DNA of 64,000 bases from Thauera humireducens (lineage in GTDB: Bacteria; Pseudomonadota; Gammaproteobacteria; Burkholderiales; Rhodocyclaceae): assembly GCF_001051995.2 (NCBI RefSeq), contig NZ_CP014646.1, forward strand, positions 744,001-808,000, in the 5' to 3' direction. Below are positions 1 through 64,000 of this stretch, in pieces. A model generated the notes under the pieces. It ran no database searches. It saw only the letters and a list, made by a program, of their open reading frames with translations, and was not told where the DNA came from. The translations under genes were made by a program, and so were the position numbers. Numbering within the stretch: position 1 is the stretch's first letter; every line of letters starts with the position of its first letter.

Positions 1-1135
1 AGCCCATGGCGCTCGCCTGGCTGCGGCATGCGCCGCGCAGCCGGGTGGCCAGCACATCGTCGGGCATCGCCGCGGACCGTTCGGCAAGCGCCGCGATGCG
101 GCGTGCGCTCAGCCGGTAGTGGCTGGCCAGTGCATCGAAGGCAGCGGTCGGGGTGAGGGTGGGACGGTACGCGGCGAGCGCCAGCCGCCATAGCCGGCAT
201 TGGGCCGGTGCGTCCGGGAGGTTGACGGCGAAGGCTTCGGCGTCAGAGAACACGGGTGCGCGTCCAGCAATGCAGATCAGGCGACCGAACCCCTTGTTGC
301 GGCCAACGAAGCGCTCGACCGTCGCCGCAGGGTCGCCCTCCGCGTGCGTGAGCAACAGGGCACTGCCGAGCAGCATGGCGTCGCGCTGCCACAGGCGGGC
401 GAGCGCGTCCTGCTCCGTGGCGCTCGCCGGCAGGTCTGCCGCGCGCAGGCGGAACAGGCTCAGGCCGTGGCGCTCGGCGAGCGCCACGGCGACTTCCTGC
501 TGGCCGTCGGGGTCGTCGCCATGGAAGACGATTGGGCCGGGCAGCCGACCGCGCTCGTCCTGCACGGCGAGCAGGCGTTCGACCAGAAGGGCGTGCTCAG
601 GGCACATCAGCGCTGGCGGGGGCACTGGTTCGAGCAGCGGGGCTAGGCGGGCGTCGAGGGCGTCGAGGCCGGCGAGGAAGTGCAGCACGTTCTCCGTAAT
701 GCGCAGCCGGCCGCCCGTCAGTCCGGCGCCTTCGTCGACCGAGACCAGTTGCCATGTCCGTAGCGGACCCTGGGGCGCCAGCGCGCTCCAGTGCGGCTCC
801 GGCAGTGCCGCCAATGCCAGGCCGAAGCTGGGCCAGGGGGCGGTCTGCCCTTGGGCCTCGGCGCAGCGTGCGGCGAGCCGGCTGTCCATCTCGCACCCGG
901 CGCACAGCAGGACGACGTCGCGCTCGAAGGGGCTGAGGCCGAAGCGCTGCGCCAGCACGTCGATGGCCGGCGGCGCGGGCTGCCGGGCGCGAAGGGCGTC
1001 GGCTTCGACCTGCAGGCGATCGAGCTCGTCGGCGCGGGCTGGCTCGTCGCCCAGCAAGGCATGCAGGCGGGCGAACTCGAGTACCAACAGTCGCTGGTTG
1101 GCGGTGCTCCAGTCGAGGTCGAGCGACGCGTTCAT
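1..1135 (-). CDS. AAA+ ATPase of a contractile injection system, N-terminal part (runs off the window)
   Basis: The frame opens with ATG at 1135 and stays open to base 1, giving at least 378 residues; the C-terminus lies outside the window. The start overlaps the stop of the DUF4255 gene upstream as ATGA, so the two are translationally coupled. Around residue 200 there is a P-loop-like segment (FHGDDPDGQQ) that lacks the usual lysine, as in the degenerate first ATPase-like region of the Pvc15/Afp15-type ATPases of extracellular contractile injection systems. The identification rests on position in the sheath-tube-DUF4255 operon and on this layout. The catalytic AAA+ core would be in the missing part. 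Such ATPases are thought to help particle assembly or release. Confidence 0.72.
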   Translation of the reverse strand, partial: MNASLDLDWSTANQRLLVLEFARLHALLGDEPARADELDRLQVEADALRARQPAPPAIDVLAQRFGLSPFERDVVLLCAGCEMDSRLAARCAEAQGQTAPWPSFGLALAALPEPHWSALAPQGPLRTWQLVSVDEGAGLTGGRLRITENVLHFLAGLDALDARLAPLLEPVPPPALMCPEHALLVERLLAVQDERGRLPGPIVFHGDDPDGQQEVAVALAERHGLSLFRLRAADLPASATEQDALARLWQRDAMLLGSALLLTHAEGDPAATVERFVGRNKGFGRLICIAGRAPVFSDAEAFAVNLPDAPAQCRLWRLALAAYRPTLTPTAAFDALASHYRLSARRIAALAERSAAMPDDVLATRLRGACRSQASAMG

Positions 1136-2442
1136 GTGATCGTCAGCCGAAGGTCGAGGAAGCGAGGTGGCACGACACTGTGGTCGATGATCGGGCTGTC
1201 GATGCCATCGACGCGAAGCCGGACGAGATGCGCGCCGGTCTCGGCGTTGTCGATCACGAAGTCGAGGGTGGCGGTCGGCGCGGTGTAGGTCTGAGGGGCG
1301 AGTTCGCGCTGGCCGACGATGAGCGTGGCGCGCTGCCCGGCGCGCAGCTCGGGCGTGAAGGTGATGGTGACGAGGGCATCGCCCGCCGGGTTGCGTGCCA
1401 CGGTTTGCGGCAGGTTGGTGATGTCCGGGGCGAGGGTGAAGCCGAGGCGATTGCTGTCACGCGGGCGCGGCTCGCCCGCGCGCACGAGCCGCGCGCGCGC
1501 TTCATAGACACCGACCGGGAAATCGGCCGCGCGCGATGCGGGGATGCTGAACACCATGCGCCCGGATTCACTGGCGCCACTTGCCGGCAAGGTCTCCGCC
1601 ACGGCGAAGCGTTCGCTGGCGAGCAGCACTTCGCGTGCGCTGCCATCCAGGTGGTGGCCCTGCAGGGTGACGGCTTCGCCCAGTCGTGCCGCGGGCTGGC
1701 CGGCGGCCGGCAGCACCGCCTCGAGTGCGGGCAGTGGCGGGACGAGATCCGGGGTCACCACCACGCCGCGTTCGCGCCCGGAAACCGGGTCGCGCTCGCC
1801 GCGTGTCAGCACCGGCAGGGGCGCGCGCGTAGACCGGGTCGCTTCGATCAGCACCACCGAGACCTGGTAGGCGGCGCTGGGCCGAAAACTCGACTGTGTC
1901 GCCGACCACAGGCGCGACACCTCCTCGGTGTCGATCGTCAGCGGCGTGATGCGCAAGATCTCGAGCTGGTCGGCCAGGCCGCAGTCGGACAGTGCCCGTA
2001 GCGCCGGCGGCAGCAGTACGCCGACGTCGGGCGAGGGGGTCAGCGCGGCACGGATCATCTCGCGCGTGAGGACCGGGAACTCGTGCAGCAACTGCATCGC
2101 ATAGCCCAGCAGGATCTCCGCGTGGAGGTCGCCGCCACTGTAGGCGGAGAGCAGGTAGTTCAGGTCGAGCGCCAGCGGCGGGTTGCCGACCCGATGGCGT
2201 CCGTCCGGATCGTGGGCCGGGAGGCCAGCGTTGCGCCAGGCAGCGTTGGGTGCGACGCGATACAGGAACAGGTTGAGCTGGCTCGACTCGGCACCGTCGG
2301 CCGGCACGACGCGATCCGGTGCGCGTACGCTGACCGTGACCGCGTTGCCGATCAGTCCCGCCACGTTGTGGTTGACCAGCCCGTCGTTGAGCCGGTCGCG
2401 CAGCACGGCGGTGACCCCGGCGATGGCGAGCGCGGTGCTCAT
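1132..2442 (-). CDS. DUF4255 (Pvc16/Afp16-type) tail-terminator-like protein
   Basis: A 436-residue protein. The N-terminal ~190 residues match the DUF4255 family (AIAGVTAVLRDRLNDG start, then the conserved LNLFLYRVAPNAAWRN and LALDLNYLLSAYSGGD stretches). DUF4255 proteins are the Pvc16/Afp16 components that cap the tube/sheath end in phage-tail-like injection particles. The C-terminal half is longer than the core family and looks beta-rich, with an Ig-like spacing of hydrophobic residues. It overlaps its neighbours by 4 bases at both ends (ATGA at 2439-2442 and 1132-1135), showing a tightly coupled operon. Family assignment is strong; the exact role in this particle is inferred. Confidence 0.88.
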   Translation of the reverse strand: MSTALAIAGVTAVLRDRLNDGLVNHNVAGLIGNAVTVSVRAPDRVVPADGAESSQLNLFLYRVAPNAAWRNAGLPAHDPDGRHRVGNPPLALDLNYLLSAYSGGDLHAEILLGYAMQLLHEFPVLTREMIRAALTPSPDVGVLLPPALRALSDCGLADQLEILRITPLTIDTEEVSRLWSATQSSFRPSAAYQVSVVLIEATRSTRAPLPVLTRGERDPVSGRERGVVVTPDLVPPLPALEAVLPAAGQPAARLGEAVTLQGHHLDGSAREVLLASERFAVAETLPASGASESGRMVFSIPASRAADFPVGVYEARARLVRAGEPRPRDSNRLGFTLAPDITNLPQTVARNPAGDALVTITFTPELRAGQRATLIVGQRELAPQTYTAPTATLDFVIDNAETGAHLVRLRVDGIDSPIIDHSVVPPRFLDLRLTIT

Positions 2443-3242
2443 GCGCCACCCCGGTTGCGGCGATCGAGGTAGTCCTGGAGCGACATCGGTGCCGTGGCGG
2501 CGCGCTCGCGGGCCCTGGGGGTGGCCGCTTCCTGCACCGCCGTCACCTCGATGCGGCCGATGTGGATGTGGATCTCGTCAGTAGCTGCCGGGCCAGCCTC
2601 ACTGGGTTGCGGGCGAGCATCGAATGCAGACGACGCGCCCGGCACGCGCATTCCGCCGCCACGCGCCGTTTTCAGTGGCGCAGGCGCGATGCGCGACCAC
2701 GTCCCGGCGCCAGGCGCGACGCCTGAAGCCGGCAGCGACGCCGGGTCCGAGACCTCCGGCAAGGGTGCGGCAGGCCGGGCAGTCGTTTGCCCGCTCGACT
2801 CGCGGCCTGGTGACCGAGCACCGGGTGACTGCGCTGGAGCGTCTGCAGGCTCTGTCAAACGTCCGGGCTCACGCGCGATGGGGCCCGGCAAGGGGGCGGG
2901 AAGATCCTGCGCGAGGTCGACGGCCGACGCTGCAAGGGTGCCGGTCGCATCGCGCTCGGATGCGGCGACGGATTCCCGCCGGCCCGTGTTTGCGCCAGGG
3001 GGGGCAAACAAGGCTTGCGGTGCGGCGATCGTCGTCGCGCCGGCCGTCCGTACGCGTCCGGCTGTTTCGGCGCCGGCCGAAACCGCACGCGCTCCAGAAG
3101 AAGCGTCACGCGTTTCCTCCGGCGTCGCCAGCGCCGGCGGCGCATGAAAGGGCAGGTGTGCGGGCGCATGCAGGCGTGGTTCGCGCGTCCCGCTGGCCCG
3201 TCTTGCCAGCCGGCTGAAGAGTCCTCCGCCCGATCCGCTCAT
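2439..3242 (-). CDS. Pro/Ala-rich protein of the contractile injection operon
   Basis: A 267-residue protein of low complexity, rich in Ala, Pro, Gly and Arg, with no catalytic motif I can see. The only ordered-looking part is near the C-terminus: DEIHIHIGRIEVTAV followed by a short tail ending SLQDYLDRRNRG. This pattern (an IHIHIGRIEV strand plus a YLxRR tail) recurs in small uncharacterised proteins encoded next to DUF4255 genes. It may be a linker or scaffold that docks through its C-terminus. It is coupled to both neighbours by ATGA overlaps, which supports a real gene despite the odd composition. Confidence 0.7.
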   Translation of the reverse strand: MSGSGGGLFSRLARRASGTREPRLHAPAHLPFHAPPALATPEETRDASSGARAVSAGAETAGRVRTAGATTIAAPQALFAPPGANTGRRESVAASERDATGTLAASAVDLAQDLPAPLPGPIAREPGRLTEPADAPAQSPGARSPGRESSGQTTARPAAPLPEVSDPASLPASGVAPGAGTWSRIAPAPLKTARGGGMRVPGASSAFDARPQPSEAGPAATDEIHIHIGRIEVTAVQEAATPRARERAATAPMSLQDYLDRRNRGGA

Positions 3243-3946
3243 GGCGTCACCCGCGCGAGATAGGCGGCCCGTCGCACGTCACCGAGGGCGAGGATCTCGT
3301 CCTCGCGCCAGCCGTAGCTGCTCGCCAGCAGATGAACCTCGTCGAGCAGCCTGCCGGCATGGGCTTCGATCTCCTCCCACAGGTAGCTGGCGATGTCGAA
3401 GGCGGCCTCGCCCGCATGCCCGCAGGCGGGACACTGGTAGTCCACCGCCAGATCGGCCCAGGGATCGGCTGCTTCGATGGCATGCTCCGCATGCACCAGC
3501 AGCTGGTCGAGCATCGCGTTGTCCGCTGGCGCTTGCGCCTCGTCGGCGATGCAACTCAGGAGCAGTCGCCGCGCGGCTTCGTCAGCGTCCGGGCAGTCGG
3601 CCAGCGCGGCGAGCTGCCGCGCACCGGGGCAGCGGAAGCGATGCCCCTCGACCTCGACCACATCGGGAACCGGCGTCATGGCCGGCAGTTGCGCAAGGTC
3701 GAGCTCGAAGCTCATGCGTTCCCCGCACGCTGGACAGTCGGTCCAGGCCGGGATCGCAGCGCCGAAACAGTCGCGCCGCAGCCGCATCAGCGCGGCATTG
3801 CAGGCGCCCAGCGGCGCATCGGCAAGCGCGTCGGGCGCCAGCCCCGGCTCGGCCACCGCGAACAGCAGCAGTGCGCGGTCCAGCGGATGACGCAGAGCGC
3901 CATGCTCCCAGACCGACAGCAGTTGTGCGGCGCTCAGGGCGGGCAT
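3239..3946 (-). CDS. T4 gp26-like baseplate protein
   Basis: The chosen ATG at 3946 gives 235 residues beginning MPALSAAQLLSVWEHG; a larger open frame extends further upstream but only shadows the tube and sheath genes. The protein resembles the phage T4 gp26-like baseplate hub family found in injection-system operons. It contains two CxxC pairs (CPACGERM near residue 60 and CPACGHAG near 175) suggesting a bound zinc ion, and the C-terminal AASSYGWREDEILAL segment common to this family. It starts 8 bases after the tube gene ends and its stop overlaps the next start. Likely part of the baseplate; the role is inferred from family. Confidence 0.78.
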   Translation of the reverse strand: MPALSAAQLLSVWEHGALRHPLDRALLLFAVAEPGLAPDALADAPLGACNAALMRLRRDCFGAAIPAWTDCPACGERMSFELDLAQLPAMTPVPDVVEVEGHRFRCPGARQLAALADCPDADEAARRLLLSCIADEAQAPADNAMLDQLLVHAEHAIEAADPWADLAVDYQCPACGHAGEAAFDIASYLWEEIEAHAGRLLDEVHLLASSYGWREDEILALGDVRRAAYLARVTP

Positions 3947-3954
3947 GGTGATGC

Positions 3955-4479
3955 TCAGGCCGGTTCGTTGAAGCTGGGCTCGGTCGGTTCGCCGACCTCG
4001 TAGTCGCGCTCCCAGCCCTCGTTCTCGAGCTTGATCGTCTGGATCGCGACCGCGTTGGCGTTGGCATCGAGATCGGGCAGGGCCTGGTACTCCGAAACCC
4101 AGCAGCGATACACCTTGTAGGCGATCGCCAGCTGGCCGGCCTCGTTGTAGACCTCGATGATCAGGTCCTTGCGAAAGTCCTTGAGCGAGACTTCCGCGCC
4201 GAGGCCGGAACCGAAGTTCCACACCTTGTTCGCCCACTGCTCGAACTCGCGGTCGTGGGTGACGCCGCGTTCGAGGGTGATCGCATCGAAGCGGGTGCGG
4301 CCCGGCGACTTGCGCGAGGTCGAAGGGTCGCCGCCCTCGCGGTGTTCGACCAGTTCGGTGCTGCGCTTGAGGGCGCCCACCTTGCTGATGCCGGCGACGT
4401 AGCGACCATCCCATTTGACGCGGAATTTGAAGTTCTTGTAGGGATCGAAGCGCTGCGCGTTGACGCTGAACTGTGCCAT
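3955..4479 (-). CDS. Phage-tail-like inner tube protein
   Basis: A 174-residue protein of the size and sequence pattern of the tube proteins of contractile injection systems (T4 gp19 / Pvc1 / Afp1 type). It begins MAQFSVNAQRFDPYKNFKFR and carries the family's KFRVKWDGRYVAGISKV and LERGVTHDREFEQW stretches. Tube subunits stack as hexamers inside the sheath. It follows the sheath gene with a 12-base gap that contains a good ribosome binding site (GGAGAGACC), and precedes the baseplate gene. No signal peptide is visible, as expected. Confidence 0.92.
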   Translation of the reverse strand: MAQFSVNAQRFDPYKNFKFRVKWDGRYVAGISKVGALKRSTELVEHREGGDPSTSRKSPGRTRFDAITLERGVTHDREFEQWANKVWNFGSGLGAEVSLKDFRKDLIIEVYNEAGQLAIAYKVYRCWVSEYQALPDLDANANAVAIQTIKLENEGWERDYEVGEPTEPSFNEPA

Positions 4480-4491
4480 GACGGTCTCTCC

Positions 4492-6051
4492 TTAGGCTTC
4501 GATCTGTCCGGCCATCTGCTGGATCTTGATGACGACGAACTCGGCCGGCTTGAGCGGCGCGAAGCCGACCAGGATGTTCACGACGCCGCGGTCGATGTCG
4601 TTCTGGGTGGTGGTTTCGGCGTCGCACTTGACGAAGTAGGCGTCGCGCGGGCTGCTGCCCTGGAATGCGCCCTGGCGGAACAGATCCTGCATGAAGGCGC
4701 CGATGTTGAGCCGGATCTGTGCCCACAGCGGCGAATCGTTCGGCTCGAACACGACCCACTGCGTGCCGCGGAACAGGCTTTCCTCGATGTACAGCGCCAG
4801 CCGCCGGACCGGCAGGTACTTCCATTCCGACGCCAGTGCATCGGCGCCGGCCAGCGTGCGTGCACCCCACAGCAGGTGGCCGGTGACCGGGAAACTGCGC
4901 AGGCAGTTGAGTCCGACCGGGTTGAGCACGCCGTTCTGCGCGTCGGTCATGGTGTAGGTGAAGCCCTGCACCCCGGAGAATGAGGCCGCGAGGCCGGCCG
5001 GCGCCTTCCACACGCCGCGCTGGCCGTCGGTGCGGGCGATGATGCCGGCGACCGCACCGCAGGGCGCGAAGTCGGCGAGGCGGTTCTCGCTGAGCGGGTC
5101 GGGCATGCGCAGGCGCGGGAAGTAGGCTGCGGCGTTGATCGCATCGTCGTTGCCGATCGTGGCGCGCAGGCCGTTGACGCCGGCTTCGGCGGTCGCGATC
5201 GCGGTACTCGCGTTCGCAGTCCATGCGGCTGGCGCATCGATGATCAGCATCGCGCGCCGTTCCTGGCAGTAGGCGGCGGCAGTCGCCCAGGTCGCGGCCA
5301 CCAGGTCGGCGTCGAACGAGGGCGGCGGAATGCACAGCAGGTTGAAGAGGTCCGCCGCCTCGAGCGCGTACAGCCCGGTGCGCGCGTCGCGGTCACCGGC
5401 GATCTGGGTGTCGGTGATGGCGCCGCCGTCGGTAGCGGTGGTGGTGGCGTTCGCCGTGCCATCGACCGGACTCTCGTCGGCCGGGGCGGATGTCCTTACC
5501 CTGACGAGGGCGGACTGCGCCTTCAGCACCGTATCCACGAAGCGCGCGCTGCCCGTGTTGACGGAGACGTTGCGGAACGGTTCCGAGGCGACCACGGTGG
5601 TGCCGCCGGCGCGGTCGAGTTCCTCCACCGTCAGGTTGAACAGCAGCGTGTCCGACGTGTCTCGGGTCAGATGGTCGACCCGCGCCCGCAGGCGATTGCC
5701 CCAGGTGCCGGGGCTCGCGGCCTCGAGTACCAGGTTGCCGGAGGTGGTCGCCAGCGTGATCGTCGCGGTGTCGGTGTCGGCATCGCCATTGAACACGCGC
5801 ACGATCAGGGCATCACGGCCACCGTGCTGGAAGAAGTGACTGACCGCGTAGGACATCGTGCTCGAGCGCGACAGCCCGCCGAACAGGCGGCTGTACTCGG
5901 CGAAACTCTGTACGCGGATGGCGCGGTCGACCTCTCCGCGCAGGGCGCGACCGATGAAGGCGGTAATCGACGTGGCGACACCGGTGATCGTGCGTACGCC
6001 ACTCGGAATCTCCTCGATGTAGACCCCGGGGTAACTCAGGACTGACGGCAT
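4492..6051 (-). CDS. Phage-tail-like contractile sheath protein
   Basis: A 519-residue sheath protein. The N-terminus (VLSYPGVYIEEIPSGVRTI) and the C-terminus (LKPAEFVVIKIQQMAGQ) are the most diagnostic stretches of the contractile sheath family of eCIS and related prophage particles; the middle domain is variable, as usual. ATG at 6051 is preceded by GAGGAGT, a good ribosome binding site. It is the first gene of the visible operon, followed by tube, baseplate, DUF4255 and ATPase genes. No effector or receptor-binding gene is visible, so the operon must continue beyond base 1 or elsewhere in the genome. Confidence 0.93.
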   Translation of the reverse strand: MPSVLSYPGVYIEEIPSGVRTITGVATSITAFIGRALRGEVDRAIRVQSFAEYSRLFGGLSRSSTMSYAVSHFFQHGGRDALIVRVFNGDADTDTATITLATTSGNLVLEAASPGTWGNRLRARVDHLTRDTSDTLLFNLTVEELDRAGGTTVVASEPFRNVSVNTGSARFVDTVLKAQSALVRVRTSAPADESPVDGTANATTTATDGGAITDTQIAGDRDARTGLYALEAADLFNLLCIPPPSFDADLVAATWATAAAYCQERRAMLIIDAPAAWTANASTAIATAEAGVNGLRATIGNDDAINAAAYFPRLRMPDPLSENRLADFAPCGAVAGIIARTDGQRGVWKAPAGLAASFSGVQGFTYTMTDAQNGVLNPVGLNCLRSFPVTGHLLWGARTLAGADALASEWKYLPVRRLALYIEESLFRGTQWVVFEPNDSPLWAQIRLNIGAFMQDLFRQGAFQGSSPRDAYFVKCDAETTTQNDIDRGVVNILVGFAPLKPAEFVVIKIQQMAGQIEA

Positions 6052-6477
6052 GGACGCTACTCCTCGGCTGGGCAGGGCCGGGCAGAGCCGTATGCGTCAG
6101 GGAATCGGGCGCGCTGGCGGGGCCGGCCTCGAAATACCCCGCTCGATCCCCCCGGTGGCAACGGATGCCTGCCTGGCGGGTCGTACGGGAATCAGCATGG
6201 GGTGCCAGTCCTGCAGGTCGAGCGGGAGAAACAGGACCTCATGCGCGGTGCTGCTGCTCGACTGCCCAAATGGGGCCGTCAGTGCTACCAATCTAGATCA
6301 CGCGATTGCGAATGCAAATCCGGTTGCATTTTATGGAATATGAGTAATGCGAGCGTCCATCCCCATCCGTCGCAAGGCTTGCGACACGCACGGGCTCCCG
6401 CAGGGGGTGCCCGTGCGTGCTCAGGGCCCGTCCCGGGCTGTTAAGCTTGCGGCCTTTCAATCCTGTCGCGATTGCCA
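6052..6477. promoter_or_regulatory. Intergenic region between divergent sheath operon and diguanylate cyclase
   Basis: No convincing gene lies here. Two dyads stand out: a 7-bp inverted repeat (AATGCAA / TTGCATT, 6311-6317 and 6324-6330) that could be an operator, and a 10-bp perfect inverted repeat (ACGCACGGGC / GCCCGTGCGT, 6386-6395 and 6409-6418) that could form a stable hairpin. Local AT content is higher than in the surroundings, as expected for promoters of the two divergent genes. Confidence 0.4.
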
Positions 6478-7449
6478 ATGAGCACTTCACAACTGCAATT
6501 GTTCCAGGCGGCCGTCATGCAGTCGTGGAACGCGATCGTCATCACCGATGCGGATCTTGCCGGCGGCTGCCGCGTGCAGATCGCCAATCCGGCATTCTGC
6601 GCGATGACGGGCTACACGCTGGAGGAATTGCGCGGGCGCACCTTGAGCATGCTGCAGGGTCCCGACACGGATGCAGCGGTGATCGAGGACCTTCGTACCT
6701 GCCTGCGGGAGGCGCGCTTCTTCGAGGGCACCGCGACCAACTATCGCAAGGACGGTTCGAGCTACATCGTTCGATGGAACATCTCGCCCGTCCGCGACGA
6801 CGAAGGCGTGCTGACGCATTTCATCTCGGTGCAGCAGGACATCTCCGAGCATGTGCGCACCGAGCGGGAGAATCACCTTCTCGCCCGCGCGCTGGACGCC
6901 ACCAGCGACCCCGTATTGCTGACGGATGCGCAGGCGCGGATCATCTTTGCCAACACGGCCTTCACCGAGCTCAACGGCTACTCGGCGGCGGAGATCCGCG
7001 GCCGCACGCCGGCCCTGTTCAAGTCGGGCATGCATGACGAGGCCTTCTACGCCTCCTTGCGCCGTTCGCTCGCCTGCGGGCGGGATTTCCGCGCGACTTT
7101 CATCAACCGGCGCCGCGACGGATCGCTTTATCACGCGGAACAGAGCATCTCCCCGATCTGCGATGAGAAGGGACGGGTCACGCATTACGTCAGCGTGAGC
7201 AAGGACATCTCGAAGCGGGTCGATATGGAGCAGACCCTGCGCGACGCGGCCACCCGCGACATGCTCACCGGCCTCTACAACCGCCATCGCGGCGATCAGC
7301 TGCTCGAGGAAGCGGCGGCCAACGCGCGCACCGACGGCGGCCAGCTGAGCGTGGTCGTGTGCGACGTCGATCATTTCAAGCAGGTCAACGACCGGTTCGG
7401 CCATCCCGCCGGCGACCGCATCCTGGTCGAGATCTCCCGCATCCTGAGA
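6478..7449 (+). pseudogene. Diguanylate cyclase (PAS-PAS-GGDEF), 5' part, cut by the Tn3-family transposon
   Basis: This is the first 324 codons of a gene whose last 96 codons lie at 40948-41235. The protein starts MSTSQLQLFQ (ATG at 6478; a TTG two codons earlier is possible), followed by two PAS domains (about residues 12-125 and 135-250; both contain the NPAFCAMTGY / NTAFTELNGY helix) and the first half of a GGDEF domain (DMLTGLYNRHRGDQLLEE, CDVDHFKQVNDRFGH, GDRILVEISRILR). The transposon inserts directly after ILR. The frame then runs into the transposon end and stops at 7620 after non-native residues, so the GG(D/E)EF signature is missing and the enzyme should be inactive for making cyclic di-GMP. 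Confidence 0.93.
7445..7449. repeat. Target site duplication TGAGA, left copy
   Basis: TGAGA directly precedes the left inverted end and is found again directly after the right end at 40943-40947. A 5-bp duplication is normal for Tn3-family transposition. Confidence 0.96.
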
Positions 7450-7484
7450 GGGGTTCTAAGCCGGAACCGCCGAAAATTCCGTCA
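7450..7484 (+). repeat. Left terminal inverted repeat of the transposon
   Basis: Starts with the GGGG typical of Tn3-family ends and matches the right end (40908-40942, inverted) over 35 bp with one mismatch. Confidence 0.95.
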
Positions 7485-7789
7485 GCCGATCAACGTGGCT
7501 TGTCCCTCGCCCGGTCGATGGGGTAGACCCAACAGTCGTGTCACTAGCCGCCATTTCGATCACGGCAATGCCAGCCGGATGTCACGTCCAGATTGTTCCG
7601 GTCTGGACGGGGCCGACTGACGTCTCGGATGGCGGGTGGCATACAACTGCTGTGACTCCTGCAGGGGGGCGGCTGCCTGACCGGACGGCGAGCATCAACC
7701 CATCTCACGTATTCGTCATGTCAGCTTTGACACTGCGCACGCGACGGCACCCGACCCAGAGCAGCCGTAGAGCTTTTGGGAAAGCTGTC
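7485..7789. other. Gene-free stretch between the left transposon end and the first cassette
   Basis: No supported gene and no recognisable 3'-conserved segment of the integron. The right part (7735-7789, read on the minus strand) holds a noncoding motif, GAACGACAGCTTTCCC then AAGCTC and GGGTCGGGT, that recurs at 17764-17812. Confidence 0.5.
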
Positions 7790-7849
7790 GTTCAACGCCT
7801 GAAATAAGCCGTGCCGCGAAGCGGCATCGGCTTGATTGAATTGTTAGAC
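7790..7849 (-). other. attC site of the catB3 cassette
   Basis: A 60-bp site read on the minus strand: GTCTAAC, AAGCCGA, then CGGCTTA, GTTGAAC, with a palindromic centre. Its first bases overlap the catB3 stop codon, as usual in gene cassettes. Confidence 0.9.
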
Positions 7850-8476
7850 GGCAAACTCGAGCCAATACTTGTGCAGGCCAACAATATTAGACGAGCACAG
7901 CATGGGCATTGCCGCTTTGATCTTCTCCAGTGACCAATTCCACCACTCCATCTCCAGAAGCAATGAAATTTCCTCATCGGTGAAGCGTTTCTTAATCTTC
8001 TTAGCGGGATTGCCGCCAACGATAGCGTAAGGCTCCACATCTTTTGTCACCAACGAGCGGCTGCCTATCACCGCACCGTGCCCGATCTTGATTCCGGGCA
8101 TGACCATTGCCTCAGAGCCGATCCAAACGTCATTGCCAATGACAGTATTACCTGCTTTTTGGAAGGCATCGAGTGCGCTTGAGAATGCAGGTTCTTCCTG
8201 CATATAAAAGAACGGGAAAGATGATGCCCAGTCGTACCGATGCCCCTGATTGCCAGCCATGATAAAGGAAGCCCCACTCCCGATAGAGCAGAAACTACCG
8301 ATGATCAACTTATCAACGTCATCACGGTCCGGAAACAGATACCGTGCGCAGTCATCGAATGAGTGCCCATGATAGTAGCCAGAGTAATAGCTGTACCGCC
8401 CAACTTTGATATTGGGGTTCTTCACTTGCTCAGAAAGCAGCTTGCCTTTGAAGGGGCTATCAAAGTAGTTGGTCAT
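7844..8476 (-). CDS. catB3: Chloramphenicol O-acetyltransferase CatB3 (xenobiotic type)
   Basis: A 210-residue enzyme that inactivates chloramphenicol by acetyl-CoA-dependent O-acetylation. It begins [14 protein letters not shown] and shows the left-handed beta-helix hexapeptide repeats of this family ([40 protein letters not shown]) and ends [10 protein letters not shown] recognise it as CatB3 or a very close allele. It is the last cassette of the first integron array, read away from intI1 towards the transposon end. Expression should come from the Pc promoter at 11063-11091, but an IS630-family element lies between them. Confidence 0.95.
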
Positions 8477-8504
8477 AAGAGATCCCGCGGTCTGTGACTT
8501 TGCC

Positions 8505-8576
8505 GTCTAACGTTTGACATGAGGGGCGGCCAAGGGCGCCAGCCCTTGGACGTCCCCCTCGATGGAAGGGTTAGGC
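8505..8576 (-). other. attC site of the aacA4 cassette
   Basis: About 72 bp between GTTAGGC-type (8570-8576) and GTCTAAC-type (8505-8511) boxes, with a long GC-rich palindrome between them. It begins at the aacA4 stop codon. Confidence 0.88.
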
Positions 8577-9125
8577 ATCACTGCGTGTTCGCTCGAATGC
8601 CTGGCGTGTTTGAACCATGTACACGGCTGGACCATCTGGGGTGGTTACGGTACCTTGCCTCTCAAACCCCGCTTTCTCGTAGCATCGGATCGCTCGCAAG
8701 TTGCTCGGCGACGGGTCCGTTTGGATCTTGGTGACCTCGGGATCATTGAACAGCAACTCAACCAGAGCTCGAACCAGCTTGGTTCCCAAGCCTTTGCCCA
8801 GTTGTGATGCATTCGCCAGTGACTGGTCTATTCCGCGTACTCCTGGATCGGTTTCTTCTTCCCACCATCCGTCCCCGCTTCCAAGAGCAACGTACGACTG
8901 GGCATACCCAATCGGCTCTCCATTCAGCATTGCAATGTATGGAGTGACGGACTCTTGCGCTAAAACGCTTGGCAAGTACTGTTCCTGTACGTCAGCAAGT
9001 GTCGGGCGTGCTTCTTCTCCGCCCCACCACTCGACGATATGAGATCGATTTAGCCACTCATAGAGCATCGCAAGGTCATGCTCAGTCATGAGGCGCAGTG
9101 TGACGGAATCGTTGCTGTTGGTCAC
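8571..9125 (-). CDS. aacA4: Aminoglycoside 6'-N-acetyltransferase AAC(6')-Ib, Ser variant
   Basis: A 184-residue GNAT enzyme from the usual cassette GTG start at 9125 ([17 protein letters not shown]). It acetylates the 6' amine of aminoglycosides such as tobramycin and kanamycin. Three positions tell the allele: [10 protein letters not shown] keeps Trp and TTPDGPAVY keeps Asp, so it is not the fluoroquinolone-acetylating -cr form; IDQSLANAS has Ser where the common form has Leu, the change associated in the family with the Ib' phenotype (gentamicin in place of amikacin). A longer open frame upstream is cassette DNA, not protein. It is the second cassette of the array. Confidence 0.92.
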
Positions 9126-9143
9126 GATGCTGTACTTTGTGAT

Positions 9144-9250
9144 GCCTAACGCCCGCCTCAACTGCCGGAGGTTAATGGCGCCTTTTTTGCAGCTCCACCG
9201 CAAAAAAAGGTGACAGTAACCGGAGGTCAGATTGCAGGCGCTTGTTAACT
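9144..9250 (-). other. attC site of the dfrA cassette
   Basis: About 107 bp between a GTTAAC-type box at the dfrA stop and GCCTAAC (9144-9150) before aacA4, including a long imperfect palindrome with T-rich and A-rich arms. Confidence 0.82.
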
Positions 9251-9623
9251 CTTTTGCCAGATTTGATAACAATAGTTAATGTTAGACTCGAAATCTTGCT
9301 CAAATACCAACTTGAATGTATCTGGGATTTCAGGAAAAACTATGTCTCCATCTCGCTCGATGTCGACTGTTGAAATATGCAAAGTATCTACTTTGGAAAT
9401 CAAGCTTTTGTATATTTCACCACCACCAGAAACGATAACATGATCCGTGATTTCCTCTAAATTTATTAAGGCATCCTGAATTGAGGAGAAAACCATTACA
9501 CCCTCATCATTCGTAGAAAAATTAGAGCGAGTTACAACTGCATACTTTCGATTTGGGAGAGCGCCCATTGACTCAAAAGTTTTGCGCCCAACTAAAAGCC
9601 ATTGATTATATGTAATTGCCTTA
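9245..9623 (-). pseudogene. dfrA: Trimethoprim-resistant dihydrofolate reductase dfrA, 3' part
   Basis: This fragment encodes the last ~125 residues, from [19 protein letters not shown] through [15 protein letters not shown] to [12 protein letters not shown], of an integron-type (DfrA1 group) dihydrofolate reductase. The sequence is closest, from memory, to DfrA16/DfrA27. The first ~32 codons lie at 10726-10820 on the other side of an IS630-family element. Base composition is much more AT-rich than the neighbours, normal for this cassette. As the N-terminus with the folate-site Asp/Trp region is separated, a functional enzyme is unlikely. Confidence 0.92.
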
Positions 9624-10723
9624 CTAACGTTCCCGTAAGTAGTGTCATGTGAGCGATAATATGCCCCATGAAATGCAAACGACCTTCCGACGGCCGTGCC
9701 CTCGATCATCACACCTTGCAGGTGATGCGGCAGCAGGCTGTCAAAGCAGTGCGTGAGGGGCAGACAGTGCAAAGCGTCGCGGCGGCGTATGGCGTGAATG
9801 AGCGCAGCGTTTTCCGGTGGCTCGCCGACTTTGCCAATGGCGGGCAGAACGCATTGCTGGCCAAGCCGATTCCGGGGCGCCCCAGCAAACTCAGCGCCGA
9901 GGAGTTGTCGTGGATCGCCAATGCCGTTCGTGACCATAACCCGCAGCAGTTCAAGTTCGAGTTCGGCTTGTGGACGCTGTCGCTGATCCGTCACCTGATC
10001 AAGCGCCAGTTCAAGAAGGAGTTGTCGGTCTCCTCGGTCCACCGTCTCATGAAGATCCTGGGCTTCAGCGCCCAGAAGCCGCTCTACCAGGCGTGGCAGC
10101 AAGACCCGGTGCTGGTGCGCACGTGGGAGACGGAGACCTACCCCACGATCCGCGCCGAAGCCAAGCGGGTCGGCGCAACGATCTACTTTGGCGACGAGTC
10201 GGGTATCCGCTCGGATTACCACACCGGCACGACCTGGGCGCCGCAGGGCCAGACGCCGGTGGTGCAGGCGACGGGCCGGCGCTTCTCGCTGAACATGATC
10301 TCGGCGGTTAGCACGCAGGGCGAGTTTCGATTCATGTTGCATGAAGGCTCGGTTGGCGCGAAGGTGTTCGTCGAGTTCCTCAAGCGCTTGATGGTCAATG
10401 CCGAGAAGCCGGTGTTTCTGATCGTCGATGGTCATCCGATCCACAAGGCAAAGATGGTCAAGAGCTACGTCGAGGGCTTGGACGGCAAGCTCAAACTCTT
10501 CTACCTGCCGCCGTACTCGCCGCATCTGAACCCCGATGAAACGGTCTGGGCTCATGTGAAGCGCAAGGTTTCGCGCCAGTTGGTCGAGAGTGCCGAGGAG
10601 ATGAAGCGACTCGCACTCGGTGCATTGCGCAGCATCCAGAAGCTCCCTGAACTCGTGAAGTCATTTTTCAGGCAGCCAGAGTGCCGCTATATCCTGGAAT
10701 GACTCTACTTATTGAAAAGTTAG
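9624..10723. mobile_element. IS630-family insertion sequence (1100 bp) in dfrA
   Basis: The element is bounded by CTAAC...GTTAG ends with imperfect inverted repeats (shared TAAGTAG and GTCAT) and flanked by TA on both sides (9622-9623 and 10724-10725), the TA duplication that IS630 elements make. Removing it plus one TA rejoins TTT AAG GCA ATT and restores the dfrA frame exactly. Confidence 0.92.
9668..10702 (+). CDS. IS630-family transposase
   Basis: A 344-residue DDE transposase. An N-terminal helix-turn-helix ([19 protein letters not shown], ~residues 35-55) binds the ends; the C-terminal catalytic part shows [11 protein letters not shown] (first Asp), [14 protein letters not shown] (second Asp) and [20 protein letters not shown], the hallmark C-terminal motif of IS630 transposases with the acidic third residue. 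The gene fills nearly the whole element and is transcribed opposite to the interrupted dfrA. The length is normal and I see no frameshift, so the element may be active. Confidence 0.95.
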
Positions 10724-10820
10724 TAAATAGAAGTTGCTCGCCTTTGGCGCTCCATGGAATATCTGGTCCATTACCGATAATACCGTTCTTCGACTTGGCA
10801 GCCATTAGTGATAACTTCAC
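10724..10820 (-). pseudogene. dfrA: dfrA, 5' part, cut by the IS630-family element
   Basis: GTG start at 10820, preceded by GGGAG; it encodes about 32 residues ([17 protein letters not shown], then [13 protein letters not shown]) and then runs into the insertion. The rest is at 9245-9623. It is the first cassette after attI1, so it is also the promoter-proximal gene of the array. Confidence 0.92.
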
Positions 10821-10837
10821 GATTTCTCCCTCGAGTT

Positions 10838-10895
10838 AACTTTGTTTTAGGGCGACTGCCCTGCTGCGTAACATCGTTGCTGCTCCATAACATCA
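10838..10895 (-). other. attI1: attI1 recombination site (first integron)
   Basis: Matches the class 1 integron attI1 region; on the minus strand it runs from TGATGTTATGGAGCAGC to CCTAAAACAAAGTT, joined directly to the dfrA cassette. Partial or complete copies recur at 22039-22096 and 35157-35214. Confidence 0.92.
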
Positions 10896-10946
10896 AACAT
10901 CGACCCACGGCGTAACGCGCTTGCTGCTTGGATGCCCGAGGCATAG

Positions 10947-10964
10947 ACTGTACAAAAAAACAGT
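10947..10964. promoter_or_regulatory. LexA box upstream of intI1
   Basis: ACTGTACAAAAAAACAGT, an inverted repeat of the CTGT-N8-ACAG kind, ends 11 bases before the intI1 start. LexA repression of intI1 through this site and its relief in the SOS response is established for class 1 integrons. Confidence 0.85.
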
Positions 10965-10975
10965 CATAACAAGCC

Positions 10976-11989
10976 ATGAAAACCGCCACTGCGCCGTTAC
11001 CACCGCTGCGTTCGGTCAAGGTTCTGGACCAGTTGCGTGAGCGCATACGCTACTTGCATTACAGTTTACGAACCGAACAGGCTTATGTCCACTGGGTTCG
11101 TGCCTTCATCCGTTTCCACGGTGTGCGTCACCCGGCAACCTTGGGCAGCAGCGAAGTCGAGGCATTTCTGTCCTGGCTGGCGAACGAGCGCAAGGTTTCG
11201 GTCTCCACGCATCGTCAGGCATTGGCGGCCTTGCTGTTCTTCTACGGCAAGGTGCTGTGCACGGATCTGCCCTGGCTTCAGGAGATCGGAAGACCTCGGC
11301 CGTCGCGGCGCTTGCCGGTGGTGCTGACCCCGGATGAAGTGGTTCGCATCCTCGGTTTTCTGGAAGGCGAGCATCGTTTGTTCGCCCAGCTTCTGTATGG
11401 AACGGGCATGCGGATCAGTGAGGGTTTGCAACTGCGGGTCAAGGATCTGGATTTCGATCACGGCACGATCATCGTGCGGGAGGGCAAGGGCTCCAAGGAT
11501 CGGGCCTTGATGTTACCCGAGAGCTTGGCACCCAGCCTGCGCGAGCAGCTGTCGCGTGCACGGGCATGGTGGCTGAAGGACCAGGCCGAGGGCCGCAGCG
11601 GCGTTGCGCTTCCCGACGCCCTTGAGCGGAAGTATCCGCGCGCCGGGCATTCCTGGCCGTGGTTCTGGGTTTTTGCGCAGCACACGCATTCGACCGATCC
11701 ACGGAGCGGTGTCGTGCGTCGCCATCACATGTATGACCAGACCTTTCAGCGCGCCTTCAAACGTGCCGTAGAACAAGCAGGCATCACGAAGCCCGCCACA
11801 CCGCACACCCTCCGCCACTCGTTCGCGACGGCCTTGCTCCGCAGCGGTTACGACATTCGAACCGTGCAGGATCTGCTCGGCCATTCCGACGTCTCTACGA
11901 CGATGATTTACACGCATGTGCTGAAAGTTGGCGGTGCCGGAGTGCGCTCACCGCTTGATGCGCTGCCGCCCCTCACTAGTGAGAGGTAG
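10976..11989 (+). CDS. intI1: Class 1 integron integrase IntI1 (complete)
   Basis: A full-length 337-residue tyrosine recombinase that captures and shuffles gene cassettes at attI1 and attC. It begins [20 protein letters not shown]. Catalytic features are visible: [17 protein letters not shown] (first Arg), [15 protein letters not shown] (His-x-x-Arg) and [15 protein letters not shown] (His and the nucleophilic Tyr), plus the IntI-specific extra helix region around [15 protein letters not shown]. Of three intI1 copies in this transposon it is the only complete one, so it alone could mobilise all the cassettes. Transcription is opposite to its cassette array. Confidence 0.98.
11063..11091 (-). 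promoter_or_regulatory. Pc cassette promoter, PcH1 type
   Basis: Inside intI1, on the minus strand: -35 TGGACA (11086-11091), 17-base spacer, -10 TAAACT (11063-11068). This hybrid combination is the PcH1 variant, somewhat stronger than PcW in published comparisons. It drives dfrA, aacA4 and catB3 leftwards. Confidence 0.9.
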
Positions 11990-12097
11990 GGCAGCGCAAG
12001 TCAATCCTGGCGGATTCACTACCCCTGCGCGAAGGCCATCGGTGCCGCATCGAACGGCCGGTTGCGGAAAGTCCTCCCTGCGTCCGCTGATGGCCGA
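11990..12097. other. Truncated 5'-conserved segment of the class 1 integron
   Basis: DNA beyond intI1 follows the standard 5' conserved segment up to CCGCTGATGGCCG and then breaks. The expected outer end (IRi) is missing. The break lies inside a 16-bp motif that recurs inverted at 12873-12888. Confidence 0.8.
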
Positions 12098-12103
12098 TAG
12101 TAC
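12088..12103 (+). repeat. Left arm of a 16-bp inverted repeat flanking a tyrosine recombinase gene
   Basis: TGATGGCCGATAGTAC, perfect inverted match to 12873-12888. The first 10 bases coincide with the end of the integron 5' conserved segment, so this may be a recombination crossover site. Confidence 0.75.
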
Positions 12104-12172
12104 CCCCTCAGCATCATCACCGTAAGCAGCCGCCCGCCGGCAAATGGCGCTTGGCGGGCAGCCGCGCCGGGC

Positions 12173-12793
12173 TCAGATCTCAATCTGCTCGGAGATCTCC
12201 AAGGCATCATCGACCTCGATGCCCAAGTACCGCACCGTCGACTCGAGCTTGGAGTGACCCAGCAGGAGTTGCACCGCCCGCAGGTTCTTCGTGCGCTTGT
12301 AGATCAATGTCGCCTTCGTGCGTCGCATCGAGTGCGTACCGTAGGCGGACGGATCGAGGCCGGCGGCCACCACCCAGTGCTCGACGATCCTCGCGTACTG
12401 ACGGGTAGAGACATGCGGTGAGTCGTGCAGGCGGCTCGGAAAGAGGAAGTCCTCCGCCCTCAGGCCGGCCTTCGCGATCCAGGCAGCCACAGCCGTACGC
12501 GTGGGCTCGGTCAGTTCGAACTGCACAGGCCGCTGCGTTTTCCGTTGCACGACCATGGCGCGTGAGAGCACCTGGTTTCCATGGGTCACGTCGCGCACCC
12601 GCAGGCTGACGAGGTCACACCCTCGGAGCTTGCTATCGATCGCGAGGTTGAACATGGCGAGGTCACGGACTTCGTGCGCGTTCTGCAGATGAATACGGAT
12701 GGCCCAGATGTCCTTGGGTTTGAGCGGTGCCTTCTGGCCCACCAGCTTCCCCTTGTTCCAGGCTTCCCGATGCGGATGTTCTCGGGTTTCCAT
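12173..12793 (-). CDS. Small tyrosine-type recombinase/integrase
   Basis: A 206-residue protein from ATG 12793 (AAGGAG ribosome binding site 7 bases upstream). It consists mainly of the catalytic domain of a tyrosine recombinase: DSKLRGCDLVSLRVRDV (first Arg), THSMRRTKATLIYKR (His-x-x-Arg), QLLLGHSKLESTVRYLGI (His and Tyr). The N-terminal core-binding domain is only a stub, a layout seen in a widespread family of short recombinases on plasmids and in accessory DNA. A perfect 16-bp inverted repeat brackets it (12088-12103, 12873-12888), and one arm merges with the broken integron end, which suggests it mediated the join. Its target is unknown. Confidence 0.87.
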   Translation of the reverse strand: METREHPHREAWNKGKLVGQKAPLKPKDIWAIRIHLQNAHEVRDLAMFNLAIDSKLRGCDLVSLRVRDVTHGNQVLSRAMVVQRKTQRPVQFELTEPTRTAVAAWIAKAGLRAEDFLFPSRLHDSPHVSTRQYARIVEHWVVAAGLDPSAYGTHSMRRTKATLIYKRTKNLRAVQLLLGHSKLESTVRYLGIEVDDALEISEQIEI

Positions 12794-13274
12794 GACAGAC
12801 TCCTTGTTGTTGATCGGAGTCTGATTCTTGAGCCCGTGGCGTGCGGCGGCTATCGGGGAAGATGCCCACAGCGTACTATCGGCCATCACCTGCCGTTGGA
12901 CATCCCAGCAGAATTTTACTAGTCGGCTTGTACTGGAGGACCGGTTTACGGCGGCCAACTCGGAGCTCGCGTTGGCTCAACCCGGCCAGAAGCCGTCACT
13001 GGTCACCCGATCCGGATAGCGGCCACCCGGGCGAGGCGGTATGCTCTCTGCCTATGCGTCAGATGACTCGCAGCAGCCCACTAAGCCGTCGGCTGCTGCT
13101 ATTCCTGTCTTGTTGGCGTGCCTTGCGCCTGGTTCTTACATCTAAACAGTAACTTGCAGGACAAGTTATCTGGCATTCCGAGGATATGCGGAAGAACTGC
13201 CGCCCTAGAACAAAGGTGTCGACAAGTAGGCAGCGCCGTCGATGGTGTGCCCATGCTAATTAGCGATTGAACCG
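12794..13274. other. Gene-free stretch upstream of the ABC-3C operon
   Basis: Contains the right arm of the 16-bp inverted repeat (12873-12888). I see no supported gene; short open frames lack family features or ribosome binding sites. The promoter of the ABC-3C operon should lie in the AT-richer part around 13130-13265, but I cannot point to clear -35/-10 boxes. Confidence 0.5.
12873..12888 (-). repeat. Right arm of the 16-bp inverted repeat flanking the recombinase
   Basis: GTACTATCGGCCATCA on the plus strand, the exact reverse complement of 12088-12103. Confidence 0.75.
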
Positions 13275-14498
13275 ATGACAGGCAAGACCACTGACCAATT
13301 TTCAGCTGGCGAGCAAGGCTTGGGATACATGTATCAAGCGCGACTCGCCCTGCTACAACTGCTCCAATTGCCGGAAGATACTGCCATCTTCCTGGAAAAG
13401 GACGACGACCTCGACTTCATCGACAGCGACGGCGGCAAGTCCTTGGCATCACTCAAGCACAAGGCGATCGGCGATAGGCTGACTGACCTGTCAACGGATT
13501 TCTGGAAGTCCGTCAACATCTGGCTGACGCGATACAAGCGTGATGGCCGCGCTACATCGAACCTGCGGTTCTTCCTGTTCACCACCGGCACGGTATCGAG
13601 CGGTTCGTTCCTAGCCCGTCTTCTCCCTGATCAGCCCGTCGCCACAGGCGATGCGACAGCGCTAACCGAACTTGCCGATGCCGCGCTTGCCGGATCGACA
13701 TCAAAACTCATCGCGCCGATCGCCACGGCTTTCAACGAACTGAGCGATCCGGAGAAGCAGGATTTTCTCGAACGAATCCTAATTCTCGATGGCAACCCAC
13801 GCATCGGCGACATCCCGGCGCTCATTAGGGACAAGCAGTTGCGCTGCATCCGGCGCGAGCACCGCGAGTTCGTCTTCGAGCGGCTGGAGGGCTGGTGGAC
13901 CGATGCCGTGATCAAACAGTTGACTGGCGCCAGGCCGGAAGGAATCTTCGGTTACGAGGTGTCAGACAAACTCTCGAATCTCGCTGAGGAATATAAGGCA
14001 GACAACCTGCCTATCACCTTCCGTGGAAAGGCACCCGCTGACGAGATCGACACGGATGCCGACCCGCGCCTGTTCGTGGCGCAATTGCGCGAAATCGGTA
14101 TTTCCTCGAATAGGATCAGGAGTGCGATTTTGGATTATTACCGGGCTTTCGAACAACGGTCGGCCTGGGCGCGCGAGAACCTGCTTGCGTTGGGAGAAGT
14201 CGAGGAGTACGAGGATCGCCTCGCCGATGAATGGGGTCGCTACAAGGATGTCGCTTTCGAGAAGCTGAAGGGCGACAGCGCGGAAGAGGCACTGCGCGAA
14301 GCCGGCTCCGCCCTCTATAACTGGGCAGAATTTGAGACCGGAAAGATCGAATCCCTACGCATCCGCGCAAGGGTGACTGAGCCTTATGTCCTTCGCGGCA
14401 GCCTCCACATTCTGGCAGATGCCACGCCAGAACCCAGGGTCTACTGGCATCCCAGATTCCTCGATCGCCTTGGCGAGTTGCTGGGGGTGGCCTCGTGA
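13275..14498 (+). CDS. ABC-three component system protein (first gene of the ABC-3C operon)
   Basis: A 407-residue protein beginning MTGKTTDQFSAGEQGLGYMY. The first ~100 residues (GYMYQARLALLQLL, IFLEKDDDLDFID, LASLKHKAI) follow the pattern of the sensor/effector component of ABC-three component systems: an acidic, nuclease-like fold region with E, D and a K within VxxKxK-like strands. The C-terminal ~150 residues look helical (WARENLLALGEVEEYEDRLADEW) like the family's C-terminal domain. The stop overlaps the next start (GTGA, 14495-14498). Such proteins are predicted to act with an SMC-like ATPase in phage or plasmid conflict; the specific activity is inference. Confidence 0.78.
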   Translation: MTGKTTDQFSAGEQGLGYMYQARLALLQLLQLPEDTAIFLEKDDDLDFIDSDGGKSLASLKHKAIGDRLTDLSTDFWKSVNIWLTRYKRDGRATSNLRFFLFTTGTVSSGSFLARLLPDQPVATGDATALTELADAALAGSTSKLIAPIATAFNELSDPEKQDFLERILILDGNPRIGDIPALIRDKQLRCIRREHREFVFERLEGWWTDAVIKQLTGARPEGIFGYEVSDKLSNLAEEYKADNLPITFRGKAPADEIDTDADPRLFVAQLREIGISSNRIRSAILDYYRAFEQRSAWARENLLALGEVEEYEDRLADEWGRYKDVAFEKLKGDSAEEALREAGSALYNWAEFETGKIESLRIRARVTEPYVLRGSLHILADATPEPRVYWHPRFLDRLGELLGVAS

Positions 14499-14983
14499 AA
14501 CGATGGGATCAGCGCCCCTTCGAGATCCGGAACCTGTTCAACCCTGCGTTCTGCGGCTTGGTCTTGTCCCGCGCCCTGCACGGCTATGAGGAAGAAGACG
14601 CCCGCGGCATGCCCTTCTCGCTGACGCTGCTTGTGCTGCCCCTGTGCCTGCACAAGGATTCGCGCGAGGTGATCGCCAACAGTCCGCGCAGCTACCTGCT
14701 CAAGACTGCAGAGAAGAACCAGCAGCTTATGGTGGGCTTCGCCGACCGGGTCACGCAGATGCTGCCGTATGCCTTTGAGGGGTTCGGTCTGCTAATGGAA
14801 CGGGGCTGCATCGCCATCTTGGAAGACGGTCGTATCCAGACCGTGCCCAAGAAGGTGCGCAAGACCGTCGATGGAACCGCCGAAACCGTCTCCTGCCAGA
14901 AAGTGGCGCGCATCGTCGGAAAGGAATTCGCACGCATCGCCGACCGGGCGACTGTTTACACGACTTTCGGGATTCGACCATGA
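14495..14983 (+). CDS. Three-component ABC system middle component
   Basis: A 162-residue protein with GTG start at 14495 overlapping the upstream stop. The sequence RPFEIRNLFNPAFCGLVL, then LLVLPLCLHKDSREVI and the C-terminal ARIADRATVYTTFGIRP, is characteristic of the small middle-component family found between the two larger genes of ABC-3C operons. It is thought to bridge the ATPase and the other component. No catalytic motif is visible. Coupling by overlaps on both sides indicates that the three products act together in fixed proportion. Confidence 0.85.
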   Translation: MKRWDQRPFEIRNLFNPAFCGLVLSRALHGYEEEDARGMPFSLTLLVLPLCLHKDSREVIANSPRSYLLKTAEKNQQLMVGFADRVTQMLPYAFEGFGLLMERGCIAILEDGRIQTVPKKVRKTVDGTAETVSCQKVARIVGKEFARIADRATVYTTFGIRP

Positions 14984-16926
14984 AGATCAGCTCCATCCAT
15001 GTCTACAGCCATGACGGCCAGCGTCGTGACCTCCGGTTCAACGTAGACGGACTCAACGTCATCACTGGTCGTTCCTCCACCGGCAAGTCGGCGCTCTCGG
15101 AGATCATCGAATACTGCATGGGACGCTCCTCGTTCAACGTCCCCGAAGGCATTATCCGCGACAAGGTGGCCTGGTTCACCGTGATCTATCAGTTCGAGAA
15201 AGAACAGGTGCTGGTTGCAAAGCCGACCCCGCCCGGTGGTGGTGCCAGTTGCAGCACGGCAATGCTGCGAAGAGGGGGGCAATTGCAGACGCCCGCGTTC
15301 AATGAGCTGGTGGTGAACACTGACGACGACAGTATCGTAGAACTACTGTCGCGCTTGCTCGGTATTCCCGAGAATCGCACCCAGGTCGCGCTTGAACACA
15401 GCCGCAATAGCTACGACGCGAACGTCAAGCACACGTTTTACTACCTGTTCCAGAAGCAGGGGCTGGTCGCAAACAAGGACCAACTTTTTTACCGACAGAA
15501 CGAGCAGTTCCAGCCGCAGGCGATCCGCGACACGCTTCCGATCCTGCTCGGCGTCTCCTCAAATGACCGCTATGAGTTGGAATCCAAGTTGCGCACAGCG
15601 CAGCGGGATCTGAGAATCACCAACAAAAAGCTGGAGCAGGCGCGCGACGCCGTCGGCACGTCGCATGAGCAGGCTATCGGCCTCTATTCGGAAGCAAAGA
15701 CGGTCGGGGTCATCGGCAACATCGACGAGAATCCGAATGCCGAAGGGATCATCGAGGCCTTGAGGTCGGCACTGTCTTGGATGCCCGAAACAGTGCCGGA
15801 CGACGATGGCAGCCGCGTCTCGCTTCTGGAGGATGAACTGGCCCAGTTGCGCCAAGATCGCCGCGACACTCAGACCCGGATCGATGCCGCGCGACAGTTC
15901 GCTAAACGTTCAGGCGGATACGAGAATGAGGCCGCCGAACAGATAAGCCGGCTCGCCTCGATCAAGGCGCTGCCGAAGAACCCCGGCAGTGGTGAGTGGC
16001 AATGGCCGTTCAGCGAACGAAACCTTGCGCTGGATTCCCCGGTCGCCGTCGTTCTGCTCAACGAATTGGAATCACTCGACAGGGAATTGCGCATCGCTAC
16101 CGGCCAGCGCCCCAAGCTCGAAGCCTACTTGGCCGAGCTGACCAGCAGGGCGGACGGAATAGCGGGCCGTATCAAGCAGAAGGAAGCGGAACTGTCCGCA
16201 GCGATCTCGGCCAACGAACTGATGGACCAGATGGGCACCCGCAACAACGCCGCTGCACGCGTGGTCGGCCGTATCAGCCTGTTCTTGGAAACGCTTCTCC
16301 CGAATGACGATCTTGCCAAACTGGAAGCGGAGAATCGCCGTCTCAACAATAAAGTCAAGCAGCTTGAGGAACAGATCGGCGTCGACGACAGCAACGAGCG
16401 CCTAACCTCGATCCTCAACAACATCTCCGCACAGGTGTCGCGATACATTCAGAAGTTCAACGCCGAATTTGCTCCGTACCCTGCACGGCTCAACCTGCCG
16501 CAGCTAACGATCATCTTCGATCGGCCCGAGCGTCCAGTGCCGATGAGCCGAACCGGCGGCGGCGAAAACCATCTGGCCTACCATCTGTCGGCACTGCTAG
16601 CCCTGCATCTGTTCGCGGCGCAGAACAGCCGCCCAATTCCGCGCTTCCTGCTGATAGACCAACCAACCCAAGTCTACTTTCCGTCCGAACAGATTTACAA
16701 GGATGCCGATGGCTCGGTGCAGAAGACGGAAAAGGATGCCGATCTTGATGCGGTGCGTCGGCTGTTCGAGCTATTGCTTAAGTTCACCCAAGAAGACGTC
16801 CCAGGTTTCCAACTGATCGTCACTGAGCATGCGAACCTGCGCGAGCAGTGGTTCCAGGACGCGCTCGTCGAGGAACCGTGGACCAAGCCGCCCGCGCTGG
16901 TTCCGGAGGATTGGCAACACCAGTGA
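14980..16926 (+). CDS. DUF3732 SMC-like ATPase of the ABC-3C system
   Basis: A 648-residue protein of the DUF3732 family, an SMC/RecN-like ABC ATPase. Walker A is GRSSTGKS at residues 30-37 after the strand DGLNVIT; Walker B is FLLIDQPTQVYFP near residue 550; the signature-like region is SRTGGGENHLAYHLSALLAL. Between ~200 and ~480 lie two long coiled-coil stretches with a short break, the SMC-type arm. The start overlaps the middle component (ATGA). DUF3732 proteins occur almost only in ABC-3C operons, which computational work has classed as biological conflict systems. All motifs are intact, so this copy should be functional. Confidence 0.9.
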   Translation: MKISSIHVYSHDGQRRDLRFNVDGLNVITGRSSTGKSALSEIIEYCMGRSSFNVPEGIIRDKVAWFTVIYQFEKEQVLVAKPTPPGGGASCSTAMLRRGGQLQTPAFNELVVNTDDDSIVELLSRLLGIPENRTQVALEHSRNSYDANVKHTFYYLFQKQGLVANKDQLFYRQNEQFQPQAIRDTLPILLGVSSNDRYELESKLRTAQRDLRITNKKLEQARDAVGTSHEQAIGLYSEAKTVGVIGNIDENPNAEGIIEALRSALSWMPETVPDDDGSRVSLLEDELAQLRQDRRDTQTRIDAARQFAKRSGGYENEAAEQISRLASIKALPKNPGSGEWQWPFSERNLALDSPVAVVLLNELESLDRELRIATGQRPKLEAYLAELTSRADGIAGRIKQKEAELSAAISANELMDQMGTRNNAAARVVGRISLFLETLLPNDDLAKLEAENRRLNNKVKQLEEQIGVDDSNERLTSILNNISAQVSRYIQKFNAEFAPYPARLNLPQLTIIFDRPERPVPMSRTGGGENHLAYHLSALLALHLFAAQNSRPIPRFLLIDQPTQVYFPSEQIYKDADGSVQKTEKDADLDAVRRLFELLLKFTQEDVPGFQLIVTEHANLREQWFQDALVEEPWTKPPALVPEDWQHQ

Positions 16927-16951
16927 TCCATGTCATTTGTCGCGTGGGGCG

Positions 16952-17012
16952 GAATAACCGGTTGCAGCGGACGGACCGCCGCGCGCCCCGCCGCTGAACC
17001 AGAGCGTTAGAT
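16952..17012 (+). other. attC-like site after the ABC-3C operon
   Basis: A palindromic core (CAGCGG at 16965-16970 and CCGCTG at 16991-16996), then 9 bases, then GTTAGAT (17006-17012): the layout of an integron attC right half, in the style of environmental cassettes. The left half is less regular (AATAACC). Confidence 0.6.
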
Positions 17013-17017
17013 TTTCT

Positions 17018-17707
17018 ATGCACATACCCCCATCTCACGTCTTCGAAGCACTCTCGGAAAAGGGTGTCACCGAACTGCATCACGCCAACAGCGTTGCAAC
17101 CGCCTGTCAGTTCATACGGGCGGGATCACTACTTTCTAGAGGCTCTGTGGAGCGGCTTGGCGTTGCGCAAACTCCTCAGGCATCTGACGAAGCGGATCGG
17201 CGATACAGTATCTGGTTCGATGTCTTTCTAGATTCTGTCGATATTCACAGGCGCGCCAGTCGCGCAAACGTCTACGGCCCCGTAATGTTTGTTTTTGACA
17301 TTAACATCATCAACGCAAACGGAACTGGAAGGATTTGGCTTACAAAACTGAACCCCACTAAATGGGCCGGCAAGCCGGACAGCCAACGCTGGTTCCAAGA
17401 TAGGAACGACCTTGAACGGAACTTTGTTAAAGGGCGTTTCGATCAGATGCTCGTCTTGCGCCATTGCGGTGGGGCACTGCCATTTGGAAGGCACCTCAAA
17501 AAGATCATCCTCGACGACCCTAAGCACCAAACGGACCACGATGTTGATCTCTACAGCATGGCAGTTGGAGCTCTTCGTTTGGCGATGCAGGACGCCAAGA
17601 TCGACGTTCCTATAGTTCGGCGGACATGTACTGAAGGGTGTACCTGCGAACAGGACTGGGCAGCAGACGCTGAGAAACTATTTCAGATGTTCGACCCGAA
17701 AATCTAA
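17018..17707 (+). CDS. Uncharacterised cassette-like protein, possibly ADP-ribosyltransferase-related
   Basis: A 229-residue protein starting 6 bases after an attC-like GTTAGAT box. I do not recognise it with certainty. The N-terminal pattern LHHANSVATACQFIRAGSLLSRGSVE, followed by YSIWFDVFLDSVDIHRRAS and YGPVMFVFDINII, loosely recalls DarT-like/DUF4433-type ADP-ribosyltransferase folds (a His early, a 'sets out to be seated' loop, then beta strands), but I cannot see an unambiguous catalytic glutamate. A Cys cluster (CTEGCTCEQD) lies near the C-terminus. Its stop codon overlaps ATCTAAC, an attC-type box, typical of cassette genes. GC content is lower than the host chromosome, suggesting transfer. 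Confidence 0.55.
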   Translation: MHIPPSHVFEALSEKGVTELHHANSVATACQFIRAGSLLSRGSVERLGVAQTPQASDEADRRYSIWFDVFLDSVDIHRRASRANVYGPVMFVFDINIINANGTGRIWLTKLNPTKWAGKPDSQRWFQDRNDLERNFVKGRFDQMLVLRHCGGALPFGRHLKKIILDDPKHQTDHDVDLYSMAVGALRLAMQDAKIDVPIVRRTCTEGCTCEQDWAADAEKLFQMFDPKI

Positions 17708-17977
17708 CCCTGCCGTCCACACAGACCTTACGTGTAGAGCAGCGCTAGGCCGGTTACCTCCACGTTTGAACGACAGCTTTCCCTTAAGCTCATAGGCAGC
17801 AACGGGTCGGGTCGAGACGGACGGGGGCCGTCGGCCTTGTGCCGCATCACTGGCGGAGGTCTCAGTCCGGCCCGGAGCCGACGGTGAGCGTTGGCGCCCG
17901 TAAGCGGACATCCACGATCCGCATACGGTATGCTTCTCGCGTTAGGCCCAAAGAATAAACGCCTTGGAGGAATAGAT
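17708..17977. other. Noncoding region between cassette-like genes, with a recurring motif
   Basis: Contains GTTTGAACGACAGCTTTCCC then AAGCTC and GGGTCGGGT (17764-17812), which matches the inverted copy near 7735-7790. It ends with CGTTAGGC (17941-17947), an attC-type right box that precedes the next gene by ~30 bases. Confidence 0.5.
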
Positions 17978-18484
17978 ATGCCGCTACCACTTATTCCGAT
18001 AATCGCCGCGCTCGCTGCTGGCGGCACACTCGTCCCACATGCCGCTGGCGGCATGATCGTCACTTCGGCAACTGGGTATGTCGCTGGTACGTATCTGAGC
18101 ACCGCAGCTATCGGAAGCATTCTTGCCGCTGGCTCTACCGCACTTGGAGCCGGTGCCTTATATCTTTCCGGCGTCGCGGGTAGCGTTATCGGTAGTGCGG
18201 GAATATTTGGAACAACTGTCGGGGCAACTGGAGTCACTGGTGCACTGATGTCCGCCGGTATCATTTCTTCCACCCCCATCTGGGTTCCCATCGCTGTCGG
18301 CGGTGCGGCAATTGGTGGGGCGGTAGGGCTCGGCTATGGTGGCTATCGGCTATTCAAGCTGAAGAAGAAGATCGCTAGCACTGCAAATAGTGAGGAAGCC
18401 CAGTTCACAGAAACCGATGCGAAAATCGTTGAGCAGGTTATCAAACGTCTGAGTAACCAAGAGAAGCCGAACGATAAATCCTGA
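17978..18484 (+). CDS. Small Gly/Ala-rich multi-pass membrane protein
   Basis: A 168-residue protein; ATG 17978 has TTGGAGG 7 bases upstream, better than the earlier GTG/ATG options. The first ~125 residues are almost wholly Gly, Ala, Ser, Thr, Ile and Val (AALAAGGTLVPHAAGGM, GSILAAGSTALGAGALYL, PIAVGGAAIGGAVGLGYGG), giving about four or five short glycine-zipper-like membrane segments. A charged cytoplasmic tail follows (KLKKKIAST ... EQVIKRLSNQEKPNDKS). No signal peptide or enzyme motif. It could be a pore-forming or membrane-perturbing protein, but nothing proves that. It sits between attC-like boxes, so it is probably a cassette. Confidence 0.6.
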   Translation: MPLPLIPIIAALAAGGTLVPHAAGGMIVTSATGYVAGTYLSTAAIGSILAAGSTALGAGALYLSGVAGSVIGSAGIFGTTVGATGVTGALMSAGIISSTPIWVPIAVGGAAIGGAVGLGYGGYRLFKLKKKIASTANSEEAQFTETDAKIVEQVIKRLSNQEKPNDKS

Positions 18485-18550
18485 AGAGCGCTTGCAGCGG
18501 ACCGTCACAATGCTGCGCATTGCGCCGTCCGCTGAAGGCTGTCCTTAGGC
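18484..18550 (+). other. attC-like site after the membrane protein gene
   Basis: Palindrome CAGCGGAC (18495-18502) / GTCCGCTG (18527-18534) with an inner hairpin, then 9 bases and CTTAGGC (18544-18550), one base from the GTTRRRY consensus. Same style as 16952-17012. Confidence 0.6.
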
Positions 18551-18610
18551 TTTCGTAGGAGTGCCGCCATCAACGAACTGCTTACTAAATCCGCAGCACT
18601 TGAACAGTCG

Positions 18611-19189
18611 TTGTCGGAGTTTCTTGCTTTGCCACTGTATGACACCTCTGATCGACTGAGGGCAAGCAAAATCGTTTGCAGTATTGCGTTCGAGCATGCT
18701 GAAAGCGCGAAACTCTTAGTTGCAACTGGAAACTACACGTCCGCTGTTAGTCTAGTTCGCCTTCAATATGAAGCGTTGGTACGTGCAATGTGGCTATTGT
18801 ACGCGGCATCAGACGATGCCGTGTCGAAGCTCATGAGCGAACTGTGCGCGGAGTCGGCTCAGAAGGCCAACTCCATTCCGATGCTCACCGAGATGTTGGA
18901 GAAGCTTCAGGGTAAGGCGCCCTCTGAGGCCCTCGAAATGCTGCGAGAATTCAAGGAGTATTCTTGGAAACCTCTAAGCTCCTTTGTTCACGGTGGAATT
19001 CATGCAATTTCACGGCACAGTAAGGGGTATCCAAAGCCTTTGCTTATCCAGTTGCTGAAAATATCTAATGGCGTATCTGCAATGGCTGGCATGTTGCTCG
19101 TTATCTTGAGTGGCGATGCTCGGCAACAGGGCAAAATTCCGGCAATCCAGCGCGCGTTCTCAGAATGCCTGCCAGAACCGAAAGTCTAG
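18611..19189 (+). CDS. Helical cassette-like protein of unknown function (DUF6988/DUF5677-like)
   Basis: At least 192 residues from TTG 18611. The same frame continues back to an ATC at 18569 (INELLTKSAALEQSLSEFL), which has AGGAGT 7 bases upstream; the true start may be that codon, either a rare ATC start or an ATG mutated to ATC. The product is all-helical: AFEHAESAKLLVATGNYTSA, LVRLQYEALVRAMWLLYAAS, then a Ser-Phe-Val-His-Gly motif (SSFVHGGIHAI). This pattern resembles uncharacterised families of the DUF5677/DUF6988 type with an aligned RxxxE...H arrangement. It follows an attC-like site, so is probably the third gene of a cassette fragment. Confidence 0.55.
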   Translation: MSEFLALPLYDTSDRLRASKIVCSIAFEHAESAKLLVATGNYTSAVSLVRLQYEALVRAMWLLYAASDDAVSKLMSELCAESAQKANSIPMLTEMLEKLQGKAPSEALEMLREFKEYSWKPLSSFVHGGIHAISRHSKGYPKPLLIQLLKISNGVSAMAGMLLVILSGDARQQGKIPAIQRAFSECLPEPKV

Positions 19190-19452
19190 TCTTATCCACG
19201 TGCCGTTGGAACACTACGTAAGTGGACAGCCCACTGGCGGCGCTGCGCACCGCCAGTGGCGTCCGCCCGAGCCTTCACCGCTACGGCTACCGATTAGCCC
19301 CACGTTGAATGGCAGGTCCCCTCAAGGCTCAGTGACCGCATTGGGTCGGCTGCACTCGATGGCGTCCGGCAGCTTTCGGGATGCGAAACTTGAGCGGCCG
19401 GTTTCCGGCGCCGAACTAAGAAGGTTGCTCGTCGCGTCCCGACCCAAAGCTG
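19190..19452. other. Noncoding region between a cassette-like gene and the beta-lactamase
   Basis: Convergent genes flank it. It has a 10-bp perfect hairpin (CCACTGGCGG / CCGCCAGTGG, 19231-19240 and 19250-19259) that may terminate transcription, and degenerate copies of the GGGTCGG motif on both strands (near 19345 and 19440). Confidence 0.45.
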
Positions 19453-20616
19453 TCATTGTTTCCCGGTTAGATTGCTATAAATTTTGTGGGCAATTTCTAC
19501 CCGTTCAGCATTGGGGTAGTTTTTATTGGCCAGCAACACAACCCCGAAGCGCTTTTCAGGCACAAACGCAACATAAGCACCGAAGCCGTTGGTAGCACCA
19601 GTCTTGTTAACCCACACATTGCTGTTAGGTGTGGCTGCAGGAACCTTAGCGCTTACTGGGGTTGGATTCAGGATAAGTTTGGGAGCATTGCCTTCTTGCA
19701 GCATAGGCAAGTCAACAGGCATTGCATACTCCTCCCAGATGAGGTCTTGAGTCATCTGGCCTACGCTGAAATAGCTCTTGCGGGTATTGTTTAAAGCCGA
19801 TTGCAGCATGCTATCCAAGGGCAACATGCCCATGTTGGCCTTCACAAAGGTGATCAGGTCAGTAGCCGTGGTTTTGATGCCGTAGGCTTCACTGTCCAAC
19901 ATGCCTGGATTGACACGCACAGGCTTCTTATCGTTGTTGTAGCCCCAAGCGTAGCTGGACATCTTCTGTGCAGGGATGCTCAGATAAGTGCTAGTCAAAC
20001 CGAGGGGCTGGAAAATGGTTTGAGTCATGGCGGTGCTGAAATCTTGCCCCAAACTTTTCGCCGTTATCCACCCTAAAGCACCGATGCTTGGGTTTGCATA
20101 AGTACGCATCGTGCCGGTTTTGTACGCAGGCTTCCAGGTGCGGAGGTATTCCAGAAGCTGCTCCCGAGTTTGGACTTCATCAGGCACCTGCAGAGGAATG
20201 CCGCCAACGGTGTGCGTTCCAAGATGGAAAAGCTGCAAGTTACCGAAGTCCGTACCAGACAACTCAGGCAAATACTTTGCTGCTGTATCGGTCAGTTTCA
20301 GCTTCCCAGTGGCTTCTGCGTGCGTCGCCAGTGTGGCTGTGAAGGTCTTACTGATAGAGCCAATCTCAAAAATCGTCTCGTCAGTTACCGGTGTTTGTTT
20401 CTCAACATCTGACACGCCATAGTTTAAGACATAAGTCTTGTCCCCCAATACCAATGCCACAGCCATACCAGGAATCTGGTTCTTTTCCATGGCAGGCAGC
20501 ACGGCTGCAGAGATGGCTTTCATTGCTTCAGCACTGGAAATTTCAGCAGCATTGACAGCCGAGCCAAGACCAAAGACAGCGGCTGTCAGAAGTACAGTAA
20601 ACAGACGGTTTTTCAA
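19453..20616 (-). CDS. Class C beta-lactamase (AmpC type)
   Basis: A 387-residue secreted serine beta-lactamase that hydrolyses cephalosporins. Signal peptide: residues 1-24 (MKNRLFTVLLTAAVFGLGSA, cleaved near VNA-AEI). Active-site motifs: SISK (in FEIGSISKTFTATL), YAN (TYANPSIGALG, class C Tyr-x-Asn) and KTG (WVNKTGATNGFG). The start is TTG at 20616, chosen because it alone keeps the signal peptide. The length fits class C. It resembles FOX/MOX/CMY-1-type enzymes only distantly, and I cannot name the allele; integron-associated class C enzymes such as IDC are a possibility. Orientation is opposite to the cassette-like genes and AT-richer than the chromosome, so it was acquired separately. 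Confidence 0.92.
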   Translation of the reverse strand: MKNRLFTVLLTAAVFGLGSAVNAAEISSAEAMKAISAAVLPAMEKNQIPGMAVALVLGDKTYVLNYGVSDVEKQTPVTDETIFEIGSISKTFTATLATHAEATGKLKLTDTAAKYLPELSGTDFGNLQLFHLGTHTVGGIPLQVPDEVQTREQLLEYLRTWKPAYKTGTMRTYANPSIGALGWITAKSLGQDFSTAMTQTIFQPLGLTSTYLSIPAQKMSSYAWGYNNDKKPVRVNPGMLDSEAYGIKTTATDLITFVKANMGMLPLDSMLQSALNNTRKSYFSVGQMTQDLIWEEYAMPVDLPMLQEGNAPKLILNPTPVSAKVPAATPNSNVWVNKTGATNGFGAYVAFVPEKRFGVVLLANKNYPNAERVEIAHKIYSNLTGKQ

Positions 20617-20833
20617 TTTTTACCTTACGGGTGAAGGAGGAAAGCCAACGCTGGCACTTGCGATGCAACTGAGTGCTGTAGCGCTACGAGCTGGGGATTC
20701 TAAAAAATTTGATAGCAAATTGGCTCGGCATCGCGGAGCGATGAGTGACTGCTTCTGGCCGCCTGCCGCCGACCGCGGTCTGGCTCGAAAGCGGCCTGTC
20801 AACGCGCCGTTTCATCGTTGCCATGATCGTTTC

Positions 20834-21118
20834 TTAATCGCGCACAGGCGGCCACAGGCGGGCAGTATGAACCAGCGTCAGTATCCACACCGTTTCGCCG
20901 TCGATCTGATACACCAGGCGATAGCTTTCGTGCGGGATCAACTCGCGGGTCCCGGGAATCTTTCCCGGCTTGCCCAGCATGGGGTGCTGGATCAAGCGGG
21001 CGGCCGCGTCGCTGAAAATCTCATCCATCCGGGCCGCCGCGCGCGAATTGTCGGCTGCGATGTAGTCCCACACATCGGCACGGTCTTGCTGCGCTTCGGG
21101 CGTCCAAACAACCCTCAC
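20834..21118 (-). CDS. ParE/RelE-family toxin
   Basis: A 94-residue toxin of the ParE/RelE superfamily (MRVVWTPEAQQDRADVWDYI, then GKPGKIPGTRELIPHESYRLVYQI and the C-terminal strand WILTLVHTARLWPP). GTG start at 21118 overlaps the antitoxin stop as GTGA. Such toxins poison gyrase or cleave ribosome-bound mRNA; which applies cannot be told from sequence. Toxin-antitoxin pairs next to the resolvase are a known passenger of Tn3-family transposons, probably stabilising the element. A second copy on the right was cut to six codons by IS6100 (36761-36777). Confidence 0.9.
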   Translation of the reverse strand: MRVVWTPEAQQDRADVWDYIAADNSRAAARMDEIFSDAAARLIQHPMLGKPGKIPGTRELIPHESYRLVYQIDGETVWILTLVHTARLWPPVRD

Positions 21119-21542
21119 GCCTGGCTCGCCACACTGGCACGCCGTGCGGCGAATTCGGCCTCAACTTCATCGTTCGACCGCCCCAATCCAGCGCGCATCG
21201 AAGCCCGGCCGGCTTCGACCTTGCGGCGCAGGAACTCGTCGTACTCGCGCGACTCGCGCTGGCGCTGAACGAACTCGCGCATCAGCTCGCGCAGCACTTG
21301 CGACGCCGGGCGATGGGCCGCCTCGGCTTCGGCCATAAACTCGGCGCGCAACTCAGGCTCCAGCTTCATCGTGAAAACGGCTTGTTTTGACATGATCGGG
21401 GCCTCCTGCCACTTGATACTAACAAAGTATATACGCCGTCATTACTAAGCGCTATTCACAGAACGCTGCAAGGCGGGCGTGCGCTAGGCCAAGGCCTGTC
21501 GGAAAACATTTGTTTTTCGACAGGCCTTCAACGGTCCTCTGC
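21102..21542. repeat. Left copy of a 441-bp direct repeat (antitoxin and res-proximal DNA)
   Basis: Same as 36761-37201 apart from two mismatches I could find (next to the antitoxin start and near the right end). It is bounded on the right by the Tn402 IRt end. Contains the inverted repeat AAGGCCTGTCG / CGACAGGCCTT (21491-21501, 21518-21528). Confidence 0.93.
21115..21393 (-). CDS. Antitoxin of the ParE/RelE pair
   Basis: A 92-residue protein; ATG 21393 is preceded by GGAGG. The N-terminal strand-helix-helix (KQAVFTMKLEPELRAEFMAEAEAAHRPASQVLRELM) is a ribbon-helix-helix DNA-binding fold; the Arg/Glu-rich tail (RRKVEAGRASMRAGLGRSNDEVEAEF) should wrap the toxin. It probably represses its own promoter between 21394 and 21480. 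The gene is upstream of and overlaps the toxin gene, the usual order. An identical orphan copy is at 36774-37052. Confidence 0.9.
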   Translation of the reverse strand: MSKQAVFTMKLEPELRAEFMAEAEAAHRPASQVLRELMREFVQRQRESREYDEFLRRKVEAGRASMRAGLGRSNDEVEAEFAARRASVASQA

Positions 21543-21694
21543 TGTCATTTTCAGAAGACGACTGCACCAGTTGATTGGGCGTAATGGCTGTTGTGCAGCC
21601 AGCTCCTGACAGTTCAATATCAGAAGTGATCTGCACCAATCTCGACTATGCTCAATACTCGTGTGCACCAAAGCGAGGTGAGCATGGCGACGGA
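21543..21694 (+). mobile_element. Tn402-type end (IRt) with the first bases of tniA
   Basis: The 25-bp end TGTCATTTTCAGAAGACG... (21543-21567) is followed by the sub-terminal repeats of Tn402 (TCAGAAGTGATCTGCACC near 21626) and the tniA start ATGGCGACGGA (21684-21694), after which sul1 sequence begins abruptly. It is the tni-side boundary of a Tn402-like class 1 integron that inserted next to the res site of the Tn3 backbone. Confidence 0.9.
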
Positions 21695-22038
21695 GCAATA
21701 TCGGGATAGAGCGCAGGGTCAGGAAATCCTTGGATATCGTTCAGGTAGCCCACGCCGCGCTTGAGCGCATAGCGCTGGGTTTCCGGTTGGAAGCTGTCGA
21801 TTGAAACACGGTGCATCTGATCGGACAGGGCGTCTAAGAGCGGCGCAATACGTCTGATCTCATCGGCCGGCGATACAGGCCTCGCGTCCGGATGGCTGGC
21901 GGCCGGTCCGACATCCACGACGTCTGATCCGACTCGCAGCATTTCGATCGCCGCGGTGACAGCGCCGGCGGGGTCTAGCCGCCGGCTCTCATCGAAGAAG
22001 GAGTCCTCGGTGAGATTCAGAATGCCGAACACCGTCAC
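21695..22038 (-). pseudogene. sul1: sul1 fragment (dihydropteroate synthase)
   Basis: Encodes Sul1 from its second codon ([20 protein letters not shown]) to about residue 115 (DIQGFPDPALYPDIA). The start codon is lost because the gene joins attI1 DNA directly at ~22038, and the 3' end joins the tniA start at 21695. It cannot give resistance. The same region is present in longer form at 29014-29985. Confidence 0.93.
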
Positions 22039-22125
22039 CCTGCTGCGTAACATCGTTGCTGCTCCATAACATCAAACATCGACCCACGGCGTAACGCGCT
22101 TGCTGCTTGGATGCCCGAGGCATAG

Positions 22126-22143
22126 ACTGTACAAAAAAACAGT
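22126..22143. promoter_or_regulatory. LexA box upstream of the intI1-groEL fusion
   Basis: ACTGTACAAAAAAACAGT, identical to the site at 10947. The fusion gene should therefore still be SOS-controlled. Confidence 0.82.
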
Positions 22144-22154
22144 CATAACAAGCC

Positions 22155-22808
22155 ATGAAAACCGCCACTGCGCCGTTACCACCGCTGCGTTCGGTCAAGG
22201 TTCTGGACCAGTTGCGTGAGCGCATACGCTACTTGCATTACAGCTTACCAACCGAACAGGCTTATGTCCACTGGGTTCGTGCCTTCATCCGTTTCCACGG
22301 TGTGCGTCACCCGGCAACCTTGGGCAGCAGCGAAGTCGAGGCATTTCTGTCCTGGCTGGCGAACGAGCGCAAGGTTTCGGTCTCCACGCATCGTCAGGCA
22401 TTGGCGGCCTTGCTGTTCTTCTACGGCAAGGTGCTGTGCACGGATCTGCCCTGGCAGGGCATCAACGAAGACCAGAACCTGGGCATCGCCATCACCCGCC
22501 GTGCGCTGGAAGCCCCGCTGCGCGCCATCGTGGCCAACGCCGGTGAAGAACCGAGCGTGATCGTGGCCAACGTCAAGGCCGGCGAAGGCAGCTACGGCTA
22601 CAACGCCGCCACCGGCGAGTTCGGCGACATGATCGCCATGGGCATCCTGGACCCGACCAAGGTGACCCGCTCGGCCCTGCAGCACGCCGCTTCCGTCGCC
22701 GGCCTTGCGATCACGACCGAAGTGGTCGTGGCCGAAGTGCCGAAGAAGGAAGAGCCGGCCATGCCGGGTGCTGGCGGTATGGGCGGCATGGGCGGCATGG
22801 ATTTCTGA
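22155..22808 (+). pseudogene. intI1'-groEL': intI1-groEL fusion gene
   Basis: An open frame of 217 codons: the first ~100 residues are IntI1 ([12 protein letters not shown] ... VLCTDLPW), then, in frame after base 22454, the C-terminal ~117 residues of the chaperonin GroEL ([18 protein letters not shown] ... [13 protein letters not shown]). IntI1's catalytic domain and GroEL's ATPase part are absent, so neither function should remain. This same kind of fusion is known next to ISCR3-type elements in Salmonella genomic island 1, and it marks this segment as SGI1-like. The integrase start, LexA box and Pc are retained. Confidence 0.95.
22242..22270 (-). promoter_or_regulatory. Pc cassette promoter, PcW with extended -10 (TGN)
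   Basis: -35 TGGACA (22265-22270), 17-base spacer, -10 TAAGCT (22242-22247), with TGG directly before the -10. The extra TG makes the PcW(TGN-10) variant, stronger than plain PcW. It faces the sul1 fragment, with no cassettes left. Confidence 0.87.
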
Positions 22809-22900
22809 TCCGGTTGGCCCGGTCGTCAGGGAACCGGACCGCGCCAGCGCGGTCCGATCCCGGCAACGACCCGACATCAAGGCCCCAAGGACGGGGCCGG

Positions 22901-22926
22901 AGCCCGGCAGCGATGCCGGGCTTTTT
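22901..22926 (+). terminator. Rho-independent terminator of the groEL remnant
   Basis: Stem AGCCCGGCA / TGCCGGGCT (22901-22909, 22914-22922), tetraloop GCGA, then a T run. It came with the groEL fragment and ends transcription of the fusion. Confidence 0.88.
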
Positions 22927-23034
22927 GTTGTGCCCGCGCCGCGGCAATGTCTGACGCGAAGATCAGAACGCACCGATACGAACGTGCGAACACAGGCGCA
23001 ACACTGAGCAGCCGTCCCCGCACCGGAGCGCTGC

Positions 23035-24567
23035 GTGCCGCGCCTCGCCACATCCCGGCGGCAAGCCGCGGGATGCGCGCCACTGCCGTCCGCCCACACC
23101 GGTTCGCGGTACGCGCGCCACGCGCCCGAGCGCACGCTGCTGTACGCGTTGGTAGAGGCGCACTACCCGGACTTCATTGCACGGATCGAAGCGGAGGGCC
23201 GCTCGCTGCCCGGGTATGTCCGCGAGGCGTTCGATGCCTACCTGCGTTGCGGCGTACTCGAGCACGGCTTCCTGCGGGTGGTGTGCGAGCACTGCCGTGC
23301 AGAGAGGCTGGTGGCCTTCTCCTGCAAGAAGCGCGGGTTCTGCCCGAGTTGCGGCGCGCGACGCATGGCCGAGAGTGCGCGGCACCTGGTCGAGGAGGTG
23401 TTCGGCCCGCGGCCTGTGCGGCAATGGGTGCTGAGCTTTCCGTACCCCTTGCGTTTCCTGTTCGCCAGCAAGCCAGAAGCCATTGGCCCGGTGCTGGGCA
23501 TCGTGCAGCGCGTGATCGCCGGCTGGTTGGCCGATCAAGCCGGCATCGACCGCGCCAGCGCCCAGTGCGGCGCGGTGACGCTGATCCAGCGTTTCGGCAG
23601 CGCGCTGAACCTGAACATCCACTTCCACATGCTGTGGCTCGACGGCGTGTACGTGGAAGCCACCGAGCTGCCGCGGCGCGAACTGCGCCTGCACCGCGCC
23701 CGTGCGCCCACCACCGCGCAGTTGACCCAGCTGGCAGCTACCATCGCGCACCGGGTGTGTCGGCACCTGACGCGCAAAGGCTGGCTCGAAGGGGAGGGCG
23801 AATCGGCCTTCCTGGCAGACAGCGCTGCAGGCGACGACAGCATGGATGGGCTGCGGATGAGTTCGATCACCTACCGCATCGCCACCGGCCGCGACGCTGG
23901 CTGCAAGGTCGTCACGCTGCAAACGCTGCCCGGTGACGCCGGTTCGCTGGAGGGCGAAGCCGGCAAGGTCGGCGGCTTCTCACTGCATGCCGGCGTGGCG
24001 GCCGAAGCACACGAAAGCCACAAGCTGGAAAAGCTGTGCCGCTACATCACGCGCCCGGCGATCAGCGAGAAGCGGCTGTCGATAGCGCTCCAGGGCAGGG
24101 TGCGTTACCAGCTCAAGACCCCGTGGCGCAATGGCACCACGCATGTGGAATGGGATCCGGTGGATTTCATCGCCAAGCTGGCGGCGCTGGTCCCGCCACC
24201 TCGCGCGCATCTCACCCGCTTCCACGGCGTATTCGCCCCGAATGCAAACCTGCGTGCGCAGCTGACGCCCTCGGGGCGCGGCAAGCGGCCTGCGGGCGAT
24301 GCGGCGCCAGTGGACGTCAGCGCCCACGACGCGCCGCGCAGCCCCGAGGAGAAGCGCCGTGCGATGAGCTGGGCGCAACGGCTCAAGCGGGTCTTTTCCA
24401 TCGACGTCACCGCCTGCGTCCACTGCGGTGGCACCGTGCGGATCGTCGCCAGCATCGAGGAACCCACCGCCATCCGCGCCATCCTCGCCCACTTCGAGAA
24501 GCACGGCGCGCGGGAAGAAGCGCACTACAGGCCCGCAGCGCGCGCGCCGCCAGTGCAAGCCGCGTGA
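23035..24567 (+). CDS. ISCR3-type (IS91-like) rolling-circle transposase
   Basis: A 510-residue transposase from GTG 23035 (an upstream ATG at 22947 is in another frame). It has an N-terminal zinc-binding array (CEHCRAERLVAFSCKKRGFC then CPSCGARRM), a HUH motif (LNIHFHMLWLDGVYV), the catalytic Tyr region (KLCRYITRPAISEKRLS) and a C-terminal zinc finger (CVHCGGTVRIVAS). This is the ISCR/IS91 layout. The groEL remnant upstream and lysR-tetA(G) downstream mark it as ISCR3-like ('orf2' of SGI1). One-ended rolling-circle transposition can pick up adjacent DNA, which explains the resistance block around it. Confidence 0.92.
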   Translation: MPRLATSRRQAAGCAPLPSAHTGSRYARHAPERTLLYALVEAHYPDFIARIEAEGRSLPGYVREAFDAYLRCGVLEHGFLRVVCEHCRAERLVAFSCKKRGFCPSCGARRMAESARHLVEEVFGPRPVRQWVLSFPYPLRFLFASKPEAIGPVLGIVQRVIAGWLADQAGIDRASAQCGAVTLIQRFGSALNLNIHFHMLWLDGVYVEATELPRRELRLHRARAPTTAQLTQLAATIAHRVCRHLTRKGWLEGEGESAFLADSAAGDDSMDGLRMSSITYRIATGRDAGCKVVTLQTLPGDAGSLEGEAGKVGGFSLHAGVAAEAHESHKLEKLCRYITRPAISEKRLSIALQGRVRYQLKTPWRNGTTHVEWDPVDFIAKLAALVPPPRAHLTRFHGVFAPNANLRAQLTPSGRGKRPAGDAAPVDVSAHDAPRSPEEKRRAMSWAQRLKRVFSIDVTACVHCGGTVRIVASIEEPTAIRAILAHFEKHGAREEAHYRPAARAPPVQAA

Positions 24568-24658
24568 CGATCTGCCGGCTGCACAGCCGACGGCGAAACC
24601 GGAATCCGAGCCGATGCGGCCACGATCCGCAGGGCGGCGCTCGGCCCGCTGTCGGGAA

Positions 24659-25381
24659 TCAGCGAAGCATGGCTGCTGACAACGCCGCTGCGTGGCCCCG
24701 CGATGCCGAAATCCCACTCACAGACGTCCGATCCGTGCCCAAAACGGGGCTTGCGCGACCGCCGCCTACCCAGCAGACTGCCCGAAAAGGGCGTTTGAAC
24801 TTCCTATACGCAAGGAACGTCTCGCCTGCCAAATCGGGCCATGTGACGGCTGACCGCTTGGCGAGCGGATGCCGTTCCGGTAGCACCGCCAAGAGCGGTT
24901 CGGTCCATGTGCGACGGGAATGGCAGTCGGGTGGTTGGGGCGTGCCCGCGACGAACGCCACGTCCAACCTGCCGGCGCGAAGCTGCACCACCGCTTCACG
25001 GGCCGGGCCTTCGGCGATCTCGACTTCAACATCGGGGTAATCCTTGCGGTATTGGCCGATCAGCTTTGCGAGGAAGCTATGCGGAATCAGGGCATGGATA
25101 CCGATACGAAGCCGGCCGCTTTCTCCGGCTGCCGCCATGCCGGCGGTTTTCACCGCATGGTCGAGTTGGTCAATACCTACGGCTATCCGCTCGACGAAAT
25201 GGCGTCCGGCCTCGGTCAGCCGAACGCCGCGCGCATGACGCTCGAACAAGAGGATGCCGAGGTCTTCTTCCAGTGCCTTCACGCGGGCGCTGACGCTGGA
25301 CTGTGCAACGCCGAGCGCGTTGGCGGCGTGACGGAAGTTGAGATATTCGGCGACAGCGAGAGTGTGAACTAAGGTCATCAT
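24659..25381 (-). CDS. LysR-family regulator, C-terminally truncated
   Basis: The start is one of two adjacent ATGs at 25381/25378 (MMTLVHTLAVAEYLNF). The N-terminal winged helix-turn-helix is intact (FRHAANALGVAQSSVSARVKALEEDLGILLFER), as is part of the ligand-binding domain (GRLRIGIHALIPHSFL). At about residue 200 (YRKFKRPF) normal LysR sequence ends and ~40 unrelated residues from the ISCR3 flank follow, so the protein is ~240 residues, not ~300. It corresponds to 'orf1' next to tetA(G) in SGI1-type arrays. DNA binding may persist without ligand response. Confidence 0.88.
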   Translation of the reverse strand: MMTLVHTLAVAEYLNFRHAANALGVAQSSVSARVKALEEDLGILLFERHARGVRLTEAGRHFVERIAVGIDQLDHAVKTAGMAAAGESGRLRIGIHALIPHSFLAKLIGQYRKDYPDVEVEIAEGPAREAVVQLRAGRLDVAFVAGTPQPPDCHSRRTWTEPLLAVLPERHPLAKRSAVTWPDLAGETFLAYRKFKRPFRAVCWVGGGRASPVLGTDRTSVSGISASRGHAAALSAAMLR

Positions 25382-25470
25382 TGGCACTCGCCCCGAAAGG
25401 AGATGATTGCTCAACAGATTTAATCCGTCATTTCTCCTAAGTCTACGCATGCCAAATCGCCATGACTAAA

Positions 25471-26646
25471 TCACAATGAAGTTGCGAATGGTCTGCGTAG
25501 TATTGGCAGACATATTAAATAGAGGATCGCGCCGACAATCCAAACCCAACCGTTCCATGCCCCGGCGGTGGCAGAATAGAGTGCTGTGAAGCCAAGCGGT
25601 CCTGCGATAGAGCTTAGATTGGTGAGGCTCGTTAGCGTTCCTTGCAAAGCCCCTTGCTTGTTACTGCTGACATTGTTTGAGAGCATTGCCTGCAAGGCCG
25701 GCATGCCAACACCCCCGGCGGCAAGCAGCAACAGAATCGGGAACACCATCCATCCCTGCGTGGCAAAAGCCAGAAGAACGAAGCCAGTCGCATCCGCAGC
25801 CATGCCAAACAGCAGCGTGCGCCGCTCTCCAAGCCGGCTTGAAAGCGGGCCGGTAACAAACGCTTGGAAGATCGCATGTGTTGCCCCAAACGCCGCGAGC
25901 GACAAACCAACGGTCGCGGTGTTCCACTGAAAACGGTCCTCGCCATATATGACCCATAGGGCTGCAGGCACTTGGCCGATCAGTTGAATAATGAAGAAAA
26001 CTGCGAAAAGCGCACCTAGCCCGCGCAATGCATCATCCAGCCGTAACAGAACGAATGGTTTGATGCGAACCGGCTTTCCGGTCCCGCCATGGCTGTGATG
26101 AGTCTCCTTGAGGAAAATGCAGGCAAGCAGGAACGCGAACCCGTTGAGAAGGGCGGCGGCGATAAACGGGGCATGAGCAGAGATACCACCGAGCATGCCA
26201 CCAAGTGCTGGCCCGGCAATCATGCCCGCCCCATAACAGGCCCCCATGTAGCCGAACCAGCGTGCGCGAGAACCTTCCCCCGTCGAATCGGCAATGGTTG
26301 AGGCTGCTACAGCTCCGGTTGCGCCCGTGACGCCGGACACGAGTCGGCCGATATAGAGCACCCATAAGACCGGCGCTGATGCCATAATCGTGTAATCGAC
26401 TGCGGCTCCTGCAAGAGAAGCCAGAAGTACCGGACGCCGACCGTAAGAATCCGAAAGCTGTCCAAGCATGGGCGCGAAGACGACCTGCATCAATGCATAG
26501 AGCGACAGCAAGGCACCATAGTGTCCAGCGACCTGCTCTGCTGGCACAAGCTCACGCAGAAGCGTCGGAAGGACGGGCATGATGAGGCCGAGACCCATGG
26601 CGTCAAGACCCACGATCAGCAGGGCAATGATGGCAGAGCTGCGCAC
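25471..26646 (-). CDS. tetA(G): Tetracycline efflux protein TetA(G)
   Basis: A 391-residue major facilitator antiporter that exports tetracycline-Mg in exchange for protons across the inner membrane. GTG start at 26646 (MRSSAIIALLIVGLDAMGLG). Twelve membrane segments; motif A between TM2 and TM3 is GQLSDSYGRRPVLL. I recognise it as class G. Divergently transcribed from tetR(G) with two operators in between (26677-26723). The block lysR-tetA(G)-tetR(G)-floR matches SGI1-type elements. Sequence appears full length and intact. Confidence 0.97.
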   Translation of the reverse strand: MRSSAIIALLIVGLDAMGLGLIMPVLPTLLRELVPAEQVAGHYGALLSLYALMQVVFAPMLGQLSDSYGRRPVLLASLAGAAVDYTIMASAPVLWVLYIGRLVSGVTGATGAVAASTIADSTGEGSRARWFGYMGACYGAGMIAGPALGGMLGGISAHAPFIAAALLNGFAFLLACIFLKETHHSHGGTGKPVRIKPFVLLRLDDALRGLGALFAVFFIIQLIGQVPAALWVIYGEDRFQWNTATVGLSLAAFGATHAIFQAFVTGPLSSRLGERRTLLFGMAADATGFVLLAFATQGWMVFPILLLLAAGGVGMPALQAMLSNNVSSNKQGALQGTLTSLTNLSSIAGPLGFTALYSATAGAWNGWVWIVGAILYLICLPILRRPFATSL

Positions 26647-26676
26647 CTGAAACTCCAGCGCCGCTCAATGGAGCGA

Positions 26677-26723
26677 CTTTATCAACGATAAGGAGATGGA
26701 AATATAACTTATCGGTGATAAAT
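26677..26723. promoter_or_regulatory. Paired tet operators between tetA(G) and tetR(G)
   Basis: Two dyads: CTTTATCAACGATAAG (26677-26692) and ACTTATCGGTGATAAAT (26707-26723), the expected tetO pattern. TetR(G) bound here would repress both divergent genes until tetracycline binds it. Confidence 0.9.
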
Positions 26724-26749
26724 TGTCAAGCACTGGCGAAGGAACGTGA

Positions 26750-27376
26750 ATGACCAAACTGGACAAGGGCACCGTGATCGCGGCGGCGCTAGAGCTGTTG
26801 AACGAGGTTGGCATGGACAGCCTGACGACGCGGAAGCTCGCTGAACGCCTCAAGGTTCAGCAGCCTGCGCTTTACTGGCATTTCCAGAACAAGCGAGCGC
26901 TGCTTGATGCGCTCGCCGAGGCGATGCTGGCGGAACGCCATACCCGCTCGCTACCCGAAGAGAATGAGGACTGGCGGGTGTTCCTGAAAGAGAATGCCCT
27001 GAGCTTCAGAACGGCGTTGCTCTCTTATCGGGACGGCGCGCGTATCCATGCCGGCACTCGACCGACAGAACCGAATTTTGGCACCGCCGAGACGCAAATA
27101 CGCTTTCTCTGCGCGGAGGGCTTTTGTCCGAAGCGCGCCGTTTGGGCGCTCCGGGCGGTCAGTCACTATGTGGTCGGTTCCGTTCTCGAGCAGCAGGCAT
27201 CTGATGCCGATGAGAGAGTTCCGGACAGGCCAGATGTGTCCGAGCAAGCACCGTCGTCCTTCCTGCACGATCTGTTTCACGAGTTGGAAACAGACGGCAT
27301 GGATGCTGCGTTCAACTTCGGACTCGACAGCCTCATCGCTGGTTTCGAGCGGCTGCGTTCATCTACAACAGATTAG
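26750..27376 (+). CDS. tetR(G): Tetracycline repressor TetR(G)
   Basis: A 208-residue repressor. The N-terminal helix-turn-helix (LNEVGMDSLTTRKLAERLKVQQPALYWHF) is canonical for TetR; the C-terminal core binds tetracycline-Mg (conserved His in GARIHAGTRP region). It controls tetA(G) and itself through the operators at 26677-26723. Full length. The last codons touch the relaxase remnant downstream. Confidence 0.97.
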   Translation: MTKLDKGTVIAAALELLNEVGMDSLTTRKLAERLKVQQPALYWHFQNKRALLDALAEAMLAERHTRSLPEENEDWRVFLKENALSFRTALLSYRDGARIHAGTRPTEPNFGTAETQIRFLCAEGFCPKRAVWALRAVSHYVVGSVLEQQASDADERVPDRPDVSEQAPSSFLHDLFHELETDGMDAAFNFGLDSLIAGFERLRSSTTD

Positions 27377-27555
27377 AGGCTTATGCCCCTTTGCCGCCCC
27401 AACTGCCACGACACCGATCCGCTTTGCACGATGCCCATGACCTCACGGCCGAGCTGGCGGTCGATGACCGGCCGCCACGGGACAAGGGAAATGAGCGGTA
27501 TCTTGCCAGACAGGATACCGCCATTCACGAGGTTTCGAAGATTATTGCGCCGCAT
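27373..27555 (-). pseudogene. Relaxase C-terminal fragment (DUF3363-type), left of floR
   Basis: Encodes SLVPWRPVIDRQLGREV and QSGSVSWQLGRQRG, the same C-terminal piece found at the end of the sul1 fusion (29014-29140), with several substitutions. It is the remnant of a plasmid or ICE relaxase gene. No start or catalytic region. Confidence 0.8.
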
Positions 27556-27582
27556 CGGAGCGGGCTTGCTTCCAGTCGTCGG

Positions 27583-28797
27583 CTAGACGACTGGCGACTT
27601 CTCGGTGGCAGCATCACGGGATCGAAGGAGCGCCAGCCCCAACGACACCAGCACTGCCATTGCCGTGGCGTAACAAATCACGGGCCACGCTGTATCGCCG
27701 TTTAACAGCGTCACCGCCAATGTCCCGACGATACTGACTATCAGGCTTTGGATGCAGAAGTAGAACGCAACCGCTGATCCAGCGATGTCGTCGAACTGCG
27801 CAAGTGCGCCGTTGGCGGTAACGGACACCGTGAAGACAATGCCGACCGCGACAACCCACATCGGCAGGATGAAGCTGAAAAATGACGGCGATCCGAAAAG
27901 TTGGCCGATCCCCAACAGGATCGCGCCGGAAACGAGCAACGCCATCCCGCGCGCTACGCATCCCGCGATACCCCATTTGGCAACGAAGGACTTTGCGAAG
28001 CGGGTTGTCGTGACCATGACCAGCGCGACAGTCGCGAAGGCCAAGCTAAATCCGATCTCGGAATAGCCGGCTTGGCCTATGAGAACACGGGGGGCTGTCG
28101 AGAAGAAAACGAAGAATGTGCCCATGCCGGCACTAAATCCGACCGTGTAAACCCAAAAGGCCGGACTCGCGAAGATCGGCAAAACAGATCGTTGCGTTCT
28201 GGCCTGATCCAACGGTCGGGTTTCATGCCACCTGAAACTGGCGTTTAAGAGTGCGAGCGAAGCCAGTGCAGCCAGTGTGATGAAGATCGCCTGCCATCCC
28301 CAAAACTCGCCGATCAGCGCACCGGCTATAGGGCCGAGCGCAGGCACGAACGCCAGCATCGAACTGAAAAGGCCGTAGATGACGGCACCTTCGGGACGAT
28401 TGGCATATACGTCGCGCACGGTCGCGAAGGTGGCCACCAGCATGGCCGATGCTCCAACAGCCTGAACCAGACGAAACGCAACAAAGGCTAATGCAGTTGA
28501 AGAACAAGCCGCTCCCAGAGACGCAGCAACGAAAGCCGTTGCGCCTACAAGCAGGATCGGCCGTCGCCCGACGCGATCGGAGAGTGGCCCAAAGATCACT
28601 TGGCCCACACCGAGCATCACCATGTAGAGGCTCAACGTGAGTTGGATTATGGATGGAGTCGTGTTCAGGACGCCCGGCATCGCCGGAACGACTGGAAGAT
28701 AAATATCCATCGCCAGCGAGGCGAGGATGTCGAAGGGAGCCATAAGCAGCAAGGCTGCCGGCAGCGTATAGGCCCACGCGGGGCGTGTGGTGGTCAT
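27583..28797 (-). CDS. floR: Florfenicol/chloramphenicol exporter FloR
   Basis: A 404-residue major facilitator drug/proton antiporter of the Bcr/CflA group that exports phenicols. It begins MTTTRPAWAYTLPAALLLMAPFD; the signature FGPLSDRVGRRPILLVGA (motif A) and the FWGWQAIFITLAAL region are typical; twelve membrane segments. Recognised as FloR. It has relaxase-gene remnants on both sides, in the same orientation, as in the ancestral plasmid context of floR. With catB3 the transposon has two chloramphenicol mechanisms, one of which also covers florfenicol. Confidence 0.97.
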   Translation of the reverse strand: MTTTRPAWAYTLPAALLLMAPFDILASLAMDIYLPVVPAMPGVLNTTPSIIQLTLSLYMVMLGVGQVIFGPLSDRVGRRPILLVGATAFVAASLGAACSSTALAFVAFRLVQAVGASAMLVATFATVRDVYANRPEGAVIYGLFSSMLAFVPALGPIAGALIGEFWGWQAIFITLAALASLALLNASFRWHETRPLDQARTQRSVLPIFASPAFWVYTVGFSAGMGTFFVFFSTAPRVLIGQAGYSEIGFSLAFATVALVMVTTTRFAKSFVAKWGIAGCVARGMALLVSGAILLGIGQLFGSPSFFSFILPMWVVAVGIVFTVSVTANGALAQFDDIAGSAVAFYFCIQSLIVSIVGTLAVTLLNGDTAWPVICYATAMAVLVSLGLALLRSRDAATEKSPVV

Positions 28798-28874
28798 GAC
28801 GAATCAACCGCTCGATTAAGGATACCGGGCAGCGTCTGCTCGTCAGCAATCAGATGGGATTGGTCTTACAGAGC

Positions 28875-28902
28875 GCCGCAACAACAATTCTGATGTTGCG
28901 GC
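28875..28902 (-). promoter_or_regulatory. Hairpin in the floR leader region
   Basis: Perfect 8-bp stem GCCGCAAC / GTTGCGGC (28875-28882 and 28895-28902), 78 bases upstream of the floR start. It could be an RNA leader structure or an operator; no U-tract follows on the floR strand. Confidence 0.4.
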
Positions 28903-29013
28903 TTACTTGTCTGCTGACTTGGAATTTCCCATGCTGATGGCTCCACGATTACGAAATTGAATAGCAGCTCTTATCGAATTAGTTGTTGCGTTGCAATGCG
29001 GTATCGTTGGCTC

Positions 29014-29985
29014 CTATAGCCCCAACCCCCGCTGCCGCCCTAACTGCCACGACACCGAACCGCCCTGCATGATACCCGCGACCTCGCGGCCGAGCTGGCG
29101 GTCGATGATCGGCCGCCACGGGACAAGGGTGAACTCGTGGCTCTTTTCCACGATGGCGAACTTGCCGCTCGTTAGCTGGACAGTCCCGGTGAACTTGCCG
29201 CTGACACTCTCACCATCCTTGGCGGCGCGGAACGGCAGCGCCTTGCCCTCGGCCATCTCCGCACCGGCGCGCGCAACTTCCCGCTCGCGCAGGGTGGCGA
29301 GAAGATTGCGCCGGTAGAAGATTCGGCCGTCCCTGTTGCGCGTGGCGTCGCGCTGTTCGATATGATGCTCGCGGCGCTGGTCCATGGCTTCGCGGACCTG
29401 TTGCCCGAAGCCGGTCGGCGCAAGGTCGGCCGTTTCGCCATGGACCAATCGCCGGTCCATCCCCGGATCGAGGATGAGCCGGTCGGCAGCGACCCCGCTC
29501 CGTCGCAAGGCGGAAACCCGCGCCTCGAAGAACCGCACAATCTCGTCGAGCGCGTCTTCGGGTCGAAGGTGACCGGTGCGGGTGGCGATGCCATCCCGCT
29601 GCGCTGAGTGCATAACCACCAGCCTGCAGTCCGCCTCAGCAATATCGGGATAGAGCGCAGGGTCAGGAAATCCTTGGATATCGTTCAGGTAGCCCACGCC
29701 GCGCTTGAGCGCATAGCGCTGGGTTTCCGGTTGGAAGCTGTCGATTGAAACACGGTGCATCTGATCGGACAGGGCGTCTAAGAGCGGCGCAATACGTCTG
29801 ATCTCATCGGCCGGCGATACAGGCCTCGCGTCCGGATGGCTGGCGGCCGGTCCGACATCCACGACGTCTGATCCGACTCGCAGCATTTCGATCGCCGCGG
29901 TGACAGCGCCGGCGGGGTCTAGCCGCCGGCTCTCATCGAAGAAGGAGTCCTCGGTGAGATTCAGAATGCCGAACACCGTCACCAT
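29014..29985 (-). pseudogene. sul1': sul1-relaxase fusion gene
   Basis: An open frame of 323 codons from the sul1 ATG at 29985. The first ~175 residues are Sul1 ([15 protein letters not shown] ... AADRLILDPGM), then in frame the C-terminal ~150 residues of a DUF3363-type relaxase (GRIFYRRNLLATLRERE, FTLVPWRPIIDRQLGREV). Sul1's C-terminal half, with residues needed for the pterin and pABA sites, is gone, so sulfonamide resistance is unlikely from this copy. The join is the known sul1/floR boundary of SGI1-like arrays. Confidence 0.92.
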
Positions 29986-30326
29986 GGCGTCGGCCTCCGC
30001 AGCGACTTCCACGATGGGGATCGGGCGAGCAAAAAGGCAGCAATTATGAGCCCCATACCTACAAAGCCCCACGCATCAAGCTTTTGCCCATGAAGCAACC
30101 AGGCAATGGCTGTAATTATGACGACGCCGAGTCCCGACCAGACTGCATAAGCAACACCGACAGGGATGGATTTCAGAACCAGAGAAAGAAAATAAAATGC
30201 GATGCCATAACCGATTATGACAACGGCGGAAGGGGCAAGCTTAGTAAAGCCCTCGCTAGATTTTAATGCGGATGTTGCGATTACTTCGCCAACTATTGCG
30301 ATAACAAGAAAAAGCCAGCCTTTCAT
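29979..30326 (-). CDS. qacEdelta1: Quaternary ammonium efflux protein QacEdelta1
   Basis: A 115-residue small multidrug resistance protein from ATG 30326 (GGGAGA ribosome binding site). It has the first three membrane segments and the conserved Glu ([18 protein letters not shown]), with the fourth segment replaced after LLARSP by residues from the sul1 junction ([11 protein letters not shown]), the hallmark of the delta1 form in the 3' conserved segment. Activity against antiseptics is reduced compared with QacE. It overlaps the sul1 start by 7 bases. Confidence 0.97.
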
Positions 30327-30428
30327 GATATATCTCCCAATTTGTGTAGGGCTTATTATGCACGCTTAAAAATAATAAAAGCAGACTTGACCTGATAGTT
30401 TGGCTGTGAGCAATTATGTGCTTAGTGC

Positions 30429-30488
30429 ATCTAACGCCGGAGTTAAGCCGCCGCGCGTAGCGCGGTCGGCTTGAACGAATTGTTAGAC
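30429..30488 (-). other. attC site of the aadA2 cassette
   Basis: A 60-bp site from GTCTAAC (30482-30488) to GTTAGAT (30429-30435), with AAGCCGA / GCGGCTTAA inner boxes, the standard aadA attC. It abuts the 3' conserved segment carrying qacEdelta1. Confidence 0.93.
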
Positions 30489-30489
30489 A

Positions 30490-31281
30490 TCATTTACCAA
30501 CTGACTTGATGATCTCGCCTTTCACAAAGCGAATAAATTCTTCCAAGTGATCTGCGCGTGAGGCCAAGTGATCTTCTTTTTGTCCCAGATAAGCTTGCTT
30601 AGCTTCAAGTAAGACGGGCTGATACTGGGCAGGTAGGCGTTTTATTGCCCAGTCGGCAGCGACATCCTTCGGCGCGATTTTGCCGGTTATTGCGCTGTAC
30701 CAAATGCGGGACAACGTAAGCACTACATTTCGCTCATCGCCGGCCCAGTCGGGCTGCGAGTTCCATAGCTTCAAGGTTTCCCTCAGCGCCTCGAATAGAT
30801 CCTGTTCAGGAACCGGGTCAAAGAATTCCTCCGCTGCCGGACCTACCAAGGCAACGCTATGTTCTCTTGCTTTTGTAAGCAGGATAGCTAGATCAATGTC
30901 GATCATGGCTGGCTCGAAGATACCCGCAAGAATGTCATTGCGCTGCCATTCTCCAAATTGCAGCTCGCGCTTAGCCGGATAACGCCACGGGATGATGTCG
31001 TCATGCACGACAAGGGTGACTTCTATAGCGCGGAGCGTCTCGCTCTCGCCAGGGAAAGCCGAAGCCTCCATAAGGTCATTGAGCAATGCTCGCCGCGTCG
31101 TTTCATCAAGCTTTACGGCCACAGTAACCAACAAATCAATATCGCTGTATGGCTTCAGGCCGCCATCCACTGCGGAGCCGTACAAATGCACGGCCAGCAA
31201 CGTTGATTCCAGATGGCGCTCAATGACGCTTAGCACCTCTGATAGTTGGTTCGAAATTTCGATGGTCACCGCTACCCTCAT
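30490..31281 (-). CDS. aadA2: Streptomycin/spectinomycin adenylyltransferase AadA2
   Basis: A 263-residue ANT(3'')-Ia enzyme that adenylylates streptomycin and spectinomycin. ATG 31281 gives MRVAVTIEISNQLSEVL; the nucleotidyltransferase motif is LYGSAVDGGLKPYSDIDLLV (Gly-Ser and the Asp-x-Asp metal pair). The C-terminus ITGKIAPKDVAADWAIKRLP and VKGEIIKSVGK points to AadA2. It is the last cassette before the 3' conserved segment; its Pc is separated by an IS91-family element and ereA, so expression may rest on other promoters. Confidence 0.96.
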   Translation of the reverse strand: MRVAVTIEISNQLSEVLSVIERHLESTLLAVHLYGSAVDGGLKPYSDIDLLVTVAVKLDETTRRALLNDLMEASAFPGESETLRAIEVTLVVHDDIIPWRYPAKRELQFGEWQRNDILAGIFEPAMIDIDLAILLTKAREHSVALVGPAAEEFFDPVPEQDLFEALRETLKLWNSQPDWAGDERNVVLTLSRIWYSAITGKIAPKDVAADWAIKRLPAQYQPVLLEAKQAYLGQKEDHLASRADHLEEFIRFVKGEIIKSVGK

Positions 31282-31284
31282 GAT

Positions 31285-31341
31285 GTCTAACGCGCTGATC
31301 ACCGGCGGTTGAAAACCGTCCGGTGGATTCGCAGGTTATGC
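31285..31341 (-). other. attC site of the ereA cassette
   Basis: A 57-bp site between GCATAAC (31335-31341) and GTTAGAC (31285-31291), with palindromic ACCGGCGG / CCGTCCGGTGG arms. Confidence 0.8.
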
Positions 31342-31365
31342 TCCCTCATTTTCATTTCCGGTTTC

Positions 31366-32586
31366 CTATAGGGCAACTAGGCTGTCCTTGCCGGCGCTTG
31401 GAACACAGACGATGGCATCAAATGCCTCGCTCAATTTCGTTTTTACAGAGGCGCTTTGAGACCGCATTCGCTTTGCTTCCATGGGGGCATCTGTCAATGT
31501 CAGACATGAATTCTCCGTACCACAGGCGTCGATGACATACTGTTCCATACTATCCTCACGGATTGCATCGGCAGGCGTGGTCACAACAGAGAATCCAAGA
31601 GGACTGTCGGGCGATGGGAAATGCATTTCCGGCACGGTGGGTCCAAGATGGGTGAATGCAATCGCACGGTAATTCACCCTCTCTGCGAGGTGCTGCCCCA
31701 TGGGAACAGCCGTAAGCTCGCCTGAAAAGGAGACTGGGGTTTTTTGTAAATGATTGTTGTGCGCCAGCAGAATTATCTTCACATCCGGATTCGCTCGAAC
31801 CATTCCATCTACTACGCCCGCCATATACGAGTCACGTACGGAAGTATCTCCCTCAAGAGAGGTACCATCGAAGAAAGTTTTCATTATACGCAAGGTTTCC
31901 AACGTATACTCTATCGACTCTATTCGATCAGAGGCTTTTCGGAACAAATCGCTGTTGACGTGTTTTTTCAGTACAGGGGCAAGCGACGCCAAGCGGAGCT
32001 TCAATCTGGTTACCCCTGAGATAGCTTTCTCCTGCCGAGCCGTTTCTAGCTCCCCCCATTTTGCCGATGAAATAACCGCCGACTGGCCATCAATGGACGC
32101 CAACAAGTGAGTCAGCATATCAACGTGCGGTTTCATGAGGTGATCGATGAGCTGGATAATTTCGGCCAATTGCGCTAGGTCGTCCCTTGGGTTCAGGGTG
32201 TTGGGTAAGTCGATTCCGACTAACTGCAGTTTTCTTCCTGATTCGCGGAGATATGATTTCAGCCAGATCAGCACTGAGCCATACACAGAAAAGGTCAGGG
32301 TATCCGAAAATCGCTCAAGTTCATGAGCACCGGCTGTTGAGTTGAGCCATTCAGATAACCGGGATGCCTGAATCGCCCCACATTCCAAACCAATCGCATT
32401 AAAATCATGCCTTTCGACCAAATAGCGGATAAGACTTGCTCTAGCCAGTGAAAACTCCGCGACAAAATGAGCGCCCTCGCCAATGCCGACAATTCGGGCG
32501 CCCTCAATTACGGAAGTAAGAATCTCAAACTCATTGAAGTCCAGATTTTGAGGCTGTAAAAGTGTTCTGGTCGTTCTCCACGTCAT
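31366..32586 (-). CDS. ereA: Erythromycin esterase EreA
   Basis: A 406-residue enzyme that opens the lactone ring of 14-membered macrolides. Family motifs are visible: IVGIGEGAHFVAEFSLAR (catalytic His and Glu region), AIGLECGAIQASRLSEWL, VGIDLPNT and IILLAHNNHLQKTP. ATG 32586 is used. Length and sequence match the EreA cassettes of class 1 integrons; the allele (possibly ereA2) is not certain. It lies between its own attC and the orphan attC at 32652. Confidence 0.95.
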   Translation of the reverse strand: MTWRTTRTLLQPQNLDFNEFEILTSVIEGARIVGIGEGAHFVAEFSLARASLIRYLVERHDFNAIGLECGAIQASRLSEWLNSTAGAHELERFSDTLTFSVYGSVLIWLKSYLRESGRKLQLVGIDLPNTLNPRDDLAQLAEIIQLIDHLMKPHVDMLTHLLASIDGQSAVISSAKWGELETARQEKAISGVTRLKLRLASLAPVLKKHVNSDLFRKASDRIESIEYTLETLRIMKTFFDGTSLEGDTSVRDSYMAGVVDGMVRANPDVKIILLAHNNHLQKTPVSFSGELTAVPMGQHLAERVNYRAIAFTHLGPTVPEMHFPSPDSPLGFSVVTTPADAIREDSMEQYVIDACGTENSCLTLTDAPMEAKRMRSQSASVKTKLSEAFDAIVCVPSAGKDSLVAL

Positions 32587-32651
32587 TATTTTACCTTTGC
32601 GTTTATTACTTTAATCGCCATACGTTCGCTTCGCCAACAACCCGGGTCACA

Positions 32652-32735
32652 GCATAACGAATAGGGTTTATCCCTCGCGCCGCAAGCGCCGTTCGGTGCG
32701 CAGGCGCCTGCCGCGAGGGATAAGCCTTGTTGAAC
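32652..32735 (-). other. Orphan attC site without an accompanying gene
   Basis: About 84 bp from GTTCAAC (minus strand, 32729-32735) to GTTATGC (32652-32658) with a strong palindrome TTATCCCTCGCG / CGCGAGGGATAA. No gene precedes it: the IS91-family element adjoins directly, so the cassette gene was lost or never present. Confidence 0.8.
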
Positions 32736-32994
32736 TGAACCGCCGCTCAGGCGGTGATACTGGGGATTCTACGCGCGGGTCATCCACATCGGATAGCGCG
32801 CGGCAGGGTCGGGTCAGCAACGAGTATCCGACGCCGCTGAGCCGCTCGCGACCATCGCCGTAATGGGCCGCGATCGGGTGCCGGCCGTGCATCCGGCGTG
32901 CGGTGTCGGTCGCGTTCAGCAGACGGGGGACGTGCCACGGCCTGCCGGTGCGGACGTTGCATCGGCAAGGGCCGAGACGGGGGAGCGTGAGTGT

Positions 32995-34179
32995 TCATGG
33001 CGGCCCATCCCGACAGCGCGGTGCAGGCGCGGGCGGATCGTACCGGCGAGCCATGACGATCTCGACCGTGTGCCAACGCCCGACCCCACAGTGCGGGCAG
33101 CATCGCGGGTCCTCACCGCTCACGCGGGCGAGGAAGTCTGCGGCCGCTTCGATCACCGCCGGCTGCGGTGCCGGCGTCTGGAGTGCCACACGGGCGGCGG
33201 CGAGCCGGGCCCGCTTGTGGCCGCAGGCGAGCAGCCCGTAGTGGCGCAGGCGCTTGAAGCCGGCCGGCAGCACGTGGCGCAGGAAGCGTCCGATGAAGGT
33301 GTCGGTCGGCAGGCTGACCGTACGTTTGCCACCGGTCTGGTTGTCGCGCACCCGAAGGCGCACCTGGCCCGCATCGCAGCCAAGCAGGCGGTCGTTCGAG
33401 AGCGCCACGCGGTGCGTGTAGCGGGCAAGGTAGTCGAGCACCTGGGCGGGTCCGCCGGGCGGCGGCTTGGCGTAGACCACCCAGTCGTGCGCGAGCAGCG
33501 CACGACGTCGGGCTTGCCATGCACCCGGCGCAGCGCTCGGATCGTCGGCCAGCTCGCCGCTGCGGTGGGCCGCGTCGAGCCGCGTGAGGAGCTTGCCGCG
33601 AAACACCTTCGAGGCGGCCTGGACGGGAAACAGGAAGCGCGTACCGCGCGCCGGTGTGCGCCATCTGCCCTCGGCGTCGAGCCCGCCACAGGTGATCAGG
33701 GCGTGCACATGCAGGTGCATGCGCAGGTCCTGGCTCCAGGTGTGGAGCACGAGGCTGAAACCGGGCACGGCGCCCAGCCAGCGCGGGTTGGCGGCGAGCT
33801 CGAGCAAGGTGGCCGCCGCACTATCGAACAACGCACCGTAGAGCCAGCGCGGGTGCCGGATCGCCAGTGGATTGAGCGCGTGGGGCAGCGTGAACACCCA
33901 GTGTGCGTAGGGCACCGGCAGCACCTCGCGCAGGCGCGCCGCACGCCAGGCCTCCTTGGCCCGCGTCTGGCACTGCGGGCAATGGCGGTTGCGACACGAG
34001 CGCCAGACATGGCGCTCGGCGCCGCAGTTTGCGCAACGCTCGCGTACGCCGCCGAGCGCGGCGGTGCGGCAGTCGACGATGGCACGCCAGGCCCGCGCCT
34101 GGGTGGGCGACAGCGCATGGCTGCTGCGGTAGCTGCTGCCGTGCGTGCGCAGGATGCCGGCCAGCGTGGGCCGGTCCAT
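32995..34179 (-). CDS. IS91-family rolling-circle transposase
   Basis: A 394-residue HUH transposase. N-terminal zinc-binding cysteines (CANCGAERHVWRSCRNRHC then PQCQ), a HUH motif (MHLHVHALITCGGL), and a tyrosine region (YLARYTHRVALSNDRLL) are in the right order. A C-terminal zinc finger (CCPHCGVGRW) follows. It is transcribed with the upstream recombinase gene (12-base gap), the usual two-gene layout of one IS91 branch. It is unrelated in detail to the ISCR3-type transposase at 23035. Confidence 0.94.
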   Translation of the reverse strand: MDRPTLAGILRTHGSSYRSSHALSPTQARAWRAIVDCRTAALGGVRERCANCGAERHVWRSCRNRHCPQCQTRAKEAWRAARLREVLPVPYAHWVFTLPHALNPLAIRHPRWLYGALFDSAAATLLELAANPRWLGAVPGFSLVLHTWSQDLRMHLHVHALITCGGLDAEGRWRTPARGTRFLFPVQAASKVFRGKLLTRLDAAHRSGELADDPSAAPGAWQARRRALLAHDWVVYAKPPPGGPAQVLDYLARYTHRVALSNDRLLGCDAGQVRLRVRDNQTGGKRTVSLPTDTFIGRFLRHVLPAGFKRLRHYGLLACGHKRARLAAARVALQTPAPQPAVIEAAADFLARVSGEDPRCCPHCGVGRWHTVEIVMARRYDPPAPAPRCRDGPP

Positions 34180-34191
34180 GGCCGCTCGGCC

Positions 34192-35040
34192 TCAGAGCCG
34201 GCGCAGCAGATCGAGCGGGCTGTCGTGGGGGATTGAACCCGGACGCGCCAGATGCAGGTAGCGCTGCGTGGTCGACAGGTGGCCGTGGCCCAGGAGCTTC
34301 GCGAGCGTGGCAAGATCGACGCCGGCCTCCAGCAGATGGGTGGCGAAGGCGTGGCGTAGCGTGTGGATGCCGCCCGTCTTGGTGATGCCGGCCCGATCGC
34401 GGGCACGGTAGTACGCACGTTGCGCACTGCTGACGTCGAATGGCCGGGCGGCGTCGGTGGTGCGAGGGAACAGCCAGTCGCGGGGTTTGCAGATGCGCCA
34501 ATAGACGCGCAGCGCTTCGAGCAGGCTCGGACTGAGCAGCGTGTAGCGATCCTTGCCACCCTTGCCCGCCACCACCCTGATGCACATGCGATCCGGCGCG
34601 CTGTCGATGTCGGCGACGCGCAGCGCGCACACCTCGGACACCCGCAGTCCGGCCGCGTAAGCCGTCATCAACAGCGTGCGCGTGCGCAGATTGGCGGCCG
34701 CCTCGAACAGGCGCGCCAGTTCCTCGCGCGAGAGGATCTCCGGCTGACGCTGCGGCGTGTGCGCGTAGGGAATCGTGATGGCCTCGGCCGTGCGGCCCAG
34801 CACGATGTCGAAGAAGAACTTCAGGGCGCACACGGCTTGGTTCACGGTGGTGTAGGCCAGGTGCCGCTCGGTGATCCGGTGCAGCAGCCAGGCCTTCACC
34901 TGTGCGGCATCGAGGCGGTCGGGACTGCAGTGGTAGTGCGCGGCCAACTGCGCCACCACCGACAGGTAGGCCTGCTGCGTGCGCCGTGCCAATCCGCGCA
35001 GCACCATCGCGTCGATCATCTGCTGACGTAAGGGGCTCAT
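34192..35040 (-). CDS. Tyrosine recombinase of the IS91-family element
   Basis: ATG 35040 (MSPLRQQMIDAMVLRGL) gives 282 residues; an earlier in-frame ATG at 35079 is less likely. A SAM-like core-binding domain (TQQAYLSVVAQLAAHY) and a catalytic domain (AYAAGLRVSEVCALRVADID, HTLRHAFATHLLEAG, LGHGHLSTTQRYLHL) carry Arg, His-x-x-Arg, His and Tyr. Phage-integrase-like genes of this type accompany several IS91-family transposases; their role may be resolving transposition products. It should not be confused with IntI1, whose extra helix is absent. Confidence 0.92.
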   Translation of the reverse strand: MSPLRQQMIDAMVLRGLARRTQQAYLSVVAQLAAHYHCSPDRLDAAQVKAWLLHRITERHLAYTTVNQAVCALKFFFDIVLGRTAEAITIPYAHTPQRQPEILSREELARLFEAAANLRTRTLLMTAYAAGLRVSEVCALRVADIDSAPDRMCIRVVAGKGGKDRYTLLSPSLLEALRVYWRICKPRDWLFPRTTDAARPFDVSSAQRAYYRARDRAGITKTGGIHTLRHAFATHLLEAGVDLATLAKLLGHGHLSTTQRYLHLARPGSIPHDSPLDLLRRL

Positions 35041-35156
35041 GACACTTCTCCTTGAACGCGGGGACATCCCCGGTTTCAAGGTAGGTCGTCGTCGCAGACG
35101 TCATGAAAAACGCGGTGGCGCTTGGGTTCGCGGCCACCGCGTCAGCGGTTTAGTTC

Positions 35157-35214
35157 AACTTTGTTTTAGGGCGACTGCCCTGCTGCGTAACATCGTTGCT
35201 GCTCCATAACATCA
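35157..35214 (-). other. attI1: attI1 recombination site (second integron)
   Basis: Same sequence as 10838-10895, ending CCTAAAACAAAGTT on the minus strand, then directly the IS91-family element's target tetranucleotide. Confidence 0.9.
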
Positions 35215-35265
35215 AACATCGACCCACGGCGTAACGCGCTTGCTGCTTGGATGCCCGAGGCATAG

Positions 35266-35283
35266 ACTGTACAAAAAAACAGT
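35266..35283. promoter_or_regulatory. LexA box upstream of the truncated intI1
   Basis: Third copy of ACTGTACAAAAAAACAGT, ending 11 bases before the intI1 start. Confidence 0.82.
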
Positions 35284-35294
35284 CATAACAAGCC

Positions 35295-35880
35295 ATGAAA
35301 ACCGCCACTGCGCCGTTACCACCGCTGCGTTCGGTCAAGGTTCTGGACCAGTTGCGTGAGCGCATACGCTACTTGCATTACAGCTTACGAACCGAACAGG
35401 CTTATGTCCACTGGGTTCGTGCCTTCATCCGTTTCCACGGTGTGCGTCACCCGGCAACCTTGGGCAGCAGCGAAGTCGAGGCATTTCTGTCCTGGCTGGC
35501 GAACGAGCGCAAGGTTTCGGTCTCCACGCATCGTCAGGCATTGGCGGCCTTGCTGTTCTTCTACGGCAAGGTGCTGTGCACGGATCTGCCCTGGCTTCAG
35601 GAGATCGGAAGACCTCGGCCGTCGCGGCGCTTGCCGGTGGTGCTGACCCCGGATGAAGTGGTTCGCATCCTCGGTTTTCTGGAAGGCGAGCATCGTTTGT
35701 TCGCCCAGCTTCTGTATGGAACGGGCATGCGGATCAGTGAGGGTTTGCAACTGCGGGTCAAGGATCTGGATTTCGATCACGGCACGATCATCGTGCGGGA
35801 GGGCAAGGGCTCCAAGGATCGGGCCTTGATGTTACCCGAGAGCTTGGCACCCAGCCTGCGCGAGCAGCTGTCGCGTGCAC
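35295..35880 (+). pseudogene. intI1: intI1, 3' end removed by IS6100
   Basis: The first ~195 codons of IntI1 are intact (through [19 protein letters not shown]), then the IS6100 end begins at 35881. The frame continues 27 codons into IS6100 before stopping. The His-x-x-Arg and Tyr catalytic residues are lost, so no recombinase is made. The promoter Pc and attI1 remain and could still serve cassette expression and be acted on by the intact IntI1 elsewhere. Confidence 0.96.
35382..35410 (-). promoter_or_regulatory. Pc cassette promoter, PcW type
   Basis: -35 TGGACA (35405-35410), 17-base spacer, -10 TAAGCT (35382-35387), without the TG extension: the weak PcW form. It points at the IS91-family element, ereA and aadA2. 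Confidence 0.9.
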
Positions 35881-36760
35881 GGCTCTGTTGCAAAGATTGG
35901 CGGCAGTCAGAGGTAGGCTGTCGCTCTGCGCCGATCAGGCGGCTGCTGCGAAATGGTGGTTGAGCATGCCCATGGCCTCCGTCAGCGCCGAGGGCCCAAT
36001 GCCAAAAGCTCTCTCCACAAGGCGCACCTCGCCCCTGATGCCGGGCTGCAGGCACCAGGGGCGAGCCTGTCCTTTGCGCAGGGCTCGCATGACTTCGAAT
36101 CCCTTGATCGTGGCATAGGCCGTGGGGATCGATTTGAAACCGCGCACCGGCTTGATCAGTATCTTGAGCTTTCCGTGATCGGCCTCGATCACGTTATTGA
36201 GATACTTCACCTGCCGGTGGGCCGTCTCCCGGTCCAGCTTTCCTTCGCGCTTCAATTCGGTGATCGCTGCACCATAGCTCGGCGCTTTGTCGGTATTGAG
36301 CGTGGCAGGCTTTTCCCAGTGCTTCAGGCCTCGCAGGGCCTTGCCCAGGAACCGCTTCGCTGCCTTGGCGCTGCGGGTCGGCGACAGGTAGAAATCGATC
36401 GTGTCGCCCCGCTTGTCGACTGCCCGGTACAGGTAGGTCCACTTGCCCCGCACCTTGACGTAGGTTTCATCCAGGCGCCAGCTCGGATCAAAGCCACGCC
36501 GCCAGAACCAGCGCAGCCGCTTCTCCATCTCCGGGGCGTAGCACTGGACCCAGCGATAGATCGTCGTATGGTCGACCGAAATGCCGCGTTCCGCCAGCAT
36601 TTCCTCAAGGTCGCGATAGCTGATCGGATAGCGACAATACCAGCGCACCGCCCACAGGATCACATCACCCTGGAAATGGCGCCACTTGAAATCCGTCATC
36701 GTTCCGTCCGTCCAATCTCCGCCAAGCATGCTCAAGCTTCACGATTTTTGCAACAGAGCC
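35881..36760. mobile_element. IS6100: IS6100 (880 bp)
   Basis: Exact ends GGCTCTGTTGCAAA (35881) and TTTGCAACAGAGCC (36747-36760), 880 bp apart, the size of IS6100. No flanking duplication: the left side is intI1 (CGTGCAC) and the right side is toxin codon 6, so it marks a deletion or rearrangement. Confidence 0.97.
35935..36699 (-). CDS. tnpA: IS6100 transposase (IS6 family)
   Basis: ATG 36699 ([16 protein letters not shown]) gives 254 residues. DDE motifs of the IS6 family: [37 protein letters not shown]. The N-terminal helix-turn-helix is [20 protein letters not shown]. Full length. IS6100 commonly ends class 1 integrons near IRt and moves replicatively, fusing or deleting neighbouring DNA, which fits the truncated intI1 on one side and truncated toxin on the other. 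Confidence 0.98.
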
Positions 36761-37201
36761 GTCCAAACAACCCTCACGCCTGGCTCGCCACACTGGCACG
36801 CCGTGCGGCGAATTCGGCCTCAACTTCATCGTTCGACCGCCCCAATCCAGCGCGCATCGAAGCCCGGCCGGCTTCGACCTTGCGGCGCAGGAACTCGTCG
36901 TACTCGCGCGACTCGCGCTGGCGCTGAACGAACTCGCGCATCAGCTCGCGCAGCACTTGCGACGCCGGGCGATGGGCCGCCTCGGCTTCGGCCATAAACT
37001 CGGCGCGCAACTCAGGCTCCAGCTTCATCGTGAAAACGGCTTGTTTTGACATTATCGGGGCCTCCTGCCACTTGATACTAACAAAGTATATACGCCGTCA
37101 TTACTAAGCGCTATTCACAGAACGCTGCAAGGCGGGCGTGCGCTAGGCCAAGGCCTGTCGGAAAACATTTGTTTTTCGACAGGCCTTCAACGATCCTCTG
37201 C
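36761..37201. repeat. Right copy of the 441-bp direct repeat (antitoxin and res-proximal DNA)
   Basis: Matches 21102-21542 apart from two mismatches I could find. It is bounded on the left by IS6100 and continues on the right into the intact res and tnpR. The two copies are 15.7 kb apart in direct orientation. Confidence 0.93.
36774..37052 (-). CDS. Orphan antitoxin (second copy)
   Basis: Identical 92-residue protein to the antitoxin at 21115-21393, with the same ribosome binding site. Its toxin partner is reduced to the first six codons (36761-36777) before IS6100, so only the antitoxin is made. An extra antitoxin source could weaken the addiction effect of the intact pair, or co-regulate it. 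Confidence 0.9.
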   Translation of the reverse strand: MSKQAVFTMKLEPELRAEFMAEAEAAHRPASQVLRELMREFVQRQRESREYDEFLRRKVEAGRASMRAGLGRSNDEVEAEFAARRASVASQA

Positions 37202-37290
37202 ACCAACCTCCGAGTGGCCGCAAAATTGTGCGGAAAACTCTGTCGCCAGACGCTACCATACGGAAACCTCGTCTTAATGGTTTTCCGCTT
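37053..37290. promoter_or_regulatory. res: Intergenic res region between antitoxin and tnpR
   Basis: Divergent promoters should lie here. Dyads that could be resolvase-binding subsites: CGGAAACC ... GGTTTTCCG (37261-37287) just before the tnpR start, and GCGGAAAAC at 37230-37238, whose reverse complement is at 37280-37288. An 11-bp inverted repeat (37150-37160, 37177-37187) lies on the antitoxin side. I could not delimit the three subsites exactly. Confidence 0.6.
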
Positions 37291-37884
37291 ATGTTGGTAG
37301 GTTACATGCGCGTGTCGTCGGACTCCGACCGCCAGAGCACGAACTTGCAGCGCGATGCGCTGCTCGCCGTCGGCGTCGATGCGCGGCATCTGTTCGAGGA
37401 TCATGCTTCCGGCGCGAAGGACGACCGCGCGGGCCTGGCGCGGGCGCTCGAATTCGTTCGCCCTGGCGACGTGTTGGTCGTGTGGAAGCTCGACCGGCTC
37501 GGCCGTTCGTTGTCGCACTTGCTCGCCATCGTGACCTCGCTCAAGGAAAAGCAGGTGGCGTTCCGCTCGCTGACGGAGAACCTGGATACCACGACGCCCT
37601 CGGGCGAGTTTCTGTTCCAGGTGTTCGGCGCGCTCGCGCAGTACGAACGCGCCTTGATCCAGGAACGTGTCGTCGCCGGTCTGGCTGCCGCCCGCAAACG
37701 CGGCCGGATCGGCGGCCGGCCGCAGGCGATCACCGGCGAGAAGCTGGAGGCCATCGTCGCTGCGCTCGATGGCGGCATGTCCAAGGCGGCGGTGTGCCGC
37801 AACTTCGGCGTCAAGCGAACCACGCTGATCGAGACCCTGGCACGGGTTGGTTGGACGGGCTCTCGTGGAGCGTCATCGCGATGA
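37291..37884 (+). CDS. tnpR: Serine resolvase TnpR
   Basis: ATG 37291 (MLVGYMRVSSDSDRQSTNLQ) gives 197 residues; an upstream in-frame start at 37228 would run through res and is rejected. The nucleophilic Ser is in YMRVSSDSDRQ; the conserved catalytic stretch KLDRLGRSLSHLL and the E-helix EFLFQVFGALAQYERALI are present; the C-terminal helix-turn-helix is MSKAAVCRNFGVKRTTLIETL. It resolves the cointegrate formed in transposition, by recombination at res. The stop overlaps the tnpA start (ATGA, 37881-37884). Confidence 0.96.
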   Translation: MLVGYMRVSSDSDRQSTNLQRDALLAVGVDARHLFEDHASGAKDDRAGLARALEFVRPGDVLVVWKLDRLGRSLSHLLAIVTSLKEKQVAFRSLTENLDTTTPSGEFLFQVFGALAQYERALIQERVVAGLAAARKRGRIGGRPQAITGEKLEAIVAALDGGMSKAAVCRNFGVKRTTLIETLARVGWTGSRGASSR

Positions 37885-40800
37885 CGACCAAGAGCGAACG
37901 ATTGACCGTCCTGTCGGACGCCGAGCAGGAAGCCCTGTACGGCCTGCCGGACTTCGACGACGCCCAGCGGCTGGAATACTTGGCGTTGACTGAAACCGAA
38001 CTGGCGCTCGCCAGCAGCCGGCCTGGTCTCCATGCACAGGTCTATTGCATCTTGCAGATCGGTTACTTCAAGGCCAAGCATGCCTTCTTCCGCTTCGACT
38101 GGAGTGAGGTCGAGCACGATTGCGCCTTCGTGCTGAGCCGCTACTTCCACGGCGAGTCCTTCGAGCACAAGCCAATCTCCAAGCACGAGCACTACACCCA
38201 GCGCGAGTGGATTGCCGATCTGTTCGGCTACCGGCCGTGGGCGGCCGAGTTCCTGGCGCAGCTCGCGCAGCAGGCCGCGCAGACCGTGCGGCGCGACGTG
38301 ATGCCGGGGTTCATCGCCGCCGAGCTGATCGTCTGGCTAAACGAGCACAAGATCATCCGGCCCGGCTATACCACCCTGCAAGAGCTGGTGAGCGAAGCCC
38401 TGTCCGCCGAGCGTCGGCGGCTGGCTGGCCTGCTGTCGGAAGTGTTGGACGAATCGGCCAAGGCCGCGCTGGGTCGGCTTCTAGTGCGTGACGACACCCT
38501 GTCGCAATTGGCGGCGCTCAAGCAGGACGCCAAGGACTTTGGCTGGCGTCAGATGGCCCGCGAACGCGAAAAGCGCGCCACGCTGGAGCCGCTGCACCGG
38601 ATCGCCAAGGCGCTGCTGCCCAAGCTCGGCGTCTCGCAGCAGAATCTGCTGTACTACGCCAGCCTGGCGAACTTCTACACCGTCCACGATCTACGCAACC
38701 TGAAGGCCGATCAGACCTACCTCTACCTGCTTTGCTATGCCTGGGTGCGCTACCGGCAGCTTTCCGACAACCTGGTCGATGCGATGGCCTACCACATGAA
38801 GCAGTTGGAGGACGAAAGCAGTGCGGGCGCAAAGCAATCCTTTGTCGCCGAGCAGGTGCGCCGTCAGCAAGACACACCGCAGGTCGGCCGCCTGCTGTCG
38901 CTTTACATCGACGACAGCGTGCCCGATCCCACGCCGTTCGGCGATGTGCGCCAGCGCGCCTACAAAATCATGCCCCGCGATACGCTGCAAACCACCGCGC
39001 AGCGCATGAGCGTGAAGCCGGTGAGCAAGCTGGCTTTGCACTGGCAGGCGGTGGACGGCCTGGCTGAGCGCATCCGCCGCCATCTTCGGCCGCTGTATGT
39101 CGCGCTCGACCTCGCTGGCACTGATCCGGGCAGCCCGTGGCTCGTGGCGCTGGCCTGGGCCAAGGACGTGTTCGCCAAACAGCAGCGCCTATCGCAACGG
39201 CCGCTCGCCGAATGTCCAGCGGCCACGCTGCCGAAACGCTTGCGACCGTACCTGCTGACCTTCGATGCCGATGGCAAGCCGACGGGCCTGCATGCCGACC
39301 GCTACGAGTTCTGGCTGTACCGCCAGGTCAGGAAGCGCTTCCAGTCGGGTGAACTCTACCTCGACGACAGCTTGCAGCACCGGCATTTTTCCGACGAGCT
39401 GGTTTCGCTGGAGGAGAAGGCCGCCGTGCTGGCGCAGATCGACATCCCGTTCCTGCGGCAGCCACTCGATGCCCAGCTCGATGCACTCGCGACCGAGCTG
39501 CGCTCTCAGTGGCTTGCCTTCAACCGCGAGCTGAAGCAGGGAAAGCTGACGCACTTGGAATACGACAAGGACACGCAGAAGCTGACATGGCGCAAGCCCA
39601 AGGGCGAGAACCAGAAGGCGCGCGAGAAGGCGTTCTACGAGCAACTGCCGTTCTGCGACGTGGCCGACGTGTTCCGCTTCGTCAACGGCCAGTGCCAGTT
39701 CCTGTCGGCGCTGACGCCTTTGCAGCCGCGCTATGCGAAGAAGGTCGCCGACGCCGACAGCCTGATGGCGGTCATCATCGCGCAGGCGATGAACCACGGC
39801 AACCAGGTCATGGCACGCACCAGCGACATCCCGTACCACGTGCTGGAGAGCGCCTACCAACAGTACCTGCGCCACGCAACGCTGCACGCGGCCAACGACT
39901 GCATCAGCAACGCCATCGCCGCGCTGCCGATCTTCCCGTACTACTCGTTCGACCTCGATGCACTGTACGGTGCCGTCGATGGTCAGAAATTCGGCGTCGA
40001 GCGGCCGACCGTGAAAGCGCGCCACTCGCGCAAATACTTTGGGCGCGGCAAGGGCGTGGTCGCCTACACGCTGCTGTGCAACCACGTGCCGCTCAACGGC
40101 TACCTGATCGGCGCGCACGATTACGAGGCCCATCACGTGTTCGACATCTGGTATCGCAACACGTCGGACATCGTGCCGACCGCGATCACCGGCGACATGC
40201 ACAGCGTCAACAAGGCCAACTTCGCTATCCTCCACTGGTTCGGCCTGCGTTTCGAGCCGCGCTTCACCGACCTTGGCGATCAGTTGAAGGAGCTCTACAG
40301 TGCCGACGATCCGGCGCTGTACGATCAGTGCCTGATCCGGCCGGCCGGGAGAATCGACCGCGATCTCATAGTCAGCGAGAAGCCGAACCTCGACCAGATC
40401 GTCGCCACGCTCGGACTGAAGGAGATGACGCAGGGCACGCTGATCCGCAAGCTATGCACCTACACCGCGCCGAACCCGACGCGGCGCGCCGTGTTCGAGT
40501 TCGACAAGCTCATCCGCAGCATCTACACGCTGCGCTACCTGCGCGATCCACAACTGGAGCGCAACGTGCACCGCTCACAGAACCGCATCGAGTCCTATCA
40601 CCATCTACGCTCGACCATCGCCCAGGTCGGCGGCAAGAAGGAATTGACCGGGCGCACCGACATCGAAATTGAGATCAGCAACCAGTGCGCCAGGCTGATC
40701 GCCAACGCGGTCATCTTCTACAACTCGGCCATCCTCTCGCGGCTGCTGATGAAGTACGAGGTGAGCGGTAACGCCAAGGCGCACGCTCTCCTGACCCAGA

Positions 40801-40910
40801 TATCGCCGGCGGCCTGGCGGCACATCCTGCTGAACGGGCATTACACCTTCCAGAGCGACGGCAAGATGATCGACCTGGATGAGCTCGTGGCGGGGCTGGA
40901 ACTGGGATGA
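37881..40910 (+). CDS. tnpA: Tn3-family transposase TnpA
   Basis: ATG 37881 (MTTKSERLTVLSDAEQEALY) gives 1009 residues, the normal size for the family; a longer open frame upstream only shadows tnpR. The catalytic region shows DLDALYGAVDGQKFGVERP (first Asp), TAITGDMHSVNKANF (second Asp) and HRSQNRIESYHHLRS (Glu). The stop codon lies inside the right inverted end (40908-40910), typical of a compact Tn3 element. No frameshift is seen, so the element should be able to move, with replicative transposition producing cointegrates. Confidence 0.97.
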   Translation: MTTKSERLTVLSDAEQEALYGLPDFDDAQRLEYLALTETELALASSRPGLHAQVYCILQIGYFKAKHAFFRFDWSEVEHDCAFVLSRYFHGESFEHKPISKHEHYTQREWIADLFGYRPWAAEFLAQLAQQAAQTVRRDVMPGFIAAELIVWLNEHKIIRPGYTTLQELVSEALSAERRRLAGLLSEVLDESAKAALGRLLVRDDTLSQLAALKQDAKDFGWRQMAREREKRATLEPLHRIAKALLPKLGVSQQNLLYYASLANFYTVHDLRNLKADQTYLYLLCYAWVRYRQLSDNLVDAMAYHMKQLEDESSAGAKQSFVAEQVRRQQDTPQVGRLLSLYIDDSVPDPTPFGDVRQRAYKIMPRDTLQTTAQRMSVKPVSKLALHWQAVDGLAERIRRHLRPLYVALDLAGTDPGSPWLVALAWAKDVFAKQQRLSQRPLAECPAATLPKRLRPYLLTFDADGKPTGLHADRYEFWLYRQVRKRFQSGELYLDDSLQHRHFSDELVSLEEKAAVLAQIDIPFLRQPLDAQLDALATELRSQWLAFNRELKQGKLTHLEYDKDTQKLTWRKPKGENQKAREKAFYEQLPFCDVADVFRFVNGQCQFLSALTPLQPRYAKKVADADSLMAVIIAQAMNHGNQVMARTSDIPYHVLESAYQQYLRHATLHAANDCISNAIAALPIFPYYSFDLDALYGAVDGQKFGVERPTVKARHSRKYFGRGKGVVAYTLLCNHVPLNGYLIGAHDYEAHHVFDIWYRNTSDIVPTAITGDMHSVNKANFAILHWFGLRFEPRFTDLGDQLKELYSADDPALYDQCLIRPAGRIDRDLIVSEKPNLDQIVATLGLKEMTQGTLIRKLCTYTAPNPTRRAVFEFDKLIRSIYTLRYLRDPQLERNVHRSQNRIESYHHLRSTIAQVGGKKELTGRTDIEIEISNQCARLIANAVIFYNSAILSRLLMKYEVSGNAKAHALLTQISPAAWRHILLNGHYTFQSDGKMIDLDELVAGLELG

Positions 40911-40942
40911 CGGAAATTTCGGCGGTTCCGGCTTAGAACCCC
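40908..40942 (-). repeat. Right terminal inverted repeat of the transposon
   Basis: Reverse complement begins GGGGTTCTAAGCCGG and ends TTCCGTCA; matches the left end over 35 bp with one mismatch. Confidence 0.95.
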
Positions 40943-40947
40943 TGAGA
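40943..40947. repeat. Target site duplication TGAGA, right copy
   Basis: Identical to 7445-7449; duplicated chromosomal target. Confidence 0.96.
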
Positions 40948-41235
40948 CAGTCGGTTCGCGGCCACGACGCGGTGATCCGTTGGGGCGGCGAGGAGTTCGT
41001 GATCGTGCTCGATGCCTGCCGGCAGGCCACGGCGATCGATCTCGCCGAGCGCATTCGTGCGCGCGTCGCAGCCTATCGGGACAGTGAGGTCGGCAAGGTG
41101 ACCCTGTCCTTGGGACTCGCCACGCTGGCGCCCGGCGAAATGACGGACGCGCTCTTCGCGCGCGCGGACGCTGCGCTGTACCAGGCCAAGCGTGGTGGCC
41201 GCGACCGGCTGTCGATCGCGCCGCAGCCCGACTGA
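40948..41235 (+). pseudogene. Diguanylate cyclase, 3' part (carries the GGEEF signature)
   Basis: Continues the gene that starts at 6478. The codons run QSVRGHDAVIRWGGEEFVIV, then ARVAAYRDSEVGKVTLSLGLA and ADAALYQAKRGGRDRLS to the stop at 41235. GGEEF is the active-site loop of the GGDEF family. A frame from 40879 reads through the transposon end into this segment, but without the PAS domains and the N-terminal half of the catalytic domain it should not fold as an enzyme. Joined with 6478-7449 the ancestral protein has 419 residues. Confidence 0.93.
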
Positions 41236-41335
41236 GCGCGCGAGAGGGGCGGTCCACGGCCCGACAGCCTGCGTCGACGGGGGCTCTGTTGTATCCTTCG
41301 GCTTTGTCACACGTGGCAGCGGGTCTGTACTCTCG

Positions 41336-41830
41336 ATGAAAGTCTTCGGTTTCGCCGGCTGGTCCGGCTCGGGAAAGACCACCCTGGTCGAACGCCTGAT
41401 ACCCGAGTTCACGGCGCGCGGCTTGCGCGTCTCCGTCATCAAGCATGCGCATCACGGCTTCGATCTCGACAAGCCGGGCAAGGACTCCTGGCGCCATCGC
41501 GAAGCCGGTGCGACCCAGGTGCTGATGCTCTCCAACGACCGCTGGGTGCTGATGCACGAATTGCGCGGGGCCCCCGAGCCGACGCTGGATGAACAACTGC
41601 GTCTGCTCGAACCCTGCGACCTCGTGCTGATCGAAGGCTACAAGGCCGCGGCCGTGCCCAAGATCGAGATCCATCGGCCTGCGCACGGCAAATCGCCGCT
41701 GTGGCCCGAGAATCCGCACGTGGTGGCGGTGGCGAGCGACGCCGAGCTCGACTGTCCGTTGCCCTGCCTCCCGCTCAACGAGCCGGCCGTCATCGCCGGC
41801 TTCATCCTCGACTATCTGGATGTCCAATGA
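41336..41830 (+). CDS. mobB: Molybdopterin-guanine dinucleotide biosynthesis protein MobB
   Basis: ATG 41336 gives 164 residues (MKVFGFAGWSGSGKTTLVER). P-loop GWSGSGKTT at residues 8-16, then the MobB-type VIKHAHHGFDLDKPGKDSWR and PCDLVLIEGYKAAAVPKIEI. MobB is a GTPase that assists MobA in attaching GMP to molybdopterin. It is the first gene of mobB-moeA-moaD-moaE; its stop overlaps the moeA start (ATGA, 41827-41830). The upstream neighbour is the broken diguanylate cyclase, whose 3' end is 100 bases away. Confidence 0.95.
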   Translation: MKVFGFAGWSGSGKTTLVERLIPEFTARGLRVSVIKHAHHGFDLDKPGKDSWRHREAGATQVLMLSNDRWVLMHELRGAPEPTLDEQLRLLEPCDLVLIEGYKAAAVPKIEIHRPAHGKSPLWPENPHVVAVASDAELDCPLPCLPLNEPAVIAGFILDYLDVQ

Positions 41831-43032
41831 ACGGCAACATGCTTTCCTTCGACGAGGCTTACGAGAAGCTGCTCGGCTTCGTCCGTCCGGTCCGCGAGAT
41901 CGAGAACGTCGACACCATGGTGGCCGCTGGCCGGGTGCTTGCCGTCGCGCTGAACTCGACGATCAACCAGCCGCCGATGGACAACTCGGCCATGGACGGT
42001 TACGCGCTGCGCGCGGCCGACGTGCCAGCCGCCGGCACGCGCCTGCCGGTCAGCCAGCGCATTCCGGCCGGCAGCGTCGGCCATGCACTGCAGCCGGGCA
42101 CGGCGGCGCGCATCTTCACCGGCGCGCCGCTACCCCCGGGCGCCGACACCGTTGTGATGCAGGAACTGTGCGAGCACGACGGCGAGCACGTGGTGATCAA
42201 TACGGTGCCCATGCCGGGCGAGGCCGTGCGGCGGATGGGCGAGGTCATCGCCGAGGGCGAGCAGGTGCTGCCCGCCGGGCTGCGCCTCACACCGCAGGCC
42301 GTGGCACTGGCGGCCTCGGTGGGCGCCGCGCAGCTGCCTGTGTATCGACGCCTGAAGGTGGCGGTGTTTTCCACCGGAAGCGAGCTCGTGATGCCGGGCG
42401 AGCCCTTGCCGCCCGGCGGCATCTACAACTCCAACCGCTTCATGCTGCGCGCGCTGCTCGTGGGGCTGGGCTGCGAGGTCGAGGACTTCGGCATCGTGCC
42501 CGACCGCCTCGACCAGACCCGCGATGTGCTGCGCCGCGCCGCCGAAGGCCATGACCTGATCCTCACCAGCGGCGGCGTTTCGGTCGGGGAGGAGGACCAC
42601 GTCAAGCCGGCGGTCGAGGCCGAAGGCAGCCTCGACATGTGGAAGATCGCAATGAAACCCGGCAAGCCGCTGGCCTATGGCCGCGTGCACGGCGCGGCCT
42701 TCATCGGCCTGCCCGGCAACCCGGTGTCGAGCTTCGTCACCTTCCTGCTGATGGTGCGGCCCTTCGTGCTGGCGACGCAGGGCGTACGCGAGGTGGCGCC
42801 GCAGTCGCTGATGCTGCGCGCCGATTTCGACTGGCCCCGGCCCGACCGCCGGCGTGAGTTCCTGCGTGCGCGCATGAATGCCCAGGGCGGCGTGGAGCTG
42901 TTTGCCAACCAGGGGTCGGCAGCGCTCAACTCCACCGTCTGGGCCAACGGGCTGGTCGACATTCCGGCCGGTACGCCGGTGGCGTGGGGCGAACAGGTTC
43001 GCTTCCTGCCCTATGGCGACCTGCTGCACTGA
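41827..43032 (+). CDS. moeA: Molybdopterin molybdotransferase MoeA
   Basis: A 401-residue protein that inserts molybdate into adenylylated molybdopterin. N-terminal MNGNMLSFDEAYEKLLGFV; PPMDNSAMDGYALRAAD; the catalytic domain contains VFSTGSELV, IYNSNRFMLRALL, LILTSGGVSVGEEDHV and FIGLPGNPVSSFV, all diagnostic. ATG 41827 overlaps mobB. moaD follows after 27 bases. Confidence 0.97.
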   Translation: MNGNMLSFDEAYEKLLGFVRPVREIENVDTMVAAGRVLAVALNSTINQPPMDNSAMDGYALRAADVPAAGTRLPVSQRIPAGSVGHALQPGTAARIFTGAPLPPGADTVVMQELCEHDGEHVVINTVPMPGEAVRRMGEVIAEGEQVLPAGLRLTPQAVALAASVGAAQLPVYRRLKVAVFSTGSELVMPGEPLPPGGIYNSNRFMLRALLVGLGCEVEDFGIVPDRLDQTRDVLRRAAEGHDLILTSGGVSVGEEDHVKPAVEAEGSLDMWKIAMKPGKPLAYGRVHGAAFIGLPGNPVSSFVTFLLMVRPFVLATQGVREVAPQSLMLRADFDWPRPDRRREFLRARMNAQGGVELFANQGSAALNSTVWANGLVDIPAGTPVAWGEQVRFLPYGDLLH

Positions 43033-43059
43033 GCGCGAGATCGCGAGAGGACCGAGAAG

Positions 43060-43314
43060 ATGACTGTGAAAGTGCTGTATTTCGCCAGCCTGCGCGAAGC
43101 GCTGGGCAGGCCTGCCGAGGAGCTTGCCTTGCCCGCCGGTGTGGCGACCGTCGGCGGCCTGCGTGCCCACCTTGCCGCGCGCGGTGAGAACTGGCAGGCC
43201 CTGGGGGAAGGGCGCAACGTGCGCGCGGCGGTCAACCAGCGCATGGTCGGCGCCGATGCGACCGTGGCGAGCGGGGACGAAGTCGCCTTCTTTCCGCCGG
43301 TGACGGGGGGCTGA
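43060..43314 (+). CDS. moaD: Molybdopterin synthase sulfur carrier subunit MoaD
   Basis: An 84-residue ubiquitin-fold protein (MTVKVLYFASLREALGRP) ending FFPPVTGG, where the C-terminal Gly-Gly carries the thiocarboxylate donated to precursor Z. The ribosome binding site GAGAGGACCGAGAAG lies upstream. moaE starts 3 bases after its stop, and the two products form the synthase. Confidence 0.96.
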   Translation: MTVKVLYFASLREALGRPAEELALPAGVATVGGLRAHLAARGENWQALGEGRNVRAAVNQRMVGADATVASGDEVAFFPPVTGG

Positions 43315-43317
43315 GCC

Positions 43318-43800
43318 GTGACGCAAGCGCTTCCTTTCGTTGTCAGCGTCAGCGTGCAGCAGGCCGACTTCGATGTGGGCGGCGAGATTGCCGCACTGAG
43401 CGAGGGGCGGCGCGACGTGGGCGCGATCGCCAGTTTCGTCGGGCTCGTGCGCGATCTCAATGACGGCAGCGGTGTCTCGGCGATGACGCTCGAGCACTAC
43501 CCGGGCATGACCGAGAAGGCGCTGGAGGAAATCGTGGAGCAGGCCCGTCAGCGCTGGTCGCTGCAGGGCGTGCGGGTGATTCATCGCTTCGGGCGGCTGG
43601 AGCCGGCGGATCGCATCGTCTTCGTCGGCGTCGCCAGCCCGCATCGGGGCGAAGCCTTCGCCGCCTGCGAGTTCATCATGGACTACCTGAAGACCCGCGC
43701 GCCGTTCTGGAAATGCGAGGAAACGCCCGGGGGGGCACGCTGGGTCGATGCGCGCGAGAGTGACGATTCGGCCGCCGCCCGCTGGCAGGATCGGGGCTAG
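43318..43800 (+). CDS. moaE: Molybdopterin synthase catalytic subunit MoaE
   Basis: A 160-residue protein from GTG 43318 (MTQALPFVVSVSVQQADFDV). Motifs: GAIASFVGLVRDLNDGSGV, LEHYPGMTEKALEEI, HRFGRLEPADRIVFVGV and KTRAPFWKCEETP, which includes the catalytic lysines of MoaE. It makes molybdopterin together with MoaD. It is the last gene of the cluster; a bidirectional terminator follows. Confidence 0.96.
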   Translation: MTQALPFVVSVSVQQADFDVGGEIAALSEGRRDVGAIASFVGLVRDLNDGSGVSAMTLEHYPGMTEKALEEIVEQARQRWSLQGVRVIHRFGRLEPADRIVFVGVASPHRGEAFAACEFIMDYLKTRAPFWKCEETPGGARWVDARESDDSAAARWQDRG

Positions 43801-43878
43801 CGGATCGGGCGGGGAGCCCTGCGGCGGCTGGCGTGCGGATGACGACACGCCGTCTTGCCGGATAGAGGGAGATCAAAA

Positions 43879-43904
43879 AAAACGGCGCCGCGTGGCGCCG
43901 TTTT
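43879..43904. terminator. Bidirectional terminator between moaE and the phasin gene
   Basis: Perfect stem AAAACGGCGCC / GGCGCCGTTTT (43879-43889, 43894-43904) with A and T runs on the outer sides, so it can end both converging transcripts. Confidence 0.92.
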
Positions 43905-43923
43905 GCATACCTGGCCCGAAGGC

Positions 43924-44427
43924 TTACTTGCGGCCCTTCGGCTGCTGCGCGAGCGCCTGGAAGGCCTCGGTCGAGGCACGCGTCATCTGCTCGAACGCGG
44001 CACGCGTGGTGTCCATGGCCGTCTGCATCGCGCCCAGTGCGTTCTGGTCGGCGATCGGCATGCCCTTGAACATCTTCTGCATGGCGTCGAACATGTCGTG
44101 GCTGCCGCTGGTGAGTTGCTCGCCGACCAGCTTGCCGAAGGCAGCCTGGGTGGTCGTCGTGATCTCGGCGATCTCACGGGCGCAGGCCAGCATCTTCTCG
44201 GTCGTGGCCTGGGCGTAGTGAGCACGCAGGTCCATCATGTCCTTCGGGTCCTTGGCCGACGACAGCGCCTTGGCGTTCTGCACGCCTTCCTCGAACAGGC
44301 TCTTGGCGGTGGAGACCTGGATTTCCATGATGCGCTGCGAGTTCTCGATCGAGAGCTGGGCGAGTCGCATGGCAGCCTCGAGATTCTTCTTCTGAAGTTC
44401 GTTGAATTGGTCCTGCTTGGTAGCCAT
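43924..44427 (-). CDS. Phasin family protein
   Basis: ATG 44427 is preceded by GGAGGG and gives 167 residues (MATKQDQFNELQKKNLEAAM). Two long amphipathic helices (LAQLSIENSQRIMEIQVSTAKSL in part) match the phasin_2/PhaP family that coats polyhydroxyalkanoate granules in betaproteobacteria. An earlier in-frame start two codons upstream is less likely. It stands alone between a terminator and the TPM genes. The gene suggests the host stores polyhydroxyalkanoate. Confidence 0.9.
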   Translation of the reverse strand: MATKQDQFNELQKKNLEAAMRLAQLSIENSQRIMEIQVSTAKSLFEEGVQNAKALSSAKDPKDMMDLRAHYAQATTEKMLACAREIAEITTTTQAAFGKLVGEQLTSGSHDMFDAMQKMFKGMPIADQNALGAMQTAMDTTRAAFEQMTRASTEAFQALAQQPKGRK

Positions 44428-44670
44428 ACACACCCTCCGCTCGCGATCTGAATTGTCTGGAATCCGTGAGGTCCCGGGCTTGCGCCGCGGTTGAAGCTCT
44501 GAACATTCGGCATGATCCTTGCCGAAGCGACCTCGCTATCGACAATAGCACAGCCGTCCGGAGGTCGTGCGCAAACCTTGGATCCGAGGGGGAAAAGGCG
44601 AAGGATTGTTGCGATGCAGCAACAATTTGAATACCCATTCTGGGCTGCCGCGGCGGCCGCTTGCGAGCAC

Positions 44671-45210
44671 TCAGCCGATGACAGGGCGATCCGGAAGTCC
44701 CTTGTCGAGCATGTCTTCATCATCTGCGTGAGCGCGTGGGAAGTGCCGGACGAGGAGGGCATGAACGTCGTCGATCGCCGTATTCAGTCCGTCTTCGATC
44801 CTTCCCCGGCGGAAGTGGGCGAGGGCGGCGTCGATCGTTCGACGCCAGGTCTCGGCCGGCACCCGTTTCGCGAGTGCGCGGTCGGCAAGGATGTCGATCT
44901 CATGCTCAGCCAGCAGCATGTAGATCAGCACGCCGTTGTTGTGCTCGGTGTCCCAGACGCGCTGCTTGCCGAACATGGTGAGGGCTCGGTCAGCGATCAC
45001 CGATTCGATCGGTTCGTTGCGCAGCAGGTTACGCGACAGATAACGCAGCGGCAGGCTTGCCTCGATGCAGAGGCAGATCTGGCCATCGTGCTCGCGCTCG
45101 CTCGCGGCGACGCGCTGTTCCAGGCGGTCGAACCCAGTTTTGCCGAGGGCCTTCTCGGCATCGTGGGCGTCAAGCCACAGGTGCCGCAGCAGCCGCGTGA
45201 GCTTACCCAT
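44671..45210 (-). CDS. TPM-domain protein (short)
   Basis: A 179-residue protein of the TPM_phosphatase family: VAASEREHDGQICLCIEASL, RALTMFGKQRVWDTEHNNGVLI and ADRALAKRVPAETWRRTIDA. No signal peptide or membrane helix is visible, so it is probably cytoplasmic or peripheral. The function of such stand-alone TPM proteins is not known. It begins directly at the stop of the larger TPM gene upstream (45211) and ends the lemA-TPM-TPM operon. Confidence 0.88.
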   Translation of the reverse strand: MGKLTRLLRHLWLDAHDAEKALGKTGFDRLEQRVAASEREHDGQICLCIEASLPLRYLSRNLLRNEPIESVIADRALTMFGKQRVWDTEHNNGVLIYMLLAEHEIDILADRALAKRVPAETWRRTIDAALAHFRRGRIEDGLNTAIDDVHALLVRHFPRAHADDEDMLDKGLPDRPVIG

Positions 45211-46176
45211 TCACCACCTCCCCGATGCGCCGCCGCCGCCAAAGCTGCCGCCGCCACCCGAGCGGAATCCGCCGCCGGAACCAAAGCCGCCGGAGCGGCC
45301 CCCGCCCCAGATGACCGGCCCGCCACCACGGTGGAAGCCGCCCGGGCCACCGCGTCCGCCGCCGCCACCGCCAATGCCGAGCGCCAGCACGAGGAGCAGT
45401 GCAGCGATGCCCGCGCCGATCCCCAGCAGCAGACTGCCGGTGAGCAGCTTGACGATGAATCCCGTGGCGCCGCCCGTCAGCGCCGAGCCGAGCTTGCGCC
45501 CGAACAAGCCTGTCAGGAATGAGGCCGCGAAGGGGATCGCAACGAACAGGAAGGCACCGAGATCCTGCAGGTCCAGGTCCTCGGTCGCAGTGGTCCGCGC
45601 GGCTGGCAGCGGCAGGTCCTCGCCGCGGATCAGGCGCATCAGGCCGTCGACCCCGGCCATCAGGCCGCCCGCGAAATCGCCTTGGCGGAAAGCGGGGGTG
45701 ATCAGCGCGTCGATGATGCGATAGGCCGCGAGGTCGGGTATGGCACCTTCGAGCGTGCGGGCGACCTCGATGCGGACAGTGCGGTCGTCCTTGGCGACCA
45801 CGACCAGAACGCCGTCGCCCACGTCCTTGCGCCCGATCTTCCAGCTGTCAGCCACGCGGTAGGCGTAGGCGGCGATGTCCTCCGGCGCCGTGGTCCTGAC
45901 CAGCAACACCACGATCTGGCTGCCGCGCTCCCGTTCGAAGGCCGCGAGGCGACTGTCGAGTTCGCCGATCTGTTGAGCGTTCAGGGTGCCGCTGTTGTCG
46001 ATCACCCGTGCCGTCAACGCCGGCACCGGTTGTACCGCCTGCGCCAGGACGGTCGACGAGAAGAGCGCGCCGAGCAGGACCACGACGAGCCCGCGCGCCA
46101 GGCGGGCGAGCCAAGCGTTGCCCTCCCGCACTGCTCTGCAGGCCGAAGACGGGTAGGGCGGCACCGTGCGCATCAT
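45211..46176 (-). CDS. YgcG-like TPM-domain membrane protein
   Basis: A 321-residue protein. Signal/anchor at residues ~25-46 (GLVVVLLGALFSSTVLAQA); TPM domain at ~55-190 (ARVIDNSGTLNAQQIGELDS, DGVLVVVAKDDRTVRIEV, ITPAFRQGDFAGGL); then one or two membrane helices and a long glycine-rich tail rich in GGG, SGG and FGGGGASGRW. This is the usual YgcG architecture found next to LemA. The role is unknown, probably in envelope homeostasis. Confidence 0.9.
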   Translation of the reverse strand: MMRTVPPYPSSACRAVREGNAWLARLARGLVVVLLGALFSSTVLAQAVQPVPALTARVIDNSGTLNAQQIGELDSRLAAFERERGSQIVVLLVRTTAPEDIAAYAYRVADSWKIGRKDVGDGVLVVVAKDDRTVRIEVARTLEGAIPDLAAYRIIDALITPAFRQGDFAGGLMAGVDGLMRLIRGEDLPLPAARTTATEDLDLQDLGAFLFVAIPFAASFLTGLFGRKLGSALTGGATGFIVKLLTGSLLLGIGAGIAALLLVLALGIGGGGGGRGGPGGFHRGGGPVIWGGGRSGGFGSGGGFRSGGGGSFGGGGASGRW

Positions 46177-46188
46177 CCGCCGAAGCCG

Positions 46189-46806
46189 TCAGCGTGCGCC
46201 CTGAGCGCCGAAATCGACCTTCGGCGGTGACGAGATTTCGGCTTCGTTCGTCACCGTGAAGCCGGCCTTGGGCGAGTAGCTGAAGATCATGGCGGTCAGA
46301 TTGGTCGGGAAACTGCGCGCCAGGACGTTGTACTGCTGCACGGCCTCGATGTACTTGTTGCGCGCCACGGTGACGCGGTTCTCAGTGCCCTCGAGCTGAA
46401 TCCGGAGATCCTGGAAGCCCTGGTTGGCCTTGAGGTTGGGATAGTTCTCCGAGACCGCGAGCAGCCGCGAGAGCGCGCTGCCGAGTTGCCCCTGCGCTTG
46501 CTGGAAGCGCTCCATTGCCTGCGGGTCGTTGAGCATTTCGGGTGTCACCTGGATGGCGGTGGCGCGCGAACGGGCTTCGATGACGCGACTCAGCGTTTCC
46601 TGTTCGAAGTTGGCCTCGCCCTTCACCGTCTCGACGAGGTTGGGGATGAGGTCGGCGCGGCGCTGGTACTGGTTCAGCACCTCCGCCCAGGCCGACTTGG
46701 TCTGTTCGTCAAGGCGCTGGAAGTCGTTATAGCCACAGCCACCGAGCGTCAGCGAGGCGCTGATCAGCAGGGCCAGCGGAAAGTGTCGGGCGAGTCGGGC
46801 GATCAT
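46189..46806 (-). CDS. lemA: LemA family lipoprotein
   Basis: ATG 46806 (CCGGAGG upstream) gives 205 residues. A lipoprotein signal with lipobox LTLGGC (Cys ~24), then the LemA core: NDFQRLDEQTKSAWAEVLNQ, YQRRADLIPNLVETVKG and AVSENYPNLKANQGFQDL. Alpha-helical, periplasm-facing membrane protein. Operon with the TPM genes at a 12-base gap. The family's function is poorly known. Confidence 0.94.
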   Translation of the reverse strand: MIARLARHFPLALLISASLTLGGCGYNDFQRLDEQTKSAWAEVLNQYQRRADLIPNLVETVKGEANFEQETLSRVIEARSRATAIQVTPEMLNDPQAMERFQQAQGQLGSALSRLLAVSENYPNLKANQGFQDLRIQLEGTENRVTVARNKYIEAVQQYNVLARSFPTNLTAMIFSYSPKAGFTVTNEAEISSPPKVDFGAQGAR

Positions 46807-47073
46807 CAAGGGCCTCCGGTCGGACATGAGTCGGTCTCGGCGGACTTTAGCAGGTCGCGCCGCGCTTGGTGCGGACGCAGCCTTGCTTCGAGAGGGCATC
46901 GGCAGGCCGCTCCCGCGCGGGCGTTCCTGAGGTCGATGCCCGACGTCCGGCGTTTCTTGTTCTCGCTCAAGGTTTTGGGCTGCAACGGACCGTACGCTTC
47001 GGCCTACTGCGAAACCGGCCGCAAGCTCCAACTTTGTCCGGCAAACGACTTTCACTTTCAGGATGGAAACCCG

Positions 47074-47403
47074 ATGTTCGACAACGCTGTTCACCCCTTC
47101 GACGCTCGCGGCGTCGCCAAGCGCTTCCGCCATGCCGCCATCTTCGGCGCCCTCGAGTCGCTCGAGGACGGCGAGACGATGCGATTCGTGAACGACCACG
47201 ACCCGCTGCCCCTGCTGGGTCAGATCCAGCAACGCTATGGCAATCAGGTGGGGATCAACTATGTCGCGCGCGAGCCCGGCAACATCGTGATCGACTTCCG
47301 CATCCAGCTTGGCGCGTCGGCAGAGGCCGTGCCGGCGGTTGGCGCAGCGGCAGCAGCCGGTAGTTGCGGCGGCGGCCACGGCTGCGGTTGCTCGGGTGGC
47401 TGA
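47074..47403 (+). CDS. DUF2249 domain protein with Cys/Gly-rich tail
   Basis: A 109-residue protein from ATG 47074. DUF2249 core: HPFDARGVAKRFRHAAIFGAL, GETMRFVNDHDPLPLLGQIQQ and IVIDFRIQL. The tail is SCGGGHGCGCSGG, three cysteines and a histidine in a glycine context, which suggests metal binding. DUF2249 proteins occur in denitrifying and other metal-handling gene sets; a specific role cannot be given. It is divergent from lemA across a 267-base region without other genes. Confidence 0.85.
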   Translation: MFDNAVHPFDARGVAKRFRHAAIFGALESLEDGETMRFVNDHDPLPLLGQIQQRYGNQVGINYVAREPGNIVIDFRIQLGASAEAVPAVGAAAAAGSCGGGHGCGCSGG

Positions 47404-47450
47404 GGCGCACCCGTTGCCTCATCGATTCATCGGGGCGGTCCGGGCGGTGG

Positions 47451-48005
47451 CTAGAGCACCTTCTCGATCGCCCTGATCACATCGGGTGCGTCGGGCCTGA
47501 TCCTGCTCGGGAAACTGGCGACCACCTTGCCGTCGCGGTCGATCACGTATTTGTGGAAGTTCCAGCGCGGCTCCTCGGCCTGGCGGGCAAGTTCGCGGAA
47601 CAACGGGTGGGCGCCTGCGCCACGCACCGGAATCGTGGCGAACATGTCGAAACTGACGCCGAAGTTCACGAAGCAGACCTCGGCAGCCTTGGCCTCGCTG
47701 TCTGCCTCCTGGTCGAAATCGTCGGACGAGAAGCCGACGACCTTCAGCCCCCTGTCCTTGTAGCGCTGGTGGATCGCCTCGAGCTCCTTGAACTGGTTGG
47801 TGAAGCCACAGTGGCTTGCGGTATTGACCACCAGCACCGGTTGCCCGGCAAAGCGTTGGGCGAGGTCCACCGTCTCGCCCGAGTGCAGGCGGCGAAGCTG
47901 ATGGTCGAACAATGCCTGCTGTGCAGAGGCGCCGGCCGTGGTCAGGAGCAGGCTAGCACCGAGCAGCGGGGACGAGACGAGGGTTCGAGTGCAGCGAACG
48001 GACAT
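47451..48005 (-). CDS. Glutathione peroxidase-like protein, exported
   Basis: ATG 48005 (GGAG 8 bases upstream) gives 184 residues. Signal peptide at 1-28 (LLGASLLLTTAGASA). The thioredoxin-like fold carries the peroxidatic Cys in NTASHCGFTNQFKELE and the WNFHKYVIDRDGKV motif with the conserved Trp-Asn. It is the Cys-containing (not selenocysteine) type that reduces peroxides, here in the periplasm. It stands 75 bases downstream of ppk2 on the same strand. Confidence 0.92.
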   Translation of the reverse strand: MSVRCTRTLVSSPLLGASLLLTTAGASAQQALFDHQLRRLHSGETVDLAQRFAGQPVLVVNTASHCGFTNQFKELEAIHQRYKDRGLKVVGFSSDDFDQEADSEAKAAEVCFVNFGVSFDMFATIPVRGAGAHPLFRELARQAEEPRWNFHKYVIDRDGKVVASFPSRIRPDAPDVIRAIEKVL

Positions 48006-48079
48006 GATCGGGACTCCTTCAAGCGTGCTCCATTGACCACGCGGCGCACGCGAGGTTCGCCGCGCCGCGCGCTCGGGAC

Positions 48080-49270
48080 TCACAACAGCGCGATGGCGTC
48101 CTTCTCGCCGCGCTCATACACCACGTTGGCACGACCGACCAGCAGCGGGTCGAGCGGACCGATGCGGTCGATGTCCTTGTTGGCGTAAGGCATCTTGTGC
48201 AGCACGTAGCGCAAGGCGTTGAGGCGCGCGCGCTTCTTGCAATCGGACTTCACCACCGTCCAGGGTGAATCCGCGGTGTCCGTGTAGAAGAACATCGCCT
48301 CCTTGGCCTTGGTGTAGTCGTCCCACTTGTCGAGCGAGGCAAGGTCGATCGGCGACAGCTTCCATTGCTTGAGCGGATGGGTCTCGCGTTCCTTGAAGCG
48401 GCGGCGCTGCTCCTCGCGGCTGACCGAAAACCAGAACTTGATCAGGTGGATGCCGCTGCGCACCAGGTTGCGCTCGAACTCGGGCACCTGGCGGATGAAC
48501 TCGTTGTATTCGTCGGGCGAACAGAAGCCCATCACGCGCTCGACGCCGGCGCGGTTGTACCAGGAGCGGTCGAACAGCACGATTTCGCCGGCCGTGGGCA
48601 GGTGCTGGATGTAGCGCTGGAAGTACCACTGGCCGCGCTCGATTTCCGAGGGCTTCTCCAGCGCCACCACGTGCGCGCCCCGGGGGTTCAGGTGTTCCAT
48701 GAAGCGCTTGATCGTGCCGCCCTTGCCGGCGGCATCGCGGCCCTCGAAGAGGATGACCACGCGCTGGCCGGTTTCCTTGACCCAGGCCTGCAGCTTCAGC
48801 AATTCGACCTGCAGTCGATACTTCTGCTTCTCGTAGGCCTTGCGCGACATCAGGTTGCGGTAGGGGTAGCCACCGCTGCGCCAGTCGGGAGCGAGCTCCT
48901 CGTCGGGGTTGGCGGTGTCGCCCTCGATGTTGGCCTCGGCTTTCATCAGGGCGCGGCGCAGGGCATGGATGTCGTCCGGCGATGCGCCGGCGAGGATGGC
49001 CTCGAGCGCCTTCACCGCGGCGCCGGGCGTCGCGGCTTCGTGCTGCAGGATCTCGGTGAGGGCGACGAGCTTGGCGTTGCGTGCGGCGGCGGTCGCCTGC
49101 TCGAGTTCGAAGCGCTCGATGCCCTCGGGGGTGAGTTCGGGTGCGGTGTCGCCACGTTGCACGGCGCGGGCGCGCCGGTTCGTCGTCCGGGCGCCCGACG
49201 GCGTGTCGGAATGGATGCTGGTGTCGCGCTTGCGCGCGTGCGTGGTGGTTTCGCGTTCGCTGGTCGTCAT
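48080..49270 (-). CDS. ppk2: Polyphosphate kinase 2 (PPK2)
   Basis: ATG 49270 (GGAGGG upstream) gives 396 residues. Walker A is FEGRDAAGKGGTIKRF, the lid arginines and HPRGAH-type strand (MEHLNPRGAHVVALEKP) follow, and LFDRSWYNRAGVERVMGF is the Walker B-like motif of PPK2. A disordered, charged N-terminus of ~100 residues and a helical insert precede the kinase. PPK2 uses polyphosphate to phosphorylate nucleoside diphosphates; subclass I is likely from the single kinase domain. Confidence 0.95.
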   Translation of the reverse strand: MTTSERETTTHARKRDTSIHSDTPSGARTTNRRARAVQRGDTAPELTPEGIERFELEQATAAARNAKLVALTEILQHEAATPGAAVKALEAILAGASPDDIHALRRALMKAEANIEGDTANPDEELAPDWRSGGYPYRNLMSRKAYEKQKYRLQVELLKLQAWVKETGQRVVILFEGRDAAGKGGTIKRFMEHLNPRGAHVVALEKPSEIERGQWYFQRYIQHLPTAGEIVLFDRSWYNRAGVERVMGFCSPDEYNEFIRQVPEFERNLVRSGIHLIKFWFSVSREEQRRRFKERETHPLKQWKLSPIDLASLDKWDDYTKAKEAMFFYTDTADSPWTVVKSDCKKRARLNALRYVLHKMPYANKDIDRIGPLDPLLVGRANVVYERGEKDAIALL

Positions 49271-49348
49271 GCTTGGCCCTCCGCAGTTGCAACACCGCAC
49301 TTTACTATCAGACGGCCGTTCGGTGCCCGAAGGCGGGCGATGGGCCGC

Positions 49349-51034
49349 TTACAGCCTGAATCGTCCCACCGCAGCCTGCAGTTCCGCAGCGCGGGCCGAA
49401 AGATCGCGCGCTGCGCCGGCGGCCTCCCGCACCGCACCGCTGTTGTTCTCGCTCATCGTCGCGATCTGCTCGACATTGCGTGCGATCTCGGTGCTGGCCG
49501 TCGATTGTTCGACCAGGGCCTGCGAGATTTCCTCGACGGCCGAAACGACTTCGCGCGAGCCGGTGTTGATGTCTTCGATGGCCTTGCCTGCGCGGTCCGA
49601 CAACTGCACGCTGCTGCGCACGTTCTCGCTCTGACGACGCATGGTCTGGACTGCACGTTCCGTCCCGGAATGAATCTCGCTGACGATGCGGGCGATCTGG
49701 TCGGTCGAGCTGGAGGTACGCTCGGCGAGCTTGCGCACCTCGTCGGCCACGACGGCGAAGCCGCGGCCCTGATCACCGGCGCGCGCCGCCTCGATCGCGG
49801 CATTGAGCGCCAGCAGGTTGGTCTGATCCGCCAGCTCGCGGATGATCGTCACCACCGACGAGATCTCCCGCGAATGCACGCCCAGCTCCTCGATGCTCTC
49901 GGTTGCCTCGGCGACCTCGCGGGCGATGCGGTTGATGTCGGCCACCACGTTGCGGATGGCATCCGAGCCGCTCCGTGCGGCTTCGCCGGACTGCTTCGCC
50001 ATGCGGTCGGCGTCGGTCGCGGAGTTCGACACGTGGTTGATGCTGACGGTCATCTCCTCGACCGATGCGGCCATCGACGTCGCGGACTGGGATTGTTCGT
50101 CGCTCGCCGACGCGATGCTGTCGGAGGCGGCCGAGAGCTGCTCGCTGGCCGCAGCAATGTGATTGGCGTTGTCGCTGATGATGCCGACGAGGCCCTTGAG
50201 CTGATTCACCATCTCGCGCAGCGCGAACAGCATGCTCGAGCGGTCGCTTGCCCGCAGCGCGATGTCGACCGTGAGATCACCGCTCGCGACCTGGCGCAGC
50301 AGCTTGTTGGCGTAGGCCGGCTCGCCACCGACCTGGTTCATCACCGCGCGATAGATCATGAAGCCCGTGACGGCTCCGAGCACGAGCCCCGCCGCCATCA
50401 GCACCACCGTAATCGCCAGGGCGCGCGCGCCATCGGCGGCCGCGCGGGCCGCGTCGCTGTTCGCACGCGCCACCTGAGCGGCGTTGACCTCATCCAGCGT
50501 GGCACCGAGCGTGCGCGAAACCGGCAGCATCGCTTCGTACTGGCGACCGTACTGTGCATGCAGCTCGGCGAAGCGGTTGAAGTCCTCGGCTTTCGACGCC
50601 TCGGTCATACCGGCGATGGTGGCATCCAGTCCGACATAGTGCTGCCGCCATTCCTTGTACTGCGCAAGCATCGCGTCGTGCTGACGCTGCGCCTCGGCAG
50701 AGATTCGCGGAAGCCTGTCGACCTCCCCGAGGCGTTGCTCGACGGCCTCCCACGAAGCCGCACGCGCCTTGGCGACGTCGTTGAGCACCGCCGTGGTCTG
50801 CTCGGCCGGGAAGCGAAGGTTCAGCACCTCGAGGGTCTGGCTGCGGATTCGCATGCGCTCGATGTTGAGCATGCCGTAGCCGACCGTTGCTGGCAGGCGT
50901 CGGTTGGCCAGGTCGTCGATGTCTGCGGTCATCGACCGCTCGCTGACGATGGCGTAGCCGCCTACGAAGAGCAACAAGGCCAGGATCGTGCCGAAGCCCA
51001 GCGTCAGCAGGGCGCGCAAACTCATGTCTTTCAT
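49349..51034 (-). CDS. Methyl-accepting chemotaxis protein
   Basis: A 561-residue receptor; ATG 51034 has GAGGAG upstream. TM1 at ~8-30 ([21 protein letters not shown]), a four-helix-bundle periplasmic domain, TM2 at ~212-235 ([20 protein letters not shown]), HAMP, then the signalling hairpin with the conserved tip [20 protein letters not shown] and [11 protein letters not shown]. There is no C-terminal NWETF-like pentapeptide, so CheR/CheB may not dock there. The ligand is unknown. Convergent neighbours are absent; upstream is a 282-base gap. Confidence 0.96.
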
Positions 51035-51316
51035 GAAAACTCCTCAGCGCAGTGGGGGAGTCACTTCGATCGCCGTCGGACGTCGAGCGACTCATTCTTG
51101 TGGCGGGGGTACGACGCCGGAGTCTGGTGCCGGACCTGTAATGTCCATATCGACATCAGGGCGTCCAACTTGAGCATTAAATGCGGTGTTTTGTCCAGGA
51201 CAAATCATCTGAAGTGTGATGAATGCCTCATGCAGGTGATTGCTGAGCTGACGCGCTAGAATCGCGCTCCACCCACGAATCGATCGCCGCGACATACCGC
51301 GACCACGACAACCGAC

Positions 51317-52264
51317 ATGCCCTTGAGCCCCGAGGCCCAATCCCTGCTCGCGATGGCGTACCGCGTCGGCGCGCCGAAGTTCCACGAGCTTTCCCCGGCG
51401 CAGGCCCGCCACTCGTTCCAGAAGCTGCAGTTCGCCTTCAGACCCGAGGCGCCCGCGGTCGCTTCCACCACCGAGGTGCCGATGGCGCGGCCCGATGGAT
51501 CGGCGCTGCTGGCGCGGCTTTACCGGCCGCTGTCGAGCCAGCCGCACCACGTGTTGCCGCTGCTGATCTTCCTGCACGGTGGAGGCTGGTGCGTGGGCGA
51601 CGTCGCGAGCTACGACGTGCTGTGTCGCGAACTGTCCAACCTCTCCGGGTGTGCGGTGCTGTCGGTCGACTACCGCCTGGCGCCCGAGCATCCGTTCCCG
51701 GCCGCGCTGGACGATGCGGCGTTCGCGTTCCAGTGGGCCGTGGAGCACGCCGAGCTGCTGGGCGTCGATCCGGCCCGGATCGCGCTGGGCGGCGACAGCG
51801 CCGGCGGCAACCTGTCGGTCGTCACCGCGCTGGCGCGGCGCGGTGCGGCGGTCGCGCCCCGTTTCCTGCTGCTGGTCTATCCCTGTACCGAGATCCTCAG
51901 TGCGCGGCCTTCACGCCAGCGTTTTGCCGACGGCTTCTTTCTGGATAGCGGCACGCTGCAGTGGTTCTTCGAGCGCTATCTGCCCGCGGGCAACAGCGAG
52001 GACTGGCGCGCCTCGCCGATGCGGGCGGAGTCCTTGCAGGGGCTCCCGCCGGTGCTGATGGTGACGGCCGAATACGATCCGCTGGTCGATGATTGCCTGG
52101 CATTCGCGGAGCGCCTGCGGCGCGAAGGCGTCGACACCGAGTATCTGCAGGTGGATGGGGTCGTCCACGGCTTCCTGACGCTGGGGAAGCAGTTTCCGCA
52201 GGCGGCGCAGACCATCGCCACAGCCGCGCGGACGCTGGCGCGCGCCTTGAACACGGAAGACTGA
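51317..52264 (+). CDS. Alpha/beta hydrolase (HSL-type esterase)
   Basis: A 315-residue hydrolase of the hormone-sensitive lipase family. The oxyanion motif LIFLHGGGWCVGD, the nucleophile GGDSAGGNLSVV, the acid YDPLVDD and the His VDGVVHGFL are all present. No signal peptide, so probably cytoplasmic. Substrate unknown; family members split short-chain esters. It converges with the HDOD gene, whose stop is 8 bases away. Confidence 0.95.
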   Translation: MPLSPEAQSLLAMAYRVGAPKFHELSPAQARHSFQKLQFAFRPEAPAVASTTEVPMARPDGSALLARLYRPLSSQPHHVLPLLIFLHGGGWCVGDVASYDVLCRELSNLSGCAVLSVDYRLAPEHPFPAALDDAAFAFQWAVEHAELLGVDPARIALGGDSAGGNLSVVTALARRGAAVAPRFLLLVYPCTEILSARPSRQRFADGFFLDSGTLQWFFERYLPAGNSEDWRASPMRAESLQGLPPVLMVTAEYDPLVDDCLAFAERLRREGVDTEYLQVDGVVHGFLTLGKQFPQAAQTIATAARTLARALNTED

Positions 52265-52272
52265 GGAAATGC

Positions 52273-53136
52273 TCAGGCGCTGGTGACGACCGCGAGCATC
52301 TGCTGGCGGGTTTCGCGTGCCGCGGCGAGCAGCGCGTCGAACTCGGCCCGTCCGTCGTCGCCGAGACTCGCATCGAGCAGTTCGGGACGGCGGCCGAGTC
52401 CGAGGATGTCCGCGAACGGGTTGGGGGTCTCGGCCGCCTGGATCGCGAGGAACAGCACGTCGCCCAGTGAGCGTGGCGGCCAGGTGATCGGCGTGGCGAG
52501 ATCGACGTTGACGGCGTCGATGATCTGCTCTGGCAGTTCGAAGGCTTCGAGCACGGCCTGACGCACCGCCGTTTCCCATTTGAGGACAAACTGGGCGAAC
52601 AGGCGCACGTCGCTCTCGATGGCCGGGTGCCGGGCGGCCATGGCCATCAGGTAGAACTGGCCCAGGTGGGTCATCAGCCCGGCCAGCAGCGCGGTGTCGG
52701 GGTTGCCGCGCCCAAGGTGACGAGCAAAGGCATAGGCCCACGATGCGACGTCAATCGAATGCATCCACAGGCCCGAGGCCACCAGCTGCATCTGGCGCGA
52801 GCGCTGGTCGCGGGCGAGCTGGTCGGCCGCCACCGCGTAGGCCAGGCAGCGCAGCGCCGACGAGCCGATGCGCGACACCGCCGTTGAGACGTTGGAGATC
52901 TCGCGCTGGTAGGGGTTGAGCAGCAGGCTGTTGGCCATCTTCAGCACCTTGGCGCTCAGTACCGGCTCGGCGCGCACGAGCTTCGCCATGTCTTCGGTCG
53001 AGGCGTTCGGATCGTCGGCCATCTGCTTGATGCGCAGCGACAGATCGAAGACGGTGGGAAAGCTGAGGTTACCGGATTTCAGCTCTTCCTCGATTTCGGC
53101 ACTGAAGGCGCCGATCTGAACGTCGAACTCTCTCAT
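52273..53136 (-). CDS. HDOD domain protein
   Basis: A 287-residue protein with the HDOD fold (residues ~20-225): FPTVFDLSLRIKQMADDPN, LVRAEPVLSAKVLKMANS, STAVSRIGSSALRCLAYAV, LWMHSIDVASWAYAFARHL and LLAGLMTHLGQFYL. HDOD domains keep the HD-like fold without the full metal site and serve in signalling; the ligand and partner are unknown. The C-terminal ~60 residues are helical. GC-rich and native-looking. Confidence 0.94.
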   Translation of the reverse strand: MREFDVQIGAFSAEIEEELKSGNLSFPTVFDLSLRIKQMADDPNASTEDMAKLVRAEPVLSAKVLKMANSLLLNPYQREISNVSTAVSRIGSSALRCLAYAVAADQLARDQRSRQMQLVASGLWMHSIDVASWAYAFARHLGRGNPDTALLAGLMTHLGQFYLMAMAARHPAIESDVRLFAQFVLKWETAVRQAVLEAFELPEQIIDAVNVDLATPITWPPRSLGDVLFLAIQAAETPNPFADILGLGRRPELLDASLGDDGRAEFDALLAAARETRQQMLAVVTSA

Positions 53137-53221
53137 TGCTTCGCTACCCCGATGCGTGTTGTGCGCAGTTTAAGGGATCCGCCACGGGCGGCGGCGGATC
53201 GTGGCCGATGGCTGGTCCGAC

Positions 53222-53830
53222 TCAGTCCTGCGGCTGGGTCAGGACGGCGTGCCCATTTTCCAGCGCCTCGACCTGGGCCAAGGTGCATACCGGCACGCCG
53301 AGCGCCTCGATGGAGGCATGGCCCTGCTTGAAACGCTTCTCGACGATGAAGCTCGCGCACAGCACCTCGGCACCGGCCTCCCGCGCCATCTCGATCAGCG
53401 CGACGGCGGTGCGACCGTTCGACAGGAAGTCGTCCACGATCACGACGCGGTCGGCGGGCATCACGTAGCGCTGCGACAGCACCAGCTTGGTCTCGCCCCC
53501 CTTGGTCGGCGACGGAATCACGCGCGCGATGGCGGGCGATTCGACCTGCGGCGCGTACTTCTTCGCATAGACCAGCGGCACGTTAAGCGCCTGCGCCACC
53601 ACCAGCCCGGGGGCGATGCCGCTCGCCTCGGCGGTGAGGACCACGGTCGGCTCGAAGCCCGCGAGACGCTTGGCGAGCTCCTGTCCCATCTCGGTGATGA
53701 AGCTCGGCTCGATGCGGTGGTTGAGGAAGTGGTCGATCTTCAGGATCTGGTCGCCGATGACCGTGGCTTCGGCTTCGATGCGGCGCACCAGGGGGCCGTA
53801 GGGGCGGAGGAGATTGAGGTCGGCAGTCAT
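53222..53830 (-). CDS. xpt: Xanthine phosphoribosyltransferase
   Basis: A 202-residue type I phosphoribosyltransferase of the xanthine kind. PRPP-binding motif: RVVIVDDFLSNGRTAVALIE; other xpt features are ILKIDHFLNHRIEPSF and LTAEASGIAPGLVVA. It salvages xanthine to XMP. ATG 53830. Upstream there is a short hairpin CCCCGCCTCCAGGGG (53851-53865) but no recognisable purine riboswitch. Confidence 0.93.
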   Translation of the reverse strand: MTADLNLLRPYGPLVRRIEAEATVIGDQILKIDHFLNHRIEPSFITEMGQELAKRLAGFEPTVVLTAEASGIAPGLVVAQALNVPLVYAKKYAPQVESPAIARVIPSPTKGGETKLVLSQRYVMPADRVVIVDDFLSNGRTAVALIEMAREAGAEVLCASFIVEKRFKQGHASIEALGVPVCTLAQVEALENGHAVLTQPQD

Positions 53831-53846
53831 GCACTAGGGTCCGTAA

Positions 53847-54455
<609 letters not shown>

Positions 54456-54935
54456 ATGCGCATCTGCATCGACCTTGGCCGCCAGAGCCTCGAACTCTTT
54501 GGCGATGATGGCGCCTGCATTCGGCGTTACGCGGTGTCGACCGCACTCAACGGCCCGGGTGAGGAAAGCGGCAGCCAGCGCACGCCGCGCGGCCGCCACC
54601 GCATCCGCGCGCGGATCGGCGCGGGGGCGCCCAGCGGCGCCGTGTTCCGCGGTCGCCGGCCGACCGGGGAGTGCTGGACGCCCGAGTTCGCCGCTGCGCA
54701 CCCGGGACGCGACTGGATCCTGAGCCGCATCCTTTGGCTGTGTGGCGAGGAGCCGGGGCGCAACCGGCTGGGGCGCGTCGATTCGATGCGGCGCTACATC
54801 TACATCCACGGCACGGGCGACGACCAGCCGATGGGCGTGCCGTTGTCGCATGGCTGCGTGCGCATGCGCAACCGGGAGATCATCGAGCTGTTCGATCTTG
54901 TGCCGGCCGGAACGAAAGTGGAGATCCGCGAATGA
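54456..54935 (+). CDS. L,D-transpeptidase (YkuD domain), without signal peptide
   Basis: A 159-residue protein that is almost only a YkuD domain: DLGRQSLELFGDDGACIRRY, NGPGEESGSQRTPRGRHRI, then the catalytic YIYIHGTGDDQPMGVPLS and HGCVRMRNREIIELFD (His and Cys). Such enzymes link peptidoglycan in the periplasm, but no signal peptide or membrane anchor is visible here. The ATG directly abuts tadA; an upstream extension is not possible. It may be exported another way or act on a cytoplasmic target. Confidence 0.92.
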   Translation: MRICIDLGRQSLELFGDDGACIRRYAVSTALNGPGEESGSQRTPRGRHRIRARIGAGAPSGAVFRGRRPTGECWTPEFAAAHPGRDWILSRILWLCGEEPGRNRLGRVDSMRRYIYIHGTGDDQPMGVPLSHGCVRMRNREIIELFDLVPAGTKVEIRE

Positions 54936-55390
54936 CAATGGCAGAGGGCGTCCGCATCGAGATCGTCGACTGGACGGCGGCGCAGCCGCGTGTGATGCCG
55001 CTGCGCATGCAGGTGTTCGTGGTGGAGCAGGGCGTGCCGGCGGAGATCGAGCTGGACGAGTTCGATCCGCTCAGCCGCCATGCGGTGGCAAGCGGCGCAG
55101 GGGGCGAGGTCGTCGCCACGGGGCGTCTGCTGCCGGATGGGCATATCGGCCGCATGGCGGTGGCCGCGGCGTGGCGCGGGCGTGGCATCGGCGGCCGCGT
55201 GCTCGAGGCGCTGGCGACCGAGGCTGTCCGCCGTGGCCTGCCACAGGTCGTGCTCAACGCCCAGGTGCAGGCGCTGGCCTTCTATCGCCGACACGGCTTC
55301 GTCGAAGAGGGCGAGGTCTTCATGGAGGCGGGGATTCCGCACCAGACCATGCGGCGGTCGTGCGCGCGACCGGCAGGCGGCGGCGCATGA
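54932..55390 (+). CDS. GNAT family N-acetyltransferase
   Basis: ATG 54932 overlaps the preceding stop (ATGA) and gives 152 residues. The YjcF/ElaA-like pattern is visible: PLRMQVFVVEQGVPAEIELDE at the front, GHIGRMAVAAAWRGRGIGGRV (acetyl-CoA pyrophosphate loop R-x-x-G-x-G) and LNAQVQALAFYRRHGF. The substrate is unknown. Overlaps the next gene as ATGA (55387-55390). Confidence 0.92.
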   Translation: MTMAEGVRIEIVDWTAAQPRVMPLRMQVFVVEQGVPAEIELDEFDPLSRHAVASGAGGEVVATGRLLPDGHIGRMAVAAAWRGRGIGGRVLEALATEAVRRGLPQVVLNAQVQALAFYRRHGFVEEGEVFMEAGIPHQTMRRSCARPAGGGA

Positions 55391-56163
55391 CGGACACGCC
55401 GGGGTGGGACGAGCCCTTCGTCGCCGAACTGGGCCCGCTGCGTTCGCTGCAGTTCGACGGCCTGACCGTGCAGAGCGTGATGTCGGTCGTCGAGCCCGAC
55501 GCGCTGGCGCTCGACTACACCCGGGCGATGATGGGCTTCCTGCTGTTCAACCCGCACCCGCGCCACATCGTCATGGTGGGGCTCGGCGGTGGCTCGCTGG
55601 CCAAGTACTGCCTGCGCACGCTGCCGGAGACGCGATTCACCGCGGTCGAGATCAATCCGGCGGTGATCGCGCTGCGCGATCGCTTCGGCATTCCGTCGGA
55701 CGACGACCGCTTTCGTGTGGTGTGCGCGGACGGCGCCGACTATGTGCGTGACTGCGAGGATGCGCCGGACGTGCTGCTGGTCGATGGTTTCGTCGCCGCC
55801 GGCTTGCCGCCGCGCCTGGGCAGCGCCGATTTCTACGCCGACTGCTGTCGTGCGCTGACGCCCGGTGGCGTGCTGGTGGTCAATCACTGGGCGGGTGACA
55901 GCCGCTACGCCGTGTATGCCGCACGGCTGCGTGAGGCGTTCGATGGGCGCGTGTTGGCGATCGGTGCCGAAGACGGCGACAACCGCATCAGCTTCGCGGT
56001 ATCCGGGCCGTCGTTTCCGCCTTCGCGCGGCCAAGTGCTGGGACGCAGCGCGGCGCTGTCGGCGTTGCACAGCTTCGACGTGACGGACATCGCGCAGCGC
56101 GTGCTCGGCCGTCTCGACCGCATGATGGGACGTCGTGCCGGCGGAGCGCGCATCGAGTCCTGA
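55387..56163 (+). CDS. Spermidine synthase-like methyltransferase-fold protein
   Basis: A 258-residue protein with the class I methyltransferase fold of the spermidine synthase group. Motif I is IVMVGLGGGSLAKYCLRTLP, followed by AVEINPAVIALRDRFGIP and ADGADYVRDCEDAPDVLLVDGF. The N-terminal beta domain is short and the aspartates that bind polyamine are not clearly kept, so true spermidine synthesis is doubtful. End of the tadA operon. Confidence 0.88.
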   Translation: MTDTPGWDEPFVAELGPLRSLQFDGLTVQSVMSVVEPDALALDYTRAMMGFLLFNPHPRHIVMVGLGGGSLAKYCLRTLPETRFTAVEINPAVIALRDRFGIPSDDDRFRVVCADGADYVRDCEDAPDVLLVDGFVAAGLPPRLGSADFYADCCRALTPGGVLVVNHWAGDSRYAVYAARLREAFDGRVLAIGAEDGDNRISFAVSGPSFPPSRGQVLGRSAALSALHSFDVTDIAQRVLGRLDRMMGRRAGGARIES

Positions 56164-56175
56164 CCAGGCGCGGAC

Positions 56176-56946
56176 TCAGACCGGGGGCGAGACCTTGAAC
56201 TGGTGGGTGACTTCGCTGCGCAGTTCGCCGTGACCATCCCAGGTCCACTCGTGCAGGCGGGTCTGGCCGTGGCGGTCGGTCATGACCAGGCTCGAACAGC
56301 GCGTGCCGTAACCGGGGGCACGGATGAAGGCGGGGGATAGCCAGCGTTCCCATTCGAGGCTGACGCCGGTGTCGGGCAGGTGGGGATCGGGCGCGGGCGT
56401 GCCATCGCGCAGCAGCGCCAGCACCGCGTCGTCGTCGGGCAAGCGCGGCAGCAAGGCGTGCAGACCTTCGCGCGTCTTCTTCAGCTTGGGCCAGGGGGTG
56501 TCGAGCAGGTGGTTCGACAGCCCGTAGATACCGGGTTCGAGCATGCGCACGCGGCCGGTGGTGCTCTCGAGGACACCGAGCGAGCGCCCGTCGCCCACCA
56601 GCAGGTTGAAGGCGGCGTAGGCCGCACTGTCGCTGGCCAGGTGCTGCAGCGTGGCCTCGGCACCGGCGTCGTGCTCCAGGGCCATGCGCACCAGCGCGCC
56701 GCGCGAGGGGGCGCCGGCAACATGGCGGCTCGGGTCGCGATAGTTGGTCAGCGCGGCGAAGCGTCCGTGGCGGCTCAGCCCCATCCAGGTGCCGCCGGCC
56801 TCGAGGTCGCGCCCGGCAAGGATGTCGCCGGCGTCGGTCCACCAGTGCGCGGGCGCTGCCGGTCGATTCAGGAATTCGTCGCGGTTTGCGGCGACGATCA
56901 GCGGGTACGCTTCATGCGCCTGCCAGGCGAGGACGATCAGGCACAT
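56176..56946 (-). CDS. NRDE (TANGO2-like) family protein
   Basis: A 256-residue protein. The N-terminal MCLIVLAWQAHEAYPLIVAANRDE holds the family Cys2 and the Asn-Arg-Asp-Glu motif; then HWWTDAGDILAGRDLEAGGT and GLSRHGRFAALTNYRDP. The Ntn-hydrolase-like fold is predicted and Cys2 may be the nucleophile; the reaction is unknown, with a link to haem trafficking suggested for relatives. Three bases separate it from the DUF4936 gene. Confidence 0.93.
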   Translation of the reverse strand: MCLIVLAWQAHEAYPLIVAANRDEFLNRPAAPAHWWTDAGDILAGRDLEAGGTWMGLSRHGRFAALTNYRDPSRHVAGAPSRGALVRMALEHDAGAEATLQHLASDSAAYAAFNLLVGDGRSLGVLESTTGRVRMLEPGIYGLSNHLLDTPWPKLKKTREGLHALLPRLPDDDAVLALLRDGTPAPDPHLPDTGVSLEWERWLSPAFIRAPGYGTRCSSLVMTDRHGQTRLHEWTWDGHGELRSEVTHQFKVSPPV

Positions 56947-56949
56947 TGT

Positions 56950-57252
56950 TCAGCGCTGCTCGACGAAATGCTCGACGTGCCGGGCAGCGCCTTCGGCGAC
57001 GAGGTCCGCAAGCCGGTGCGCGACAGCTTCCGCCTCGAGCACGACCATGAAGGCCGCGCGATCGCCGACGTCCTCGTAGACCTCCATCCAGGTCGTCGCG
57101 TCGTCCGCCCGTTGCATCAGCCGGCCCTGCACGCCCGTGCGACGGGCCGCGGCGGCCTGCATGGCCGCGACACTGGCGCGGGCGATCTCCACATCCTGCT
57201 CCGGGCGAACCCGGTAATAGATATAGACGTGCGTGAGCATGCCCTGTCGCAT
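56950..57252 (-). CDS. DUF4936 family protein
   Basis: A 100-residue protein (MLTHVYIYYRVRPEQDVEI from the second Met). The ferredoxin-like dimeric barrel pattern TTWMEVYEDVGDRAAFMVVL is typical of DUF4936, a small family common in Rhodocyclales and other betaproteobacteria. ATG 57252 has GGAG 10 bases upstream; ATG 57240 is the alternative. Function unknown. It lies in a row with ygfZ and the NRDE gene. Confidence 0.85.
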   Translation of the reverse strand: MRQGMLTHVYIYYRVRPEQDVEIARASVAAMQAAAARRTGVQGRLMQRADDATTWMEVYEDVGDRAAFMVVLEAEAVAHRLADLVAEGAARHVEHFVEQR

Positions 57253-57282
57253 CGTGTGTGGTCTCCGTCGGGAAAGGGCTGA

Positions 57283-58314
57283 TCAGCCCAGTGCGTAGGG
57301 CAGGTCGAGCAGGGCGAGGCGGGGGCCATCGACGCTGCCGAGGTGAATTTCGCCGGCCTCGGCGCTGCTGGTCTGCAGCACCGCCAGCGCTTCGAAGCCG
57401 CCATCCGCAGCCGGTGCGACGTTGACCAGCTTGCCTGCCGACTGCTCGCCGAAATCCGGTGCGTACAGGTCGGTGCCCGCCTGCGCGGCGCTGCCCGCGG
57501 GAATCGCCACGCGGTACATGCGCTTCTTCAGCTTGCCGAGGTACTGCGTGCGGGCGACGATCTCCTGCCCGGGGTAGCAGCCCTTGTGAAAGCTCACGCC
57601 GCCGATCAGCTCGTAGTTGAGCATCTGCGCGACGAACTCTTCCTGGGTGGGCGCGGTGATGAGCGGCAAGCCGGCGCGGATCATCGCCAGCTGCCAGGCT
57701 GCCGTGCCGGCGCGGCTTGCGCCACCGGCCTGCAGCGCATCGAACAGGGCCGGTGCCGCTGCGGTATCGACCGCCACGACGAAACTGCTGTCGTTGAGCC
57801 GGATACAGCGCGGCGCGTCTCCGCCGCCCGTCTGCTTCATCGCCTCGGCCGGCACGGCGAGGCCGGCGGCGCCCAGCGCCGCTGCAGCGTTCGCCCCGCT
57901 GACCCCGATCAGGGCGATGCCGCTGCTCGCGTCGGACAGCTTCACCTTGCTGCGCAAGACATACATCGAGAACTTCTTGAGGAAGGCCGGCAGGATGTCG
58001 GCTGACACCATCATCGCGTGTCCTTCCGCTTCCGACCACATCAGGAAGCTGGCGATCATGCGGCCCTTGGGGGAGTTGAAGCTGTTCCAGGCGGCGCCGT
58101 CGGCGGGGAGTTTCTTGACGTCGTTCGAGACCAGGTTGTGCAGGAACTCGGCCGAATCCGGACCGACCGAGCGGATCGTGCCCAGATGCAGCAAGGGCAC
58201 GGCGATCGTGGCGTCGGTCGTCGCGCACGCCTCGTCGGCGGGGGCTGCGAAACTCAGTGCGTTGTCGGCCAGGGTGGCGCCAAGGTGTGCGAGGTGATCG
58301 GTCCAGACGGTCAT
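57283..58314 (-). CDS. ygfZ: Folate-binding protein YgfZ
   Basis: A 343-residue tetrahydrofolate-binding protein that helps assemble and repair certain iron-sulfur clusters. The diagnostic KGCYPGQEIVARTQYLGKLK is present near residue 250, including the Cys of the K-G-C-Y-x-G-Q-E motif. The N-terminal half resembles the aminomethyltransferase fold (LHNLVSNDVKKLPADG, SPKGRMIASFL). It is divergent from mltG. Confidence 0.95.
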   Translation of the reverse strand: MTVWTDHLAHLGATLADNALSFAAPADEACATTDATIAVPLLHLGTIRSVGPDSAEFLHNLVSNDVKKLPADGAAWNSFNSPKGRMIASFLMWSEAEGHAMMVSADILPAFLKKFSMYVLRSKVKLSDASSGIALIGVSGANAAAALGAAGLAVPAEAMKQTGGGDAPRCIRLNDSSFVVAVDTAAAPALFDALQAGGASRAGTAAWQLAMIRAGLPLITAPTQEEFVAQMLNYELIGGVSFHKGCYPGQEIVARTQYLGKLKKRMYRVAIPAGSAAQAGTDLYAPDFGEQSAGKLVNVAPAADGGFEALAVLQTSSAEAGEIHLGSVDGPRLALLDLPYALG

Positions 58315-58504
58315 GGTTGGAATATGCGGTCCAGTGGGGTAGGGAAGGGAATACAGGCTGAACGCGCCCGCCCCCTCGGGTGTCCGGCGCCACCCTCACA
58401 TGCGTTGAGGATGGCGGGATGGGGCGGTCGCGTGTTGCAGTATTATAGGCGCCCCGCCATGCGGCGGTCGCCCACGCGGCCGCCATGGTTTTCGCCGGCC
58501 TTCG

Positions 58505-59509
58505 ATGAAACGTCTCCTGCTTCGCATCGTCCTGTTGCTGCTCGCCCTGGCCGTCCTCGCGGCAGGCGCGCTGTATGTGCTCGCCCATCGACCGCTGCAA
58601 CTGAAGGACGAGGTGGTCGACTTCACCGTGTCGCGCGGGCTGGGCATGCGCCAGGCAGCCAACGTCATCGCCGCGGCCGGCGTCGATGTGAATCCCGCGC
58701 TGCTGAGCGGGCTGGCGCGCATCTCCGGGCGGGCCACCTCGATCAAGGCCGGTAGCTACGAGGTGCACCGCGGCGTCACGCCGTGGCAGATCGTGCTCAA
58801 GCTGTCCGACGGCGACGTGTCGCAGGCCGAGGTGCTGCTGGTGGAAGGCTGGACCTTTGCGCAGGTGCGCCGCGCGCTCGAGAGCCATCCCGAGATCGAG
58901 CCCGATACGGCCGGGTTGAGCGACGCCGAGATCCTGGCGCGGATCGGCGCCGCCGAATCGCATCCCGAGGGCTTGTTCTTTCCCGATACCTACCTGTTCG
59001 ACAAGCGCTCGCAAGCCTCCGGCGTGCTGCGCAGGGCCTACCACGCCATGCAGTCGCGGCTGGCGCAGGCGTGGGCGCAACGCGATCCGGCGCTGCCGCT
59101 GCAGTCGCCCTATCAGGCGCTGATCCTTGCCTCGATCGTCGAGAAGGAGACCGGGCGTGCCGAGGATCGCGGGCTGGTCGCCTCCGTGTTCGCCAACCGA
59201 TTGCGCATCGGCATGCCGCTGCAGACGGATCCGACCGTCATCTACGGTCTCGGCGCCGATTTCGATGGTCGCCTGCGGCGCAAGCACCTCGACACCGACC
59301 ACCCCTGGAACACCTATACGCGTGGCGGCTTGCCCCCGACGCCGATTGCGATGCCGGGGCCCGAGGCCCTGCGCGCAGCGGTCAAGCCGCAGCAGAGCGA
59401 GTACCTGTATTTTGTCGCGCGCGGCGATGGCAGCAGCCAGTTCTCGCGCACGCTCAACGAACACAACCAGGCGGTCAACCGCTACATCCGCAACGGGAGC
59501 AAGCCTTGA
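58505..59509 (+). CDS. mltG: Endolytic murein transglycosylase MltG
   Basis: A 334-residue membrane-anchored enzyme that cuts nascent glycan strands. N-terminal anchor [21 protein letters not shown] at residues 5-25. LysM-like region follows ([19 protein letters not shown]); the catalytic domain has [20 protein letters not shown] (catalytic Glu), [19 protein letters not shown] and [19 protein letters not shown]. The stop overlaps a possible TTG start of tmk; gene order mltG-tmk-holB is conserved. Confidence 0.96.
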
Positions 59510-59520
59510 GCGACAGCCTG

Positions 59521-60174
59521 ATGCCGACTCATGGGGCCGCGGCAGGCAAGACCCGGTCACGCGGCTGTTTCATCACTTTCGAAGGCATCGACGGTGCGGG
59601 CAAGAGCAGCCAGATCGCGGCCGTCGTGGCGTTGCTGCGCGCGCGCGGGATCGATGTCGATCAGTCCCGCGAACCGGGCGGTACGCCCTTGGGCGAGCGT
59701 CTGCGCGAACTGCTGCTGCACGAGCCGATGCATCTCGAGACCGAGGCGATGCTGATGTTCGCGGCGCGTCGCGAGCATCTGGCGGCACGTATCGAACCCG
59801 CTCTGGCTGCAGGACGCTGGGTGGTGTGCGACCGCTTCTCCGACGCCACCTTCGCCTACCAGGTCGGGGGGCGCGGGCTCGCACGCGAGAAGTTCGAGGC
59901 GCTCGAGGCCTGGGTCCATCCCGGCCTGCAGCCCGATCTGACCTTGCTGTTCGATCTGCCGCCCGACATCGCCGCGGGCCGCGTCGCGTCCACCGGCGTC
60001 GATCCCGACCGTTTCGAGCGCGAGCAGCGCGATTTCTTCGAGCGGGTGCGTGGCGCCTATCTGGAACGGGCCCGCCAGGCGCCGCAGCGTATCCGCGTGA
60101 TCGATGCCAACCGGCCGCCCGAGGTGATCCGAACCGAGATCGAGCGCATCGTGGCCGAGGCCCTGTCGGCATGA
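59521..60174 (+). CDS. tmk: Thymidylate kinase
   Basis: ATG 59521 gives 217 residues (a TTG at 59506 is possible). It phosphorylates dTMP to dTDP. P-loop [16 protein letters not shown], the DRY-like [17 protein letters not shown] and the lid region [20 protein letters not shown] are present; the REPGG motif ([16 protein letters not shown]) marks a bacterial enzyme. Its stop overlaps holB (ATGA, 60171-60174). Confidence 0.97.
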
Positions 60175-61229
60175 TCCATCCCTGGATGCAGCCTGCCTGG
60201 ACGCGGCTCGTCGAACTCGGCGAACGCCTGCCGCATGCGCTGCTGTTCGTCGGGCCGCCCGGCCTGGGCAAGCGCGAACTGGCCGAGGCGCTCGCTGCGC
60301 GTCTGTTGTGCGACACGCCCCGTGCGGACGGCCACGCCTGCGGCCAGTGTGAGCCCTGTCAGTGGCGTCTTTCGGGGAACCACCCCGATCTGCACTACGT
60401 CGTGCCGGCCGCTGACGCGGTGGTCGAGGGCGGTGACGCCGAAGGCGGCGAGGGGGCAGGCAAGGAGGGCGGCAAGGCCAAGTCCGAGCAGATCGTGATC
60501 GAGCAGATCCGCGAGCTGCAATCGGCCCTGAGCGTGACCGGGCATCATGGCGCGCGTCGCGTGGTGGTGCTCGATCCGGCCGAGGCGATGAACGTGTTCA
60601 CCGCCAACGCCCTGCTGAAGCTGCTCGAAGAGCCGCCCGCGGGCTGTGTCTTTCTGCTCGTCTCATCGGCGCCGCGGCGCCTGCTGCCGACCATCCGCAG
60701 TCGCTGCCAGCAGTGGCCGTTCTCGCGGCCGGACGCACAGTCACTGGCGCACTGGAAGGCAGGCGCCGAGCCCGGCACCCGGGCGCTGCTCGCGATTGCA
60801 GGCGGCATGCCATTGGCGGCGGAACGCATGGCGCAGAACGGTAGCGCTGCGCTGCTCGAGCGCTTCGTGCGCGACATCGGTGGCTTGCAGCCCAAGGATG
60901 CGTTGCGCCTGGCGAGTCAGTGGGAAGCCTGGTTGAAGTCCAAGGAGGCGCTGGCGGCGGGCTTCGGCCTTCCGCAACTCGCCGACTGGATGCAGCGCTG
61001 GGTCGGTGACCTGGCGACCCTGAGGCTGGGCGGAAGCGTGCGCTTCTTCCCCGACCATGAAGGTCTGTTGTCGTCGCTCGCGAGCCGCCTCAGCGTCGCC
61101 GCAGTGAGTGGCTGTTACAATGAAATCACGCAGATCCGCAAGGTGTCCCGGCATCCATTGAACCTGCGCCTGGTGCTGGAAGACATGCTGTTGCGCTACG
61201 CGCGCGCCATTGCCGGAGTCCGAGGATGA
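60171..61229 (+). CDS. holB: DNA polymerase III delta' subunit
   Basis: A 352-residue clamp-loader subunit. Degenerate P-loop region [18 protein letters not shown] (here with a Walker-type GPPGLGKR), zinc-binding cysteines [37 protein letters not shown] and the [18 protein letters not shown] arginine finger. It contains a low-complexity insert ([18 protein letters not shown]) near residue 90, common in this genus group. Overlaps tmk and pilZ by 4 bases each. Confidence 0.95.
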
Positions 61230-61591
61230 GTACCCAAGCCAAGCCCCAGATGGCGCGCCCCGGCGTGCTGTCGCTGAACATCAATTCCAAGTCGGCACTG
61301 TACGCGGCCTACATGCCCTTCCTGAACAACGGTGGCTTGTTCGTTCCCACGCCCAAGACCTATAACCTGGGCGACGAGGTGTTCATGCTGCTGCAACTGA
61401 TGGACGATCCGACCCGCCATCCGGTGGCGGGCCGCGTGGTCTGGGTCACTCCGCCGGGCGCGCAGGGCGGCAAGACGCCGGGGGTGGGCGTGCAGTTCTC
61501 GGACGACGAGGCAGGCAAGGGCCTGCGTGGGCGGATCGAGCAGATCCTCGCGGGCCACCTTGGTTCGAACCGTCCGACGCATACACTTTAA
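61226..61591 (+). CDS. pilZ: PilZ domain protein
   Basis: A 121-residue type IV pilus assembly PilZ protein (MARPGVLSLNINSKSALYAA, FVPTPKTYNLGDEVFMLL, PVAGRVVWVTPPGAQGG). As in P. aeruginosa PilZ it lacks the RxxxR/DxSxxG c-di-GMP motif, so it probably acts through protein contacts. Position after holB is conserved. It overlaps holB (ATGA). Confidence 0.94.
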   Translation: MSTQAKPQMARPGVLSLNINSKSALYAAYMPFLNNGGLFVPTPKTYNLGDEVFMLLQLMDDPTRHPVAGRVVWVTPPGAQGGKTPGVGVQFSDDEAGKGLRGRIEQILAGHLGSNRPTHTL

Positions 61592-61647
61592 GCTTCGCTC
61601 CGTCGCGAGCGCCGATCGCGCCGCCGGGGCATTCCAGAAGACCTCCG

Positions 61648-62424
61648 ATGTACGTAGATTCCCACTGCCATCTCGATTTCCCCGATCTTGCCGCGCGCGA
61701 GGATGAGGTGCTGGCCACGATGGCCGCCAACGACGTGGGCACGGCGCTGTGCATCAGCGTCAAGCTCGAGGACTTTCCGCGTGTGCTGGGCCTGGCCGAA
61801 CGCCATCCGCAGCTGTGGGCCTCGGTTGGCGTCCATCCCGACAACGCCGACTGCGACGAGCCCGACGTGGCGCGCCTCGTGGCGCTCGCCGATCACCTGA
61901 AGGTGGTGGCGATCGGCGAGACCGGGCTCGACTACTACTGGCAGAAGGATGCCCCCGAGTGGCAGCGTGCGCGCTTTCGCACCCACATCCGCGCGGCACG
62001 CGAGACCGGCAAGCCGCTGATCATCCACACGCGCAGTGCGGCTGACGACACCTTGCGCTTGATGCGCGAGGAGAATGCGGGCGAGGCCGGCGGCGTGATG
62101 CACTGCTTCACCGAGAGCTGGGACGTGGCGGCCGGTGCGCTGGAACTCGGCTTCTACATTTCTTTCTCAGGCATCGTGACCTTCCGCAACGCGAAGGACC
62201 TGAAGGAGGTCGCAAGGCGCGTGCCGCTCGACCGCCTGCTGATCGAGACCGATTCACCCTACCTCGCACCCGTACCCCACCGCGGCAAGACCAATGAGCC
62301 GGGCTGGGTGGTGCATGTGGCCGAGGAACTTGCCCGCCTGCGCGACGAGCCGCTGGAAACCATCGCAGCGGCGACCACCGACAACTTTTTCCGCCTGTTC
62401 AGCCATGCACAAAGACCTGCCTGA
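61648..62424 (+). CDS. tatD: TatD family metal-dependent hydrolase
   Basis: A 258-residue TIM-barrel DNase/hydrolase. Metal ligands in MYVDSHCHLDFPDL, GETGLDYYW, HTRSAADDTLRL, MHCFTESWDVA and LLIETDSPYLAPVPHRGK. TatD proteins have 3'-5' exonuclease activity and act in DNA quality control. Its 3' end overlaps the ankyrin gene by 20 bases in another frame. Confidence 0.97.
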   Translation: MYVDSHCHLDFPDLAAREDEVLATMAANDVGTALCISVKLEDFPRVLGLAERHPQLWASVGVHPDNADCDEPDVARLVALADHLKVVAIGETGLDYYWQKDAPEWQRARFRTHIRAARETGKPLIIHTRSAADDTLRLMREENAGEAGGVMHCFTESWDVAAGALELGFYISFSGIVTFRNAKDLKEVARRVPLDRLLIETDSPYLAPVPHRGKTNEPGWVVHVAEELARLRDEPLETIAAATTDNFFRLFSHAQRPA

Positions 62425-63124
62425 AGTCCGTTCGCCGCGCGTCCGTGCGCGCAACCTGTTCGCAGCAGGCGCGCTCGCGGCCTGCAGCCTGCTGTCGAGT
62501 GCGGCGCTGGCCGGCGCCTACGACGATGCGCTGAGCGCGGCCACCTCGGGCGACGCGAGGGCGCTGTCCAGCCTGCTGCAGCGTGGCGTCGACCCTGACA
62601 CCGTCGATTCCAACGGCAACACCTTGCTCATCCTGGCCGCGCGAGACGGGCGCACGGACGCAGTGCAGGCCCTGCTGCAGTATCGCGCGAAGATCAACTA
62701 CCGCAACGCCGCGGGCGACTCGGCGCTGATGCTGGCGGTGCTGCGCGGCCATGAGGACACCGCCCGTTTCCTCATCAAGGCGGGAGCAGCCCTCAATCAG
62801 GAAGGCTGGGCCCCGCTGCACTATGCCGCGTTCGAGGGGCGTGAGGCCTTGCTCGACGATCTGGTTGCGGCCGGAGCAGACGTCAATGCGCCCGCCCCGA
62901 ACCAGGCGACGCCCCTGATGCTGGCCGCGCGCAACGGCCACATCGGCTTCGTGCGTCGCCTGCTGGCGAACCCGCGCACCGAGCTCAACGTGCTCAACGA
63001 TGCAGGCCTGTCGGCCGACGCCTGGGCGCTGCAGAACCGCAACACCGACATCGCCGAACTGATCCAGGCCGAGCGCAAGCGTCGCGGCCTGCCGGCGCCG
63101 GCGATCAGGGTCACGATCGAGTAG
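62405..63124 (+). CDS. Exported ankyrin repeat protein
   Basis: ATG 62405 lies inside tatD (20-base overlap) and gives 239 residues. Signal peptide at ~1-36 (NLFAAGALAACSLLSSAALAG). Five or six ankyrin repeats follow (DDALSAATSGDARALSSLLQ, NTLLILAARDGRTDAVQAL, WAPLHYAAFEGREALLDDLV, ATPLMLAARNGHIGFVRRL). Likely periplasmic protein-protein interaction module; partner unknown. The overlap with tatD suggests co-translation. Confidence 0.92.
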   Translation: MHKDLPEVRSPRVRARNLFAAGALAACSLLSSAALAGAYDDALSAATSGDARALSSLLQRGVDPDTVDSNGNTLLILAARDGRTDAVQALLQYRAKINYRNAAGDSALMLAVLRGHEDTARFLIKAGAALNQEGWAPLHYAAFEGREALLDDLVAAGADVNAPAPNQATPLMLAARNGHIGFVRRLLANPRTELNVLNDAGLSADAWALQNRNTDIAELIQAERKRRGLPAPAIRVTIE

Positions 63125-63139
63125 GGCAAGGGGCCCCGT

Positions 63140-64000
63140 TCATCCTTCGAGCACGCGGACCTTCACCGTCCGCCCCTTGAGCTTGCCCGCAGCCAGCCGG
63201 CGGGCGGCATCGCTGGCGATCTCACGCGCAACGGCCGCGTAGGTGTTCTGGTCGGTGACGGTGATCTTGCCCACCTGCTCTCGAGTCAGGCCTGCCTCGC
63301 CCGAAAGGGCGCCCAGCACGTCGCCGGGGCGGATCTTGTCCTTGCGTCCGCCCAGGATCAGAAGCGTGGCCATCGGCGGCTGCAGCGGCGACGAGTTCGG
63401 GATCTCCAGGTTTTCAAGCGCCTGCCATTCGGGCGTGAAGCCCATGGCCTCGGCGATCGTCGCCACGCGGCGTCGATCGGCGTTGCTGCACAGGCTGAGC
63501 GCGAGTCCGGCCTCGTCGCCCCGCCCGGTGCGCCCGATGCGATGGACGTGAACCTCGGGGTCGGGCGTGACATCGACGTTGATCACCGTCTCGAGTTGTG
63601 CGATGTCCAGCCCGCGTGCGGCGACATCCGTGGCGACCAGCACCGAGCAGCTGCGGTTGGCGAACTGGATCAACACCTGGTCGCGCTCGCGCTGATCCAT
63701 CTCGCCATGCAGCGCCAGCGCACGGAAGCCCTCGCCGCGCAGCAGTTCGACCAGCGCACGGCATTGCTGGCGCGTGTTGCAGAAGGCCAGCGTGCTGGCG
63801 GGCCGGTAATGGCGCAACAGGGTGGCGACGGCCTGCAGGCGTGCCGCGTGTTCGATCTCGAAGAAGTACTGGCGGATCTTGTCCGGTGCGTGCTGCTCGG
63901 CGAGCTTCACCTGCAGCGGTTCGCGCTGGTAGCGCTGTGCCAGCGCCGCGATGCCTGCGGGGAAGGTGGCCGAGAACAAAAGCGTCTGGCGGCGAACCGG
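63140..64000 (-). CDS. dbpA: ATP-dependent RNA helicase DbpA, C-terminal part (runs off the window)
   Basis: The frame is open to the window end; about 286 residues are visible, from RRQTLLFSATFPAG (motif III SAT) through the helicase C domain (RGLDIAQLETVINVDVTPDP, HRIGRTGRGDEAGLAL) to the DbpA RNA-binding domain (ATLLILGGRKDKIRPGDVLG, GKITVTDQNTYAAVAR). DbpA binds hairpin 92 of 23S rRNA and acts in large subunit assembly. The DEAD motif is outside the window. Confidence 0.94.
   Translation of the reverse strand, partial: PVRRQTLLFSATFPAGIAALAQRYQREPLQVKLAEQHAPDKIRQYFFEIEHAARLQAVATLLRHYRPASTLAFCNTRQQCRALVELLRGEGFRALALHGEMDQRERDQVLIQFANRSCSVLVATDVAARGLDIAQLETVINVDVTPDPEVHVHRIGRTGRGDEAGLALSLCSNADRRRVATIAEAMGFTPEWQALENLEIPNSSPLQPPMATLLILGGRKDKIRPGDVLGALSGEAGLTREQVGKITVTDQNTYAAVAREIASDAARRLAAGKLKGRTVKVRVLEG

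Follow-up and report, generated by a model that had tools for sequence, protein, structure and literature searches.

A type II Lamassu operon, probably acquired as an integron gene cassette, in a Tn3-family resistance transposon

In Lamassu systems, an LmuB dimer and LmuC together detect phage or plasmid DNA in the form of ends, hairpins or replication intermediates. This frees LmuA, which forms tetramers and cuts DNA indiscriminately; the outcome is death of the infected cell or loss of the plasmid. In sections of PMC10586767, ABC-3C type II is the Lamassu/DdmABC family, whose anti-phage and anti-plasmid activities have been shown experimentally. Gene cassettes with anti-phage function were described both in chromosomal integrons and in mobile ones (Darracq 2025 and a parallel study of mobile integrons, via sections of PMC12409362); the same sections call such cassettes small and streamlined, and say that systems comprising more than two genes are "notably absent" among integron-borne defences. 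The window analysed here, a 64,000-nucleotide stretch of Thauera humireducens DNA, contains the following three genes.

13275–14498, + strand: lmuA, 407 aa; PD-(D/E)XK (Cap4-like) effector with the C-terminal domain CTD7
14495–14983, + strand: lmuC, 162 aa, GTG start; middle component MC3
14980–16926, + strand: lmuB, 648 aa; SMC/Rad50-like ATPase, DUF3732

The open reading frames are present exactly as the original prediction had described, with 4-bp overlaps (GTGA and ATGA) between them. All three proteins are recognised by Pfam (CTD7, E 2.7e-41; MC3, 9.9e-52; DUF3732, 2.3e-53) and, over nearly their full length, by PADLOC (LmuA, 1.1e-71; LmuC, 4.2e-15; LmuB, 3.1e-134), which upholds the proposed ABC-3C identity and completeness. 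With LmuA, LmuC and LmuB components in a single operon, 13275–16926 is a complete type II Lamassu (DdmABC/ABC-3C) operon. The label "predicted conflict system" named the right family but is out of date, as Lamassu models, solved relatives and experimental activity are known. The gene order is the same as in the type II Lamassu/DdmABC systems of Vibrio cholerae and Salmonella enterica (LmuACB; PDB 9hqu, 9hqx and 9hr5; further solved LmuA/LmuABC entries are 9nxx, 9ny5, 9uxh and 9uxl), and of 54 related loci, 50 have lmuA and lmuC ahead of lmuB and the remaining four start within lmuB at a contig edge. Like these systems, the window operon combines an LmuA of Cap4-like nuclease fold with an LmuB in which Gln occupies the position of the catalytic Glu. 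In contrast to them, it has SxK instead of QxK in LmuA, lacks the zinc-hook CxxC in LmuB, and possesses an attC-like site at its 3′ end as well as a relative in a cassette array. A PHROGs search gave nothing useful.

LmuB is an SMC/Rad50-like ATPase of the DUF3732 type; its Walker A motif (GRSSTGKS) begins at residue 30, and LLIDQP begins at residue 557. The Walker B motif had been called intact; Asp560 is indeed present, but the adjoining position of the catalytic Glu of ABC ATPases is occupied by Gln561, which is invariant in 34 of 34 aligned LmuB sequences. In the sections of PMC10586767 cited above, Gln in place of the Walker B Glu is general in Lamassu. The wider statement that all motifs are intact is overstated, owing to the Glu-to-Gln change in LmuB and a Gln-to-Ser change in LmuA. 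LmuB contains Cys only at positions 46 and 91; its solved relatives are 9hqu, 9ny5 and 9uxl.

LmuA consists of an N-terminal effector domain and a C-terminal docking domain. Its fold matches solved LmuA and Cap4 nucleases. In a 50-sequence alignment, Glu41, Asp44, Asp45 and Ser59-Leu60-Lys61, the SxK motif, are invariant. Although the PD-(D/E)XK fold is that of Cap4 and Asp45 and Lys61 of D...QxK are kept, the Gln is replaced by Ser59, and we therefore name LmuA Cap4-like only. One explanation of this substitution is that LmuA is nuclease-dead or altered, cutting no DNA and acting in some other way. In the HMM alignment Ser59 faces the Gln of solved LmuA (QSK, QDK), and it is Ser in 50 of 50 sequences; however, Glu41, Asp44, Asp45 and Lys61 are equally invariant, the fold remains that of the solved nucleases, and such conservation argues for an active site and against decay. 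We regard a dead or altered LmuA as quite improbable. By analogy with its family, the window operon would, if expressed, act in defence through sensing by LmuB and LmuC and subsequent DNA cutting by LmuA.

The operon lies inside a mobile element.

7450–40942, no strand assigned: Tn3-family transposon, 33,493 bp, carrying the operon; TGAGA duplication on both sides
7790–9272, − strand: class 1 cassettes catB and aac(6')-Ib (NCBIfam), with attC sites at 7790–7849 and 8505–8576
10976–11989, + strand: intI1, class 1 integron integrase (NF011946, 799.5 bits; cut-off 435)
12173–12958, − strand: tyrosine recombinase adjoining the operon (Phage_integrase; 99.7% to IncP plasmid pRSB223)
37228–37884, + strand: serine recombinase/resolvase, matching serine recombinase models below their cut-offs
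within the open reading frame 37482–40910, + strand: Tn3 transposase (NF033527, 866.3 bits; cut-off 500)

The 38-bp terminal inverted repeats (7450–7487 and 40905–40942) differ by 2 mismatches and are bordered by the 5-bp target duplication; together with the transposase, ends of about 38 bp and a 5-bp duplication place the element in the Tn3 family. It interrupts a GGDEF gene, which is contiguous in three relatives (L069, L070 and L071). Inverted repeats, target duplication and empty sites confirm the claim that the operon is transposon cargo. The element shares intI1, catB, aac(6')-Ib, aadA, ereA, tet(G) and floR with class 1 integron/Tn3-family resistance transposons, as well as the Tn3 transposase, the 38-bp ends and the 5-bp duplication; different from them, it also carries a complete Lamassu operon, a DarT-like gene and a DUF6988 gene. 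The structure of the element would permit resistance and defence to spread together.

Two features at the 3′ end and around the operon bear on how it came into this element.

16952–17012, + strand: attC-like site, 25 nt past lmuB; GAATAAC ... GTTAGAT, hairpin with one bulged base
13217–17012, + strand: putative Lamassu cassette unit, ~3.8 kb, from the start of homology to a Halomonas locus (L037) to the end of the attC-like site

The placement of the operon "next to integrons and efflux genes" was right as to the neighbourhood, but it missed this site at the operon's own 3′ end. The site has the attC core GTTRRRY, the partner YAAC and a hairpin with a bulged base. In a relaxed hand scan it scored 23.8; since the best of six shuffles reached 23.9 and 3.5 null matches per shuffle passed the threshold, covariance models were built. 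A stricter attC scan, in which the two cores had to form 5 of 7 pairs with each other, missed the site. Model R1 was trained on 8 attC sites taken from resistance cassettes and model R2 on 15 attC sites, none abutting Lamassu; the window attC sites 7790–7849 and 8505–8576 are in both training sets. R1 recognised 16952–17012 with 20.1 bits (E 0.0032 over the element without filters, 0.086 over 903 kb), and the R2 match, taken alone, is weak (E 1.5, 894 kb). The bottom strand of the site folds with z −3.03, compared with −4.83 for the site in a Nitrospira MAG (L007) and −3.72 for a resistance-cassette attC; the upstream site of L037 (−3.54) and the downstream site of L092 (−2.47) fold as well, and the candidate sites of L046 (−1.17), L018 (−1.82) and L017 (+1.75) fold poorly. 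A transcription terminator was rejected as the identity of the hairpin, as no T-run directly follows the stem in L007.

We consider it probable that the type II Lamassu operon arrived as a ~3.8-kb integron gene cassette and is now cargo of the Tn3-family resistance transposon. Judging from its anatomy, the attC-like site after lmuB would fold as a single-stranded hairpin, an integron integrase would recombine it with an attI site or a second attC, and the three-gene unit would be inserted or excised whole as one circle.

The same arrangement was found at other Lamassu loci. Over 57 sources (903 kb), R1 gave 9 matches outside its training set, 6 of them with E < 0.1; three of these six, in the window, in L007 and in a Melioribacteraceae MAG (L046), sit 16–57 nt after the lmuB stop. 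R2, run over 58 sources, gave 8 matches outside training, and 5 of the 8 abut Lamassu: downstream of the operon in L007, L046 and the window, upstream in L037 and L018 (Vreelandella zhaodongensis). Under random placement, p is about 1e-6 for R1 and about 7e-9 for R2, both being rough values that assume uniform placement and independent loci. The attC-like site of L007 resembles that of the window; the sequence beyond it differs. In L037, a Halomonas MAG, the operon sits in a cassette array; its contig has four more attC-like sites besides the one 5′ of lmuA. Window positions 13217–16993 are homologous to L037 at 90.7%, the homology starting inside the attC core of the L037 array, and the two are sisters in the LmuB tree (99/94).

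In 879 kb, the + strand contains the 9-mer GTTATGCCG 9 times; in 6 of 53 loci it lies within 250 nt 5′ of lmuA, compared with 0.14 expected. The 9-mer was picked after the sequences had been inspected. Among 15 pairs, the three closest show 72–78% identity over the 40 nt after GTTATGCCG and 53–60% over the 40 nt preceding it, against 52% at random; for the 15 pairs as a whole the step is small, from 55% before to 59% after. The core GTTATGC alone was found 5′ of lmuA in L007, L017, L020 and L092. A plain hairpin score reached 11 or more in only 4 of 53 segments downstream of the operon and 3 of 52 segments upstream of it (controls, 0.5% and 0.8%); among these, the matches of L054, L048 and L044 look like chance.

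Alternatively, Lamassu came in a larger block driven by a transposon or recombinase, together with intI1, the tyrosine recombinase and resistance genes, and the hairpin is a chance structure or a terminator and no recombination site. The island is complex and rearranged, with three intI1 5′ copies. In plasmid pRSB223, a different operon stands between the tyrosine recombinase and a 117-bp segment, which makes an exchange of blocks between these two marks likely; by score, this enzyme is not an integron integrase (TIGR02249, 23.6 bits; cut-off 265). In addition, most relatives show no attC. Other observations speak against the cassette reading itself. The LmuB tree has 51 rows, made up of 49 loci plus the window and L092, and 43 of the 50 relatives have no cassette label; the eight labels (window, L007, L017, L018, L020, L037, L046 and L092) were assigned by us, with strong and weak cases mixed. 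The label needs at least 5 changes on the tree and shows hardly any clustering; 37 out of 500 shuffles are as low. Partial matches (LmuA of L031; LmuB of L035, L040, L051, L052 and L055) were left out before counting. By eye, L092 begins and ends like a cassette, yet it has no R2 match, and R2 likewise gave none on L082, L093, L095 and L096, or on a Klebsiella plasmid copy (L066), which adjoins an integrase and IS elements. Run on 11 whole genomes with a limit of E ≤ 0.001, R2 gave 20 matches, spread over 6 of them; none abuts Lamassu. Integron integrases over the cut-off were present in 6 of the 11 genomes, including that of the window, and in 0 of 14 controls; outside the window, none that passes the family cut-off was seen beside Lamassu, and the three IntI1-like recombinases at L010, L012 and L043 score below the integron-integrase cut-off. 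Against arrival as a block, however, the site has attC features (YAAC/GTTR ends and the bulged base) and was picked up by a model whose training sites came from resistance cassettes; a similar site follows lmuB in L007, with no T-run right past its stem; and at other loci such sites border the operon far more often than random placement would give. Taken together, we find arrival as a block unlikely.

A weaker form of the cassette reading, which does not exclude the stronger one, is that the unit is a former cassette, with a broken left border and a dead site, and moves only with the Tn3 transposon. On the left side of the window operon, no attC or core was recognisable, and the homology to L037 ends at 13217. 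The end of intI1 lies 1.3 kb upstream of the operon, with attI1 and its cassettes on the opposite side, and no promoter-like match was found 5′ of lmuA. On the other hand, the right site retains its paired arms and core, and an absent left attC is no bar to a cassette that ends in its own attC. We give the former-cassette form nearly an even chance.

At the DNA level, megablast found the operon in one plasmid record of 72,556 (77% identity), and none was found in an E. coli collection; LmuB relatives of greater divergence occur on 88 plasmid records, and a search of plasmids with the 59 nt 5′ of lmuA gave none. In whole genomes, LmuB was present in 5 of 61 relatives, 4 of 369 genomes of the class and 8 of 201 genomes of the family of the L037 genome, each count including the centre genome; it is therefore rare and patchy.

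Returning to acquisition as a cassette, the new point is the unit of movement. Like the anti-phage integron cassettes in the sections of PMC12409362 cited above, the window unit carries defence genes with attC; whereas those are described as small and streamlined, it has three genes in ~3.8 kb and would be an exception to "notably absent". We lean towards the broader view that integrons carry and shuffle multi-protein immune machines, a Lamassu lineage having repeatedly entered or left arrays as a ~3.8-kb three-gene cassette (in Halomonadaceae, Nitrospirota, Ignavibacteriota and the resistance transposon of the window). If an SMC-type three-gene complex does move as one cassette, the limit on size and gene number inferred for integron-borne defence fails, searches for integron defence confined to small single-gene cassettes miss such units, and resistance and immunity cassettes can meet in a single transposon. 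Lamassu is reported to be triggered by hairpin or palindromic DNA, and integrons recombine via single-stranded attC hairpins; a Lamassu cassette may therefore have to tolerate integron activity or, more speculatively, may even be regulated by it. How hairpin-sensing immunity coexists with hairpin-based recombination is a testable question.

Two more genes follow the operon on its 3′ side.

17018–17707, + strand: 229-aa gene, starting 6 nt after the attC-like site; DarT-like ADP-ribosyltransferase fold
18611–19189, + strand: DUF6988 gene, PADLOC candidate PDC-S52 (Pfam E 8.9e-72, PADLOC E 4.7e-84)

The protein of the first gene has 297 homologues at E ≤ 0.001. The six top Foldseek matches of its predicted model (pLDDT 88.5) are DarT structures, with E-values of 2e-5 to 4e-4 and TM-scores of 0.44–0.53 by query length. 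In plasmids, it has a single relative of 37%, which adjoins IS elements; among the 369 genomes of the class, the gene was found in the window's own genome and as one partial match.

The operon at 13275–16926 (+) consists of three genes in the order lmuA, lmuC and lmuB, each overlap being 4 bp in length as originally described. Its proteins match Pfam CTD7, MC3 and DUF3732, and they match PADLOC LmuA, LmuC and LmuB across almost the full length. One review (PMC10586767) equates Lamassu type II with ABC-3C and DdmABC, and attributes to it anti-phage and anti-plasmid activities through abortive infection; the earlier recognition of an ABC-3C system was correct. Related loci were found in 54 cases in bacterial genomes (best LmuB segment 35–94% identity); lmuB is preceded by lmuA and lmuC in 50, and the other four are cut off by a contig edge, so that they start within lmuB. 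LmuA belongs to a large family: of 8,000 candidates scored, 2,276 reach E ≤ 0.001, and the window's own LmuA sequence is present on 28 contigs.

LmuA and LmuB were also compared with solved structures. One profile built from 50 LmuA sequences matched the solved LmuA chains 9hqu, 9hqx, 9nxx and 9ny1 with E values of 4.5e-18 to 6.7e-16, and one built from 34 LmuB sequences matched solved LmuB with E values of 4e-78 to 9e-68. The LmuA structure prediction scores well at residues 21–240 (ten-residue means of 77–93, except 58 for residues 121–130) and poorly in the C-terminal part, the mean over the whole model being 70.8; its structural matches include Lamassu LmuA and Cap4 nucleases. On the basis of these profile and fold matches, the operon is nearly certainly Lamassu type II. 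Lamassu is a known system; what is unexpected is its package.

The claim that all motifs are intact needs correction. LmuB carries D560-Q561, which is present in 34 of 34 sequences; according to the review (PMC10586767), the Glu-to-Gln change is general among Lamassu. The only cysteines of LmuB are Cys46 and Cys91, so a zinc hook is absent. In LmuA, S59-L60-K61 aligns opposite the Gln-x-Lys of the solved proteins, and Ser59 is invariant (50 of 50). The Lys is replaced by Ala in one solved LmuA sequence, which we infer to be a catalytic mutant. Judged from sequence, LmuA is expected to be an active nuclease with one altered ligand. As stated in an addendum in PMC12409362, freed LmuA forms a tetramer, which activates the nuclease.

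The operon is carried within a Tn3-family transposon, and its description as transposon cargo was well founded:
7450 and 40942, transposon ends (inverted repeats with 2 mismatches in 38; TGAGA on either side)
19453–20616, class C beta-lactamase gene (NF033085, 523.7 bits)
The transposon splits a GGDEF gene that is contiguous in three relatives with an uninterrupted insertion site (L069, L070 and L071); for two of them, L069 and L071, the right flank picks up directly past their own copy of the 5 bp. Besides the beta-lactamase gene, it contains a Tn3 transposase, intI1, catB, aac(6')-Ib, aadA, ereA, tet(G) and floR. The host genome, 4,171,754 bases long, is a single contig. The intI1 5' region occurs in three copies on the same strand (10838, 22017 and 35157); the second is fused to what we take to be a groEL-like 3' end (22155–22808). 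One transposase-like ORF, presumably of IS630 type, lies inside a dfr-type cassette (9668–10702). The 19440–20700 stretch is 99.8% identical to part of a Sphingobium plasmid.

The following site suggests that the operon is an integron gene cassette of ∼3.8 kb:
16952–17012 (+), attC-like site, 61 nt, 25 nt past the lmuB stop (GAATAAC ... GTTAGAT)
Except for one bulged base, its arms pair, and its bottom strand folds with a z of −3.03. The hand scan alone proves nothing, because the site scored 23.8 and the best of six shuffles 23.9. To avoid circularity, covariance model R1 was trained on eight attC sites of resistance cassettes. Across 57 sources, R1 gave 16 matches at E ≤ 10, of which seven are training sites and six of the other nine have E < 0.1; three of these six stand 16, 25 and 57 nt 3' of the lmuB stop, in a Nitrospira MAG (L007), the window and a Melioribacteraceae MAG (L046), respectively. 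Within the transposon, unfiltered, the window site (E 0.0032) is the sole non-training match under E 0.3. The second model, R2, was trained on 15 sites, none abutting Lamassu; ten of its 18 matches are training sites, and five of the other eight abut a Lamassu operon. The window site is weak in R2, with an E of 1.5. Since the site can be aligned between the window and the Nitrospira MAG, it seems to be part of the operon rather than a chance neighbour.

The same operon had been proposed for search in other integron contexts, and a relative lies in a Halomonas MAG (L037). The L037 contig forms an array; its other attC-like sites (1576, 4098, 4674 and 10403) were all four included in R2 training. 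Window 13217–16993 is 90.7% identical to L037, and the two LmuB proteins are sisters (support 99/94). In L037, an attC-like site lies upstream (5717–5779, z −3.54), and the homology starts within its core; in the window, no such core is kept at the left border. Because this border is missing, the cassette reading, likely for L007 and L037, is somewhat less likely for the window. Of 53 loci, six have GTTATGCCG upstream of lmuA, against 0.14 expected. The three closest of the 15 pairs are 72–78% identical past it and 53–60% ahead of it; for all 15 pairs, identity is 59% after and 55% before, against 52% for random pairs. In L046, repeats of ∼130 bp surround the operon (148, 4546, 5369, 6422 and 7066), one of which is also a weak R2 match. 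By eye, an ATPase and HNH-like gene pair lies between attC-like sites of the L037 array (1772–3936), perhaps another two-gene defence cassette.

Other observations argue against the cassette reading. In the LmuB tree, 43 of 50 relatives lack the cassette label, which was assigned by hand and mixes strong and weak cases; the label needs at least five changes, and 37 of 500 shuffles were as low as the six counted. The sites of L046, L017 and L018 (Vreelandella zhaodongensis) fold poorly. Plain hairpin scores reach ≥ 11 downstream of the operon in only 4 of 53 stretches and upstream of it in only 3 of 52 (random, 0.5% and 0.8%), and likely include chance matches. When R2 was run on 11 whole genomes, six of them gave a total of 20 matches at E ≤ 0.001, and none of these abuts Lamassu. 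Six of 11 genomes, including the window's own, encode integrases that score above the family cut-off, versus 0 of 14 controls; among the genomes examined, only the window showed one next to Lamassu. At other loci, three IntI1-like recombinases score under the cut-off.

One review (PMC12409362) portrays integron-borne defence systems as small and those of more than two genes as notably absent; the present three-gene unit would be an exception. No Lamassu cassette is described in the passages around these terms in open-licence papers naming both Lamassu and integron, nor in the titles and abstract openings listed by further searches of open-licence papers, which does not establish absence from print.

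Genes beyond the attC-like site include:
17018–17707, DarT-like ADP-ribosyltransferase gene, 6 nt past the site (structure model match)
18611–19189, DUF6988 gene, PADLOC candidate PDC-S52 (candidate defence gene)
The 17018–17707 protein has 297 homologues, nearly constant in length among the 120 listed. Its model (pLDDT 88.5) has DarT as the six best structure matches (E 2e-5 to 4e-4, TM 0.44–0.53) and as seven of eight matches at E ≤ 0.001. GC-rich hairpins lie 3' of the DUF6988 gene and of the 17891–18484 gene.

The tyrosine recombinase gene to the left of the operon (12173–12958) is 99.7% identical to a copy on IncP plasmid pRSB223, 58-nt inverted flanks being common to both; one 117-bp segment (19334–19450) is shared as well. 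In pRSB223, these marks flank a different operon beside an oxa-1/aadA1 integron; the cargo in this space thus differs between two mobile elements, and the space is possibly an exchange slot. By eye, the largest gene of the pRSB223 operon resembles a DNA methylase. The 47 nt after the catB attC (7749–7795) recur inverted, at 81%, past the DarT-like gene (17766–17812), and a similar form follows the oxa-1 attC in pRSB223. In a P. aeruginosa plasmid integron region (L065:550–2627), a cytosine methyltransferase and a DUF4928 gene lie beyond the resistance cassettes. IS110-family transposases occur close to the Klebsiella Lamassu (L066:3706–4728) and, in Salinivibrio, close to a relative of the DarT-like gene (L099:1662–2618).
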